From positions 1,861,309 to 1,925,308 of the forward strand of contig CACVBU010000616.1 of the NCBI GenBank assembly GCA_902728285.1: DNA of 64,000 nt, given 5' to 3'. Every line of letters starts with the position of its first letter. Position 1 is the stretch's first letter. The DNA is from Clytia hemisphaerica (taxonomy: Eukaryota > Cnidaria > Hydrozoa > Leptothecata > Clytiidae). Both the position numbers and the translations under genes were made by a program. The notes under the pieces are model-generated. The model saw only the letters and a list, made by a program, of their open reading frames with translations. It made no database searches and was not told where the DNA came from. This document shows, in pieces, positions 1-64,000 of this stretch.

Positions 1-259
1 ACTTTATAAGAATGCTGAAAATGATGAATGATTTATGCTTGAGACGTATGTACTAAATGTTAAATCTAGTCTGAATTAGGATTCTAACTTAGGAATGCTT
101 GTAGGAATACTTTAGAATGATTTCCCCAAAAAGTTAAGAATATCCATGATGAAATGGATTTACACCATTCTTGTAAAAAAAAAGGCGTGTATTGAAAAAT
201 CAATTTCTGCTTAATTTCAAATAGGTTCTTATAATTTTCGTGTTTCATTACATCCTTAG

Positions 260-1891
260 GTTGAAGAGAAACAACGAAAAGCCGATGAAGCAAAGGAAAA
301 AGCAAGACTGGAAGAGGAAAAAGAGGTTCATAATGAATTATTAATCATTCCATATTAGGTGGCCTAATCTTGGAAAGAAATAGCTTTTCCACAACTGTTT
401 GGTGTAACCGAAATATTTACCAACCAATTCAATTCATAATTCATGCACTGCAATGTTTTGTGGAAGTAGTATTTATTTAGTCTTCTCAAAGGTGCCATAA
501 GTTAAGTTGAACGGTTTTAAAGAGTGGTTTTAAAGCATGGTTTTGGTCTTTAAAGAGTGATTACTATTAACTGATTAACGGGAAGATTCGGCCAACATTC
601 TAAAAATTGTCAGTTAATCTAATCTAATCTAATCTTAACCTATTTGTGTTGCAGGCAAAACGTATTGAAGAACAACAGAGAAAAATGAAAGAAGAATACG
701 GAAAAGAGAAAGAATTACAGCGTCAAAAGGAAGAAGAGGTACTCTGATTTCCACCCTCCTCATAAACGCAGTGTAATGGTAGAGCAGCCGGCTACGGTGT
801 GCAAGGTCATGGGTTCAATTCTTAGCCGGGTCATACAAAAGATTTCATACTTAGTACAAAAATGGTATTTGATACCCATCTTTATGATGCTCAGCAATTA
901 AGAGAGGCATCAAGGGTAAGTAGAGGAATCCAGGGAGAAAGAGTGGCACCCTCCCCTACATTCCGGTTTATAGGCTATAGAGGAGCCTTTGGGTTGCCTC
1001 TGACTTCAGTCGCATACTTAGTTACTAGTTACACATACGTTTCTATAACCCATCCTACTGGGTATAAAGAAATTCCTTAACAATGGGCCCTGCTATTGTT
1101 CCTAGTCAAAGATGGGCTTTGATTTTTTTCCAATTACACTTTATCTTGTTGGTTGTACTGATTACTTAGAATAAGGAAGCTTTTTAGCTATTGTCATGAC
1201 TCTACAATATAATTTTCATCTGATATTTTCCTCGTACTGATGAAAACAAATACACGTTTTTTTTTATTATAACACCTAAAATTTGGCTGAGCCTGGATGT
1301 GCTTTTTTTCGGCAGTTTTCAGCCTAAAATGTTCTTAAATGCGTTACTTTTTAATTTTTCAGACTACTCTAAATCGACAATATCATGCAAAATAAAGAGC
1401 ACTTAAAATTGGTGAAATTTGGACAATATTTGACTCTCGATTTTAGAAAATCCATCCCTAAGTTCGGTTAAAACTGCTTGAAAAGAGGAAAAAATTGTAG
1501 TTTCTTGTCATTTTTTTTCCAAACTGAAGCTGGGCATGTTCTTACGATGGTCTTAATTTTTCGACGAATTTCAGCCTCAATGTTCTTATAAACTGGGTTA
1601 TAATAAAAAATAAAACATGTATCCATATGGTGACAGGAAATTATCATTATAGCTAAGTGATATTAGAGAAACCTAACACCGGCTTCGTTTGATATCTTTT
1701 GTTTGTCTTTATAACAAAAGTGAACCGTCTCTTATTCAAAGGTGCGAAAAAAGAATGAAGAACTCAAAATGATGGCTGATAAGAAACGTTTTGCAGAGGA
1801 AGCAAAACAAAAACAAATTGACGCAGAAATGGAACAAGAGCTGAAAAGACAGGCTCAATTGAAGCTACAACAACAGCAAAACCAAGAAGCG
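260..1891 (+). CDS. Coiled-coil (Glu/Lys/Gln-rich) protein, internal exons of a partial gene
   Basis: Three exons with good GT-AG borders and the same phase (0) can be joined: 260-325 (22 codons), 655-738 (28 codons) and 1742-1891 (50 codons). Each encodes charged heptad-like helix, e.g. VEEKQRKADEAKEK in the first, RIEEQQRKMKEEYGKEKELQ in the second and a QLKLQQQQNQ tail in the third, so the product has a long coiled coil. Exon 1 is preceded by a TTAG acceptor; exon 3 ends at a GTATGT donor. The 5-prime part of the gene lies before the window and the 3-prime part is not resolved: an open stretch at 2196-2319 with a GTGAGT donor could be a further exon, but its phase does not match. The family is not recognisable, since such sequence is common to many cytoskeletal and cilium proteins. 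The introns hold a SINE and a MITE. Confidence 0.6.
763..1100 (+). repeat. tRNA-derived SINE-like element
   Basis: A tRNA-like head carries a D-arm/A-box-like stretch (AATGGTAGAGCAGCC, about 776-790) and a B-box-like stretch (GGGTTCAATTCTTAGCC, about 811-828), the internal RNA polymerase III promoter arrangement of a tRNA. It is followed by a roughly 250-bp unrelated body. The cloverleaf is not complete, so this is a SINE or tRNA pseudogene rather than a working tRNA. It lies in an intron about 25 bp after the exon ending at 738. Confidence 0.55.
1251..1622. mobile_element. MITE, family A (TACACGTTTTTTT termini)
   Basis: The left end TACACGTTTTTTTTTATTATAA and the right end (TTATAATAAAAAATAAAACATGTA) are imperfect inverted repeats. 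Inside, the motif GGCTGAG...TTTTCAGCCT...TGTTCTTA occurs near both ends. The same ends and inner motif recur at 36433-36666 and, more weakly, near 10188-10611, so this is a dispersed non-coding family. It has no ORF. Confidence 0.55.
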
Positions 1892-3008
1892 GTATGTGAA
1901 CTCTTACTCTGTACCAGAGTGTATCTCACGTTTATCGCTTCGTAGTACACTCTGTGTGCATTGTCTGTTTGATAAAAATTTTCCCGTACGGAGACCTCTG
2001 CGATGAAGTATAATTTTAAAATAAAATGGCAGCGAATGCTACAAAAATTGTAAACAAAGGGATGGGGTCAATGATTGGGGATCACTTTCTAAGCATGTTT
2101 TGGCTGTTTTTAAATGTTTTGAGCCAAACTAAAAGCTGAAAAGTAACGAAGACAATTGTCTAACAAAAAATTATTTCCCTATATTTTCGATGTAGTCCGC
2201 CAAAGAAAAATAACATTTTTTACAAAAGTTATGCCAACAAAACAAACTATAGCCACTCTACATAGATCAAATACCGTAAAGGGAATACTGAATTTGAACA
2301 TAAAAACATACAGAGATACTGTGAGTACATTTTTTTGCAAAGAACTGAAGTTAAAACCACTTTAAAAACAAGATTCCAATCAAACAACTTCTCTCTCACG
2401 TTCGTGAACTCAAAGATACAAAATGTAAACAAAAAACATTCGATTTGTGCAACAAGAGTTATTTTGCAATGGAATATCTTCATTTAGAGTTCTCTTTTAT
2501 TCCAATTATCAAGAATGCTTGTTATGCCACTATTTTTCGACAAATTTCTATACTTTCTGACAATTCTGACGGCCATTTTCTCTTATCGCCTCCGATTTCT
2601 CGCAAAACTTTAACAGCACTCCATCGCAGCGGTTGGTTTGAGAAATCTCAAACCAGAAAAGACAATGACAACAGACCCTCTACGGCAATGAATTTTGAAA
2701 TTAGCCGTAGATATCGGGTCTGTGTACAGACAAGTGAACTCTAGACATACATTTAAACGTTAAAAATGTCTTCTCGGTTAATTTCAGTAAAAAGAAAAGA
2801 TTTCAAAATATTTTCCCAAAACTGAACGAACGATTGAAATAGTCTAACCATGTGCTTGGTGGAAAATATTTTTGAAAAATTAATTAGCGATTTGACGCGT
2901 ATAGTGTCAAAGAGTAATAAAAGACAGACACTTTATCTTAACATACCAGACATCTGTCTTACTTTCATGTATTGTTCTTAACTTGCTATTACGCTTTCGA
3001 GTTCTATA

Positions 3009-3345
3009 CAGGGTGTCCGGAAAAAAAGTATCGAGTCGTACCACTTCTATAGAAAGAAGGTTCTTGTGTGTGTTTCACTAAATTTGCAATGTTTATCAAA
3101 GTTTCTCTATGTGTCATATTAATTGTCATGAGACATCTTTTATGAATAGCTTTTACAAAAAACAATTCTTAATAACTTTAACGTCATGAAAATTGCAAAG
3201 AAAGTTAATTCTTTTTAATCATAATTACTGTTGTAAAAACGATTATTGCTGTGTTGGTATATATTTTCTTACATTTTGTTTAACACACGCAACAACCTTC
3301 TACTCAGAATCATGTTTGAACTCGATACTTTTTTTCCGGACACCC
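3009..3345. mobile_element. MITE with TA-flanked CAGGGTGTCCGG inverted repeats (Tc1/mariner-like)
   Basis: The left terminus AGGGTGTCCGGAAAAAAAGT and the right terminus ACTTTTTTTCCGGACACCCT are perfect inverted repeats; the match continues inward over ATCGAGT. The element is bordered by TA on both sides (3007-3008 and 3346-3347), the target site of Tc1/mariner transposons. At 337 bp it has no transposase and would have to move in trans. Confidence 0.8.
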
Positions 3346-3949
3346 TATGGAATAGTAAAGAGAAGATTGTAGCTTAATTAAAATTCTCGCAACTTTTTTC
3401 TGTTATATATGTATAACATTTCAGAGAGTGTGAATTGCCTTTATTATGTATCCATAATCATTTACTTCAAATCCCTGGCCTTCTCCGTTGTTAAAAAAGA
3501 GACTGTATTTACGAGAAGATTTCCAGACAAAAAGAAAAAGAAAGCAATGAAGATTTTAATTTACCATAAACGATCATTTATGACCAATTATGACAAAATT
3601 ACAGAAAACTTATTTTTTCATACTTTTTTATTTTGATCGTCATTAAAAAGTTCCTGAAACTTCTGATAGAAAGTCATTTTTTGGTAGTTAGAATAGTGAA
3701 TGAAAAAATGAAAATCTGATTATTGTTTTTATCAACGTTCTTGATATGAATTGATGGGGGTAAATGAAGCAAAAGACGAAATTCATTGTTATGACTTAGG
3801 ATGCATGTACGTACGAAGTGTACGACTAAGAAATTATTCTAAATTTCGATTTCATAAGGGTTGGTTCTCGTTAGTCAGCCGCTACTACAGCCTGAATAAA
3901 ATTTTAACAATAAACTTTTGTACATTTTCCTCACAAACATTCTGATGTA

Positions 3950-4600
3950 ATGGAAAGCAATACAGAGTTTACAATATCAACGAATAGCTCTTTTATCTTT
4001 GGTACCATATTCACTCTAATGACACCCATTGGATGTTTTGGTAATATTGCATCCATTATTTGTTTGCAAAAGACAACCCGACTTCAGCGAACCAAAATTG
4101 ATAGTTTATTGAAATCACTTCTTGTGTCAGATCTATTGGTCTCTCTCACAGTTTATCCGCTCAGCGCATATCTTCAATTCACCAGATACCGAGACGTCCT
4201 GTCAACTCTGGCGAACGTGGTGTTAACATTGAGTTTGACATCGATCTCGTCTATAACTGTAGTCTTCTTAGCTGTCATCAAATACATCAAGATGTCCAGA
4301 TTCACATCTTTTGATCGGATCGTCACCAAGAGACGATTGAAAATAATGATTGCCACTTCATGGATTGTCCCTATAGGTGTAATTTCACCATATGTAGTCA
4401 GTAGTAACTACAACGCTGGATTCTTCACTATGATCACATGCTTATCAACTTTGATTATTCTCCCTATCTTTTCACCCGTCTATGTGATTAGTATTCAATG
4501 GTTAACGGTTTACGCTTTCGAAAGTAAGCCGATCACGAACGGTCTACTTTCTTTTTCTCTTTCGCTATTTCGCAGCGTAACCGATGCTTATCGGATCTGA
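3950..4600 (+). CDS. Truncated class A (rhodopsin-like) GPCR, intronless
   Basis: A 216-residue ORF starts at ATG 3950. It has a short Asn-rich N-terminus and then helices matching TM1 (with the conserved GN, residues about 29-32), TM2 (LLVSDLLVSL, the conserved Leu-Asp), TM3, TM4 (with the Trp of SWIVP) and TM5. The DRY position after TM3 reads IKYIKM, so the acidic residue is missing and Arg is Lys. The protein stops after TM5: TM6, TM7 and the C-tail are absent. The last part, from about the Phe-Ser-Pro-Val-Tyr of TM5 onward (from base 4467), is encoded by sequence that occurs inverted at 32024-32148, so the gene is probably broken by a repeat. The ligand cannot be inferred. Best read as a GPCR pseudogene or truncated receptor. 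Confidence 0.65.
   Translation: MESNTEFTISTNSSFIFGTIFTLMTPIGCFGNIASIICLQKTTRLQRTKIDSLLKSLLVSDLLVSLTVYPLSAYLQFTRYRDVLSTLANVVLTLSLTSISSITVVFLAVIKYIKMSRFTSFDRIVTKRRLKIMIATSWIVPIGVISPYVVSSNYNAGFFTMITCLSTLIILPIFSPVYVISIQWLTVYAFESKPITNGLLSFSLSLFRSVTDAYRI
4467..4594 (+). repeat. About 125-bp dispersed repeat, copy 1 (inverted partner at 32024-32148)
   Basis: The stretch TTCACCCGTCTATGTGATTA ... CGCAGCGTAACCGATGC is nearly identical to the reverse complement of 32024-32148, with only a few substitutions. Similarity stops at both edges. It forms the 3-prime end of the GPCR-like ORF. Confidence 0.8.
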
Positions 4601-6880
4601 TTTTGATGAACCAGTACTGAGTTCATCAATCGTGGTAGATTACTTGACATGCTTGAATCTTTCAAACCGAACAAGATGGCGGACTCAAATTTCGTTTTGC
4701 CGAGCATGGAGAAAGGATTCTTTGAAGGTTTGTGAGTTTCTTTTCAGTTTGGATTTCTTTTTAGTATTGAGACTGTCATTGGTAACAAAGCACTGAATTC
4801 TATGTTCTATGTTTTTCTTTTGGGTCGATTTTTTGGGTTCTAATCACTTGCTTTCTCTATGGCTGCTGGAATGGATGGGGGCACAAACAGGGATGAAGGG
4901 GTGTGGTGCCATGTAATGTGTGAAGGGTGGGTTAGTTAGCAGCTGTGCTGCTTTACAATGAATGCTAATGTTTTTCAAACTGAGTACACACTGAGTATCA
5001 AGGAGACAGTACCTTGTTAGAGAAAATCCATCGATCACATATATATCGATCCGTGTCATCGAGCCGTTCCGATGATCGATCCTATCGAACGCAGGCGTCT
5101 GGTACATACAGAATCCTTCTGGGCATATATTTATAGGAAAAAATTCCATAATTCAAAGTAGTGCAGAGCCAAGAAAAGTCAATTGTTTTACACCTGACAG
5201 CCTTTCTGGCATTTCTAGGGCAAATAGGGAGGTTGTTCGTTGGGACTTTTGGCACGGAAAATATAGGAACGAAATCAAATGCGAAGATTCAACAGATCAT
5301 CACTTACTTTTTTTAAAACCAAAAATGCTCATTGTTTTTTTCACAATACTTAAAATTTATCAGAGAAAATACACAAAAAAACTGCATCAAGTTTCCTCTT
5401 TTAGGTAGTTCAAGATATATCACTTTTTTGATGCAATGTCAAAAAAATGAAATTCCGATGATCGCGACATGTAAATTTTCAACACCCAAGATCATGGGGT
5501 CCTCCAGCTTTTTGGCCCCCCCTAATAAGAGCTAAAATCCCCCATCTGGCCTTCCCCCCCCACATGTCTTTAAAATTCGTGCTCCCCCCAATTGGGAAAT
5601 CCCCCTAACCGTATTGTATAAAAGGGTTTCGAAGTGATGATCCAGACTCGCCTCAATTCGCAAGCTACTATAGCAAAAAAAAGACTTTCCCTAGAAAGAC
5701 AGGCTCATAAGTCTGAATGCCCAAACACACCAGGAAGGTCTGTATTTATCCTATTACTCCCCCCCACTAGGTAGGGGAATGAATATACCCCCTATTCGCC
5801 TTTCTTCCCCCATCAAGCTTGAAAATTTCACTTCCCCCCTGGCACCAAAATCTGATTCCCCCCATCTTTCTGGGGGGGGGATGATCCCATGAAGATCGCG
5901 AATGAGCTGGATGAGATATATTAGACTTGCAGTTTTTTGCAAAGAAAGCAGGAAAGATGGAACTACAGTCTGCTAGGTGATAGCCCTTTTCATAACCTAC
6001 GGGCCATTCACAATTTTGAAAAAATAGAAGAAAATTGATTATACTTCAAATTAAGTCACTTACCTCATTATCGGGTAAAAGGAACTTTACAAAATATTGC
6101 CATCTTTCGTGTCATATAATCTCAATTTATTTATTTTGATCTTTACACTTGAAAATTTTGACAGAGGTGCGGTCGTTATCAGAAGGCAGAGCTTATTTGA
6201 AAATTTTATTTTTCACAGCGCTTTCATTGTGCATTTACCACTCTTCAGATTTGAATTTTCAGGCGTAAACTTTGCTTTTAGGGTTTAATGAAATTGGATC
6301 AGTAACTACATAGTTGGCCCTGTATTTTTACAGTGCTGCAAATAAAAAATGAAAAATGCTGGGGGCTTTACCCCTTTACCTCCTAGAGTCAATTGGATGA
6401 CATACTTATATGGTCTTGGGAAACTTGATGAGCTGTTATGCTCATTTTTAGGATTCTGTAATATAGACATCTTTCTATTAAGAAAAACCTAGAGAAAACG
6501 CAACCAAAACGTTTCGGATCAATAATTCCTTCAGGATTTTACCTCCACAACGAAAAGTACTTTCCCAGCAAAAATGTAGCCAAAACGTTTCAGACTTTGA
6601 TCAATAATTCCTTCAGGAATTTACCTTCACAAAGAAAAGTACTTTCCCTGCAAGAAACGTGATCTCTTCAGGAATTTACCTTCAGAAAGAAAAAGTACTT
6701 TCCCTTGCAAAAAACGTGACCAAGACGATTCAAAAATCGACGAATAATCAAATCTCAGAAAAGTATAAATAACGAAGCAAATCAAGAAGAAGGCAGATCT
6801 GAATTGGAGGAGCAACAGGAGAGATATATCACAAGACGAGTCAACATTGGAATGGGAAGGAAAACAAATTAGAAAGAAAC
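4601..6880. other. Non-coding stretch with C-tract-rich segments
   Basis: No convincing exon was found. At 5505-5600 and 5750-5885 there are many runs of five to nine C or G, separated by short AT-rich spacers. A similar C-run segment lies at 63378-63450. These look like remnants of one repeat family. Confidence 0.4.
6505..6718 (+). repeat. Minisatellite, about three copies of a 55-80 bp unit
   Basis: The core ATTCCTTCAGGAATTTACC followed by AAAGTACTTTCCC and GCAA-AAACGT is repeated three times with length differences (about 6505-6580, 6581-6655 and 6656-6718). Confidence 0.75.
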
Positions 6881-7044
6881 TAAAGAAGAAATATTTTATT
6901 GTATGTACGACTGTGAAAAGAAATAAGAAAAGAGTCTAGGAAAAGATTAATTAAAAGTAAGGGAACCCCGAAAATATTTACGTCTCAATTTATTGTTTGA
7001 AAGTTTGGAATAATTGGAATATTTGAATTAACAGTAACAAAAAG

Positions 7045-9907
7045 CGCTGTGGTCTGAACAAATTTGTGCAGCAATCATTCCTAAAATAGAAGCAAAAGAT
7101 GCTGCCACACGTAGGAAGAAACTTAAAAGAATCAAAACAAAACAACAGGTGAGTTTTGAAAGACAAGCAAATCTAGCCATGCAAAATTTGTGTTTATTAT
7201 GATTTGATGATAATAATGATACTGGAGCTAAGATGCTTGTAGATGGAAATTTGATTGAACATCAATGGTTTGCAATATTTTGTATTCTTTTCTGGTATTC
7301 TTCAAATAAATCCTCCTTTAATGTTTCCTTAACTTAATAAGTATGATCATTTTCAATCATGATTTTTTTGTTATATTAATTAGAATAAGTTCGAAGGGTA
7401 TGTCAAAATCTATGACATGGAGGCTACTTTGAAAGCAATTGAAGAAGATCTATCAAAAACGTTTAAGGTTTATTACTTATTAATTTATTACAAATACCAA
7501 ATTTGTTATTCCTATTTCTTGAAATTTGCAGAATTCATGAAATTCTTAGAATATTATCTTACATAATATTTATCAGTTTGCTTCAAATTTTCTTTGTCTC
7601 TAGTACTAAAACTATTTGGTCATTTTGATAGAAGGAAAAAAGTACAGACTTTTGAATTCCTTCATTATAGGTTACTTTGAGTCTTGAAATACCTAAGCTT
7701 GATTTCATAAAAGATTCAAATCAGAAGGTAAATGGATATTCTTTTTACTTTTTTGTTACCTTGTTACTAAAATAACTTGTGTAAAACACATTGATGAAGG
7801 TGTCTATGGAGCACTTAATGATAACAATCAGGCTCAAGTGCTAAATATTAGGTTTTTTAATAATATCAAGGTTATTGATATCAGATGTTGAACAAAAGAA
7901 TTTGATTGAATATAAAGCAAGGGATGATCTTTTCTTAATAAACTTTGCTTACATATAGATTGAATACAAATGACACTCAAAATGCCTTGAGGCAATGTTT
8001 TGATATATTTACACAATTTGATCATTTGGTTTCTTTCCTATTTTTAAGACAATCACACACAAAATAGACGAGGGAAATGAAAATAAGATAAGTGCAGACA
8101 AAGTTGATGAAGAATATAAAGATATTGAGGTTACAACAAAGGTTGAAATAGTTCTATTCTCCTTTAAACAAAACTATTACAAATACACTTTGCCAAAACT
8201 AAATTTAAACAAATCTAAGATATTTGCTTATATGCTTTCAAGGCATTTTTCATACTTATTTTAATCATTTATGAAAAAACTTTAACTTTGAGCCCTTTTT
8301 TTAAAGAGAGCTGAACATCAAATGAGTGGAGGAAAGGAAAATTGGATAAATGCAGATGAAAACATCCAGGTTATATCTAAGCTTATTGGTTTTATTCTCT
8401 TTTAAAAAATTTCATTTGATAATGTTTAGCAAAAAAAGTTTTTATTAACAAACAATCTGTTTCTTTTCCATGCATTCAAAGGCATTCTTTGTCTTATTTA
8501 TTGAATTTTGAGCCTTTTTTATCTAAGATGACTGATCACCAAATGGACCAAGAAAGTGAAAGTGAGATAACTCCAGATGAAGAAATTGAAGACATCGAGG
8601 TTATTACCCACATATTATTCTTTTCTTGTCAAAGTTATTTATTGTTTAGAAATAGGCAATATTTCTATCATCACGTTGAGGACTGACCATGAACTTGGTG
8701 AACTAAACATCTAGCACTCATGAGAACTGACATAAAAAAGCAAAAAATAATTAATCTCATGTTTCATGCTTTAGAGGCATATTTTATGTTGACAAGAGGC
8801 AGGCAATTTGAGTTCAATATCTCATGCACATACAAAAGCATTAATTAATTTTGCATTTTTAAGACCACTGGAGCACGAAAAAGATTCAGATGGACAATCA
8901 AAGAGGATCCTTCAAAAGACGGCAAACAAAAACAAATTGACAGGCTCAAAAGAGTAAATGCAAGCCAAGCTTATACAATCGACTTACTCAAAGAAAAAAA
9001 TGCTTCTTTGACTCTGCGAAATGCTAATTACACGCATTTGAGAATGCTCGAGCAGTTAGGAGAAACACGCTCTTCGTTAATGGTAGACGCCTCCCTTTTC
9101 TCCAACTCGTTTCATTCTGGTGATGCCATCTTACAGCAGCAAAGTTCAGATATTCTTGACCCTTCGACTTTTCAGGATTTAGCAGTAAAAATATTACCCT
9201 GTGGTACTTTTTCTTCCATCAAAAAATTATCCTTTTCAACCAAAGAATCTGTAATATTGAAAACTCTGAAACCAGATAGTTTTGGTCTCCAAAGCTTAGC
9301 TGTTTTGAGTCATGAACATCGTCTCTTGAAATTTGTTGGAACTCACTCAAATATAGTTTCAACACTTGGTTTGGTAAATTCAAATGGGTCGTTCTCTCAT
9401 GTTATGAGTTTTGAGATTGGTATGACTTTGTTTGAAATGACTCAAAAATCTATTTCAGTCAGTTCGCTTGCAGAATTCAAATCCATTATTGAAGGTGTTG
9501 CAAATGGACTGAACTTTTTATTCGAAAAAGGTGTTATACACAACCATCTTGTCCCTGAAAATGTGATTGTCAGGGAAGGATTTTCTAAAATCATTGGATT
9601 CACTTTTGCTTGTAGGGTATATTCTTGTAAAAAAAACATTCAAAATGTGCTCTGCAAGTTCGAAGATGCGAATCACTTGGCCCCAGAATTATATCATGGT
9701 TCACCTGTGAGCTTTTATTCGGATGTTTATGCATTTGGTATGTTGCTGATGAAGATGTTAGAAATGAAATTTGCCTTCACCATGAACACATTCTTCAGAT
9801 CAAGGGTAGATTGCTATGCTGATAGCTGTATGTATACTGCAGACTTGAGACCACCGCACAAATTTTTAGCTTCAAAAACGAAACAAATGCTGTACTATAA
9901 GATTTAG
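7045..9907 (+). CDS. Multi-exon gene with duplicated small exons and a C-terminal pseudokinase domain
   Basis: Likely exons: 7045-7148 (less sure), 7384-7467, 7671-7727, 8049-8129, 8307-8369, 8528-8599 and 8864-9907. From 7384 on all are phase 0 and give 467 codons including the stop. The small exons are acidic. The last exon begins TTGARKRFRWTIKEDP, has a coiled segment, then a protein-kinase fold: ILKTL (the VAVK lysine strand), a helix-C-like EHRLL, HNHLVPENV where HRD should be, IIGFTFA where DFG should be, APELYHG (APE) and SDVYAFGMLL (helix F). The HRD Asp is His and the DFG Asp is Gly, so catalysis is unlikely and a scaffold or regulatory role is the inference. The C-lobe after helix F is short and diverges. 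The 5-prime start is unresolved. Family unknown beyond the kinase fold. Confidence 0.65.
8049..8599 (+). repeat. Tandemly duplicated exon-intron units inside the pseudokinase gene
   Basis: Exons 8049-8129, 8307-8369 and 8528-8599 encode related peptides (HKIDEGNENKISADK, HQMSGGKENWINADE, HQMDQESESEITPDE), each starting after a T-rich stretch plus AAG and ending at a phase-0 GTTA donor. The introns share motifs too, such as TTCAAGGCATTTTT/ATTCAAAGGCATTCTTT and TTTGAGCC(C)TTTTTT before the acceptor. The repeat unit is about 220-260 bp. Confidence 0.65.
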
Positions 9908-11102
9908 TAACTTGTTTTTTGTAAGAATCATACTTACACATTTAGGATCATTTCTACATAACACCAAGAATTTCATTTTTCAGGCTAAAATAACTAAACT
10001 ATTTATATTTTTTGGGAACTTTAAGTGTGAGTTTGGCGCAATTTTTGATTTTTTTTTCGTTAAGCAATTTATCAACCTTATTCCACTGAAATCAAGGAGT
10101 TTATAAAGTATATTAAAGGAACTTATTTTAGCACAAACTAGTTTAAGTGACCAGCAAAAAATTTTGAAATTTAAGAACTTACGCGTTTTCTTTTAATAAG
10201 AACCAGTAAATTTTGGCTGAGGCTCACTTGTTCTTAATTTTTCAAAGTTTTCAGGCTTAAATATTCTTTAGCTGTTTTTAAGATCTGGAATTTCTTGTCT
10301 TCAACTTTGTAACCCTGATCAGTCCCAATTCCGAACTTCAATTTTTGAAGAGAAATAAACTGAGATGTGAGAAGTACTTTTTTACCACAGTAAATAAACA
10401 ATAACTTCGATTGTAATTGGCAAAATATTGGGTATTTTGAAAGAGATATGCATTTCTTGATTCATTCAGAACCAGAATTAATTTATTCTAAAACATGTTC
10501 AGAAAGTTCTGAGGCTGAGCTTGTTCTTAAATTGTTCTTCAGTTTTGGGTAATTTTCAGCCTTGTGTTCTTATTAAGTTGTTCTTATAAATATAAAAAAG
10601 GTATTTCAATACTCAAATTCTAAAAAAATTAAAGGAATTTAATCTATATACCAAAGTGAATTATAAAGTAAATACCAGGTTAAAATAAGCCTTCTCATAA
10701 ATTATGTCACGAGGAACGCTTGCCTCATTTTCTAGATATTGATTCCTATTGTAATTTATTTCCAGAGGTGCTCAAAAAAAGTTTACTCTATGTATCAAAG
10801 AAACACTAAATAATCAAGGGATTTAATCACCTTGGTAATCGTTTCAAAGCGAGGCAGTCGTTGTACTCAAAATAATTTATGAAAAGGCTAGCTACTTTTC
10901 AATTGATGAAAAGTGGAACTTTTTGCAACCGAAATCTCTTATTAAGGACTTCGATTACTAAAGTTCACAAAACTTAGTTTAAGCATTTTGGATCTCCAAT
11001 TTATACTTTACAATGGGATCGATTCACTTTTTTCACAGTACAGAATTGCAAAGGGGTGATAGATATCCTTCATTATTCTATTTTTAGTTCATTGTTGAGA
11101 AA
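9908..11102. other. Intergenic stretch with a degenerate family A MITE
   Basis: No exon was recognised. About 10188-10611 carries the family A features: a CGCGTTTTCTTTTAATAAGAAC-like left end, inner GGCTGAGGCT...TTTTCAGGCTT and TTTTCAGCCTTGTGTTCTTA motifs, and TTCTTATAAATATAAAAAAG at the right. It is more diverged than the copies at 1251 and 36433. Confidence 0.4.
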
Positions 11103-14100
11103 ATGTCTGAAAAACAAAAAAAAAATTATAAAAAAACACCAGAACAACTTGAGATTTTACAATCATATTATGATCAAGGAATGACGAATTACCGAACGGA
11201 CAACTTGGAGGCGAGAAGTCTGTTATCAGAGGCAGTCATCAAGACTTCGTTATCTGAAAGTCAAGTGAAGGTATGTAGGAAGCTTGATTCTATCAAAACA
11301 AAATTCTTTCATCATGTCAAGTTTAAGTTCATTAGACTTTTAATTATCTTGATGCAGAATTGATTGACCGTACAGAAAATATATAACATGATATGCTATC
11401 AAAATATAACGCACAAATTAGCATTTGGGGATACCAAATTTTGAAAATTCATCACAGTCAGAGTCCTTTAATCTGTCTCTACACATTTCATTTACACATG
11501 AGAAAGATGACCTTCCAATGTCTATTTGCCTGATTTTGTAAAGGTTCTTACTGATTATCTGTTAATTAAATTTTGTATTACTGTTTTCTAGCATTGGATC
11601 GACAGCAAAAAGAAGAAACCAACTGAGAAAGTTAAGATCAGGACGAGGAAGGCTAGAGGTGTTGATATATTCAAATCAGAATACATGCAGGATGCCAAAA
11701 GTATAACATTACTAAATTGTCTTTTTATGTATTTGCAAATCGTACACGAGCTGCACGAGCTTTGGTTTTATTTAACATTAACTTTATATTTATTTTAGTA
11801 ACTGAATCCCAGACTAAGAAGCTGGATTAATTAGAGCTTATTCATATGATAAAATCTTTCGATGAGGGACACCCTCCCTCTCTCTCACCCCCCTCTCTCT
11901 CACTCTCCCTCTTTCCCTCCCTCTATCTATCCCTCCCTCTATCTCTCCCTCCAATTGACATTTAATAGTTAATACATTGTTCCATTGAGAATGAGAACTT
12001 TTGGTAATAATACTCTTTTCTCCTCTATTTTAGAAAATGAAGAAATGTATAACCCTAACGAAGCTCTCACTAGAGCTACCATCGAGTGGAATCTACTGTC
12101 GAGCGATGAAAAGGAAAATTATAATTCCCGTGCAGTTGATATCATACCTCCTAAGTTTGATGAACTTTCAGCCGAGGCTCAAAAGGTTAAAATTTCAATG
12201 ACGAGGAGGAAGATTATCGCGTTGGTATGTAACTGACCTAAATAATTTTTTGTATGATTTTAGATCAATCTTATCACAATAAGACTTCAAAGTCAAATGA
12301 CAAACTGTACATAGTCTGATGAAATGTAACAAATGTCATCCAATAATACTCAATTCTATGGAAAGCAATGATAAAATTGACTTGATTGCTTCATTTTAGC
12401 CTTAATAAAAAGCGTTAGAATTTCGTAAAACTTTGGAAGCTGTCTTTAAAATTGCTTTAATTTTGATTTCATATGGGGGTAGAGGTTTTTTTGGAAAAAG
12501 GAGGGGTATTCAATAAAGGAGGAGTAAATTTTAAAAGGGAGGGGTACAGACACCGTTGCACACTATAGGGATTGATAATTTCAAATTCAATGAACGGGGA
12601 GTAATTGCCGGGGGAATGGATCGAAGCCCTTCAATCTAGTAAATTTAGGCTGAAATATGGCTAGTTAGAGCCAAGCAAGGACTTTCCCTGTAAAGTCTAG
12701 ACTTTTTTCAAAAATAATTAACCGGGAGTCCTAAATCAGCTCTACTTAAATCCAAGTCTGGATCGATCTATAATTCTACATACAAGCTAGTGGAAAACAC
12801 TGCCAATATAAACCGGGTCTTAATGGTGCCAATTGTGCCAACACGTATATATGTGCATTGACCTCAGTTTAATAGCAAACTACTAAACTGAGGACTGAAA
12901 TGAGATTCGAATCGTGCCACCCATCAAGTCATACCAAAGTCCATGGCACACAGTTTCTGCCCCTTAGAATTAGGGAAGGCAAAAATGCCTTTAAATTTTA
13001 AAAGAATTTAAAATAAGGGGTTAGTTTTCATGAGCCCTTTGATACTTCAAAACCTTGAAGGGAGAATTCAGCTGATAGTTTTCAATTGTTAACTGGTTGA
13101 TCTATTTCCAATAGTTTCAAAACTCACTAATAGCAAGTTAGGAGTGAAAAAGCGTAGTGTACCCGTTTCCCTGCTGAAATTCTTTGTTTCATTTCAGTGC
13201 AAAGAAATGGAATCGTACGGAGTTGATCTCCTTGTGCTTGAGGCAGATAAAGAGCGCAGAGGCAAAAACATCACTGCATATGGCAGTGAAAAGGCATACG
13301 ATTTTTGGGACAATCATGACGATTTGGAATGGGAATTTTCTTGTTTTATGAATGGTTAGTGCCTTTTATTCCGGTCTTCGTGTATAGACAAAAAATCCAC
13401 CCTTGTTTAACTGATACCTTTCTCTTCCTTCACGGGAAAGTTCTTGCGTTTTTGACGTTTCTAATGGATCGCTAGGTTTATTTACTCTTATTGAAAAATA
13501 TAACAGTCAATCCAGGTTTATTATCAAACTCTTGTATTTTCAGGAGTATCAACAAAAGAAAATCGACCTCTTCTAAGTGAGCGAAAGGAAGTTGCAAACC
13601 TTCTTAACAGTAGATTCCGTAAGTCAATACTATATTTAATTGTATACAGTAATGTATGCTTTTAAATTTGCACCAAAATTAGTTTATATAGATGGCATTG
13701 AATGTTGTACATTTTCCGTTAGGCCAATCAATTCTGCATCTCAAAAATTTGAATATTGCAACCTAAATTTCATTGAAGAAGAAATAAATTTAACGAAAAA
13801 GAATATTTCAATTTTCAAGACTTCTATTGTTTTACACCTTTATCGGCAAATGGACTTCGGAATCTAAAAACAGATTTTCTGGAAATTTCACAATCTAAGT
13901 AAAACTTTTCGTCGGTTTTGACTCTTAATTTCACACACTTAAACCAGTTGAATTCCTTTTCAGGTTGCATGAAAATTGCCACAAGATCCACCGTACCGTA
14001 TAAGCAGATTTCGGAGGGGCTGTTCGAGGTGCGTGGTCTTCCCAATGGATTTTACTTCAAAAAACCCTCTGCCTGTGCCATCTGGGAACTGGATTTATTG

Positions 14101-15187
14101 AAGCAGCACATGGATGACATAACTTTCATGAAATGTAAGTGTATTCTTTGTGGTTGTTTTCAAGTTGCATATCTTCAGTTATTAAAGAACATGCATAAAA
14201 ATTACCAGGGAAGTTAAAACATTTACTGCTGGTAGGTTATGAAAATAAATCTATTTTAAAGTTTTTGTATGCTTTTCTTTTCATAAACCCGTTTTCATTT
14301 TATATAAATTTATTTTAAAGTTCCATTATTGAAGGTTACTGAAGGCATATAAATAGCAAATTGAACCTCGATTCGATTTTACCGCATACTTAAAAACTGA
14401 GATAAATGCATGCCCATAGTAATGGTATGACTAAAGAACTTAGAAAGCTCATTTTGAATTGCAAAGCACAGAATAATATTACTCATAAAGAATTCCAGCA
14501 TTACCAATGCATCTGCTACTAGTTTCTTTTTAAATAAATAAAGTCCTTGAATTCATTAGAAAAAACTATCGAATTAGCCTTACCCAATGTATTTTTATTT
14601 GTTTTCTAGGCCGACCTGCTAATGTATCATCAAACGTACCATCAAGTGATGCTACAGAAAATGTATCGTCAATTGTGTCGTCAATTGTGTCGTCAAATGT
14701 TTCGTCAAATGCTTCGTCAAATGAAAGAATATCAAACAACCACCAAGTACAGACCTCGGAATTAACATCGATAACTTTCGAGGTGTTGGATGAGACCTCG
14801 GAATCTAACTTTAACTTAGCTCCTGACTCAAACTTGAACAAGAGAAAAAGAAAATACAAAACCCGGAATAAACCCGAGGCAAAGAAAAATAAAGAAAATG
14901 AGTATCAGCAACAAGAACCCTTCGATGACTACTTTTTGAACTTGCTACCAGATGAACAAGTTCCGAACAATGGAGGGTGGAAAGTGACAAAGAAAGAACT
15001 TTTGGAAAAAGCCTCCAATGGAGATTATATGGTGGAGACAATCAATAAACATCGGGAAACCTCTGCTGGGATGGAGTATTTGGTCAGATGGGTCGGCTAT
15101 AAGAATGAAACTTGGGAAAAAGCTGAAAATATTCCAGTTGATGACATTGAGTACTATGGCAAGAGAACTAATTTCAATGGGAGCTAA
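11103..15187 (+). CDS. Putative nuclear protein: homeodomain-like + HMG-like + GTF2I-like + chromodomain
   Basis: Seven exons join with consistent phase: 11103-11270, 11592-11700, 12034-12224, 13198-13354, 13544-13618, 13964-14134 and 14610-15187, giving 1,449 nt and 482 residues from ATG 11103. Residues about 8-70 form a homeodomain-like fold (QLEILQSYYDQG helix 1, LLSEA helix 2, SQVKHWIDSKKKK helix 3), with Ser where Asn51 is usual. Residues about 80-130 resemble an HMG box (DIFKSEYMQ ... WNLLSSDEKENYNSRA). Residues about 218-292 match the GTF2I/TFII-I repeat (ERKEVANLLNSRF, STVPYKQ, EVRGLPNGFYFKKPSA, DDITF). A Ser-rich linker and basic KRKRKYKTRNK stretch (a nuclear localisation signal candidate) follow. 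The C-terminus is a chromodomain (YMVETINKHRETSAGMEYLV, RWVGY, TWE, NIP). The domains suggest a DNA-binding and methyl-histone-reading factor. A transposon-derived origin cannot be excluded. Confidence 0.8.
11869..11953 (+). repeat. CT-rich microsatellite in an intron
   Basis: About 85 bp of CCCTCCCTCTCTCTC-type pyrimidine tract with interspersed CTAT units, lying in the intron between the exons ending at 11700 and starting at 12034. Confidence 0.85.
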
Positions 15188-15355
15188 TTTTTGCGTATTT
15201 TTCTGTCTTTTTTTTCTCAAACAATTTTTAACATACCACGAACGATAAAAGAATTTTGACAAAAAAGGAGTTGTCAAGCGCAGAAATTAGGTCTTACTAG
15301 TAGATCTCTGCGAAATTGGTTCTCTTAGTATTTAGAAAAGTACCATTATAAGTTG

Positions 15356-15637
15356 GTTCACGATAAGTACGCACTCTTTTTCTTGTGCTTATAACTTTTG
15401 AAGCGATTTTTCAATCGTAAGAAGTTTGGTATCGTTGGAAAGATATTAGTGATTGCGAATATTTTAAATGAAGATTTCTTTTTACTTGGACCGTATCTTT
15501 TAGAAAATTATAGGGGATATCTTGGTAGGGAGGGTCTTTGCTGAGCAATCAAACTACCTTGGGGAAAAGTTGATCGGTTAAATCATGTCAAATATCTATG
15601 AATGCTGTTTGGAGGGTCTTTATAACTTATCGTGAAC
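15356..15637. mobile_element. MITE with GTTCACGATAAGT inverted termini
   Basis: GTTCACGATAAGT at 15356-15368 is the exact reverse complement of ACTTATCGTGAAC at 15625-15637. There is no coding potential inside. The internal TTTGGTATCGTTGGAAAG stretch is of a type often seen in invertebrate MITEs (recalled, not searched). Confidence 0.6.
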
Positions 15638-15836
15638 AGGCTTTTTTCGCGCCTTTACATTGTCTATTTCCAGATCTTTTGTCATAGACGATAACCAAAA
15701 TGATAATTGACACGCTATAGTTATATGAGCAAAGGCATGTGTTTTCAACCTTTTTTTTTTCCTGCGAGTACTTTAATGCAATCTTCTGGAATATTGTCAT
15801 TCTCCTAAGTTTAATTTTCTCTACAAATATATCCTG

Positions 15837-16163
15837 TCAAGATAAAAACAGCGAGAGGGTTGGATGCGAATTTAGCCTAGATAATTGTAACAATAACTTT
15901 CAGCCTGTAGTAGATTCATGCGCAATTTAGTCTGTAACTTTTTAGATTTTTTTCTCACAGACCCTCCAGTGGGAACATTGACGTCACTTTTAATTTTGAG
16001 GCTGTTGCAGTATTGATGCGCAAGCAGACAAAATTGGTGTATGCAAGTCACCCTAAGTGATGAAAAATCGTGCGGTGGGCTAGTATAGGGTAAATGACTT
16101 CGGACTTGAGGTCAATTGTCAAGGCTAACGTCGTGTCCAACCCTCTCGTTGATTTTTTCTTGA
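15837..16163. mobile_element. Foldback/MITE element with about 55-bp imperfect inverted repeats
   Basis: The left end (TCAAGATAAAAACAGCGAGA then GGGTTGGATGCGA...TTAGCCT) pairs with the right end (TTAGCCTTGACAATTG read inward on the other strand, ending GGGTTGGACACGACG and ...TTGATTTTTTCTTGA outward). The match extends over roughly 55 bp with several mismatches. No ORF. Confidence 0.65.
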
Positions 16164-16583
16164 TCTTTAATCACAACCCTGTAATACAATTGTCAATCAC
16201 TTCACAGAAAATTGATTTGATGATTAATGCCACGTAGGTGGTCAATATTTTATCAAAAAGACCGATTATGAAATTGACAATACAGTTTTTAACAATGTAA
16301 ACAATAAGATATATTTGTTAATTGCTTTTAATCATTTTATATTTACATGGCCGTACATGGATTATTAACCTTCTAGACTGGTCTTCACCTGGTCTCCGGC
16401 ACACGTGCCCTCGGTCAATATTTTCCTAGATAGACTTCTTTCCTTGTGTTTATTTTCATTTAACATGTACACTTAATTAAGCATATTTTTATACATAACA
16501 CTTTTTTGTTATTTTGAAAATATACATTTACTACTGTAATTAAATGATTCTGATTTCAATTTGTCTTTAATTTCTTAGAACTA

Positions 16584-17340
16584 CAGGGTGGACAAAAATA
16601 ATGTCACAAAACACTGTCCATAGAAAGTTTGAAAATACCAGCTTGTCTTTGTCTTCAAATTGCATTTTTAATGTTCAGTGACAATGTATTCCTGAAGTAT
16701 TTTTGTCATTTAAGGATACACTAGGTCTTTTGGAAGAATTTTGCTGAAAAAAATTGAAATAGGCATAATTATTGAACGGGGCACTAATTCAACAAAATGA
16801 AGTACCGTTTTGCTCCTCAGAAGGAGGGCGCTTCAGGAAAACATGAATTTCATTCTACGAAGTTTATTCAATTTGGCATGTTAACTCCACAAAGTTTTAT
16901 TGTACTTTTTGTAGAAAGCGTCACATCTATTGTTTTCGGCGTCATTTTGAAAAAATAACTACATCATCCTTTTGCTAAGTTCTTCTGCTATCCAATCATA
17001 TAAATCGTTTTAGCAAAAGAAAAAAGACTCAAAAAAGAATCTGTTTGGATAGTCTAAAGGTCTAAATGTACCCTTAAGAACCAAACCATTGTTCGTTGTT
17101 CTGTTTTGACGCCCTTGCAAGTTTAAATCTTTCTATTCTCAAGAATGGTTTTCAAAAATATCTTGAACAATGGATTTTTTACGTCATGCCAATTTTTATA
17201 TGCCATGCATTACACTGGGCAATCATGAAATGACGCGAAAAGGAAAAGAGAATCTCTACGTATATTAAATCTATAGCACCAATTGCTCTGTGAAGTGAAT
17301 TAGAAGAATTTTTCTTTGATTCTTTTTATTGTCCACCCTG
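16584..17340. mobile_element. Non-autonomous Tc1/mariner-like element, CAGGGTGGACAA termini, TA flanks
   Basis: The left end CAGGGTGGACAAAAATAA and the right end TTATTGTCCACCCTG are inverted repeats, with TA immediately outside both (16582-16583 and 17341-17342). The 757-bp interior contains no transposase ORF, so it is a deletion derivative or MITE. Confidence 0.75.
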
Positions 17341-17342
17341 TA

Positions 17343-19622
17343 CGTATATTTCACCGAACCTAAACTTTAAAATGTTTTGACAATTTACAAGTCAACAAAG
17401 AAATTGAGTCAATTTGAGTCAAGATAAACTAAAATCTATGAGTTTTGGTATGGAACCTTTTTGAATCAAGAAATGCATACTTGTTCCGAATACCCAATGT
17501 TTTGCTAATACAATAACAGTCGATGACCCTTTTCGCAGAAAAAAAAATAGTTTTTAGGTTATTTTTCTTAAAAAATTGATAATAACATCACCATCATGAA
17601 ATTTGGTAACCGAACCCTAAGAATGCCACTCCAGACATTTTTACCTGTAGATTGTCTATTTTCCCCCAAACCATACCAATACTTGAAATAATGGCAAACT
17701 TTTCCTAGGAGTTCACATTAGGCGAGACCAATTTAATTTGTTGTTCTACGGGCGCGACCGACCCAGCATTTTCTGCAAACGAAAAAATAATGATATTGAA
17801 TTGTGCAACAAATTCTTTTAAAAACTTTTGCACTAAGAATCTAGAGTCATGAATTCTATGTACGAAAGATTTTATTACAACTCCATCAAAGATAAATATT
17901 GAATTTTCGAACAAGATTATTTTGAAAATCTTATTCAAGCTTGATTACCTTCCTTGATTCATGAAAATCTTATTTTTATTAGATTCGGTTTGAATTCTTA
18001 AACCTATATTTTTTTTTAAAAGTTAAGAAGATACTTGATAAAAGATCTTTCTTCCAAAAAAGCGTGTAATCTTCTTCGTAAAACTTTTCTATTTCCTTTT
18101 AAAATTTTCGTTGCGATAATTTTCTGACGCAGAAATAATTATTGAGCTAACGGAAAATGCCACGATATTCTTTAATGGCAAATTTATTAATTGGGCTATT
18201 ATGAATAACAACCCGTGGAAAGAGCCATTACTAGACATAAAATAAAAAACTGAAAGTTGAAATTTTTTTCTTTCTATACATTAGAGTTTTTTTCCTAGCG
18301 TAAAATTAATTATAAAACTAAGGTAAACTCATCGGCAATAGAGACATTTTTCCGGTTTTTATGACTTAAATTCAACTTTTGTATTTTTCAAACTTTCCAT
18401 AAGAGAAATCTAGCTGTTGAAAATCTTAAAACTCTTTGGATTGGCGAATGTAACATACTTTCATCGATGGAATTCCCTTATACTTTCAAACCAAGTACGG
18501 TCTGTCCGTTTTTATTTGGATAATCTTTGATGGTTCTTATGAAATTAGTTAGTTAAAGAAATGAGCAGAACAGTATTGTTAAAAAAACTCGCAATTCCAT
18601 TTTTTAAAGACAAAAGACATTTACGGATTTTTAAGCGCTTTGAGAGTTGTAGTTGTAACTTAACTTACGATTTGTTTTATTAACCTCTGTTTATGAGACT
18701 TGAGTGAAAGTGATCAGTTTTTTAAATGTTCATGACAAATTTTGCATGCGATTAAACGTTTGGCATCAAATTTCTGAATACTTTTTGACACTTTTAGCCC
18801 TTTTAGTTGTCAGATGAGAGAATCACTATTATATAAACTATTATATAAATACTTCTTGGTGTTATTTTACTTTCTTATTGTGAAACTTATAAAAAGCCCG
18901 AATCGTTTTAGATCTATGTGATATAAATTTCCAGCCAGGCCCGGGATCAAAGGATTCTCTATCATTCAAAATAAGATATTAATCCTGGGGACGAAGTTAC
19001 TTGAGAAGGGTAACTAATACAATGACGCACACAGGAAAAGTTAATTAGTTTTAAATTATAGAAAGTCAATTCTAAATGTTGGCGTGAGTCCATACCGTCA
19101 AGTCAAAATTTCTTGTGTTTTAGGATTCTCTAATCAGGAATCTGGCGTTAACTGCTGTTAACTGTCTTTCACACACATTCTAGCTAATTTATCGACTGAT
19201 ATTTTTAAAAGAATCGCTTTAGATTCTGAATTTTTCTTCGATGCCTGGCGAGGTGTTCCATTAATTTATTATTTGGGTACTATACCACTATATCTTCATA
19301 ACCGTGAGTTACACGATATTTCATTTTTGATCAAATCAGGAAAAGCTGACATTTCTTTTAAATTAGGTTTCTTGAAGGATCAAAGTAAAACTATACGTTT
19401 ATAAGATATTTGAGATAATGGGCAAAATTTATCACTTCAGGGCCGCCGAGAGAAAAGTTCGATATAATAAAAAGTTTGAGGAAACACATGTTCCAACAGG
19501 CGTTTTTCAGTTTCGACTGAACATGTTGGAGAACACTATAATAGTAACTATTCCTTATCAGCTATCTGCTATCTTTGTACAAAATTACCCTGAAAATAAA
19601 CTTTTTGGAAAAATGATCTGCA
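17343..19622. other. Long AT-rich non-coding stretch
   Basis: No exon with supported borders was seen. A short open frame at 19418-19681 (87 codons) runs into the satellite described next and has no recognisable domain, so it is not called as a gene. Confidence 0.4.
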
Positions 19623-19926
19623 AACCTCGACATTATAGATTACATAAAAGACAAAAACAAAGTAACGCAATTTGGGCATAAGGGATTGGTCACTGAGCTT
19701 TTAACCTCGACATTATATCTCGAAAGATTACGTCGAAGGCGAAAGCAAAGTAACGCAATTTGGGCATAAGGGATTGGTCACTGAGCTTTTAACCTCGACA
19801 TTATATCTCGAAAGATTACGTCGAAGGCGAAAGCAAAGTAACGCAATTTGGGCATAAGGGATTGGTCACTGAGCTTTTAACCTCGACATTATATCTCGAA
19901 AGATTACGTCGAAGGCGAAAGCAAAG
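19623..19926 (+). repeat. Satellite-like tandem repeat, 88-bp unit, about 3.5 copies
   Basis: Unit starts AACCTCGACATTATATCTCG and ends GGTCACTGAGCTTTT. Copies begin at 19623 (80 bp, degenerate first copy), 19703, 19791 and 19879 (partial, ending near 19926). The two complete inner copies are essentially identical, which indicates recent amplification. Confidence 0.95.
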
Positions 19927-20456
19927 CAAATTAAAAAGGGTTAGACGTTGCAGGTAGGGAGCTGGCAGCACGACTATAAAATTAAGACTTCAATACAAAA
20001 ATAACAAAAAGTATATTTGTCATGAATGAATTATTATTGAAATAATTGTATCAAAATTAATATATTATTTCTTTCACAAAAAAAGGTCAAAATTATATGA
20101 AAATAATAATTTCCCATGTTTAACTAATGCCACCTTTTAGTAAAGAAAAGTAAAAGAAATAAAAAATACCGCACACCCTGACCTGTATTCACTGACGCCA
20201 TCGCGGGCTTTTATTCGAAAGGAAATAAAAAGTAGTTAAGTTCCAGAGTTCCGACATTACAAGCTAAGCTTGAAAGAAAACCTAATTTTTTTGTCAATTA
20301 GGAGGCTAAAACTTTAAAATCTAACGGACTAATTCTAGATGATACCCTTGGTTGATGAATCTATAAAAATGTCAAATGTAAAAACAATCTAGATAATAAC
20401 ATATTTTTAAGGATTAAAAACAACTTTTTACATGAACATAAGTTGCAATATCAAGC

Positions 20457-23400
20457 CTAAATGTATAAACCATTAAAATCTGAATCCTCAATGTCGCTCC
20501 CACTCGAACATAAATCTTCTTCGTCCTCACTTGAACAATCACTGTCACTGTAAATACCGTCCATTTCATCGATACAAACATCCAAGTTACGATTAACATA
20601 TTCTGTCTGAAGCTCAATGTTCGTAACAGAATTAAATAATTGTTCTAATTCCTTTGTCAAGCTGTTAACAATGAATATTCTTTCTTGAAGTAAATATTTC
20701 AACCCAAAGGACGTTTGCTGCGAAGCACATTCAACAAGAAAATTTAACTGGTCTCTCCAATAGGACAACGTTGCTTTCATTTCTTCTTGAACTATAACGA
20801 TCTCCTCCTGTGCTCTTTGTTTTCTCAAATAGAATTGAACCAATGTTTTCACAACATTCGTAGGGATTGACGAGCTTCTTACCTAAGAAAGAGAGAGAAA
20901 GAGAGTAGAAAAAATTATTACTTTAATACAACTTCAATTACCCAATGAGCTACCCCTAATTGGCGCTTCTACTTGGAGCGCAATAAATCGTTGGTTGCAC
21001 TCTACAAGACACATAAACATTTTCAATTCTCTTTTGCTTTAGCATGTTTACAGAAAATTGAGTCATATCCTTTCTTCCAATGCATGAGTTCATAGGTAAT
21101 AAAAACTCGATGTCTATTTCGTGAAACAATTTTCTTTTTTCCGGTTAATTTTGTCATTGCACCCTTCGCATCATAAAACCAAAAACATTAAAAAAAAGAA
21201 ATTTCTTGGGAATATAATATCACCCACCTCATTGACGTTGGATACAAAGTTCACTTCATTATATATTGGAGCCTCTGTGTTGAGGGCATCTTTGTAATCT
21301 ATAGTTTTGAAATTTGGTGACATTTCCAATCTCATTGAATTGTATGAGGCAAGCAGGTTCTTGATTTCTTTACATACTTTATTTATCTGTTTGCTCAATC
21401 TCGTCGCGATCGCCGAACCATCTGAAGTGAGAGAAAATTAGAAGCGTAAGGAATAAAAATTTCTACTTGGATTTTTTATTCTTGGATTTTTTTAGGGAGA
21501 TGGATTTACTAAAAAGTTTTCGTAGAGGATATTTCTGAATATCTTAAGAAATTTTGAGTCCTTTTTGTTGCTGATATTATTTCCTCTTATTGATTGATAG
21601 ATCGTTTGAGCAGCCATTATTTCTAACCTTCTCTGCTTTGAAGTCAGAGTTTACCTTTTACAATTTCTTTTTGAGATTAGATTTCGATAATTTGTCTGAA
21701 AGCTGGAATTCTATTATATTTAGAATTATTAATAAATCTACTTTTAAAGGGGCACAGGATAAAAAACGTTAGGTGTTTAGTTGAAATTGAAACCGAATAT
21801 CTCCAGGCCATTATAAGTGACCGAATTTCAAAAGTTTTCCCTGTGTAGCACAACCATGGTGGGCCTACAAGTAAAATCTACTAATCTGATCTGTAGCCGG
21901 CGTAAATTGATGAAAATGTGTTTTCAGAATCGAACATACCTGCATATCGCTTCTTTAATGTTAAGAGCATCATTCTTTCAGAACATCTGCTATATAGTGT
22001 GGATGCTGTTTCGTTTGACTTCACACGCAAAATGTCATATGTTGACTTCGAAAGTCGCGATCTGTTGTTTTCCATCTCGTATTCACTTTATGAAGCTTTT
22101 CAAACGATGTCAAGTTTCGTTTCAGTCTAATGAATGAAATAACAACATAATTACACTCATTGGATCGAAAAATCTCGAAAATAATTTCTTTTATTTCGAG
22201 AAATCTATGTAATGTTAAAGGGATAATCACATGATTTTTTATATTTGGCCAATAGGCTCACTCCATGGCCCATTTTTTGACCCAATCATTTTCCTAAGCT
22301 GAGATATTGCGCTTTGAAAATAGCCGAAATAGTAGGACTCTCCTCTGAGATTAGGCTAAAACAGTATACTCGTGATGACAGTCCTAGCCCCTTATATCAG
22401 CTTTGGAAAATAACTGGGCCAAAAAATTTGGAGGTTTCTCTCAGAGCCATTGCTTGAATCTGTAGGCCAAATATCGAAAATCATCTGATTATCCCCTAAA
22501 GTTTGAAACTGAATTCAAGTCTGAAAGAGTAAAGCTCAACACATTTCGTTGGCTTGCCTTCCAATCATTTTCTTTTTTCAGCTTTCAGCGGGGTAAAGAC
22601 CAACGGGTAAACATATTCTTCGTTATTTAAGCAAGTTTTACCTGTTTGCCTTTCGTTGATGCGATGCAGCATCGCATACTTTTTCGCTCATTAAAACCAG
22701 TGCAGATTCTTTGTAAAAGTCTTTCAGTTTAAGGTAGTAGACTTGCTTCCAATCAGAAGGAGCTGAAAATATACACAAAGCAGTAATTACTCATTCAAAA
22801 AGATATTAACTCCACAATGCTAGTGAAAAGTTGGTCAAAGAACAGGAAAACAAATTTACAAGTTGTTAGTTGTCTTAGAGTAGTAGTCTTTGTGTTCAAG
22901 TATCGTACGTCTCAAATAAATTTATGGCTACTGCGGTAAAAAAAAAGAGAAATCCTCAACACCTCAATATATATTCAGAAATGTAAGTCGTCAGCAGAGT
23001 ACAGTCATTATCTTGTTGTCCGTAGTCGTTGTTACTTACAGACATTTGTCGGTTGTCATGTCAATTGTCATGTCAATCAAATGGGTCAGTTTTTCTAAAG
23101 AATAATAAAAAAGAGTTATTCTTCATTTTTGAAGCACTCCAGCACGTACAAAAATCGAAATATTTTAAATACATTTAAGTTCCCATAACTCAACCTTAAA
23201 GGAAGAAATTTTGCCAAAAAATTAATTTAGCGGTTGACCCAGTTTTTTCAGTACAGGAATTCAATATGGGGGATCGGCAAAAAAAATAATTTGGTAGGAT
23301 TTAACTGGCTTCAAATCCTACCACCACCATTCCACTCTGGCCCTTCGGGGCTTATACCTTATTGGTTCGACAGATTTCTACTTAGTCATTCCAGTACGAG

Positions 23401-26400
23401 AAAAGATGACGTTGCAAAATACTAACTTTTCTGTATAAGTTTTCCATTTTGGCTTACAGCGTTATCCTCCTCTTTTTTCCATGATTTGATAATTTCTTCA
23501 TCCACATGAGCTAAATGTTTTGAACAATTCTTTTAGGAATTTATAAAAGGTATCATGAATCAGTCATGATAGAATTTTCAAATTAACTAGAATAGTGTTG
23601 AAAAAGTGTTAAAATTTGACAGGCCTTTTTGAAATGTTTTCTTTTAAATTCTTCTAAATTTACAATGTTTTTCTAAAGAAGAATTTTAGAACCAACCGAC
23701 TGTATCGAAATGGCTTTTAGCGAGAGCTTGTTTTAAGAATTGAACTAATATAGATTTTGACGAGAACTTATTCAAGCAGACCTCAATTCGCTAAGCTACA
23801 TGCTTATTCTAAATCAAAAAAATATAACTTACCAGGCAGTTTAGAGCAAATCGTTTTAATTTCTGAATCGCAAGAATTCCAAGTTCTTGTTGCTTTTTGA
23901 AATAGAAACACGAGATATTTTCCTAAAAGAAAATAAAGGTAAAGCCTAAGTAAAGATTTAAAAATCCAATCATGTTTCGCGTTACCAGTGATAAACAAAG
24001 CTTTAATAGATGACACCAAGTCATTAATCAGCTTAAAAATATCATAATTATGTAACACTAGTATAGAACTTTTCAAAGTAATCATACCGATATTTCCCAT
24101 TTTCTTTGAGCCAAAATGCAGCAGAGCATCACTAAGTAAATCCGTGCGGTGAGCTGGAGTCATCTCCTTGGTAATCTTTGAGAATGATCGAAGATATGAC
24201 CAGAGGCGTTCCATCAATTCACCATCCATAAGGCCAAAAGAATCTAATCTTCTGATTGAATTTTTCACCTACAAATAGTATAAAGTAACAAATTAACTTT
24301 CAAAAAAATGAAGCGAGAAAAGAAAATTTGTCGACTTTTGTTTTTATTTGTGATTTTCACTATTTTTTGTAAGATAGAGCGTTGAAGCCTGAGATTTTTC
24401 AAAACCATCAACACAAAAGGTATCCCAAAATTACATTCCAAGCTGTTGGAGAAAGTTTTTATGGTCGAGCGTAGACTTTATTGAAAAGTGTTTTTTTTGC
24501 GAGAATAAATTTTCGCGAATCTGTTCAAAATTCGCGGAAATCGCAAAATTTTCAAAATTCTGAAAGCAGAAAAACCATCATAGAATTCAATAATCACCTG
24601 ACAGTCTCCTCTGTGACCATACGAATGAAAAACAGGGATGCCAAATTTGAAATCTTGATACTTGGTAAAAGTATTCTTTTTCTAAAGATAACGTAAAAAT
24701 ATTAACATACACAGTCTTACGTGTAATAGGCTAAAATTAGATGGGAGAGGTAGGTCGGTGATCTAAGTCAATATCTACAAAGAAATGTTACAGTGATTTA
24801 CATAAAACAAAAAGTCTTAGAGAGTTATTATATAGAGTTATTTGCACTCTTTTGAAAAAAGAAATTTTAAATGAGGTATGATCATTAGAAAAAAAAGTTT
24901 TCCTAATTTTCTACCTGCAAATGTGACTTCAAAACGCATGCAATATCATATATGATGTGCACATCCAACCTCTTTTTTTCTGTATCGTTCAGTATCTGAT
25001 CAAGGAGAAGAACGGCGTAGCCCAATCTAAAACAACAATGCAACTACTATTTCTGATGATGATAAAACAATAAAAAAATCTTATCAACACTCCTTGTGTT
25101 ACACAACCACTGGAGTTCTATCCGTCTCAAATTCTGGTTTTAAAAGCTTGACAAATTGTAAACTTGAAGATTATGTATTATAAGAAGTGTTTCCGTGTTA
25201 TATTGGACCCATTTTCTAATTTCAAACTAGATATCGGCTAGCTGTTCTCTACTGCTAAGATGGAAAAAATTTAAGATTTCTAACAAAAAATTTATCTTAA
25301 TGCTGTCATCTTTGTTTCGACGTAAAAACTGTTTCAAGGCCAAAAAACTAAAGTACCCTAGGTATTCACTGTTCTAAGATTCTAGCACGCTTGAAGTTGA
25401 GAATAAAAACTGCTCGTTTATGCATTACTGCAATTCTGAATCATTACCTTTCACCGTGTTGCATATTCAAGAAAAGCTTCGGGAACTCATGACGACAAGA
25501 CATACCTTAAGTGGATTAAATTTCGCGTGGATTAATTTTTGCGATTTTCGCGAATTTCAGCCATCTTTGCCAAAATTAGTCCTCTATGAAAAAATTTAAA
25601 ATCATCCCTAGCAAAATGAAAAAAATCAGGTAAAAAAGAGCCTAATTCGCGAAATTTTCAGATTTTCGATTCGCAAAAAAAAGTCCACGTGAAAATTAAT
25701 CCACTTAATGTACCAAATACTCCAGTTACACTGAGTTTCTTCGTTTTTCGTTTTGACCGTAAATTGTTGCCAGCTTGGAAATTGCTGCAATCCTAAGCCA
25801 ATTGAAAAAATTACTTTATTAAAATAGAATTTCCCAAATTTCGCAAATTTTGATTCCCAAAATTTCATTCTACAAATCATTACAAAATCAATTTCTTAAG
25901 ATGTTATTATTAATCGTCTATTTTATTAACAATCAGAACAACTGAATGAAAACACACGCCTTTCGGCTCAAGTTTATATTCGTTTGAATGAAAAATTTAC
26001 CTTGAGATTTTCTATTTGTTGATACATTAAGTAAAAAAGAAAAATAGAGTCACACAGTGCTGAAGAATGTCTGAATGGTTGCCAAAAACAACCACAAACG
26101 AATTATCTGACGACTGCATAGCATGAAACACTGTGTAGCAATTTGAAGTTAGTTTATTATTTCAAAACATTGATTGTCAATAAAAAGCCTTTAACGGACT
26201 TGAAAAATATTTTATTTTAATAAAAGTTCACAACGTAATTAAATCCTGTACCTTTGTCTTCAAAGTATCATCGTAGCTTTCCATAAAGGTTTTTACTTCC
26301 TCATCAAGGATAAATAGATTTTCCGACCGCATAGCGAGTCTCTTTGATTTAGAAGCAGAGCTTTTTAACACAAGTCCAAAGTTGGCGTCAAAGCAGTAGA

Positions 26401-28960
26401 AAATACTTCCATTCTCCTTAAAAGAATCAAATTGTCCAATTTAAAAATATTTTGATTTATATATGTGTAATTTCATATTCTACGATGCAAAATAAATATC
26501 TTACAGCAGTTTACAAACAGTCCCCAATGTTTTGTTTGACACCACAATTTTTCGAGACAAGCAAAGTTACATAAAAATTCAAAAATTACTGAGGGAGATA
26601 TAGGGAATCACTTGATCAAAATGGACATACGGTAGCTTGTTTATGTTTAAAAAAAGTAAAGACTTAAATTTTTTAATACCTTGGGGCAAGATGCACACTT
26701 TTCCAAACCATCATAGTTCGGGCATATTGTCTTCAGACTTGTTAATTGTCGACGGAAATGTCTGAATTGATCTAATGAATCCGTTTGGGTCATGCGGTTC
26801 AGGTATCTCTTCTAAAAAGTAGTTTTTTTCAAAATATATTTCTCTCTTAACTGAACGACTAAAAATTATCACAGTGGAGATGCCTTTTGAAATGCTGATT
26901 GTTGATTGTTTTTTCTCAAAATACTTGATATAGAAAAAAGGGAAAAGTAGAGATCAGGATCAACATCAAGAGAATCTACTGTACGGTTTTTACTTGTACC
27001 ATTTTTTTGCATTATGGAATTGTGTAGATTTTTTTGTGTTTGCTCCGTTCAAGCAAATGAGGTATAGCCAGGGGCTAGAGTGGAATATGTATGGTAGAAT
27101 TTGAAACGAGTTAAATTACATCAAAGTTGCACGGCTTGCCTGGTTTTTGTACAAACGCCAGATTGAAAATAGTTAAGATGTCAATTTGTTTTGCCTGGGA
27201 AGGACAGCTTTTGCTTCATTTGTTCAAAACAAAAAGTGACCTTAAAAATAGATCTCTAATCAATATTTTTCAATAAATCTCAATTTTGAAGTTGGGTATT
27301 ATAATGTTTCTTATGAAATGAGAATATATGCAGTACTAGAGTCCTAATAAGAGCAAAATGCATCATATGTTGCTCTGCCACCCAATCCCCTGGTAGAAGA
27401 TAGTTGGACAAAAATTTTAGAAATTTCTTCACCCATATAGTATCTTACCAGGTCATGATCAACCACTCCGCTTTTCCAAGAGAAACCATCACAAAAAGAC
27501 GAAAAAGATATTTTCCCTTCCAACTGTAATGCAACAAAAAGGTGTAACAAATTCATTGAAATAACTGTATTTGGCTTTATCGGTGTTACTGGCCATAGAT
27601 CCAGATGTACCAAAGTATTGAACTCTTCTGTGCATTTACAAAAATAAATTTGACATTGATGAGTTGATCCTAAGGTAAATATCAGTAATTAAAAATACTC
27701 TCTATATATGTTTTATTCGAATAAAAATAACCAAAAAGTCCATAATATTCAAACAGTTGCCTGTCGATACTCATATGAAATAAAAAGAACTACAATATTA
27801 TACTAATTATACTAATGATTATACTATAATCCAAATTTGTAATAATTGGGCAAGGGTTGCAAATAAAAAGTACAAGTCTGTTTGTTATGAATTTTTATTA
27901 AACGCAGTCCGAAACTCCCTATATGAATAAAGCATTAAACTGACGTGCACAAAAGGACTTTCAGTCATTCCACCATTTTTTGCAATGGGACATGACTGAA
28001 GACTAACAATGCTTATTTGCAGCCTAGAGGCAGTCATTACTTTGCAACAAGTATACGCCAAACTAAATAAAATTCACCTGTTTCTGAAATCACAGTCAAT
28101 GTTCTTGAATAAGCTGAAGTACATGCTTTTACATGATCAGTTTGCAGAACAGATTTTACTTTGAATGGTTTGACATTGCATCCATCAACCTGTAATCATT
28201 TAAAATACATCTTGAGGACATATCCAAGCCTAAACTTGAGACAAAAATGTTTTCAAAAGAGATCTAAACACTTAACTTTCTAAATTTCTTCAGAAGTATG
28301 AGCAGACCTTTTGTTCTTTTTAATAAATATTCGAGGATATTCCTCAACCTTAACTCCCTCAACTTTGAAATCAACAATAAACTCTCTGACCTCCATCTGG
28401 AAAAAGTCATCCCACTCACATAGGGAAACCTCTATATGAAACTTGTCATCAACCCAGCCCCCACCTTCGAATTTGAAAAATATCAACCACAATTAAAATC
28501 CAATAGGGTGCCTATTATAGACAGACCAGAAGAAAACAAACAAACCTGGACTTCAACCAATGAATGAAAGAGCGTGTTTTTGTGAATTTTATAAGCGCAA
28601 TCATGACAATAAAAGGACAATGGTCCACATGATTTACACCATACAAAAGATGTGATAACTTCATCGTTACAAAAGCAGCAATGGCTCGGGAAAGTGTTAA
28701 ATTTCATTGCATAAATCAAGCAATAATCAATGTTATGTTGTCCCAACAAATTAATTCTTTCTCCTTGTTAATACCATAACATTGTTTTTTAGGTACAAAG
28801 TCTTCATCATAAGTTCCAACATCATGTTCATCAAAATTTTCCACATCACAGTCGTAACCATTATCATCATTAGTAACTGGAACATTTGAAATTTCAAAGT
28901 TAGTAATTTTAGGTGGTCCTGCAATTTTGTTTTTCTTTCCTTAAACCAATCCATTTTGAT
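20457..28960 (-). CDS. KDZ (Kyakuja-Dileera-Zisupton) superfamily transposase, intron-rich
   Basis: Exons, 5-prime to 3-prime: about 28960-28546 (contains a frame change near 28745), 28189-28078, 27669-27449, 26811-26680, 26416-26252, 25792-25714, 25505-25448, 25026-24915, 24681-24598, 24268-24088, 23922-23833, 22762-22642, 21421-21228 and 20882-20457. Phases agree at every join from 28189 down to 22642, and again between the last two exons. Family landmarks in order: a Cys/His cluster (CCFCNDE...WCKSC...CHDC), FCKC...LVHLDLWPVTP, CASCPK, the first acidic motif FDANFGLV, CSNFQAG, TGVFGMSCRHEFP, the YDIAC helix, IPVFHSYGH, then DGELMERLWSYLRSF and TKEMTPAHRTDLLSDALLHF, and a C-terminal helical region with an acidic tail (stop at 20457). 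Problems: a one-base frame change near the 5-prime end, a phase mismatch between the exons at 28546 and 28189, and another between 22642 and 21421 that suggests an unfound exon. Possibly a recently active transposon; terminal repeats were not found. Confidence 0.85.
22216..22498. mobile_element. MITE, family B (AAAGGGATAATCA termini), in a KDZ-gene intron
   Basis: Left end TTAAAGGGATAATCACATGA and right end TCATCTGATTATCCCCTAA are inverted repeats, extending inward over TTTATATTTGGCC / GGCCAAATATCG. A related copy is at 29371-29666. No ORF. Confidence 0.7.
25506..25713 (-). mobile_element. MITE that constitutes an entire intron of the KDZ transposase gene
   Basis: The 208-bp intron (GT at 25713-25712, AG at 25507-25506 on the minus strand) is made of a short element with termini TTAAGTGGATTAA and inner TTTCGCG/CGCGAA stretches in inverted orientation. 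On the minus strand the flanks read GGTAC before the element and GGTAT after it, probably a target duplication; the donor GT lies in the first copy and the acceptor AG is the last A of the element plus the first G of the second copy. Removing the intron gives an uninterrupted TGVFG-MSCRHEFP reading frame. Confidence 0.75.
28280..28492 (-). other. Open stretch between KDZ exons, exon status uncertain
   Basis: An open minus-strand segment encodes GGGWVDDKFHIEVSLCEWDD and a following acidic/hydrophobic stretch. It looks protein-coding in composition and lies where another KDZ exon would be expected, but its donor (AAAAG then GTCTGC) is weak and its phase does not fit the neighbouring exons. Confidence 0.3.
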
Positions 28961-29370
28961 TTGATCTTTGAACCATTTCGTTTTTTAGGAAACTCCATAT
29001 TTGATAATATTTTCCTTGTTTGATATTATTACTGCATAATTTTAATTTTCCTTAAAATAAAAATAAAGCTGATTATCAAAAGTTGATAATATTATAGATA
29101 TTGTCCTGAGATCAGTTTTATATACTTGTTTAACCGCCTTTGTGATGATGAAAACAATTAGTAATAGGAAATAAAATATTCCAAATTATGCTATTTTCAC
29201 TAAATATTTCATCAGTCATGTTAATATTCTCTCCATAATATATTCAGACCTGTGTGGTTTGTGTGATGCCGTGATAGAGGCTTTACTATAGTGTTATACG
29301 TGATTTGGAAAGTATTTAGTTGTAATTGTGTGATCAGAGAGATGAAAATGTGGTCTTAATTTGAAAACTA

Positions 29371-29666
29371 AAAGGGACAATCACTTAAAAAATCAAATAA
29401 GATACTTTCCATGGTTCTAGCTAACACCCTAAAATCTTTTAGCTCAATTATTTTCGAAAGTCAAGATATTGCAACTCAAATTTTTATTTTTCACTCAAAA
29501 ACAATGAATGTTTGATGAAATGTACACGAGATGTAAAATTTTCAAGATTTATAAAATGTCATACAGTATCTCCTCTTCAATGTTTCACTTTGAAAAATAT
29601 TTTGGGGTTTTACTTGGGACACAGGTCTATGGGCAAAATTTCATTTTTTAATCTGGTTATCCCTTT
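29371..29666. mobile_element. MITE, family B, second copy
   Basis: Left end AAAAGGGACAATCACTTAAA and right end (TTTTTTAATCTGGTTATCCCTTT) are inverted repeats related to those of the copy at 22216-22498. It lies just upstream (5-prime side) of the KDZ gene. No ORF. Confidence 0.6.
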
Positions 29667-30812
29667 AAGCTAGGTGCATGATTCTGATTTTCTTTCATTA
29701 AATGGAAGCGGGATTATCCAAGCTCTCTTAGTGGGTAACACCCCTCTAATCCCCACATGAAAAAAGTCGTGGGGAATTAATAAATCAGTTTACAACCAAC
29801 AGCCTGCATGCACTTGAGCTCTTTAGAATTGCAAAAAAATTCATTATTCCAATGAAAGTTCATTATCTTGTTTTTTATTAAACATTTCACATTTCTGCAA
29901 TCACCCAATGTAACCTTCTATATATATACACCGTTTTGCCACGATCTTTACATGTCTATCATACCAAGATTGAAAAGTTCAATGGGGTTGAAGGTGTGCA
30001 TATAATCATTCAGACCCCCCACCCCTTGTTCGTCATCGTGCATTTTGAAGTACCCCCGGGGTCAGTCCAAGGTTGCTGACGGGGCGCATAATCGCATTAA
30101 CATAGTTGTGAGAATGGGCGAATAGCCTGCTGTAACTTAACTTAACTGATGTAACTATCTTAAATAGATAGAAAGATAGATAGAAGTATTTGTATGGTCA
30201 CAACACCCTATCATTGAATAAATTACGAGGCCAACGTCATTGGGTCCAACAATTTTTCCACACAACTATGCTGCCATCTTGAATTTTGTGGGAGTTTGCG
30301 TGTGTACTACATGAAACAATCTCCAAAATTGTAGATAATTATGTGGATTCTTGTGCTGGAATTGATGATGTCACTACAGGCCAGTTTTCAGCCTTCCCCT
30401 GAAAATTTTTTTCTGGCCCCGAAATTGTGGCATGTGCCAGAGGCGAAAAATGGACTTGTAATTAATTCAATAAGGCGTCAAGATCCGAAAGGGACTATTT
30501 CAGACCAACATAAGCCATAAAAATGTAGAATCAGATCAGGGATAAGAGAAAAGAGATCCAGAATTACAACATATATATGGTAACATTACAATTCATTCTA
30601 AGTAACAAAGGAATTGCAATGCAATGAGCTCATTTGTGCTCATCTGCCAGTATGGATTCCAGAAGATATTTTTCCGTACAGCAAGCCTCACACCAAACAA
30701 AATTTCTTTTGTACCAACATTCAATTTTTCAATAACGGTGCAAGATGGGAAAAGAGGCGCATGCGCCAACATGATTAATAAATCAAATTGACGCGAGCGA
30801 AATCAAAAATTT
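29667..30812. other. Non-coding stretch
   Basis: No exon, RNA gene or clear repeat was recognised, apart from short AT-rich microsatellite-like runs such as a TAGATAGAAAGATAGATAGA stretch near 30164. Confidence 0.4.
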
Positions 30813-31322
30813 AAGATGCAATTGGTTTGTTTTGGTCCTAATCCGGACTCTTGATTTAGCCTCACTTCATGCCCCTTATAAGGCCACAGATTTTCCACAT
30901 GGGCCTTTTTCAGTTCTTCAGTTCTTCAGTGCAGACTGCTGTTTTTTGCTCTGCCTCCCCCCCTCCCCAGCATCTTGGTGGAAGCTTTCCTAGGTTCATT
31001 CAATTTTATTAAATGCTTAGGTCACCGAATATTTTGATATTTTTCTTAGATTTTCTTTATGTGAACCGTTTCCTTTACGGTCTATACTATGTATTTGCCA
31101 TTTGCTGGCCCATTGATTTTATATACCTATATGTTTGTATTGTGTCATTATTTACTATACTGTGCTCCTGTAATCTTTTGTTTTATTTTCCTAGTTTATA
31201 TTCCTGTACATATTTTGTCTGTGCCGTTTTCACATTGTTTATTCCGTCAAGAACTGAAAATACCATGTAGACATATCTGTTTGCTTTCTGCCTATCCTTG
31301 CCTAGTAGCCTTTTGTGTTTAA
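30813..31322 (+). mobile_element. Solo terminal region of the Ngaro-type retroelement (no ORFs)
   Basis: This stretch is a close + strand match to the reverse complement of 56609-57120, i.e. to the A2-spacer-B2 end of the full element at 56609-61558. It starts near GATGCAATTGGTTTGTTTTG, includes TTCAGTTCTTCAGTTCTTCA and CATCTTGGTGGAAGCTTTCC, and ends GCCTTTTGTGTTTAA. No gag, RT or recombinase sequence accompanies it. It may be a recombination product or a 5-prime-truncated insertion. Confidence 0.85.
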
Positions 31323-32253
31323 GCCAAATGAAAGCTAAAAATCGATGGATTTGGATTATGGAGTCATTCACGCCGCCGAGCTTGAATTATTACTTTACGC
31401 CAACTGAAAATCAAACAATCTTTGTATAAGTACCCTTACGCCAATGCGCCAAAAATGTTTCAGTTGTACGCCGAAGATCTTCGACGTTAGTTACACGAGA
31501 TTCATACTGGCTCATCTGATCAGGCAGATCAGGCAATTGTTCAATTGATGCCATCACCACCAAAATCCATTAAAAAAAGGCTATTCATTATCTCCTGCCT
31601 GAAATTATTTCACATTTACCATCCCAAGCTCCTACCTGAACTTAACTACCAACCTCCACCTACTAGAGTCCCCTGACCAGTGGCTGGGTTCAAAAAAGAC
31701 AATCGGTCGCGCGCGCCAGTCAACTAAACTAGCTAGGACTGGTTTGGTCGCAAACTGGGCAAGGGACTCCATCAGGGCCCAGGGGTTGCTGAATTTAAAT
31801 AAAAGTTCAATTGCTCAAGCTTCTATTTACCATCATGATAATCCTTCTTTGATCTTCCACAGTACATCTCCAAGAAAACAGATCATATTATATAAATATG
31901 AAAATTTCAGCAGTCCAGTTTCTCATTTCGATTCCCGCCATTTATACTGTTACACAGCTAAGGATACCATTTTGCTTAGTGCTTAAGGGATTTCACGCAT
32001 GCTCACTGAGACATGAAAGTAAACGATGAGCATCGGTTACGCTGCGAAATAGCGAAAGAGAAAAAGAAAGTAGACCGTTTGTGATCGGCTTACTTTCAAA
32101 AGCGTAAACCGTTAACCATCGAATACTAATCACATAGACGGGTGAAAGATTATGTTAGCCTTCAGTCGAGAGATGAATAGGCACAATAAACTTATACAAT
32201 ATACAAAGCATATAAGTACTAACCTGACAACGGCAGATCTTTTTTTGACTTCT
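31323..32253. other. Non-coding stretch containing the inverted GPCR-tail repeat
   Basis: No convincing gene. An open frame at 31744-31986 has no recognisable domain or splice context. The dispersed repeat at 32024-32148 is listed separately. Confidence 0.4.
32024..32148 (-). repeat. About 125-bp dispersed repeat, copy 2 (inverted partner of 4467-4594)
   Basis: Reverse complement matches 4467-4594 closely (AACCGATGC...CGCAGCG...GAAAGTAAGCCGATCAC...GGTTAACGGTTTACGC). The surroundings here contain no GPCR-like sequence, so this copy shows the unit is a repeat and not only part of the receptor. Confidence 0.8.
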
Positions 32254-32784
32254 TCAATCGCCTTTACAGTATCTCTCTGTATTTTTTTCTACCATCTTTT
32301 TCTCGTTGACAACATTGGTAATGTCTCCAAGAGGTTTTCTGATAATCAAACCATGCTTTTTTGCCAAAGCTTTATAGGTGTTTCCTTTAATTGGAAAATG
32401 GCACATTGCATTTTTAAATTTCCGATTTTCGCAACATCCCCTGCAATTGCCTGGTGAATGTTTTTCTTTTTCGGTAATTTCTAATTTTTTCCAAGAATCT
32501 TCGGAAAATGTATCCATAATGATAGGCTTACTTTTAGCTTTATTTTGAGTTAACGTGCGAAATACTTCTTTGGCTGAAAGCAGGTTTGATGTATAAATTT
32601 TCAATGTAAAATCATAATCCACCATACCAAAAAACTCTTTGATATCTGCACAATGATTTCTATGAATATCCGCAATGGCACGAACACTCGTTTCTCCTCG
32701 TAATTCGTAAGCATCTTTTAAAAGCAAATTAAAAACTTTAACTTTCAAAAACCCGCACGTTAAAGGGTCTCTTGCAGAGAACAT
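32254..32784 (-). CDS. Unrecognised intronless ORF, 176 residues
   Basis: The ORF runs from ATG 32784 to a stop at 32254. I do not recognise the family. Visible features: an N-terminal half with mixed helix-like sequence (LLLKDAYELRGETSVRAIAD), a central Lys-rich stretch, a Cys-rich patch (NCRGCCENRKFKNAMC) and a polar, Lys-rich C-terminus. No signal peptide or membrane helix. It could be the last coding piece of a broken mobile element or a small lineage-specific gene; the length without stops in an AT-rich region is the main support. Confidence 0.4.
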   Translation of the reverse strand: MFSARDPLTCGFLKVKVFNLLLKDAYELRGETSVRAIADIHRNHCADIKEFFGMVDYDFTLKIYTSNLLSAKEVFRTLTQNKAKSKPIIMDTFSEDSWKKLEITEKEKHSPGNCRGCCENRKFKNAMCHFPIKGNTYKALAKKHGLIIRKPLGDITNVVNEKKMVEKNTERYCKGD

Positions 32785-35700
32785 TGCGATACTGCCTTAT
32801 TACCTAGATCTTTCGTGAAATGAAATGGTTTGGTTTGAAGGTAATTTTTGTAAAAAATCGTGGCAGCCAGAGGGAAGGAGCGTAACAGGGGTACGATGGA
32901 GCACTTTAAATAAATGTTAAACTTTCATAAGAACTTTTTGTTAGATTTCTTATTCCCGAAAGTAATTAAAATTTATTTTGATATTGAAAATCTCAAGTCT
33001 TGGAACTTTGCATAATGATACAACATACAATCAAGGTTTTAATCATCAGAAAGGTTATTACCACATTTCTTCATCATTATAAATTAACCAATTTTGGAAA
33101 TCTTCCCGAATTCTTATCATAATAATGCAAATATGAAAAGTATTCCTTTATATTCCTTTTTAAAAGATTCTTAAGAAAAAAATAAGAGAGAGAACCAATT
33201 GGTTTATTTTATGCTCAAAAGAATCGCGTCTTCCTTTTAAATTTGATTACTTGATTATTGCGTAAGAATCTACTTGTCAATCAACCATTTTAAACAAACA
33301 GGTTTAGCTATTGGCCTGTACCTTCCATTTTCTAAGTATTTTCTTGGAGAAACTATGTTTTCCTACATTCCGCGCGATACAAAATTGAAAATTCGTGATT
33401 TTCTTTTTTCAAGGAAGCAGGGAGGAGAGCCAGCATATTGAAAGTACCTCTGTAGTGGAGGGTTTTATTGTGCAATATAGTTAAAATGCGGCTTGAACTT
33501 TGAACTCAAGTGAAAAAACTGAATTTTTGGTAATTCTTTCGTGCATAGAGGGAAGACTATAAATATATCTTTCACTATTGAGTTAGTTTCGAATAGCCAC
33601 CTGCTTGAACTATTCATGTACAAAAATTGAGGTGAAAAGCTCAACGCTGTATCCCGCGGAGGCGCCATTTTATGTATTTTTTAACGATTTTCTCCACATT
33701 AATGAAATTTTATGTAATTTTTTCACCGGCTTGATGGGTATCATTGTAACCATAATAAAATTCTATCCTTTTCCGTTATGAAGTCGAAAGAATTTTTAAA
33801 AAACAATTTTTTTTGAAAGAGTAATGATGTTTCAAAAATGGCTAGTAGAATCAACTTTTTTTCAGAAAACAAATCCACTTAAAGGGCCTGAGTAAAAGGT
33901 TGAAAAGTTCTTTAATAAACAATATCTTCAAAATTTTCAAAAGTTACGCAAAGCTAGCCACCTAAATGACCTTGCTTATTCGAGCCACCTGAGTGACCAT
34001 GAACCACTGAGTGATCATGAAAACTTAACTTATGGTTGAAAAATTCCTTAGACAATAACATATTTAAATGTTTTCAAAAGCTACGTAATGTATTAATTAT
34101 AATTTCAAGAGTACCTGATGTCGGGTAACTTGCATCAGTGGAGGCTAACATGCATACACTGCATGAAATATACGTCTTTCCAGTTTCTTGTCCTTGAAAA
34201 CTTAATGTTTTCGAACGTACGATTGCGGAAATATCGATTTTTCCTTACAGTTTTAAGAAAAGATTCTTTTTCTTTAAGTTCTTGAAAAAAGATAATCTTT
34301 AAATATTTCTTGCTTCGAAAAGGTGGATAATTTCTTTTGTCGTTTTTCATTAAAAAGGAAATCTTTCATGTTTCCAGATTGACTATCTTTTCTTCGTTTG
34401 TATTTCAAGAAAATATAAAGTTTTCGTCTTGAAATTTAAACGAAAATATTTTTCATGAAAATATCAAATTTTCATGCCAAATTTATCGAAAATACAATCA
34501 TCAAATACAATAAAAAAAGGTAATAATTTCGTTTTTTAAGAACATTATAATCTCTACGTCGGGATAAAAGTAAGGAGCAGATTTTCTTGCAGCTGATTTG
34601 GCAAAAGTAAAATAAATATTTAATTTTATGGGAGCAAGATGAGAATGTGTTTTTTAGGATTGATCTCTTGATTGACAAGATTATTTTTTAATTAAAAAAT
34701 TTTATATTGTCCAATGACCCCTGTGCCTGTTAGCGTGATGACAGGAAAAAGAAGAGGTGTCCTCTGTTGACCAAACTAGGTGCCGCTTTTCTTTTTCGCA
34801 CCTTAGAATTAGAAGTTTTAAGGCGAAAGGAGAAAGAAATGTCCTACATCTTTTACTTTGTTTCGTCTCCGCTTAGAAATTGCACTGTATAAACTTTCAT
34901 CCCCATAGTGGGAGAAGCTCCACCGGGGCTGTAACACTGTGACAGGGGTGTAATTAGCTCTCTTTGTACTCTATGATTTACAGATTTTTCAAATTCTAGA
35001 TTTTTCTTTTAAATCTTTAATTTTGACAATTAAGTCAGATCAACAACTGTTGAAAGTGCAAACCACACTTCGCGCAACCTCAGCATTATTTGCATTATTT
35101 GCAGGCCAATTTTGTAAAATTTGTATCACTACTTTTAAAGAAACTCAATACATCCCTGTCTCACAGCCCCTGTGGAACTTTTTTCCCACATGGAACCACA
35201 ACCCACTGGAAAATTTAGCAAAACTTCATCCTCTGATGAACAATACCCTATCATTTCAGCCCCACTGGGAAATTGACTTTGAATTCATCCCCATATAAAA
35301 ATTATATTTAAGAAGTTGCGTTCAAAACCATCCCACTATATTTTTGAACTCAAAAAGTATATAAATTCTATCCCCATTGGGATTTTGAAAGAATTGTTTA
35401 TCCAGCGGCGGGTCTTGACACAGGGGTGTCTCAATGGAGTTGAGTAAATAGTTGTGTATGAAGATTCCCTCTTCAATTGCTTATTGATTTTAATGCATTG
35501 TATGCAAAATTGTTTTTTTTGATTTTATACGCATTAACATAAAATCATTAACTCATTAATTCATTATTAACATAAAAGTTTTAGTTGAGGCTATAGCTGA
35601 AAATTCGCCTGAATTTATTCTTGGAAATATTTAATCTTTACAAAAATACCGGTAAAATCTATTCATCGATACGTTTAGTCGTGTTAGTTTAAAAGTTTAA

Positions 35701-37360
35701 AATATTTTCTATACATTTTGTCAATCTACTAAAAAAGCTTTACAAATCCTCCCCTTCTTGGCTTTGAAGCATTGTGCTTTAGCATCTTCACCAGATTTTC
35801 TACAACTAGACTAATTGGAGATGTTTAGAAAGGATTTTTGTTTTAAGGGCTGGAAACTGGATATGCTCAAATTAATCTTCTTCAAATTCATTATACATGA
35901 CTTAAAGCTTTCATTTCATTCCATTTTGAGATTATTTTTAAAATTTTGTGTTTTTGTAAAACTTGCAAAACTTTTCAAAATCTTTCAAAGATCTTTTATT
36001 TAAGTCTTAATCTCGATTTACTTCATTATAGTTGACAAATGTAATGCGAGGCAATTTTTACTCCTTATATATTTGAATCAAATGCAAGGGTCTTTTGTAG
36101 AAGGAAAGAAGAACAATTTATTTGAGGCATTCTTTCATAAAATGAAAATAGTATAATCCTCCGACAGCTACCTTTGTTTCGTTTGAGTTTTTTGAATTAG
36201 CGATTCACTGTTTTGGGCCTCGCAGCGTTTGTGACGCTTTGCTTACGGCTAGTAGGTTGCATTTAAGCATGTATTTTACATTATAGATGGCATAAAATTT
36301 TTGGATGTATTAGATATTTTGCAAATCAGCCAAAATTAATTTTTATGGTCAGTGAGTTTGACGAGTTTTACATACAGAACGAATCAGGAATGTATATAAA
36401 AAGAAAACAATTTGATTTTGATATTTCATGAATACACGTTTTTTTATAAGAACATCCAACATTTTTGCCTTCGGAAATAAGCCTAAAAAGTGTGCTTAAC
36501 ATGTTCTTATCCCCCCCCCATTTTATGAGTATTTATGGCCATTTTCGTAAGAAATCGGGTGTTTTTGAGTTCCCAAAGCCTTGAAATATTCTTAACTTGT
36601 TCTTAACATTTTGGCCTTTTAAGCCTTATGTTCTTATATAGTTTGTTTTTTATAAAAAAACGTGTAGTATTAAGCTTTTGCGTTAACTAATTCTCGTAAA
36701 ATTGGGGCAGTGGTGTGTACGAAGAGCTCCTAAAAACAGTTCAATTAATTAAACTTGTTAAAATTAAACTCGAATGCTTTAACTTGATGGAAGAAAAGAA
36801 CGATTCGTAGTTTCTCTTTTTTGGCGATATTTCAAAGGCTGAAAAATTTGTTCGGCGGTTTCATCAAAAAATTACAATTAACTGTTTGAACTGAACAACA
36901 CCATTCCCTTTGGGACCCTGTGTTAACACATTTATAATTGTGGAGAAATTACGATATTTTCAATTGCAGTCCAATTAAGTCTCTTATAGAAAAATGTTGA
37001 TAAAGAGATTTTAATTGGCAGAAATTAAAAGAGGGAAAGAAATTTGATTTGTCACGAAATCTTGTAATATGCTTTCACACGAACTTTACAGTGAAACAAG
37101 TAAAGACTTAGCGATGAATATGCGTCAATAATGCTAAAGAGGCCATGCAATGATCATGTAAGTACTCACTCGTTCAAGTTATTTTTGAAATAACCTGTCT
37201 AAAACGCGTAATTTCTTTCTTGCTATTATGTTTTTTTGTAATCTTCAAGTCATTTTGGATTTTTCAAGTTCAATTCAATTTTCAATAAAAATAAATGGAC
37301 AATTAATCTGTTTGATAATCCTGTTTAAAAAGTAGAGTATAATCTTTATCATTTTCTCTC
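32785..37360. other. Gene-poor AT-rich stretch
   Basis: No supported exons. Between about 34890 and 35420 a short motif of the form CCCCA(T/C)TGGGA and variants recurs at least six times at irregular spacing, with ACAGGGGTGT near both ends (about 34941 and 35421); it may be a decayed repeat. A family A MITE is at 36433-36666. Confidence 0.4.
36433..36666. mobile_element. MITE, family A, best preserved copy
   Basis: The terminus TACACGTTTTTTTATAA at the left and TTATAAAAAAACGTGTA at the right are perfect inverted repeats. Inside both ends are AAGAACAT/ATGTTCTTA motifs shared with the copy at 1251-1622. 234 bp, no ORF. Confidence 0.75.
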
Positions 37361-37365
37361 TACAG

Positions 37366-37487
37366 AAAGTCGAAAAACGTATCGCGAGCTCGGTGGTGGG
37401 AGCCGAAACATCAATTCTGTGCAATGTCAAAGACGTGTGGAGAAAACTTATCACAAAATGAACATCGTCTCATCAGAAGACCAAGAA
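37366..37487 (+). CDS. Isolated exon-like segment, function unknown
   Basis: Between a good acceptor (TTTTCTCTCTACAG) and a possible GT donor after AATAAATG, one frame reads RKTYRELGGGSRNINSVQ followed by QRRVEKTYHKMN, then acidic residues, with no stop. The composition looks coding. No partner exon in matching phase was found, so it may be one exon of a degraded mobile element or gene. Family not recognised. Confidence 0.3.
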
Positions 37488-37689
37488 ATAAATGGTATTA
37501 AGAAAAAGAAGTAAAGATGATTGTTCGACAACACAACAAAAGAAATATCTTCAATGCTTCAATGAACGAAGAATCGGAGAACCCTCGGGAAAAGAGGAAC
37601 GATATACAACTGAAGGAGTAATTGTTGTACTTCTTTTATTAATTAGTTCATCATTTTTTATACCAATACAATTTCTTGAACCGTAACCT

Positions 37690-39600
37690 AAATCTTATTT
37701 CTTAAATTCGAAAAATGCTTTACAATGTCAAATTTTGTCAGAAATATCCCCCAACCCTATAAGCTCCTTCTATACCATATCAATTATTGCCATTGTTTTA
37801 AAAATTATATATCATGATTTATCATCTTACATTATCTTATTAATTTATGTCATTTTATGTAAATAAGGCATACTTTAGATTTTTAGCACAAGAATTATGA
37901 GTACATAGATATTAATATGATTTTTTTAATATTGACTTTAATTTGAAAGAAGAAAATCATCCAAGAATATTTAATAATTCAATATCTTATCAAATTTAAT
38001 CTCGCGTCTAATTGTCGCTACAGTAACCAGAAATTTAATGTTTCCATATTAGAAGTTTTTTTACCTTTTCAATGTTATGAAATGAAGCGGATCAAGTATT
38101 TTTTTAAACTAGAATATATATTCCCAATAACGAAACGTTGGTTATTTCTGGTCTAGACATCTGCATCTTTTCGAAAATGCGTAAATAATAAATTGTTAAT
38201 CTTTCCTTTCATTAAAAGAATTTCGTTATTTTTTTTACAAAAAAGGTTCGTCTTTTCTCAATTTTGAATTTAAAATTTCCATGGACAAGAAAACAAGTAA
38301 AAGTGAATCTTCACTGCGTGGAGAAAGTCTTATATTTTCACTTCAGAGAAAAGTAGTACTTTTCGTGGCTAAAAATGTAATCATTTTGTACATCGAAAAG
38401 TTAATTATCTCGATATTTAGAAAATTTAAGCTTTTCGAGAAATAGTGAAGATTCACTGTTACTTGTTTTCGCACAGAAGAAAATTTAATGATTTCAAAAC
38501 AAGAAAATTGAGAGAAAAGTTAACTTCTCGTCATATATCTTGCGTTAGAGAAGACAACTTTTCATGCAGTGATAGCCCTCAAATTAAAATACAAAGTTAA
38601 ATCAAAACTTCTTATGTTTTCTGATAAAAAACTGATGGTGCTGGAGAGAGAGCTCTAATAATCTAGGGAGAGAGCCATGCTACCAGGTTTCACCTCTATA
38701 CTACACACAGTCTGACAGTGTCACACATCTCATTTAACTTGAAGTCTCCCACTGAAACAATTTTTGTTTAAAAAATATTGTTCTGCTCAAAGTTTTGGGC
38801 TACTCTTTAACAGACAGACAGAAGAAAAAAAGAAAGAAATACCTTTTTGGTTTATGTAAATTCCTGCAGATTTAACCACCATTCTATACCTATGGTATAT
38901 CCAATAACAGTACAAGAAACCTTTACAATACTTTTACCTAAAACAAGAACTTTCAGTTTCAACATAAACATAAACCAGACAACGACCATCCTTTTCTTGA
39001 ATTTGTAAAAAATAATTTCCCGCCTCTCTTTAATTATTTGGATTTTTTATCACGCATCCTGTACCAATTTAGGCGCCAAAATCTTAAACACTAAAAGTCC
39101 CGTACCAGTTGGGTGCTGGCTGCAAAAAAAATCTGGTCTGTAAAATATAAGAATGGGGAAAATTATCGTACATCCAAAATACGGGGGTTAGCGGTTAGGG
39201 GTGCCTCTGCAAAAAGCAAAAATGCATGTACTTCCCGCCCTAAACCTCCCAATAACTTTGGATTTTCTGAAAGCCAGATAAATTTACTACAATTTTCTGT
39301 CCAGTCAGATGGCCGCAGTCAATTTCAATTAAGGTGCATGAAACGTCAAAGAGCGAACATGCTGTTTTTTTGACACATTTTTGTCTAAAAACAACAATTT
39401 AATCTTTTTTGAACCATCTGACAGGACAGATCGAGGTGCAGATAGGTCTGCCTGACTCAAAAATCCAAAAAAACCAATATGCGTTAGGCAAAAACTGTCG
39501 AAAAACATATCCTTGAAAAATTGGCTTTTTTAGCATTTGAGTAGTGTTTTGATGGGGAAATATTAATTTATTCGACACAGGAAAGTTTGAATTTCAATAA
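37690..39600. other. Non-coding stretch with one MITE
   Basis: Apart from the inverted-repeat element at 38289-38470 nothing was recognised. The open frame at 39113-39373 has no domain or splice support. Confidence 0.35.
38289..38470. mobile_element. Short MITE/foldback with GAAAACAAGTAA termini
   Basis: GAAAACAAGTAAAAGTGAAT at the left pairs with ATTCACTGTTACTTGTTTTC at the right, the match continuing over CTTCACT / AGTGAAG. A second inner inverted pair (AAAAGTAGTACTTTTCG and CGAAAAG) makes this 182-bp segment strongly self-complementary. Confidence 0.7.
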
Positions 39601-39608
39601 ACAAATGT

Positions 39609-40136
39609 TTGGAAACATTTTATATGCATTTAAACTCGAGAATTTTCATGTTTAAAATCGACAATTCGAAAAACCACGAAAACGGCATTTTACAGACTCG
39701 CTTCGTTACGGGAGTTGAGGAGGAAGGTAAAATATACGTCTTTACAGATCTCATTAAAAAGATGTTTTATGGCTTGAAACTCGAATCTACTTTTTATTCT
39801 GCCATACAATCATCAAATATTGAATTGAATTTCAAAAGCCAGATTTCAATGTTCCACAAATATCGTCAAATGAAAAGAGCTATGAAAACCCAACCGTGGA
39901 TTTGGAAAATGGCAATAGAAGACGAAAACAAAAAGTTTACTAGATGCGTCAACCCAAGTTGTAAGCGAAAGCAACAAGTCAATAAGTTGAAAACCGTCAT
40001 TCAGGAAACAATTGATTTTTCTATTAATTCATCAAGTCTTGGATTCCTTCGTAAAACTGTCACTGTAAATAAGCAATGTTCCTCGGGTTTGCCAACATTG
40101 CCATCATGCTTAAAGTCCCAAATTTTAACAACATAA
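39609..40136 (+). CDS. Unrecognised intronless ORF, about 170 residues
   Basis: Open from 39609 (first ATG 39624) to a stop at 40136. I do not recognise the family. The middle has a regular folded-domain look (ILQTRFVTGVEEEGKIYVFT then DLIKKMFYGLKLES). It is followed by a basic helix (KYRQMKRAMK) and a Cys pair in RCVNPSCKRKQQV that could be half of a zinc site. No membrane helix or signal peptide. It may be one large exon of a longer gene or transposon; no flanking splice sites were found. Confidence 0.4.
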   Translation: METFYMHLNSRIFMFKIDNSKNHENGILQTRFVTGVEEEGKIYVFTDLIKKMFYGLKLESTFYSAIQSSNIELNFKSQISMFHKYRQMKRAMKTQPWIWKMAIEDENKKFTRCVNPSCKRKQQVNKLKTVIQETIDFSINSSSLGFLRKTVTVNKQCSSGLPTLPSCLKSQILTT

Positions 40137-43100
40137 ACCAACAGCAACCGCAAACCAATTCCGAACAAAGAGCATGTGTTATATCCAATTTAAAACGTCA
40201 TGACTCAATACACTGAGACTCTTGAATCAAAACAGGAGCATAAGGGTCTTTACAAGTTACTCGCTCCAATATATTGCAGATGCGATATTCAATGTTCCAT
40301 CAAAAATCTTTCCTTTATTGATTACAACTCTGGACAAGTGATATAAAATAAGCAACTTTCGATTTAATCGAATTACGAATAGCATCACAGGTTCATTTCT
40401 GAACAAAACTCACAGGCAGTACCAAAAAAACTGTACCCGACTCTATAATGTGGTTTGGGCTGAGAGTTTGAATTTCCCAGATCCTAATAACGGTTAAAAA
40501 CATAACCAATCAAATTTTGTTATTCTTTTACTGGTCAGTTCCGAAATTTGGTTTCTATTTTAGTAAGTGAGGACAGCACTAAATTCGAATTTCCCACTGT
40601 AGATTTTTTGAAGCAGAAATCTGCCTCACAGCTCGTACCCGTCCTGTATATATCAGATTATAAAAATTAGATGAAAATTGTTTCCGAATAATACGATGAG
40701 AATACGAGAATTGATCAATGAAGGAAAGGCATTACATTTGTTTAAATACAATGAGAATGTTCAGAAAGAATTTTAGCTAGATGACGTGAACCTATAGTTT
40801 TGGGATCCTTTGGAAAACACGGAGCTAGTTTTATATTGCCCACTTTGTGATCAAGATAAAAAATCCGGAATTTACCTATCCTCGACATCACGATGGGAGA
40901 TTAGAAATGATAACGTCGTAATATGCTGGCATTCTCCGTCAACTTGAACAATTTCAAAAACCTTAAGCCATGACAGTGGTTTGACTAAAGCTGCTTTTGA
41001 TTTGATTTCCCGGCTGATTGATCATGGTAAGTTTTTTGCAACAGCTCAACCGATATTGACAGAAGTAATAGTTGATCAGTTCTTTCATGCACTTCGTTGA
41101 TCTAAATAACCTCCGAGCAATGGAAGAAATTATTCCAAAACCCCCTTCAGAGAAGTTTCTAAGGAATTGTTTTGTCTGAATTATCAAAGTTTTTCAGAGA
41201 TCTATAAGTCTATAAGTCGTTGATAGCAAGTCTATCAGAGTATATCAGCTGTGATCAGACTTTCAAATCAGCGTCAAACATCGGTTTTACTAAAGATGGC
41301 AAGTGGGTCAAAATAGTGGGAACATGGAACATGATTGAATTTGGTCAAGTGACTGGTTAGCTTTGTAATGATCCCCTATTTAACGTGGAGAATTGTTCAA
41401 AAATCTCCCGGAGAAAAAGGGAACTATAGTTTTCATCTATGTAGATTGTTGTCAATGGAAATGCAAAATTTTGGAATACTTTCCGGATGCTTAGTAACAG
41501 TCTTCGAATAAAGAAGATAAAAAATACCAACCTCGTGCCCCTGTATCATAGGCTTTACTTACACTACTGATGGACGCCAGAGAATACCCTGGGGTGTTGG
41601 CTGATGCGAATTCCCCCTCTGAGAGGGGGGACGGTACGTAATGCTTTTCTCGGCGAAAATTTACCAGTTACGATGTGGGAGGCGCAAAAACATTTGAGCG
41701 TAGCAACAAAAACAAAACAAAAAACAGCAAACGTGGCTGGCTTCATAGAAGTTGTTACATTTTTAAAAACTCTGCAGAGATCATTAGAAAAAAAACAGGA
41801 TAAAATATAACTTGAAAGTAAAGCAAATAATTTGAATTTACGAAATGAGATGTATTTGCATTGCAACCTGGGTATGGAAAATCTATAATTTACCAACTTC
41901 TCCCTGACATGTTTAATGATGCTAAAATCATTATTGTAATCGATCCTTTGGATTCATTAACAAAGAAGAATTTAAAATCAAGTGTACTTTAAAGAGCATG
42001 GGATAATTAAACACAAGAAACCTACCGGAATATCAAAAGAAATAACTGATGGTAACATATCAACATATCATTTGTCTTTTCACATCCGCAGTTTTTATTT
42101 GGTAAGGATGAAAAATTTTAAGGTCTGAGGCCTTTCAAAAAAAGTTCTGGCATGTGTTATTGATGAAGCTCATTGTATAAAACTTTGTTAAGTTGACCGA
42201 TTTTTCACACGGAAAATTTCCATTTGAAGGTTTCATTCAAAATATCCGTGAAAAAGCTCGCTTTTTAACCAGTTACGTGGGAGGCGCAGAAACATTAACA
42301 AAGAAAAGAAAATTGATGACGTCATGAAAAAACCGATAACGTCATCCCAAAATTTCCACCTGTCAGGAAAAACCGAAAAAGACAAAATATATGGTTTAAA
42401 AAATGTTTATTACAGTCGAACCAATAAAGATATTTAGATTCTGTTTGAAGATTCTGAAAGATAAAAGGGTGATTATTGCTGGTTTTGCATTTTCCACGAA
42501 GACTTTTTTCTTAAAATCTGTGCTGAAGATGAGTAAAATTTTCAAATTTTGATAACCTTATGAATGATGACGTCATCATTTTCAAAAAAAAAACTATTTA
42601 GTTTATATTGTCAATGCCTATCACGTGTCAAAATTTGAAAATGATTGAATAAATAATTCAGAAGCTATCAGCACTTTAAAATTTCGAGTTTTAAAGGAGA
42701 TCTAACGGCAAAAATTTCTTTATCCTTATTTTTTGACAGAGTACAGCCCTAATTAAATAAAAAACATTGCAAAAAGAACGAGTGCAAAATCTTTCATATT
42801 GATTGAATTATCATTGTTTAAAATATCTCTTTATTTGAAAGTAAGAGGGTTTCGTGACGTCAGCGCTGAACTTTCATTTCGATAGAGAAACTGTTTGTAG
42901 ACAAAAATTATGGAAAGAAGATGTTTTATAGCAAAATATAATTTTGATGTACGTAGAGTGTAGAAGTAGTAGAATGGTTAAAAATGTCTGAGAAATCATT
43001 TTCTTCACTTGAAGATTCACTCGACGACATTTTGCTCTGAATTTAGAAGTCTAAATGAATGTGCTAAATGATTTTATCAAGAAATTTTTCTTTACAAAAC

Positions 43101-43170
43101 TCACTAAAAGTTTAGAGAAAAAGAGAGAAAATCTTGTTTAACAAACAAGTTGTTCAGCAATGACGTCACA
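40137..43170. other. Non-coding stretch with a repeated 30-bp segment
   Basis: No supported exons. The segment ACCAGTTACG(AT)GTGGGAGGCGCA(A/G)AAACATT occurs near 41661 and again near 42277 in the same orientation, so the area probably holds remnants of one repeat family. Confidence 0.35.
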
Positions 43171-43254
43171 CGCTTAAATCTTTAAAGGGATATAATTTCC
43201 TATTGAGTTAAATTTTTTCAACATAATATAGCTCCTTTTAATCCCCACAATTTT

Positions 43255-43770
43255 AAAATTTTCTGAGGCCGAAGGCCGAAAAGGAAATTTGAATTTTATG
43301 AGCTTAAAATCAGACGAATTCATTATGCCGAGCGGACGCAGTCTAGAGTGAGTGGAACGAAGGCTAAGAAAAGCATCGTAGATGCGTCCTATATGATGTG
43401 ACAAATAGAAATGTGTAGACGTCGCATGACGTATATATTAATATATCTTTCCTTGAATGAAATGCTAATAATAATAACTAAATAAAATATAAACTATATA
43501 GATATAAAGTTTAAGATCTCCTTACTCGTCTGCCGCCACGACCACGTCTTTTCCCTCGATTGTGGTTCTCTGCATAAAAGATAGAATACAGTGTAAGCAG
43601 TTTAAAAGCAAAGTAGGGAGGAGGGATGGGAATGAATTCGTCTGATTTTAAGCTCATAAAATTCAAATTTCCTTTTCGGCCTTCGGCCTCAGAAAATTTT
43701 AAAATTTTATATCGCTTAAAATCAGACGAATTCATTATGCCGAGCGGACGCAGTCTAGAGTGAGTCTTCA
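43255..43770. repeat. Inverted and direct repeats at the 3-prime end of the DIRS-like element
   Basis: A segment with CTGAGGCCGAAGGCCGAAAA ... GCTTAAAATCAGACGAATTC and then GAGCGGACGCAGTCTAGAGT occurs at 43258-43351. It recurs as an inverted copy at about 43633-43700, followed at once by a direct copy of its right half (43717-43766). The inverted and direct copies form a hairpin. DIRS elements typically carry complementary terminal and internal repeats used as recombination intermediates, which this may represent. Confidence 0.7.
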
Positions 43771-43814
43771 CAAAAGGCTGCGGAACGCCGGCTAAGTCCT
43801 CGTTTAAAGCAACT

Positions 43815-44715
43815 TCAGTCCTGTAGGAGTATATTTTGGTACTTTTCTGCCGAACTGAATTCTTTGTTGTAAAATTTTTGCCATACTGATGCATTAGACC
43901 AGTTCCCCATTTTTAAAATGTCTTTAAGATTTGCCCCTTTTTTGTATGCCTTTGAAGAAGAGGCTGACCTCTTGGAGTGAGCCTGAAAAATGTTGATGTC
44001 AATGCCCGCCATTTTTAACATCTCTTTTACCCATCTAGCTGTTGTATCCTTTCCTACGGGCTTGTGTGGTTCGACATAGCTCAAAAATAATTTAGAGGTT
44101 TGCTGTTTTTTCCTAAACACCTTTGTAACTTTGATGTATTCGGTAAGGGCTTGATATGGACAAAGCTTCCTATTTCCGTCAAATTTCCTAAATTCTATTG
44201 GTTCATTTTTATTTCCTTGTTTGAAATGCTTGGGTGGTGTACTTAAATGAAAAATGAAAGTCGTTTCTGATTTCCCCATGAGATCAATATCCAGGTCCGT
44301 AAGTTCCGAGCCTCTATTTGGCGCCAGGATTCCCAAAAGTGTTACAGTTTCAAAAGTAAGTTCCTTCAGTTGTAAATGTTCGTTTTCTGGTAATTCCCTC
44401 ATACAATTCAACACTGTGTCGATGTCCCATATTTCCGTATATTTAGGCATCGGGGGTCTCTGTCTTCAAACTCCTTTTAGTAAGGAAGTGACCAGTGGAT
44501 GTTGCCCCACTGGTAGCCCTTCAACAATTCTATGGTAAAAGGATATGGCTGATCTATGCCCATTTATGGTGTTATATTCTTTACCCTCTTCGAATAAGGT
44601 TGTCAAGTAGTTGACTACGGTCTCTATAGTACTTGAAATGGGATCAATTTCCCTTTTACGACACCAGCTACTGAAGTTTTTCCAGGCTGACATGTAATGT
44701 CTCCTAGTTCCCTTT
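43815..44715 (-). pseudogene. DIRS-like tyrosine recombinase with an in-frame stop
   Basis: The N-terminal part (from about 44711, ATG 44693, SAWKNFSSWCRKREID ...) and the catalytic part (44450-43815) are in the same frame, separated by a single TGA at about 44466-44468. The catalytic part shows the YR landmarks: Arg I in LAPNRGSEL, the His-x-x-Arg box in QAHSKRSASSSKA, the Trp of MGNWSNASVW and a candidate nucleophile Tyr in WQKFYNKEF. The frame is also the same as that of the RNase H ORF, whose TAA lies immediately upstream (44716-44718). It would integrate the circular cDNA intermediate. The premature stop makes this copy inactive unless read through. Confidence 0.8.
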
Positions 44716-45840
44716 GCTTATAAGGGTAGCAGCAGTTTGTGATATGCCCTCTGAAGACTCATGTTCCCTGATATCTCCCACACTGCCAAGTGCAGTGTTT
44801 TGTTTCGAATGAGAGGGTGCGTTTCCTCCAATGGGTGGGTTAGAGTGTCCCTTTCCATTTCTATCTTTCTTGGGTTTGAGATTAACATCCCCAGTAAAAC
44901 TGGATACCAGGGTTGGGTTGTCCAGATTGGGGCTATCAAAATTACTGTAGCTCGAGACCTGTGCGCTTTCTCCAGGCACCTCCCTATCAGATAAAATGGG
45001 GGAAATGCATATGCTAGAGTTTGGTCCCAGGTCTGAGTTAATGCATCTATTGCTTGACAATCCGGGTCTGGTCTCCAACTGAAATAGGTTTCCAGTTGGT
45101 GGGCTGTTCTGGAAGCAAATAGGTCGATTTCTGGAGTTCCCAAAGTTTCCACTATCTGTATGAAAACCCTCCTTTTTAGCTTCCAATCGCTCCAGTCTGT
45201 CGAGTTCCTGGACTCGAAGTCGGCTTCCTTGTTCAAGCTCGATGGGATGTATTCTGCAGTAAGAGTGATCCCTTTCTGGGTCAAGAAAGACCATATTTCC
45301 TTGGCTATGTTTACTAGAGTCAAATTTGTTGGTCGACCCATTTTCACAATGTGAGCTAGAGCTACCTGATTGTCTATCAATAGATGTATTGACTTCAGAT
45401 GATTTCCCTTCACAAAGGTTTTCAGAGCTATGAGAGCTGCTTTCATCTCTAGGACATTTATATGTTCCTCTTTTTCCCAGCTTTGCCATAGTCCTCCTGA
45501 CGAGATCTGACCACAGTGGGCCCCCCATCCTCCTTTTCTTCCCTTTGCCGCATCTGAGCTTATAATTAAATCTGGGGGTAAGATGTTTATGTTTTTCCCA
45601 TTTCCTGTCGAAAGGTTTTCTACCCACCACTTTAGCTCCTCCGTTGCTTTGTTGTCCAAGCTCATTGCAGACTCGTATCTCTGTTCGCATCTCGCTAATT
45701 GCGTGTTCATGCATTTTTGAAGGAATCTTTTTTGGAGTGGTGCTAGGGTGAAGGCTGGGGCGATTGCCATAAGATTCCCTATTAGGCTCGCTAGTTTCCT
45801 TATGGGAAAAGTTTTCAGACTCATAATTTCCTCAGTTTTT
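44716..45840 (-). CDS. DIRS-like RNase H and downstream conserved domain
   Basis: Read in the frame that ends at 44716. It starts near the IRKLASLIGNLMAIAPA connection segment that follows RT thumb sequences in DIRS elements. RNase H motifs follow: IISSDAAKGRKGGWGAH (first Asp), the HINVLEMKA Glu, the LLIDNQVAL Asp and a C-terminal acidic residue in SSLNKEADFESR. The next stretch, PEIDLFASR ... FSWRPDPDCQAIDA ... YAFPPFYLI ... APIWTTQPWYPVL, is the segment conserved after RNase H in DIRS1-like elements. It degrades the RNA strand during cDNA synthesis. It is in a different frame from the RT upstream. Confidence 0.85.
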
Positions 45841-46940
45841 GCACTTTCTCTAGTGGGACTTTGAAGGTCATATCGCAGCTGTTTATTAAGACTCCCAGAT
45901 ACTCCATCTGTTGGTTTGGTACCAGTACAGACTTCTGTAGATTTATTGTAAACCCTAGATTCTCCAGAAGAAAGATTGTTGTGTCCCTTGAGAAGATTGC
46001 TTCTCCTTTCGACCCTGCTACTATCAATAGGTCGTCTATGTATATGAGGACTCTTATTTGTAACCTTCTCAACAGTGAAATGGGTACTTTGAGTAGTTTT
46101 GTGAAGAACCTGGGAGCTGGTCCCAATCCGAACATCAGGCATTGGAATTCGTATAGGCTTCCTTCCCAGCTGAATCTCACATACTTCTTTGATTGGGGAT
46201 GCAACGGTATTGCAAAATAAGCGTCCTTCAGGTCGATTTTGACCATGAAGTCCCCCTTCTGGAGGATGTTTTTCACATCCTTCAAAGTTTCCATTTTGAA
46301 TTTTTGATATGGAATGTATGAGTTCAGTTCCTTTAGATTTATAACTGGCCTGTATTTTCCTGGTTCCTTTTTCTCTCTTAAAAATAGAGTGGACAAAAAT
46401 TGACCTTCTGTGTTTAGAACTCTCTTCACAGCCCCTTTCTCCAGTAAGGTTCTTATCTCTGCTCTTATCAAGGCTTTCATTTTGGAATTGAAATTTATTT
46501 GTTGTGGTCTTGTTTTTTGAATTGGCCTCCCTCTTATTGGGATCACTAAGCCTGAAACTGTTTCCAAGATGAATTTGTCCTGAGTCAGTTTTGACCAATT
46601 GTTTTGAAAAAATCCTGTCCTTCCAGTCTGTGTCAACTGGGGATTTGATAAATCCTCTATGAGGTTTTTTATACTTGGGTGTATTTTCCCAAATTTTTGT
46701 GACTCCCCGTTTGTCAGCAGAGGTTTTGCTTGACTGGAGAGAGGTTCTGTGAAGTTTGACAGAATTTTTCTTACCTTTGCCTCTTCGGTTTTGAATTCTG
46801 TGGTGCAAGCCAGCCTGTTGTTCATCGGTGTATTGTTCGTGCCCCTCTCCGTGGCTTGTTGATCGGGAGGAGCTCCATGAAAAGGGAGTGCGATTAGCTG
46901 TTTGTACTCTTTTTGAAAAGAGGAATTGTTTGAGTGACTG
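45821..46940 (-). CDS. DIRS-like reverse transcriptase (gag C-terminus fused)
   Basis: The open frame ending at 45821 contains fingers and palm motifs of RT: EKGAVKRVL, KYRPVINLKELN, FMVKIDLKDAYFAIPLHP, FQCLMFGLGPAPRFFTK and the catalytic YIDDLLIV, then LGFTINLQKSVLVPNQQMEYLGV. Upstream of ATG 46825 this frame stays open to about 46940 (ALPFHGAPPDQQATERG), preceded by a TGA; the gag-like N-terminus (from 47081) is in another frame, so a frame switch is needed near 46.9 kb and another near 45.83 kb into RNase H. The polymerase would copy element RNA into DNA. Confidence 0.85.
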
Positions 46941-47081
46941 GTTGTTCACTTTTGCCTGTTTTGTGAGGGATTTTATTGTCTCCTCTCCAAAAAGTTTTCC
47001 ATCACTTTCTTGTAACTCCTCTAATAGGGTCTCTCTGAGCCACACACTGATTTGGCTTTCACGAATGCCAAGTCCCATCAA
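46900..47081 (-). CDS. Gag-like N-terminal segment of the DIRS-like element
   Basis: The frame starting at ATG 47081 encodes MGLGIRESQISVWLRETLLE and then a charged, helical stretch (ESDGKLFGEETIKSLTKQAK), with the usual position of the structural protein in DIRS elements. After about 46900 this frame stays open for hundreds of codons but reads low-complexity Ser/Arg/Lys-rich sequence, while the RT frame takes over. The start codon choice is tentative because the frame is open a few codons upstream. Confidence 0.5.
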
Positions 47082-47344
47082 AGCATTTTTCCTTTTTAAC
47101 TTAACCTAATATTTAGCTTTCATGCCTTTATGGGATGGGGAGATCGTATGATCACAAGAACAGTAAGAAATTCCTGATCATAACAGGGGGGGGGCTATAA
47201 CACGTCAAGTAGACATGACATCTATCCATCTATTTATATAAGTATTATTGGCATAAGGCGTCATATAAAATTTAAAATAAATATTATTGCCATTATAAAA
47301 ACTTGAGCCTGATTCTTTAAATTAGACCTGTCAGTTTTTAAGAT

Positions 47345-47450
47345 ACCAACAGCACGATTAGCCCTAGCGGTTAGCGCGTTGGCTTAGTAAACCTATGGTA
47401 AATTAATGGCTTATGGTTCGAATCTTGATCAAATCATTAATTTTTCGAAA
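47345..47450 (+). repeat. tRNA-like sequence (SINE head or tRNA pseudogene)
   Basis: TAGCCCTAGCGGTTAGCGCG resembles a tRNA D-arm with A-box, and GGTTCGAATCTTGATC contains a perfect B-box (GGTTCGAATCT) about 40 bp later. The acceptor and anticodon stems do not pair well by eye, so a functional tRNA is unlikely. Confidence 0.45.
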
Positions 47451-47599
47451 AACAGTCTTTGAAAGTCTTTTTCGAATATCATATCGTATCAGAAAATTTA
47501 ATGAATCTAATGAAGTAATTTTAACTCCCTAAGTACTAGAAGGAAAGTCTCGGAGAGCCTCAAAAAATGATTGACAGGTCCCTCTGGGGATTTGGTTTT

Positions 47600-47750
47600 T
47601 ATTATTATTATTATTATTTACGAATATTTAAACAGGATAATTCTACAGTCGTAACATATATACATATTTACACTGTTATCTCAGAAGTCCTGCATAAAAC
47701 AGAAACTACATAAAAAGTGATTGACAGAAACTACATAAAAAGTGATTGAC
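47600..47750 (+). repeat. ATT microsatellite and a 25-bp tandem duplication
   Basis: (TTA)n lies at about 47600-47619. At 47698-47747 the unit ACAGAAACTACATAAAAAGT plus GATTG occurs twice in tandem. Confidence 0.85.
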
Positions 47751-48475
47751 ATTCTCGAGGAGATCATTTTCATTTAGGGATTAATTAATATCATTAATTT
47801 TTAGATATCTATGTCAAGACGAATGAAAAAATGGCAGAAAATAATTATCACATTAATTACATCCCATTAAGTAAACACAAACAACTCATTTCAAGACATT
47901 TAAGTGGAAAATCACAACGCGCGACGAAAGGTCTACATTTCGGCGTCGTACTACTACTGCCGTTTTAAAGGAACAAAAAGTATTCCTTTTTTTTCTTTTT
48001 CGATACAAAAAAATCGGTCAAAATCGAACAGTATTAAGCCAATGACATCTTTCATCAATAAAAAGGAACTGATTCCCGAACTGATTTTAGATAAAACGTT
48101 CTAATAAAGTTCAATTTTCTACAGGACGGGCACTTCCTAAAATTTCCTAAACGTATGTGTAATTTTAAGAAAAATAGTATCTAATAATTAACGGATTCCG
48201 TTCCAGAGGAAACGACAGATGAAGAGGCAGAAATGAAACTTGCAAGTGAAGAGTATGACTGAGCGCTTAGAACAATAGAACAAAACTTAAACAAAGAAAA
48301 ACAACAAAAAGTTAACACAGGTATGCTTGAACAAAGTCTGGCTTGACGTTATCTTTTCTTTAGTAGCTTTAGTATGTGGATATGTAGTTATAAATATCAT
48401 TACATTTAGCATATTCGAAGAAAACATCAACTTAACCCTGTATAGTTTCATATCGTCGTCTATTATCGATTCTAG

Positions 48476-48823
48476 GACGAAAGAACCAGCACACCGAGTC
48501 GCTTCCACTAGAACCATTTGACAAAAACGATAAATTTACCATTGACATCTCCAACAAAAGTTTGTCTAATGGTCCGTCTGAGTACGAATCTTTCACCTCA
48601 GAATCTGAATTCGAGTACAATACCGAGTCGCTTCCACAAAAACGATAAAATTACAATTGACATCTCCAACGAAAGTTTGTCTAATGATCAGTCCGAGTAC
48701 GAATCTTCCACCTCAGAATCTGAATTCGAGTACAATTTCAAGCATTACAGTGACGGCAGTAATGAGAGTGAAAGCGGTTTTGAAGAGATGGTCATTGAAG
48801 CTGAAAGAATAACAGAAGCGTAA
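48476..48823 (+). CDS. Acidic Ser/Glu-rich module upstream of the MULE-ULP1 gene, duplicated and frameshifted
   Basis: Two near-identical copies of about 110-125 bp (from CCGAGTCGCTTCCAC at 48498 and again at 48623) encode the peptide DISN(K/E)SLSN...SEYES then TSESEFEYN. The first copy is read from a possible acceptor at 48475 and reaches a TAA in copy 2; the second copy is open in another frame (to the stop at 48823), so the duplication shifted the frame. The acidic composition resembles N-terminal tails of transposases such as the KDZ tail in this window. It may be a damaged 5-prime exon of the gene starting at 49226, or separate. Confidence 0.45.
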
Positions 48824-49225
48824 ATTAAAAGTCTTTTGTTTATGTTTTTACAAGGATAACGCTACTGCCCGGGGGTAAGGGTTGCGAGCTGATGGGTGTG
48901 TACCGCCCAACTTTCGACCCTCGGACCCTTAGCGGGACTAAAAGAGAAAAATTACTAAAATTTGGTGAATTTTACGACCCTCATTGGGACTAATTTGGTC
49001 TTTCAAGTAGCAAAAAGTTGAAATTTGATCAAACTTTGATCTTTTTGGGAGCAAAAAGTTGAAATCTCCTTTTTTCCTACCCTTAAGGGCGGGATATTCC
49101 GTAAGTACCCTTCTCTTGCCTAAGTAACCCCTCCAGCGTTGCTGGTTTCAAACGGTAACAAAGCTGAGTCTAATCAAAATTAGTGCATTTTATAAACATT
49201 ATGTATAAAAATCTTTAAAATTTAG
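48824..49225. other. Non-coding stretch before the first sure MULE exon
   Basis: A 48850-49150 segment has CCCGGGGGTAAGG, CCCTCGGACCCTTAGCGGGA and similar GC-richer motifs with weak self-complementarity. It may be a decayed repeat. No exon seen. Confidence 0.35.
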
Positions 49226-52200
49226 ATCACAAGACGAAGGCGTTATTAACGAAAACAAACCTACATCATCAAAGAAAGAACAAGGTATATTCTTTCTGCT
49301 GCATTTGATAGAATTTAGCACATAATACAAATTTAAGTTACAAGGGGGTTACAAGCCATTCACTACATTGATATCTATCTTCTTTCTTAATCAGCGTACA
49401 TCGTGATTGATTCACCGAGTATTGAAGCAGCCTATGGCGAAATAAGAAGACATGAAATTGAAAACGTCGTCGAATACGTGAAGCAAGCCAGTAAAAACTT
49501 TGGTCAAGGTAAAAATTCCAATTATTTTCGTATTATGTATATTATGTACTGTGATTTACTACTCATTGATTCATTTGAGTGCGGGATAGAAACACATTCA
49601 TAAATTCTTTTCTATAGAAGAAGAAGACTTTAAGGAAGACCACAAAGTTTACTGGGAGACTGAACAAATACCATACACTGGAGTTCCTTTTATGATTGTT
49701 GGATCGCAAAGGTTATATTGCGCTCATGGACAGGATTTCAATAAATCTCACAAAGAAAAACGATTAGCAAAACAAGCTGAGGTATTTTATATTTTACTTT
49801 TTATATCAAGCTGCTGCTCTGTGTATTTATATTAGTTTTTGTCTACAATGCACTACTGTAAATATTAATTTTCCTTCAAAAATACACAACAAAATAAAAA
49901 TCTATAATTAATTTTCCCTACCAGGAGGAACAAGGAGAGTCAAAGAAAACACGTAACCTCATCCAAGATACGAAGAAAGTAAACTGTCCAGCGAAAATTC
50001 GAATCCGTGAAATCATCCGTTTACCAGAATATGAGGTAAAAATGTGTTTAAAATTAAAAAAAAAACTTTTCAAGATATCAAAATAGCGGAATCAAAAGCC
50101 ACAGATATCACATGTATCATATTCCTTTTCACACAAGATAGGCTATTTGCTTACAGATTACCCACAAATATTATTCCAGTAAAAAAGCACACTGTCCACC
50201 ATTTGTCTAGACGGAATGTTCGGATCCAGTCAAGTAGTTTAAGATCAGTCCCCAAGCTAATAGCTTCAAACAGTATCTCTTCGTATGGTTTAGATCGAAG
50301 GGCCAACTCATCATCATAAAAGAACGGCATCAAAAACTCTTAAAGAAAATTTGAAAGATGCGAAACAGGAACGCCGATTTATAGTGCAAATATCAAAACC
50401 AGATGAGCATGTTGGGCATTACACTGGATCTGTAAGTGTAAAATGTTGAAAGAAATTGTTTTAGATGATCTTTTTTTAAACATACAAAAAATTGTTTTAC
50501 GTGATTTTCCTTGAAAGTACAAGAAATTGTTTCAAGTAATTTTCCTTGGAAAATACAAGAAAGTGCAAATTTTCTTAAGACAATACAAGTTATTACTTCT
50601 AAATTTTTCTTTTTAAATCAAAATATTGAAAGACAAACTACTTTGAAATACATACACACTTGAAATGAAGCACTGAGAGATATGACTTTTTTTACCTCAG
50701 CGTGCTGGCTTGTCACAAAGAATCGACTCGAAAATAATAAAGAAAATAATGGAACTCGCAGAGAAGGGAGTCGGAAAACCAAGAGAAATGCGAATACACA
50801 TTCATACGTACTTGGAGAATGAACTTTTCAGGGAAGAGGAGCTTCCACCCAAATACAATAGACGTTTCCATCCAACAAACGAGGACTTTCGGGCTCACAT
50901 CAACAGGGTTGTGGTCAAGAACCGTTTCTCAAAAATCGACCAAGCTAACATTCAAGAATTGGTTTCAAAGTGGGAAAGTAAAAACCCACAAGATCAATAC
51001 TTTTTCCGGCCGTTTGACCATGGCAACGAGTACCAAGTTTATGATGAGGAAGGCAACACACTTGATGAATTGGAATTGAGCACCAAGCAAACGTTGCTAT
51101 TCGTACACCAAAGCGAGGAAATGAAGAGGCTAATGAAGCGTTACGGTGACAACGTCTGCTTGTTGGACGCCACATACAAAACTACTCAATACACCATCCC
51201 GTTGTTTTTAGTGGCTACGAAGACAAATGTTGACTACCAGGTCGTTGGGGTGTTCTGCCTCCAGGACGAAAAGACAAGTTCTATCTTAGAGGCGTTGGGA
51301 AAGCTGAAAGAGTGGAACCCAGAGTGGAGCCCAAAGGTCATGCTAGTTGATTATTGTGAAACGGAGATTAATGCCCTCGAGACATTATTCCCAGGTAAAG
51401 TTAAACAAGTTAGAATTAGAATTCATTTTATGTATAATAATATATTTCTATGTTCCCTTGAACTCAACAAGTTAGTGAGGGTCGTAATGAATAATGTATA
51501 TCCACCATCGATAAGTGAGTGGATTAAGAAATTGATTACCTTTTGATTGATGTTGACAAAAACAGCAACACGTTTTTTACTTTAGAAACCATTGTTCTAC
51601 TGTGTGATTTTCACCGCGAACAATCGTGGGATCGTTGGCTGAAAAAGGGAAAGAATGGAATGAACGAAAAGTATGTAGAAGGAACCACCAAACGTGAAGT
51701 TGTCTTAGAGTTGTTAAGACCAATCGCCAAATCCATGACGGAAGAAGAAATGAAAAAACGCATGAACGTATTGAAATGTAGCCAAGTTTGGAATGAATCG
51801 GCGAAATTACAGGCATGGCTCAATGACACTTGGTTCTCTTGCTGCAAGGTAATTTTCTTTGAAAAAATTAAAAGTCTTAGGATAATATGAAAAAGATGAT
51901 TCACAATTCGTTAATTACAATGGATTTTATAAAAATTAAAAGAAAAAAATCTTACTTTTAGAGATGGGTGTATTACTATCGAAAAGACTTGCTTCCTATC
52001 GAAGTTAACACAACCAATGGAGTGGAAAGGAAGAACCGCGATTTGAAGTACGAGTACCTTCGGCGGTATAATGACAAAACTTTGAGTGGTATGCTGAAAG
52101 TTTTGACACAAGAGTTTCTCCCTGAAAAATACAACGAGTAAGATAATTTATAAAAATAACTATGTAACAAATTTGCTAACATTTTTCATAAAATACTGAA

Positions 52201-55200
52201 ATGAAATCATGTACTTAGATTTTAGAAATAAGAATTACACTTCAATATTAAAAACGTATAATTGATCATAAACTTTTATTTTTGGCATTTAGTTACTACA
52301 AGAAGAACCTGAAAAATTCGTCGATGCACAAAAGGTACAACAGAAACGTACCAACGTTTCTGCGCAACAGACCAACAAAAGTAATCGACCACTGTCAAAA
52401 GAAAATAGCACTGTGTAAACAGTTCAACAAGTCAAACATCACACGGACAAGTGGACAAGGCTACACAGTTGTAAGCAAGCGCACATTTGATACCTACCAT
52501 ACAGATTTGGGATCTCCAAAGTGCGAGTGTCACTCTTGGCTCAAGACAAAGCTACCCTGCAAGCATATGTTTGCAATAATCAACCACACAGACGAATCGT
52601 GGACATCATTTCCTGCGAGGTATCGAGACTCCGTCTACATGACTCTTGATGAATATGTTGTTGGAAACATTGATGACGAATCTGGTAACGAAAAAGATGA
52701 GTCCCATTATGATTTTGATGGTATCGATGCTGATGACGAAAGTGAAATTAAGCAACAAATATTTCTGCATATTCCTAAGAAGAGAAAAATCACACTCACA
52801 AAGTTTTCAGAATGCAGAGAATTGATGCACGAAATCATTTCATTGACTTACATTGTTCCCTCTTCAGAGGAAAACGTAAGTCTTTACTTAGTGCCAAGAA
52901 ATACCTTTTCGAGTATTTTCTCAAAAAAGCTACTTTACTAGGTTGAAAGATAATTCATACTTTTGATGCATGATGATGTTTTCTAACAAATTCTTGATCA
53001 ATATTGAATAAAGCTATCATTCTAATAACATCAAAACCAATCTAAATTTTCAGATTGCAGATAGACTTTCAGAGCAACTCGTTTCCATAAGGAATCAACT
53101 ACATGAAGTTGTGCCAAAGGAGAGAGGTTTTGTTAAAGAAGGAGAACAAGTTCCGAAGCAGAAGAAGAAGAAGAAGAAAGTAGAATCCAAAAGAACTAAC
53201 TTTGCTCAATTACCAAAAGCTAAACCACGCAAACAGGTTGCCACAGGACGTGTTGGTATTGGTGCAGAAAGGCAAAGAAAAGCTGCAGCTAGCAAAACCA
53301 TCGAACAAGAAGCACGTAAAGATGTAAGTTGAATCATCTTCAAAGTGATCTGTAAACTTTACATGCACCATATTACCCATAATAGTCCTGACTGTTAAAT
53401 TTACACATTAAAACAATAGAAATTGTTTTGATATATTTAGGTATCAGTGAAAGAAGAAATGGTTGACTGGACGATCCCCTGTATTTACATCACACCTGAT
53501 GAGAAGGAGGATTGTAATGGTGAGAGTTTTTCCATATTAGTTTTGAATAATTTTAAATCTAATTTATCTAGCTCACTGGTTATTCTTTTATCAATAAAAA
53601 TCAAACACGTACTTACTTTGAACTTTTATAGATGCAATTCCGTTAACTAACAAAGAAGAAGATAATGGGGCAATACCTGCTCGTCCAAATGGTGAAACAA
53701 ATATAAAGGTGTGTGACTCTCCTATATATTTATTGATCTCATTATCTTGCAAAAAGTTTGAACTTTTGAATTGGAACTTTTTATGATAATTTATAGGAGG
53801 AGGAATGCAAAAAGGAACAAGTGGACATACACAAAAATAAAATCAATAAAGGTTAGTTACCACGATCATGATGGTACTCTTTGATTCATGTGTCTTTAAT
53901 TATTAAAATTCAATATTTATGCTTCTTTTTTGCTGGTACAAGCAGAATTTCAGTTCTAATTTGTTAATATCGATCATCATGTGAATAAAACTTGAATGTA
54001 AATTTTTCCCATCAAGATTTTGAATACTTACTTTAGATTGTTTCATCAAGTGCAGTGCAAGTGAAGGTGATTTATTATCTTACTTATCTAACATTGCAAA
54101 GAAGATGACTTTTCTCATAGCCTGATTAAAGCATGGAATTGTTTTTATATATATTATTTATCTATTAATATTTACAATTAAATTTACTTTTTAAGCTGTT
54201 GACAAGGTGGCTGGAATGTCTCAAAACCACTTGATGGCTGTGATAAACAAAACATGTTACTTATTTCGAAATGATTTTGTGAACATTTTGCAAGGGAAAG
54301 TAAATGACAATATCATTGAAGCATACTTGAAAGCTATTGCATCTGATGCCAATAAGAGAAAGGTATGTTCCAGTTTAAGAAAATATATGTTTTAATAAAT
54401 AACTTATCAGTGAAAATAACAATAGTTCAAATACTGCTAAATTTTTACCTTTAATTTTATTCTTATTTAAAAAAAGTGATCACTCAGGTTGTACTTCCAT
54501 TTCAGGCTAACCGTGTTTGCATACTGGAATGTCGATTGTCAACAAATCTTATAAAATCTCAAGTTCAAGATAAACTTGTGATTCCAGAAGCACTCAAGGT
54601 AACTTATAATCTATATATTTTTTACACATTTTTTACCATTTTTCTGTTTTTATAAACTTTATCAACTCATTACTATTTTTATTGAATTTTATTAAATCTT
54701 TGTAGAAAAATATTTTGGCAAGTGAGATGACTTTTGGTGTGTACAATACAGGAGCAGATCACTGGTGTTTGTTGGTGAGCAAAAAACTCCAAGGATAGAT
54801 ATCTAACCTTTCACATATCATTATCATTTTTTTATTTGATTTGCAAAATGATTATATATAAAGTTTGGCTGATTTGATTCTACCAGAAGAAACATTAGAC
54901 TTTGACATTTAATAAAAACCTTTTCATTCGATAATTTTCAGGTTATAGTGCCATCCAATAAAACACTGACTTTGTTCAATCCTATGGATGAATCCCGAAG
55001 TGATGTATCAATATTGCAAGTTCGTTGGCGGTGAGTATTTAATAATTGCTTATGTATAACCAAGAGCCAAGAGCATTGTGTCTTGCAATCTTTGAAGGAG
55101 CTTGGGGAGATTGACATTGTCACTGAACAATGCTTCTATCAGAATTTCAATTCTATTTTTGTATTTAACTATCTTTTTTCAAATTATACAAAACTATTGA

Positions 55201-56070
55201 TTGCTCAAATTTTGCAACTTGTTTTTTTTACCTTTTAGAAAAATTGTTGAGATGAATAATCTTGTGAGTGACTGGAGTGTTACAAAAGTAGAGGAACATG
55301 CAACACAAGAAGATGCAGTTTCGTGTGGTGTATTTTGCTTGAAAGTAATTTACATATTTCTATTTAATAAGACATAATATCAAACCTTTTTCAATTCATT
55401 TCCTCTCCCTTTTATCTTTAAACCCCTATACAATAAATATATTTTTTAATTTTTAGTTTGCAGAGGTACTTGTAAAAGGATTGGCAATTCCAAAAACCCT
55501 ATCGAAAATTGATTTGCAAATCTACCGAAAAGAGGTTGCAATGTTGTTGATTACAATTGGAGGTAATTATTTTGCGTAAAAGAGGTTACTTTCTTGTCGC
55601 CTACAGTGGAAGCCCCAATAACTATACATGGGGACATAGTGAGAATCCTTGCTCTTAATATTACTAGCAGATTAGACAGAAATATGTCATCTACCATTTA
55701 AAATATTTTATATTTTAAGAGAAAGGACCGTGGAATACACAACTTTGTAGGATTTGTGGATACGATGATGAACCTGAAGAAATTGCACTCATGCAGCAAA
55801 ACCAAGATCACATTAATTGGGTAATTTTCTATCATCTAGATCTAAAATCATGGATGTCTTCTTGTGTTTATAAGATGCTTTTGCAAGTTAAGTCTGTGTG
55901 TTGCGTTATGACGTTTTACGTATGTTTTAAATTTCTTTCTTTTTTAGGTGAAGTGTAAATTTTGCCATCCAATAAAGTGGTTTCATTTTGGGTGTCTTTT
56001 GAATTCTGTTCAATCATTGAAAAATCAAAAGGAGATGGCTACTACTAATTGTTTTCAATTGAGACATTGA
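49226..56070 (+). CDS. MULE transposase fused to a ULP1-type (C48) protease and PHD-like zinc finger
   Basis: Exons: 49226-49284, 49395-49508, 49618-49781, 49925-50035, 50294-50431, 50701-51394, 51586-51848, 51962-52137, 52293-52875, 53054-53323, 53441-53519, 53632-53708, 53797-53851, 54196-54362, 54506-54598, 54706-54774, 54942-55030, 55239-55344, 55457-55562, 55720-55820, 55948-56070. All 20 joins keep phase: about 1,211 residues plus stop. Order: CaRF/ALS2CR8-like region (TGVPFMIVGSQRLYCAHGQD; KKVNCPAKIRIREI), MULE DDE core (Asp in LLDATYKTT, Asp in LVDYCETE, Glu in TTNGVERKN), SWIM finger (CECHSWLKTKLPCKH), a Lys-rich linker (KQKKKKKKVESKR), C48 protease (His in GADHWCLL, Gln and Cys in TQEDAVSCGVFCLKF), then CRICG ... 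CKFCHPIKWFHFGC. The protease Asp position reads LFNPMDES, so Asn or a shifted Asp. The MULE part would cut and paste DNA; ULP1 would cleave SUMO-like conjugates. The true 5-prime exon is unresolved (49226 needs a preceding phase-2 exon). Confidence 0.9.
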
Positions 56071-56608
56071 GGCAGGGAAGAGAAAACGCTTGGTTGCTGT
56101 CTGTCTGGGCATTTTGCTCTTCTAACTACCTGTTTGGATTTTTCTGGATTTTTCCATGCATAAAAGGTCCTGCATAAAAACTAAAACGTCCACGTTGTAC
56201 AGTTCTGTACAGTTGTAAACTTCAAAACACGAAAACGTTGTATATAAATATCCTTATTTATAAGAGGAAAGTTATCTTTGTACATAGCTACTACGATTTA
56301 TTTTGATGATTAAAGAGACACAAAAAACTAACTTAAAACATGTATAAAATGTTTAAAGGTGTAGACCTTTTCATTTTGGAAAGAAGGAAAGGTATACTCA
56401 CCATATGCATATGGACTCATGATCGTCTTCTATAGAGAATGTCGGAAAGGGAAATTCTAGAGATCTCTCTCCGCTTTGTTTACACTTTCCGGTTTTTGAT
56501 ATCGGGTTCAAATATCGGATTTTTTCTAAGATCGGAACTATCGGATTTCATAAAAAGCCGATCACATCTTGGAGGTTTGTATCTTACGTTTTCCCATTCA
56601 AATGGCGA
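56071..56608. other. 3-prime flank of the MULE gene, no gene seen
   Basis: The stretch contains possible 3-prime UTR (ATTAAAGAG-like and AATAAA-like signals are weak) and an AT-rich tail. I found no inverted partner on the other side of the gene that would mark MULE terminal repeats. TCCTGCATAAAA near 56168 resembles TCCTGCATAAAA near 47691, but in direct orientation. Confidence 0.35.
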
Positions 56609-56609
56609 T

Positions 56610-56755
56610 TAAACACAAAAGGCTATAGGCAAGGATAGGTAGAAAGCACACAGATATGTCTACATGGTATTTTCAGTTCTGGACGGAATAAACACTGTGA
56701 AAACGGCACAGACAAAATATGTACAGGAATATAAACTAGGAAAATAAAACAAATG
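56610..56755 (-). repeat. Split direct repeat B2 of the Ngaro-type element
   Basis: Matches 57144-57289 almost perfectly over 146 bp (one visible difference, TTCTGGACGG against TTCTTGACGG). It forms the 3-prime terminus of the element. Confidence 0.9.
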
Positions 56756-56972
56756 ATTACAGGAGAACAGTACAGTAAATAATGACACAATACAAACATA
56801 TAGGTATATAAAATCAATGAGCCAGCAAATGGCAAATACATAGTATAGACTGTAAAAGAAACGGTTCACATAAAGAAAATCTAAGAAAAATATCAATATA
56901 GTCGGTGTCCTAAGCATTAAATGAGATTGGACCTAGGAAAGCTTCCACCAAGATGCAGGGGAGGGAGGCGGA

Positions 56973-57289
56973 GCAAAAAACAGCAGTCTGCACTGAAGAA
57001 CTGAAGAACTGAAAAAGGCCCATGTGGAAAATCTGAGGCCTTATAAGGGGCATGAAAGTGAGGCTAATTCAAGAGTCCGGATTAGGACCAAAACAAACCA
57101 ATTGCATCTAAACCCTGATATACAAAAACATATATCAGACACTTAAACACAAAAGGCTATAGGCAAGGATAGGTAGAAAGCACACAGATATGTCTACATG
57201 GTATTTTCAGTTCTTGACGGAATAAACACTGTGAAAACGGCACAGACAAAATATGTACAGGAATATAAACTAGGAAAATAAAACAAATG
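56973..57289 (-). repeat. Abutting repeats A2 and B1 of the Ngaro-type element
   Basis: A2 (56973-57143) matches A1 at 61388-61558, a constant offset of 4,415 bp. B1 (57144-57289) matches B2. The junction between them on the minus strand reads GTGTTTAAGTGTCTGATA, the internal point where recombination through a circular intermediate would rejoin the termini. Confidence 0.9.
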
Positions 57290-57308
57290 TCCAAATCCAA
57301 TGTGTGTA

Positions 57309-58320
57309 TTAGTTGTTAGATAGAGAAGAAATATATGAAGAAATAGAATGCTGGGCATGCAAACGCTGCGACAAGGGCATATGTAGGTAAAGATACATTG
57401 CATCAGACTTCCAGTCACCCATAACTGCAATGGAGTCAAGAGGCACACCAGCCTCCAAAGCAAAGGTAGCCCCACCACGTCGGAATGAGTGTGACCCATA
57501 TTGACGGTGTGAGAGCCCAGAACGTGAGAGGTGTGCTTGAAGAATGTACATGAAATCCCGGTAAACAAAAACTCGGTTAGCCCCCAGGTAGGAATCCCTC
57601 CAACAAAAAGCTTGATCACATGGGAGGGCCCCTGGGGTAAGGGAGAAGGCATGTGAAACTGCTGAAACAGGACAGAGGTGAGACGAAGGCATCGCCACCA
57701 GTGGTATAGTAACAGTGCGTTGACCAAACTGGATAGTCTTGCTCCATCTCACCCTGATGTGGATCTCAGAATCCAAAAAGGTAAAATCATCCCTGGTGAG
57801 AAAAGTGTCTGGGGAAAAATCCTTCTGGGAAACGGGTAAAAGGTGACTCTTCCGAAAAAGCCCAAAAAAGGAGACCAGACATAGAGCCCAAAAGGAAGCT
57901 TGTTTACTATCCCGCAGGTTGAGCTGGGAGTGAATGAAAGAAAGAATCTCAACCGTGATGGGAAGCTTGGGGACTGGAGGGACACCCTTGGAGCGCTTGA
58001 TACCCTTCAACACAGAGGACAGGAAAAAATTATCAAGAAGAGGGTTGGGGAATCCCATCTCACGATGCAGGAGGCCAACAATGTTCAAATATATACAAAC
58101 AGACTGAGGTAACAGGAAACGGGCTAGATACGCAGCATACATGCAGAGGTGCACACATTTAGCAGGAGCTGGCGATAGATCAAGCATATTGCAAAACTGA
58201 AGATAGACCTTGCGGTGAGTACGGTAGGCCTTGCGGGTATTGATAGCATAGGTGGCTTCACGATAGAACTGCACATCTGCCAGCAGCGAAGACGCAAACT
58301 CTAAAAAGCAGAGTGAAGAC
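57309..58320 (-). CDS. Ngaro-type tyrosine recombinase
   Basis: A 321-codon frame ends at 57309; it is open some 12 codons further upstream (FASSLLADVQFYREATYAIN), so the true N-terminus lies near 58310. The N-terminal SAM-like domain (YAINTRKAYRTHRKVYLQFC) is followed by the catalytic domain: Arg in GLFRKSHLLPVS, a Lys strand near RVRWSKTIQFGQR, the His-x-x-Arg box in GSHSFRRGGATFA, then VMGDWKSDAMYLYL with the conserved Trp and the nucleophile Tyr. All catalytic residues are present and the frame is intact, so this is the best preserved gene of the element. It would integrate the circular cDNA. Confidence 0.9.
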
Positions 58321-58415
58321 GTGAGCCGGAGCCATGCAAGCCAAGAAGAAAACAGAAACAGTTCACAGACATGTGCCAGACAACATTATCAGTGGAAGCA
58401 GATTGACCAAAATAG

Positions 58416-58964
58416 TCACAAAGATACTGGAGAAAGGCTGCAAGATGTGCATAGTCGAGATACATGATCAGCAACAACATTTTGGACTCCCGGCACATGA
58501 AAAACTTTAAGGCGAAAGTTATAGCTGGCAGAACACCAGAACAGACGTCTGATGTAAGTCATCATGAGCGGGTTGCGAGATGATCCCTTATTCAACATCC
58601 CAACTGCAGCCGTGTTGTCACAGTAAATATGGACAACCTTATTACACAGGTAAGGTGCCCAGCGTTCCAAGGCAAAAACAATGCAAAGCGCTTCCTTGTA
58701 GTTGATGTGCAAGCCTGCCAGGGCAGGAGCATCAACCAACAAGTTAGAATAGAACCAGTCATTTTCAAAAACTGCTCCGATGCCAGTTGTACAGGCATCC
58801 GTGTGGATGTTGGTAACAGGTCTAGTGTCATGAAAGGAACACTGACCATTAAAAATCTCAAGAAAATCTAACCACCAAGAAATGTCCTTAAAAAACTCCT
58901 CACTCAACAAACACTTGGATGACTGTTTCTGTAAGGAGCCCATAAGGTCAAGAATACGACGCAA
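58416..58964 (-). CDS. Ngaro-type RNase H domain
   Basis: Reads in a different frame from the RT upstream and overlaps its end; the two are connected at a run of five T on the minus strand (near 58958-58962), where a one-base change shifts frame. The start is therefore not a real initiation site. RNase H motifs are seen: TNIHTDACTTGIGAV (first Asp), the YKEALCIVFALERW Glu, the HIYCDNTAAVGML Asp and the GVQNVVADHVSRL C-terminal Asp. It stops about 140 bp before the recombinase, with further stops between. Confidence 0.85.
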   Translation of the reverse strand: MRRILDLMGSLQKQSSKCLLSEEFFKDISWWLDFLEIFNGQCSFHDTRPVTNIHTDACTTGIGAVFENDWFYSNLLVDAPALAGLHINYKEALCIVFALERWAPYLCNKVVHIYCDNTAAVGMLNKGSSRNPLMMTYIRRLFWCSASYNFRLKVFHVPGVQNVVADHVSRLCTSCSLSPVSL

Positions 58965-59938
58965 AAAGTTCTTCCCCCATAAATAACTTTACAAGCCCAG
59001 TTAAGACGGCCAGCAAGCTGTTGTAGCTGCCTCTTTGATGCACGAGCTCGGGACTGAAAAGACAGAAGTGCATCTTTCAGATCACCTAGCTTTTTGACTG
59101 GGAGCGAGAGAGTCAAAGAGGTGGTGTCAATCTCAACTCCAAGAAATACCAGTCTTGTGCATGGTGGGACAAGCTTAGAGGGGCTGATGGTAAAACCTAG
59201 GGAAACCAGAAGGGAGGAAAGAGTATCAAAGGCAGCTTGACATTCATGCTGAGTTCTACCAATGACCAAGAAATCATCAAGATACACTATGATCAAAGGG
59301 TAGCCTCTTCTCTGCATCATACGTCTTACACTCTGAGTTAAACGATGAAAAATACCAGGGGCACTGCGTGCGCCAAAAGGGAGACGTGTGTCTTTTAGAT
59401 ACGTGTAATGGCTATCCCCACTAAATTTCCACTTCAACCCGAGAGCATCTCGGTTAGAAGGATGGACTGGGACAGATCTATACGCATGTCTCAAATCTAT
59501 CTTAGCGATGAAGAAATCCTTCCCTATCAACCTGCAGGCGTCATCTAGGGTCTGGAAAGATTGCTTCTCAATATCGATGTAAGAATTAACGCCCATACCG
59601 TGGGGCATTGAACAGTCATGGATCAAACGGAGATCCTCAGAATCAGGCTTTGGAACTGCTCCAAGTGCGCTGACTATCACAGGCTTTTCAGTAGCAATAA
59701 TGTAGTTTCCGGCCGCAAGTTCTTCAAGGATAGTGGCTTCAACTTTCCCTTTAGAACTCTGGCCAATAGCAGAATTGTAGTTATCCATCTCCGCAGGGCT
59801 GATTGAAGCATCTGCTGGGAGCAATTGAAACCCATTGACCACACCATCAAATAAAAATTGACGGTCCGGATCATTTTGGAGTTCTTTGTCCCAAAGTGCA
59901 GAATCAAGCGGAGAAGGACCAGGTTCAGAAGAAAAGAG
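58904..59938 (-). CDS. Ngaro-type reverse transcriptase
   Basis: The frame is open from directly after the gag stop (59939-59941) to 58904. It begins FSSEPGPSPLDSALWDKELQ, then shows RT motifs: EELAAGNYIIATEKP, LRLIHDCSMPHG, FFIAKIDLRHAYRSVPVHP, DTRLPFGARSAPGIFHR and the catalytic IIVYLDDFLVIG, then LGFTISPSKLVPPCTRLVFL. It is in the same frame as the gag-like ORF, separated from it by one TGA, so expression could rest on readthrough or an independent start (ATG 59842 is late). The C-terminus runs out of frame at the T run and the RNase H continues in the other frame. Confidence 0.88.
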   Translation of the reverse strand, partial: LFSSEPGPSPLDSALWDKELQNDPDRQFLFDGVVNGFQLLPADASISPAEMDNYNSAIGQSSKGKVEATILEELAAGNYIIATEKPVIVSALGAVPKPDSEDLRLIHDCSMPHGMGVNSYIDIEKQSFQTLDDACRLIGKDFFIAKIDLRHAYRSVPVHPSNRDALGLKWKFSGDSHYTYLKDTRLPFGARSAPGIFHRLTQSVRRMMQRRGYPLIIVYLDDFLVIGRTQHECQAAFDTLSSLLVSLGFTISPSKLVPPCTRLVFLGVEIDTTSLTLSLPVKKLGDLKDALLSFQSRARASKRQLQQLAGRLNWACKVIYGGRTFCVVFLTLWAPYRNSHPSVC

Positions 59939-60823
59939 TCATTGAGAGCCACCCTCATTCACAGGATGCAGAAAACCTTGATGTGATTTTCCACAAGCCT
60001 GAGAGCCAACCTTGCGGTTACAGGCATGAGTGAACCTGCAGGGTGACTTCTGACAACCTTTTCTTGAATTAAACATCCGACAAATCTCAGAGCCGGACGA
60101 GAGATGTGTCATTGTGGGAGGACCAGAAACCTTACTGTTACCCGCAAGACCAGAGGAGAGAAAATCAATCTTGGGTGAGGAAGTATCAGTGCCATGCCCA
60201 AGCCCACGAGGTAGCTTTGCAGCCCAGCGAGGTATAAGAACAACCTCATGTAGATGGCTATGGTCAGTACTCCACGAGAACCCATAAGTATGTTGCAAAA
60301 TCCGAAATTCATCGTCATATTGCAACACGGATTGCCATGTGTACTTAGTTGCCAGCTCTAAGACCTTAATCGCATAAGAAAGGTACTCCTGTACATGGAA
60401 AAGGGTGGAAAGCTTCCCAGAAAAAAGTAGCTCGTAAAAAATTCTCAAATTAGCAATATTAAATTGTTCAACTGTAACACTAGAAAGCTTAGGTTTAGAG
60501 TCCTGTAAAATCAAGGCAAGTTTACAATTGTTGTCATAAGACAAAACTTTTTCATCCTCAGCAGGTCGAATACGAGAAACAAAGTCCACTATACGTAAAG
60601 CTTTACCTCTGGTAACATCGTTGGTGCGTGTTGGGCGAAGAAAAAGTTCGTTCTGTGTGAACTGACGAGAAGGAGAAGGTTCAGTGTTCGAGCCAGAATT
60701 CAAAAAAGGAAGGACATTACCAAACGAAGAGCCAGGATTCAAAGTTTGTTGTTGTTGTTGAGAAGAAAGGAGCGGGCGGTGAAGCAAAGTAGACATTGAA
60801 TCGGCAGGAAAATTGTTAAACAT
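59939..60823 (-). CDS. Gag-like ORF 2 with C-terminal Cys/His fingers (Ngaro-type element)
   Basis: 294 residues from ATG 60823. The N-terminus is low complexity (SSQQQQQTLNPGSS). The middle is helical (VEQFNIANLRIFYELL; EYLSYAIKVLELATKYTWQS). The C-terminus carries Cys and His pairs in CRMFNSRKGCQKSPCRFTHA followed by CNRKVGSQACGKSH, a CCCH-like nucleic-acid-binding arrangement usual in gag of YR retroelements. It probably coats element RNA. A single TGA separates it from the RT in the same frame. Confidence 0.75.
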   Translation of the reverse strand: MFNNFPADSMSTLLHRPLLSSQQQQQTLNPGSSFGNVLPFLNSGSNTEPSPSRQFTQNELFLRPTRTNDVTRGKALRIVDFVSRIRPAEDEKVLSYDNNCKLALILQDSKPKLSSVTVEQFNIANLRIFYELLFSGKLSTLFHVQEYLSYAIKVLELATKYTWQSVLQYDDEFRILQHTYGFSWSTDHSHLHEVVLIPRWAAKLPRGLGHGTDTSSPKIDFLSSGLAGNSKVSGPPTMTHLSSGSEICRMFNSRKGCQKSPCRFTHACNRKVGSQACGKSHQGFLHPVNEGGSQ

Positions 60824-60918
60824 GGCGGATCGAGCAGTATGGTTTTCCCCTGAGGAACCGTTGCGTGTATCGGGCGGAGGGGCGGAGCGAGACGAATTTT
60901 GTTGACTTCTAGAGTCTT

Positions 60919-61347
60919 TTAACGTTGAAGTTTTTCAGTCTGACGTTTAATTTCCTCAACTAAAACGTTTTCTTCTTCACGGAGTTGGTTTTCCTTATCA
61001 CGTCTGATTGATTCTAGAAGCTCAGTTTCTTGATTTTTGAGGTCTTCAAGGTGTTGGCGGTAATGATTTATCTGCTCTGTTGAGAAGGAACGAGAGTCGG
61101 GGCTTTTCCTTGTCTTTTCAGCAGATGAGCGACGATTTCGTGATGGAGAAGAAGACGGAGACGGTGGTGGAGGTGGACCTTGGCAGTTTTTGCCTGGATG
61201 ACCAAAATCATGTAAGTCGTGACTTCTTTGGCATCCAGGGCATTTCTTCTTTCTGGTACCAGTAGAGTTGTTATCTTCACTGGTGGGAGTAGTAGGTGGA
61301 GAAGTCAGGAACATGAGAATTGTAAAGAATAGTCTTTCAGCAAGCAT
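60919..61347 (-). CDS. Small gag-like/accessory ORF 1 of the Ngaro-type element
   Basis: 142 residues, ATG 61347 to the stop at 60919, directly after the A1 repeat. A possible zinc motif (KKCPGCQRSHDLHDFGH) is followed by a Pro-rich stretch, a Ser/Arg stretch (SPSSSPSRNRRSS) and a C-terminal coiled coil (ETELLESIRRDKENQLREEE). I know no catalytic family for it. Its place before gag suggests an assembly or RNA-binding role. About 95 bp separates it from the next ORF, in another frame. Confidence 0.6.
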   Translation of the reverse strand: MLAERLFFTILMFLTSPPTTPTSEDNNSTGTRKKKCPGCQRSHDLHDFGHPGKNCQGPPPPPSPSSSPSRNRRSSAEKTRKSPDSRSFSTEQINHYRQHLEDLKNQETELLESIRRDKENQLREEENVLVEEIKRQTEKLQR

Positions 61348-61387
61348 TTTGACAGATAAACAGTAACAGGAGATAAATGTAAAAACA

Positions 61388-61558
61388 GCAAAAAACAGCA
61401 GTCTGCACTGAAGAACTGAAGAACTGAAAAAGGCCCATGTGGAAAATCTGAGGCCTTATAAGGGGCATGAAAGTGAGGCTAATTCAAGAGTCCGGATTAG
61501 GACCAAAACAAACCAATTGCATCTAAACCCTGATATACAAAAACATATATCAGACACT
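61388..61558 (-). repeat. Split direct repeat A1 (5-prime terminus) of the Ngaro-type element
   Basis: Matches A2 (56973-57143) along its full length. Transcription would start in or just after this repeat. On the minus strand it begins AGTGTCTGATATATG. Confidence 0.9.
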
Positions 61559-62978
61559 AAAAAGCAAGATAAAAAAATTCCACCTCTTTCTTTATATAAA
61601 AACATTCAAGTGGTGATACGGTTAAAAACTGTATACGTCATTTTACATGTTTAAATTCGAAAAGTTATGACAGGGGGGTTTAAAAAAAGCAATTTAGAAT
61701 TGACTTATTTATCTTTTTATATCCGATAAAAACAAAGTTGCACTATTCTTTGTGGCTTTCCCGCTTTTTCTTGAAGAATTCTCATTTCTACATTTTACTC
61801 CTCTTTACCATAATATTTTCTCAAATTTTCTCAAACTGGACAGCGTATTTAATGAGAGCGAAGCGAGAAAAGGATCTCCGGGGAGGGTTAGAGTCAAACT
61901 TTGAAGATATCTATTTATTCATTTGATCGTTTTTTTAAGCCAGCTTCAACATCCAAAGGACTTTTAGTGCGTTCAGCTACAGCTTAACCGGCGTGCGACG
62001 CCGGGTACCGGCTAGTACTGACTAATTTTCCACCAAATTTGATTTTTCATGTATGAATTCCGAAAAAGGGGAGTTAATTTTTCTTTCTTTTTTACTATTT
62101 ATTGCTTTCCTGATGCACAGAACAAGGCACTTGCAGTCTCTTAGAGGGGAATCACAATACAAAAAAGGAGGCTGTTTTAGGCGCTCTAGAGGGGTCAAAA
62201 ATCGAAAATTTTCTGTATGTTACCTTTAAAATCCTAAATCCGCTCCTGAAAAGGGCATAAAGAACACTGTAACAACAATCCCACATACACTACAGGGGAA
62301 AAAACATTTGAAGCAAACAACATCTCACACAAAAATAGAAAAATACAGAATCAGAAGTTGGACAAGAACCCGGTTCGGCGTGCCGCGACGGGACGACCGC
62401 ACGGGGAAAAGTATAGCCTGGATATCCAAGCTCAAAATTTACCTCGACATAGAAAGTTCTAAGATTATAGAGCTTGGTCTCCCTTGAGAATGAAAGTGCA
62501 AACCCATGTTTCCAAAACTTTTCTAGCCGACCCAGGGCAGCAAAACATAAATTAATAAAAAGCAGCCTTGCAAGATCTTCTTTTTAACGAACAACTGTTT
62601 TTTGACGTCGGAAAGAGAAAATGGATTTTTATAGCGGCGGGTATATAATGCTTAAAACATAATGCATATTGCATAATTTATAATATATTTGAAAAATGTT
62701 AATTTTAGAGGCTGTAATAAGGAGAATTTGAAAGATAATACTTTCAACAAAACAAATATACCATTTTCTACCAGAACATAAAGGGTAGAAAGCTGTAAAT
62801 TTGAACTTTGGATGGTAAAGAAAATCCATGATCCACTGAAAATGCTTGCCACCATTTTGATTTTCATAGTTGTCTTTTACATAACGTAGCATAGTGTAGA
62901 AAAAACACGAAATATCTCCTCCGTATATTACTTTTTAATTCGAAAACGTAAATTTTATAGCAAGATCCGGCCTTCAGT
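61559..62978. other. Non-coding stretch
   Basis: No supported exon. Open minus-strand frames at 62629-62892 encode hydrophobic sequence without splice context or known domain and are not called. Confidence 0.35.
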
Positions 62979-64000
62979 TCAATTCAACCAGTACAATCGA
63001 TACAAGTCCATTTTTTCAGGGTCAATTTCTTCAATGATACAGCATTCGTGAAAAAGTTTGATATGACAAGAAGTGTTCGTACATTTAACTAGAGAGTCTA
63101 GATTTGCTTTATGATCACAAAAACAAATCGACGATGAGTTATATTCGATACTTTCTTTGCATTCGGCACAAAGCCATTCTCCCTGTGGAAGTGAATTAAA
63201 TTTAGTGCATTTCAAATGAAAGAAACAGATAATGCAATCTTCATGTTGGGCACATCCCATAATAGTGTCGAAGGATTCTAACAAGGGCAACATATGATAA
63301 TGAATGCCTTTGTCATTGGGATGGACCTTTCTCACAAACATAACAAGAAGATTATCTGTATGTGCAATATTTGAGTCCCCCCAACACTAAGTTTGCTCCC
63401 CCCATAAGCTTTATTCCTTTCATGATTTGATGAAATTGAGAAAAATCCCCCGTCATTTTGCCAAAATTTCAGGTGCTAAAAGATTTTTGATCGAGAGTAA
63501 AACATAATCTTTGTTCAATAGAGACCAAAGAATTTTCTAAATAGAAACGAAAAACTTTCTCAAATTAATGAACACCTCAAATATGAAAAGCATTCCATTG
63601 TAAGTAAGGTGTGTGAAAAAAATAAGCACAAAAATACTACGATTTTCATTTCGTGATTATTACATGAGTTCAAAGAGTCTTACCTGGCTTCCCATAATAA
63701 CAACAATGACCCATATCCTTGCATCTGGGACAAACCCAATTTTCAGGAGCTGTTTTTTTTATTTAAACAGGCCCGGCGGAAGCGGGGAGGCTGGGGAGTC
63801 TTCAGCCTTCCCACTTTTAAGCAATTGAGATTTTTTCACGAATTCCTAGCGAATCTTATCTTATTTTGAGCCTTCAGCCTCCCCAATCTTACGGTTGTTC
63901 CGCCGGGCCTGTTAAACTGACACATTTCAGATGAAACTGTTCGATCTTACACGAAGGTCGAGTGCAAGCAATAAAACCACCCGCAACATACCAACCAGGC
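62979..64000 (-). CDS. PHD-finger array protein, 3-prime part (gene continues beyond the window)
   Basis: Exons, minus strand: 64000 (edge) to about 63918, 63749-63684 and 63355-62979 (stop). The joins keep phase (1/2). PHD 1 is split over two exons: GGFIACTRPSCKIEQFHLKC, then ENWVCPRCK. PHD 2: CCYYGKP ... IMGCAQHEDCIICFFHLKC ... GEWLCAECK. PHD 3 begins ICFCDHKANLDSLVKCTNTS and reaches FHECC, but the protein ends (DLYRLYWLN) before a final W-x-C-x2-C, so it is incomplete. PHD fingers usually read histone H3 tails. The first intron is filled by a MITE. It could be a host chromatin gene or the C-terminal part of a transposon protein like the one ending at 56070. Confidence 0.7.
63768..63911. 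mobile_element. 144-bp MITE with CAGGCCCGGCGGAA termini and 5-bp TTAAA flanks
   Basis: CAGGCCCGGCGGAA at the left is the reverse complement of TTCCGCCGGGCCTG at the right. TTAAA stands directly outside both ends (63763-63767 and 63912-63916), a probable target duplication. An inner inverted pair (GGGGAGGCTG / CAGCCTCCCC) is also present. No ORF. It lies in an intron of the PHD gene. Confidence 0.85.

Follow-up and report, generated by a model that had tools for sequence, protein, structure and literature searches.

Does one gene of the hydrozoan Clytia hemisphaerica encode a Mutator-like (MULE) transposase joined to an Ulp1-type SUMO protease, and does it belong to a transposon or to the host? 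The question was raised by a stretch of 64,000 nucleotides (hereafter the window), in which a first-pass annotation had read 21 exons as an apparently intact, self-contained element of a kind not well described in animals. In the predicted protein of this family, the order of parts along one multi-exon frame can be read from the sequence: acidic N-terminus, CaRF-like domain, DDE transposase, SWIM finger, basic linker, Ulp1-like cysteine protease and PHD-like finger. We conclude that the locus is very probably an autonomous-type Mutator-like DNA transposon with this anatomy, in a copy that is truncated at its 5′ end and damaged in its N-terminal part.

Predicted protein of the window copy

The 21 exons (49226-56070, forward strand; Table 1) lie where they had been placed and share one frame, as 20/20 introns have GT-AG borders and 1,211 codons are open up to the terminal stop at 56068-56070; the remaining two frames contain 94 and 67 stops. 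From this genomic DNA we infer both the exon chain and a fused transcript. Pfam matches of the product above curated cut-offs are ALS2CR8/CaRF (residues 61-265, E 2.1e-41), the ZSWIM1-3 RNaseH-like domain (PF21056, residues 322-430, E 1.3e-16), MULE (PF10551, residues 347-436, E 3.6e-11), SWIM (PF04434, residues 641-671, E 1.2e-4) and Peptidase_C48 (PF02902, residues 964-1136, E 3.3e-9). The MULE, SWIM and protease assignments made earlier are thereby borne out, but the PHD assignment remains below threshold (E 0.012): the last CxxC of the C4HC3 pattern is absent from the window copy, although the finger is complete at a related locus, C207 (PHD E 4.9e-8). Linker exons 10-13 gave no Pfam match.

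The PF10551 and PF21056 matches identify the transposase as MULE-type DDE, and no integrase domain was detected in the window protein by Pfam at E values up to 1, MULE being present instead. Acidic residues D351 (51166-51168), D412 (51349-51351) and E536 (52025-52027) are those that we take to be the DDE residues of the MULE core. In the C48 domain, the His (54760-54762), Gln (55306-55308) and Cys (55324-55326) said to be kept all stand at their computed positions. A linker segment, AKPRKQVATGR, resembles the histone H3 tail, a likeness that we set aside after comparison with other loci: the resemblance is partial in C207, and in C735 and C899 GRVG is retained but not the H3-like part. The C899 model has one stop, possibly a fault of the model.

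Table 1. Features at and around the MULE copy, in window coordinates.
Feature	Position	Strand	Evidence or remark
Retroelement with tyrosine recombinase and reverse transcriptase	43815..47105	-	repeat ends at 47094
Upstream coding exon (-2), 5′ limit uncertain	about 48205..48320	+	open in C881; phase fits next exon
Upstream coding exon (-1), acidic, internal repeats	48476..48819	+	open in C881; donor phase matches exon 1 at 49226
Exons 1-5: N-terminal part and most of CaRF/ALS2CR8 domain	49226..50431	+	GT-AG, single frame; PF15299 residues 61-265
Exon 6: CaRF end and MULE/ZSWIM RNaseH-like core	50701..51394	+	PF10551, PF21056
Exons 7-8: remaining DDE domain including E536	51586..52137	+	frame; alignable in C207, C735, C899
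Exon 9: SWIM zinc finger (residues 641-671), then acidic tail	52293..52875	+	PF04434 E 1.2e-4
Exons 10-13: basic linker, GRVGxxAE-like motif common to C207, C735, C899	53054..53851	+	alignment
Exons 14-19: Ulp1/C48 protease domain	54196..55562	+	PF02902 E 3.3e-9; SENP1 alignment
Exons 20-21: PHD-like finger C..C / C..C / H..C, final CxxC missing	55720..56070	+	PF00628 E 0.012, below cut-off
3′ terminal inverted repeat, 43 bp	56552..56594	+	97.7% identical to 5′ end of C395
Second element adjoining the MULE 3′ end	56609..61567	-	reverse transcriptase E 3.5e-15

A sister copy defines the transposon ends

No terminal inverted repeat (TIR) pair was found inside the window, because the 5′ end of this copy is missing; the ends were resolved through C881 and C395. 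The sister copy C881 has TIRs that match at 43/43 bp, flanked by a target-site duplication (TSD) identical at 9/9 bp, which supports the identification of the family as a transposon. MULE TSDs range from 8-11 bp (PMC6446971), and both TIRs and a duplication of this size are found here (the TIRs in C881, with the window contributing the 3′ repeat only, and the TSD in C881 and in short elements). The 3′ end point is identical in the window, C881 and C875, the last a broken, decayed sister copy, and the flanks of C881 and the window copy do not match each other. An apparent divergence of 0.32 in the 3′ flank was rejected as an insertion artefact, as BLAST gives 91-97% there. The first 21 bases of the TIR have 157 matches in the genome and the reversed control has 0; 5/5 of the short elements fetched that share the TIR end are bounded by an exact 9-bp TSD.

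C881 is open across the same 21 exons, with 32 substitutions relative to the window over 3,637 coding bases and, in exon 10, two gaps of 9 and 3 nt that keep the frame. Between these two open copies dN is 0.0077 and dS 0.0139 (22/32 nonsynonymous), with no significant departure from neutral change (p 0.12), a comparison that gives no sign of present selection on the protein.

The window copy is damaged upstream

Two upstream coding exons, both open in C881, had been overlooked in the earlier reading. In the window copy, exon (-2) contains an in-frame TGA (48260-48262), and exon (-1) has a frame-shifting deletion of 14 nt near 48635. An acidic stretch, DTTDEE, at C207 resembles exon (-2). A 5′ inverted repeat was sought in the window and not found. 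The copy loses its 5′ end at 47094, exactly where the repeat of a retroelement stops; bases 46600-47094 occur in seven further places at 99-100% identity, each ending at the same point. Given the upstream stop, the frameshift and the lost repeat, "apparently intact" does not describe this locus, and a self-contained element is not supported for the window copy. The second element, beyond the 3′ end, has a tyrosine recombinase match below cut-off (E 6e-4) beside its reverse transcriptase, and we take both flanking retroelements to be DIRS-like.

The MULE-Ulp1 order recurs in the genome

At eight other loci a MULE match is followed 2-4 kb downstream by an Ulp1 match. Seven of the 41 C48 matches have a MULE match within 10 kb, in every case upstream of them and on the same strand, where about 0.04 would be expected; C17 is the eighth such locus, found through its match to the Ulp1 of C207. 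Spliced alignment and Pfam give C207 and C735 the domain order of the window (the C735 finger was left out of the Pfam scan), and at C455 remnants of SWIM and Ulp1 lie inside one uninterrupted frame of 342 codons. The paralogues that the first-pass annotation had proposed looking for thus exist, C881 being open over the same exons and bounded by TIRs, and C207 and C735 sharing the order. Among the 25 longest inverted pairs inspected in each of C207 and C735, none made a convincing TIR pair. With the full chain open twice, the order repeated in diverged families and the single frame at C455, the sequences support the predicted transposase-protease fusion as a recurrent architecture of this genome, beyond an accident at one locus. 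Viral contigs were also scanned with the MULE exons as aligned between the window and C207; of 220 stretches that fitted the pattern, 0 were confirmed as relatives.

Alternative readings of the locus

Two neighboring genes, one for a CaRF-MULE-SWIM transposase and the other for an Ulp1-PHD protein, might have been joined only by the exon choice of the first-pass annotation. The fused chain was read from genomic DNA alone, and the linker between the two halves has no Pfam match. Ulp1-PHD exons of the window type are also found in fetched stretches that show no MULE match, of 10 kb each at C853 and C348 and of 40 kb at C875; C853 has a MULE match 39.8 kb off. Furthermore, of the 91 MULE matches 83 lack an Ulp1 match inside 10 kb; two of them, the window and C881, have C48 exons too short for the search to pick up, leaving 81 others without a partner at this sensitivity. 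However, exons 9-14 are phase-compatible throughout, C881 keeps the frame, and the linker is 44% identical between the window and C207, which together with the same-strand downstream C48 matches and the single frame at C455 makes two genes very unlikely. We give still less weight to a domesticated, MULE-derived host gene family with a chromatin role that is no longer a transposon. The gene is intron-rich, coding copies are few (by DNA match) and the domain order is conserved across families, all of which would fit a host gene. This reading is largely refuted for the window family by the TIRs and TSD of C881, the short elements that share its ends and carry 9-bp TSDs, the copies with unmatched flanks, the decayed sister and the near-neutral change between copies.

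A more serious doubt concerns the C48 domain of the transposon protein, which could be a SUMO-binding or structural module and a protease no longer. By alignment, an Asn (54978-54980) occupies the triad Asp column of SENP1, leaving the C48 triad of the window incomplete; C881 likewise has Asn, and the nucleophile context is S-C-G where SENP1 has D-C-G. Against this, His, Gln and Cys are intact in both open copies, the triad Asp is retained in C735, C899 and C207, and Cys-His-Asn triads function in papain-type enzymes. On balance we consider loss of protease function unlikely, but considerably less so than either of the other alternatives.

A model for transposition

We hypothesize that the CaRF and SWIM parts would bind the element ends and that the DDE core would cut and join with a 9-bp stagger. 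The C-terminal cassette might then remove a SUMO-type modifier, whether the modified protein is the transposase or a chromatin or repair factor at the site; the finger would position this cassette on chromatin. The short elements would have been moved by the transposase of the window family. SUMO editing is the less certain step because of the Asn in the triad, and we propose it tentatively, at somewhat less than even chances. Defined ends and short relatives make activity testable.

Possible exchange of the protease cassette

The window and C207 are 69% identical in the MULE part and 25% in the protease half, and the exon layout of Ulp1 differs between them. In 5/5 Ulp1 trees the window is separate from C207 and C17. 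With all eight rows, the AU test rejects the no-exchange grouping (p 0.0018 with the finger, 0.0030 without it), but it is not rejected in three six-row runs (p 0.23, 0.071, 0.073); the window and C207 alone as a group give AU p 2.9e-7, for a grouping that omits C17 and C853. Since rejection is confined to the eight-row runs, and the trees have very long branches and some partial rows, we treat exchange as suggestive. We speculate, with somewhat less than even confidence, that the CaRF-MULE-SWIM core is conserved and that the Ulp1-PHD payload behind it can be exchanged: the protease half would have been replaced by another Ulp1 lineage, and MULE families of one genome would swap SUMO-protease modules, with exon shuffling within introns of the linker as one possible route. 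On this view the window family is on a Cys-His-Asn form. If the cassette was swapped between families, it would serve as a natural experiment on the reason for SUMO/ubiquitin proteases in DNA transposons, a reason left open in the available accounts of Ginger and KAONASHI elements.

Comparison with known systems

The novelty of an Ulp1-bearing Mutator here is modest. The available part of PMC2836005 already states that Mutator transposons of hydra and lancelet encode Ulp1, and the earlier view that such fusions are not well described in animals is not supported. It cites Ulp1-bearing MuDR-type entries from Hydra magnipapillata and Branchiostoma floridae in Repbase Reports of 2008 and 2009, and its Figure 1e legend describes an alignment of Ulp1 and PHD domains taken from transposases of Ginger1 and Mutator. 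Our likening of the Clytia family to these animal Mutators with Ulp1 follows that published description alone. Going by titles and the beginnings of abstracts, PMC2836005 is the one source with such a statement, and others may exist; the main text of PMC13359780, on arthropod MULEs, makes no mention of ulp, protease, PHD or SWIM.

At the level of Pfam models, the RNaseH-like and CaRF matches above cut-off also recall ZSWIM1/3 and CaRF (ALS2CR8); in the window family both domains stand in one predicted protein, within an element with TIRs and a protease domain. As described in the available part of PMC2836005, Ginger1 (e.g. Ginger1-9_HM) likewise has a transposase with C-terminal Ulp1 and PHD, but its DDE domain is Gypsy-integrase-like and Table 1 of that paper lists 0-4 introns, whereas the window family has a MULE-type DDE, a 9-bp duplication and 20 or more introns. 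Plant KAONASHI (KI) and other MULEs are also Mutator elements with Ulp1 (PMC2528002, PMC13317346, both in part). In these sources some grapevine families have Ulp1 in the orientation of the transposase frame, and a review associates Vandals that carry KIU with related elements losing DNA methylation (PMC2528002 / PMC13317346). KI itself is non-TIR, with Ulp1 reversed (PMC2528002) or encoded as a separate gene (PMC13317346) in the portions available, whereas the window family has a TIR and, in the predicted protein, Ulp1 after SWIM in the same frame and on the same strand, which sets it apart from KI.

Gene model and domains of the window copy

All 20 introns of the 21-exon gene follow the GT...AG rule, and the joined exons hold 1,211 codons open in one frame up to a terminal stop, with 94 and 67 stops in the two remaining frames. 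As a control, spliced alignment of the 1,211-residue protein to the window, with an aligner purpose-written for this analysis, returned the same 21 exons and the same protein, barring the first base and the stop codon. The single reading frame proposed by the first-pass annotation holds. In Pfam, MULE, SWIM and Peptidase_C48, as well as CaRF/ALS2CR8 and ZSWIM1-3 RNaseH-like, all scored above curated cut-offs. Against solved structures, the C48 part matched an Ulp1-like SUMO protease (6dg4, E 0.004, or 0.00031 once the finger is included) and SENP1 (best E 0.0089); the window's Ulp1 domain is spread across six exons. The PHD-like finger is there, but its final zinc pair is absent.

Alignment to SENP1 places an Asn in the triad Asp column of the window C48. 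The Asn recurs in C881, a sister copy with terminal inverted repeats (TIRs) and an open frame, and the Asp is kept in the diverged related families on contigs C735, C899 and C207. Cys-His-Asn is the triad used by papain-type enzymes, and it is therefore possible that the window C48 is active as a protease.

Aligning the window with C881 and C455 revealed two additional coding exons upstream of exon 1, phase-compatible with one another and with exon 1. Both are open in C881, and the C455 model has one stop. In the window, one is interrupted by a stop in frame, and a 14-nt deletion shifts the frame of the other. No start codon was firmly identified in these exons; an internal Met of the last one could serve as the start of the 1,211-residue part. 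Given this damage, and with the 3′ TIR found in the window and the 5′ repeat not found there, the window copy is not the apparently intact element first described.

Positions of the MULE copy and other features in the window
Feature	Position	Observation
Open stretch	3914-4600	Rhodopsin-type 7TM receptor match
Open stretch	8849-9907	Protein kinase match
Open stretch	14534-15187	Chromodomain match
Flanking element, taken to be DIRS-like	43815-47105	Flanks MULE copy; reverse transcriptase and tyrosine recombinase matches
5′ limit of MULE copy	47094	End of another repeat
Upstream coding exon	~48205-48320	
Upstream coding exon	~48476-48819	
21-exon gene	49226-56070 (+)	CaRF-MULE-SWIM-Ulp1/C48-PHD-like finger
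Linker	53180-53260	Resembles the histone H3 tail; likeness fades in paralogs (alignment)
Triad-column Asn	54978-54980	
Stop codon	56068-56070	
3′ end point of MULE copy	56594	
Flanking element, taken to be DIRS-like	56609-61567	Flanks MULE copy; reverse transcriptase match; tyrosine recombinase match below cut-off

Element ends and copies in the genome

The window copy, C881 and a broken copy, C875, share one 3′ end point. The 5′ limit of the window copy is the end of another repeat, which has seven more copies at 99-100% and belongs to an element bearing both a reverse transcriptase and a tyrosine recombinase. Parts of both flanking elements are found elsewhere at high identity. C881 and C395 extend further 5′, and both have the inverse of the 3′ end on that side. 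The first-pass annotation had proposed a search for paralogs with matching terminal repeats, and C881 supplies them: its TIRs match at 43/43 bases and are flanked on either side by ATTTCTCTA, a 9-bp duplication. This copy is 21,277 bp long because of nested insertions.

The first 21 bases of the TIR occur at 157 places in the genome (up to two mismatches), compared with 0 for a reversed control. Among the matches listed (the first 100 of 157), at least 26 convergent pairs of 323-4,407 bp, at least 22 of them under 600 bp, were picked by hand, a count that is not exhaustive. The five short elements fetched from these 26 pairs all have an exact 9-bp target site duplication and the shared repeat. 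By their sequence, the TIR and 9-bp duplications are a signature of Mutator-type transposition, and we regard the short elements bearing the MULE's TIR as non-autonomous.

Within the 417-Mb assembly, where the window lies at C432:1861309-1925308, exon 6 has two places, the window and C881 (99%). The C48-PHD part has three long ones (the window, C881, where an insertion interrupts it, and C875), with additional 45-nt matches at C853 and C348. C881 matches the window across 47095-56594; apart from an internal repeat, comparing the 64-kb window with 40 kb of C881 (E 1e-10) gave no further match over 80 bp. All 21 exons and splice sites are kept in C881, with 32 substitutions and two in-frame gaps (9 and 3 nt) over 3,637 coding bases; the aligned introns (3,056 bases, setting aside intron 15 and its insertion) differ by 39 substitutions. 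Of the coding changes, 22 are nonsynonymous and 10 synonymous (dN 0.0077, dS 0.0139), which does not depart significantly from neutrality (p 0.12). C875 retains just 54037-56594 of the element, in a disrupted frame. In a 10-kb stretch at C455:1847501-1857500, fragments 77-87% identical to window 47084-49643 represent a diverged 5′ region of the element, and the transposase core is absent from the stretch.

Pairing of MULE and Ulp1 in related families

All 91 MULE matches (150 of 157 candidates scored) were set against 41 C48 matches (E up to 10) and against 64 matches of C207's Ulp1. Eight (C207, C340, C735, C417, C899, C118, C455 and C17) have an Ulp1 partner within 10 kb, in every case downstream on the same strand, 1,968-4,091 bp from the MULE match; chance would yield ~0.04 same-strand pairs for the C48 set. 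The weakest pair, C455, has E 0.48 in the C48 search and 3.7e-7 in the C207-Ulp1 search, and the C17 partner was picked up by the latter only. The remaining 83 have no Ulp1 partner within 10 kb, and a miss is not proof: the window and C881 themselves belong to this group, as this search does not pick up C48 exons as short as theirs. The Ulp1 of C340 is 99% identical to that of C207, and MULE scores are equal in C735, C417 and C118, so some members of these two sets may be duplicates or alleles.

The same domain order recurs from CaRF to the finger in the C207 and C735 models, each of 1,193 residues without stops. Pfam finds CaRF, MULE, SWIM and C48 in both, and a full PHD in the C207 frame covering its finger exon; the C735 finger is seen in alignment only. 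The C207 Ulp1 is contained in one exon. The C899 model is partial with one stop, and C455 has one 342-codon frame with SWIM and Ulp1 remnants. Counter to this pairing, window-type Ulp1-PHD exons at C853 (positions 5438-5548 and onward of the fetched stretch L023) and C348 (stretch L024) have no MULE match within the 10 kb fetched around them; C853 has one 39.8 kb off. These exons may be the remains of an element or may sit in a different carrier of the cassette.

Possible exchange of the protease cassette

Identity between the window and C207 proteins in alignment is 50% for CaRF, 69% for MULE, 46% for SWIM, 44% for the linker, 25% for Ulp1 and 27% for the finger. A six-row MULE tree groups the window with C207 and C17 (support 100/99). 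By contrast to that grouping, C207 and C17, plus C455 where included, stand separate in five Ulp1 trees (100/96 to 100/99), and the window sides with C899, and with C735 and C853 where included (bootstrap 81-94, never starred). AU tests of the no-exchange grouping gave p 0.0018 and 0.0030 with eight rows and 0.23, 0.071 and 0.073 with six. Together these groupings are suggestive of an exchange of the protease cassette between MULE families; alternatively, the Ulp1 half alone may have changed faster.

Comparison with known systems and proposed mechanism

The first-pass annotation considered such a domain chain not well described in animals, a view that the literature does not support: Ulp1 is already in print from the Mutator transposons of hydra and lancelet as well as from those of several plants, in a paper that aligns Ginger1 with Mutator transposases over the Ulp1 and PHD domains and puts forward a role in transposition or repair (PMC2836005). 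An OTU-bearing hydra MuDR and duplications of 8-11 bp are given in PMC6446971, whose text lacks the term "ulp1". In plants, KAONASHI is described as non-TIR, its Ulp1 being reversed (PMC2528002) or a separate gene (PMC13317346), and grapevine MULE families whose Ulp1 runs in the same direction as the transposase are marked (PMC2528002). Set beside published elements by description, the window family is therefore a new one among the Ulp1-bearing Mutators, a kind already known. Its other features are a CaRF start, many introns, an Asn triad and a possible cassette exchange.

We propose that the CaRF and SWIM parts most likely recognize the 43-bp ends, and that the DDE core most likely cuts out and reinserts the element with a stagger of 9 bp, the enzyme's part being our reading of the observed duplications. 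More tentatively, and at somewhat below an even chance, the Ulp1-PHD cassette might strip a SUMO-type mark, either off the transposase or off local chromatin or repair proteins. The nearest precedent that we met is the anti-silencing effect reported for plant Vandals carrying KIU, which are linked to loss of methylation (PMC13317346).
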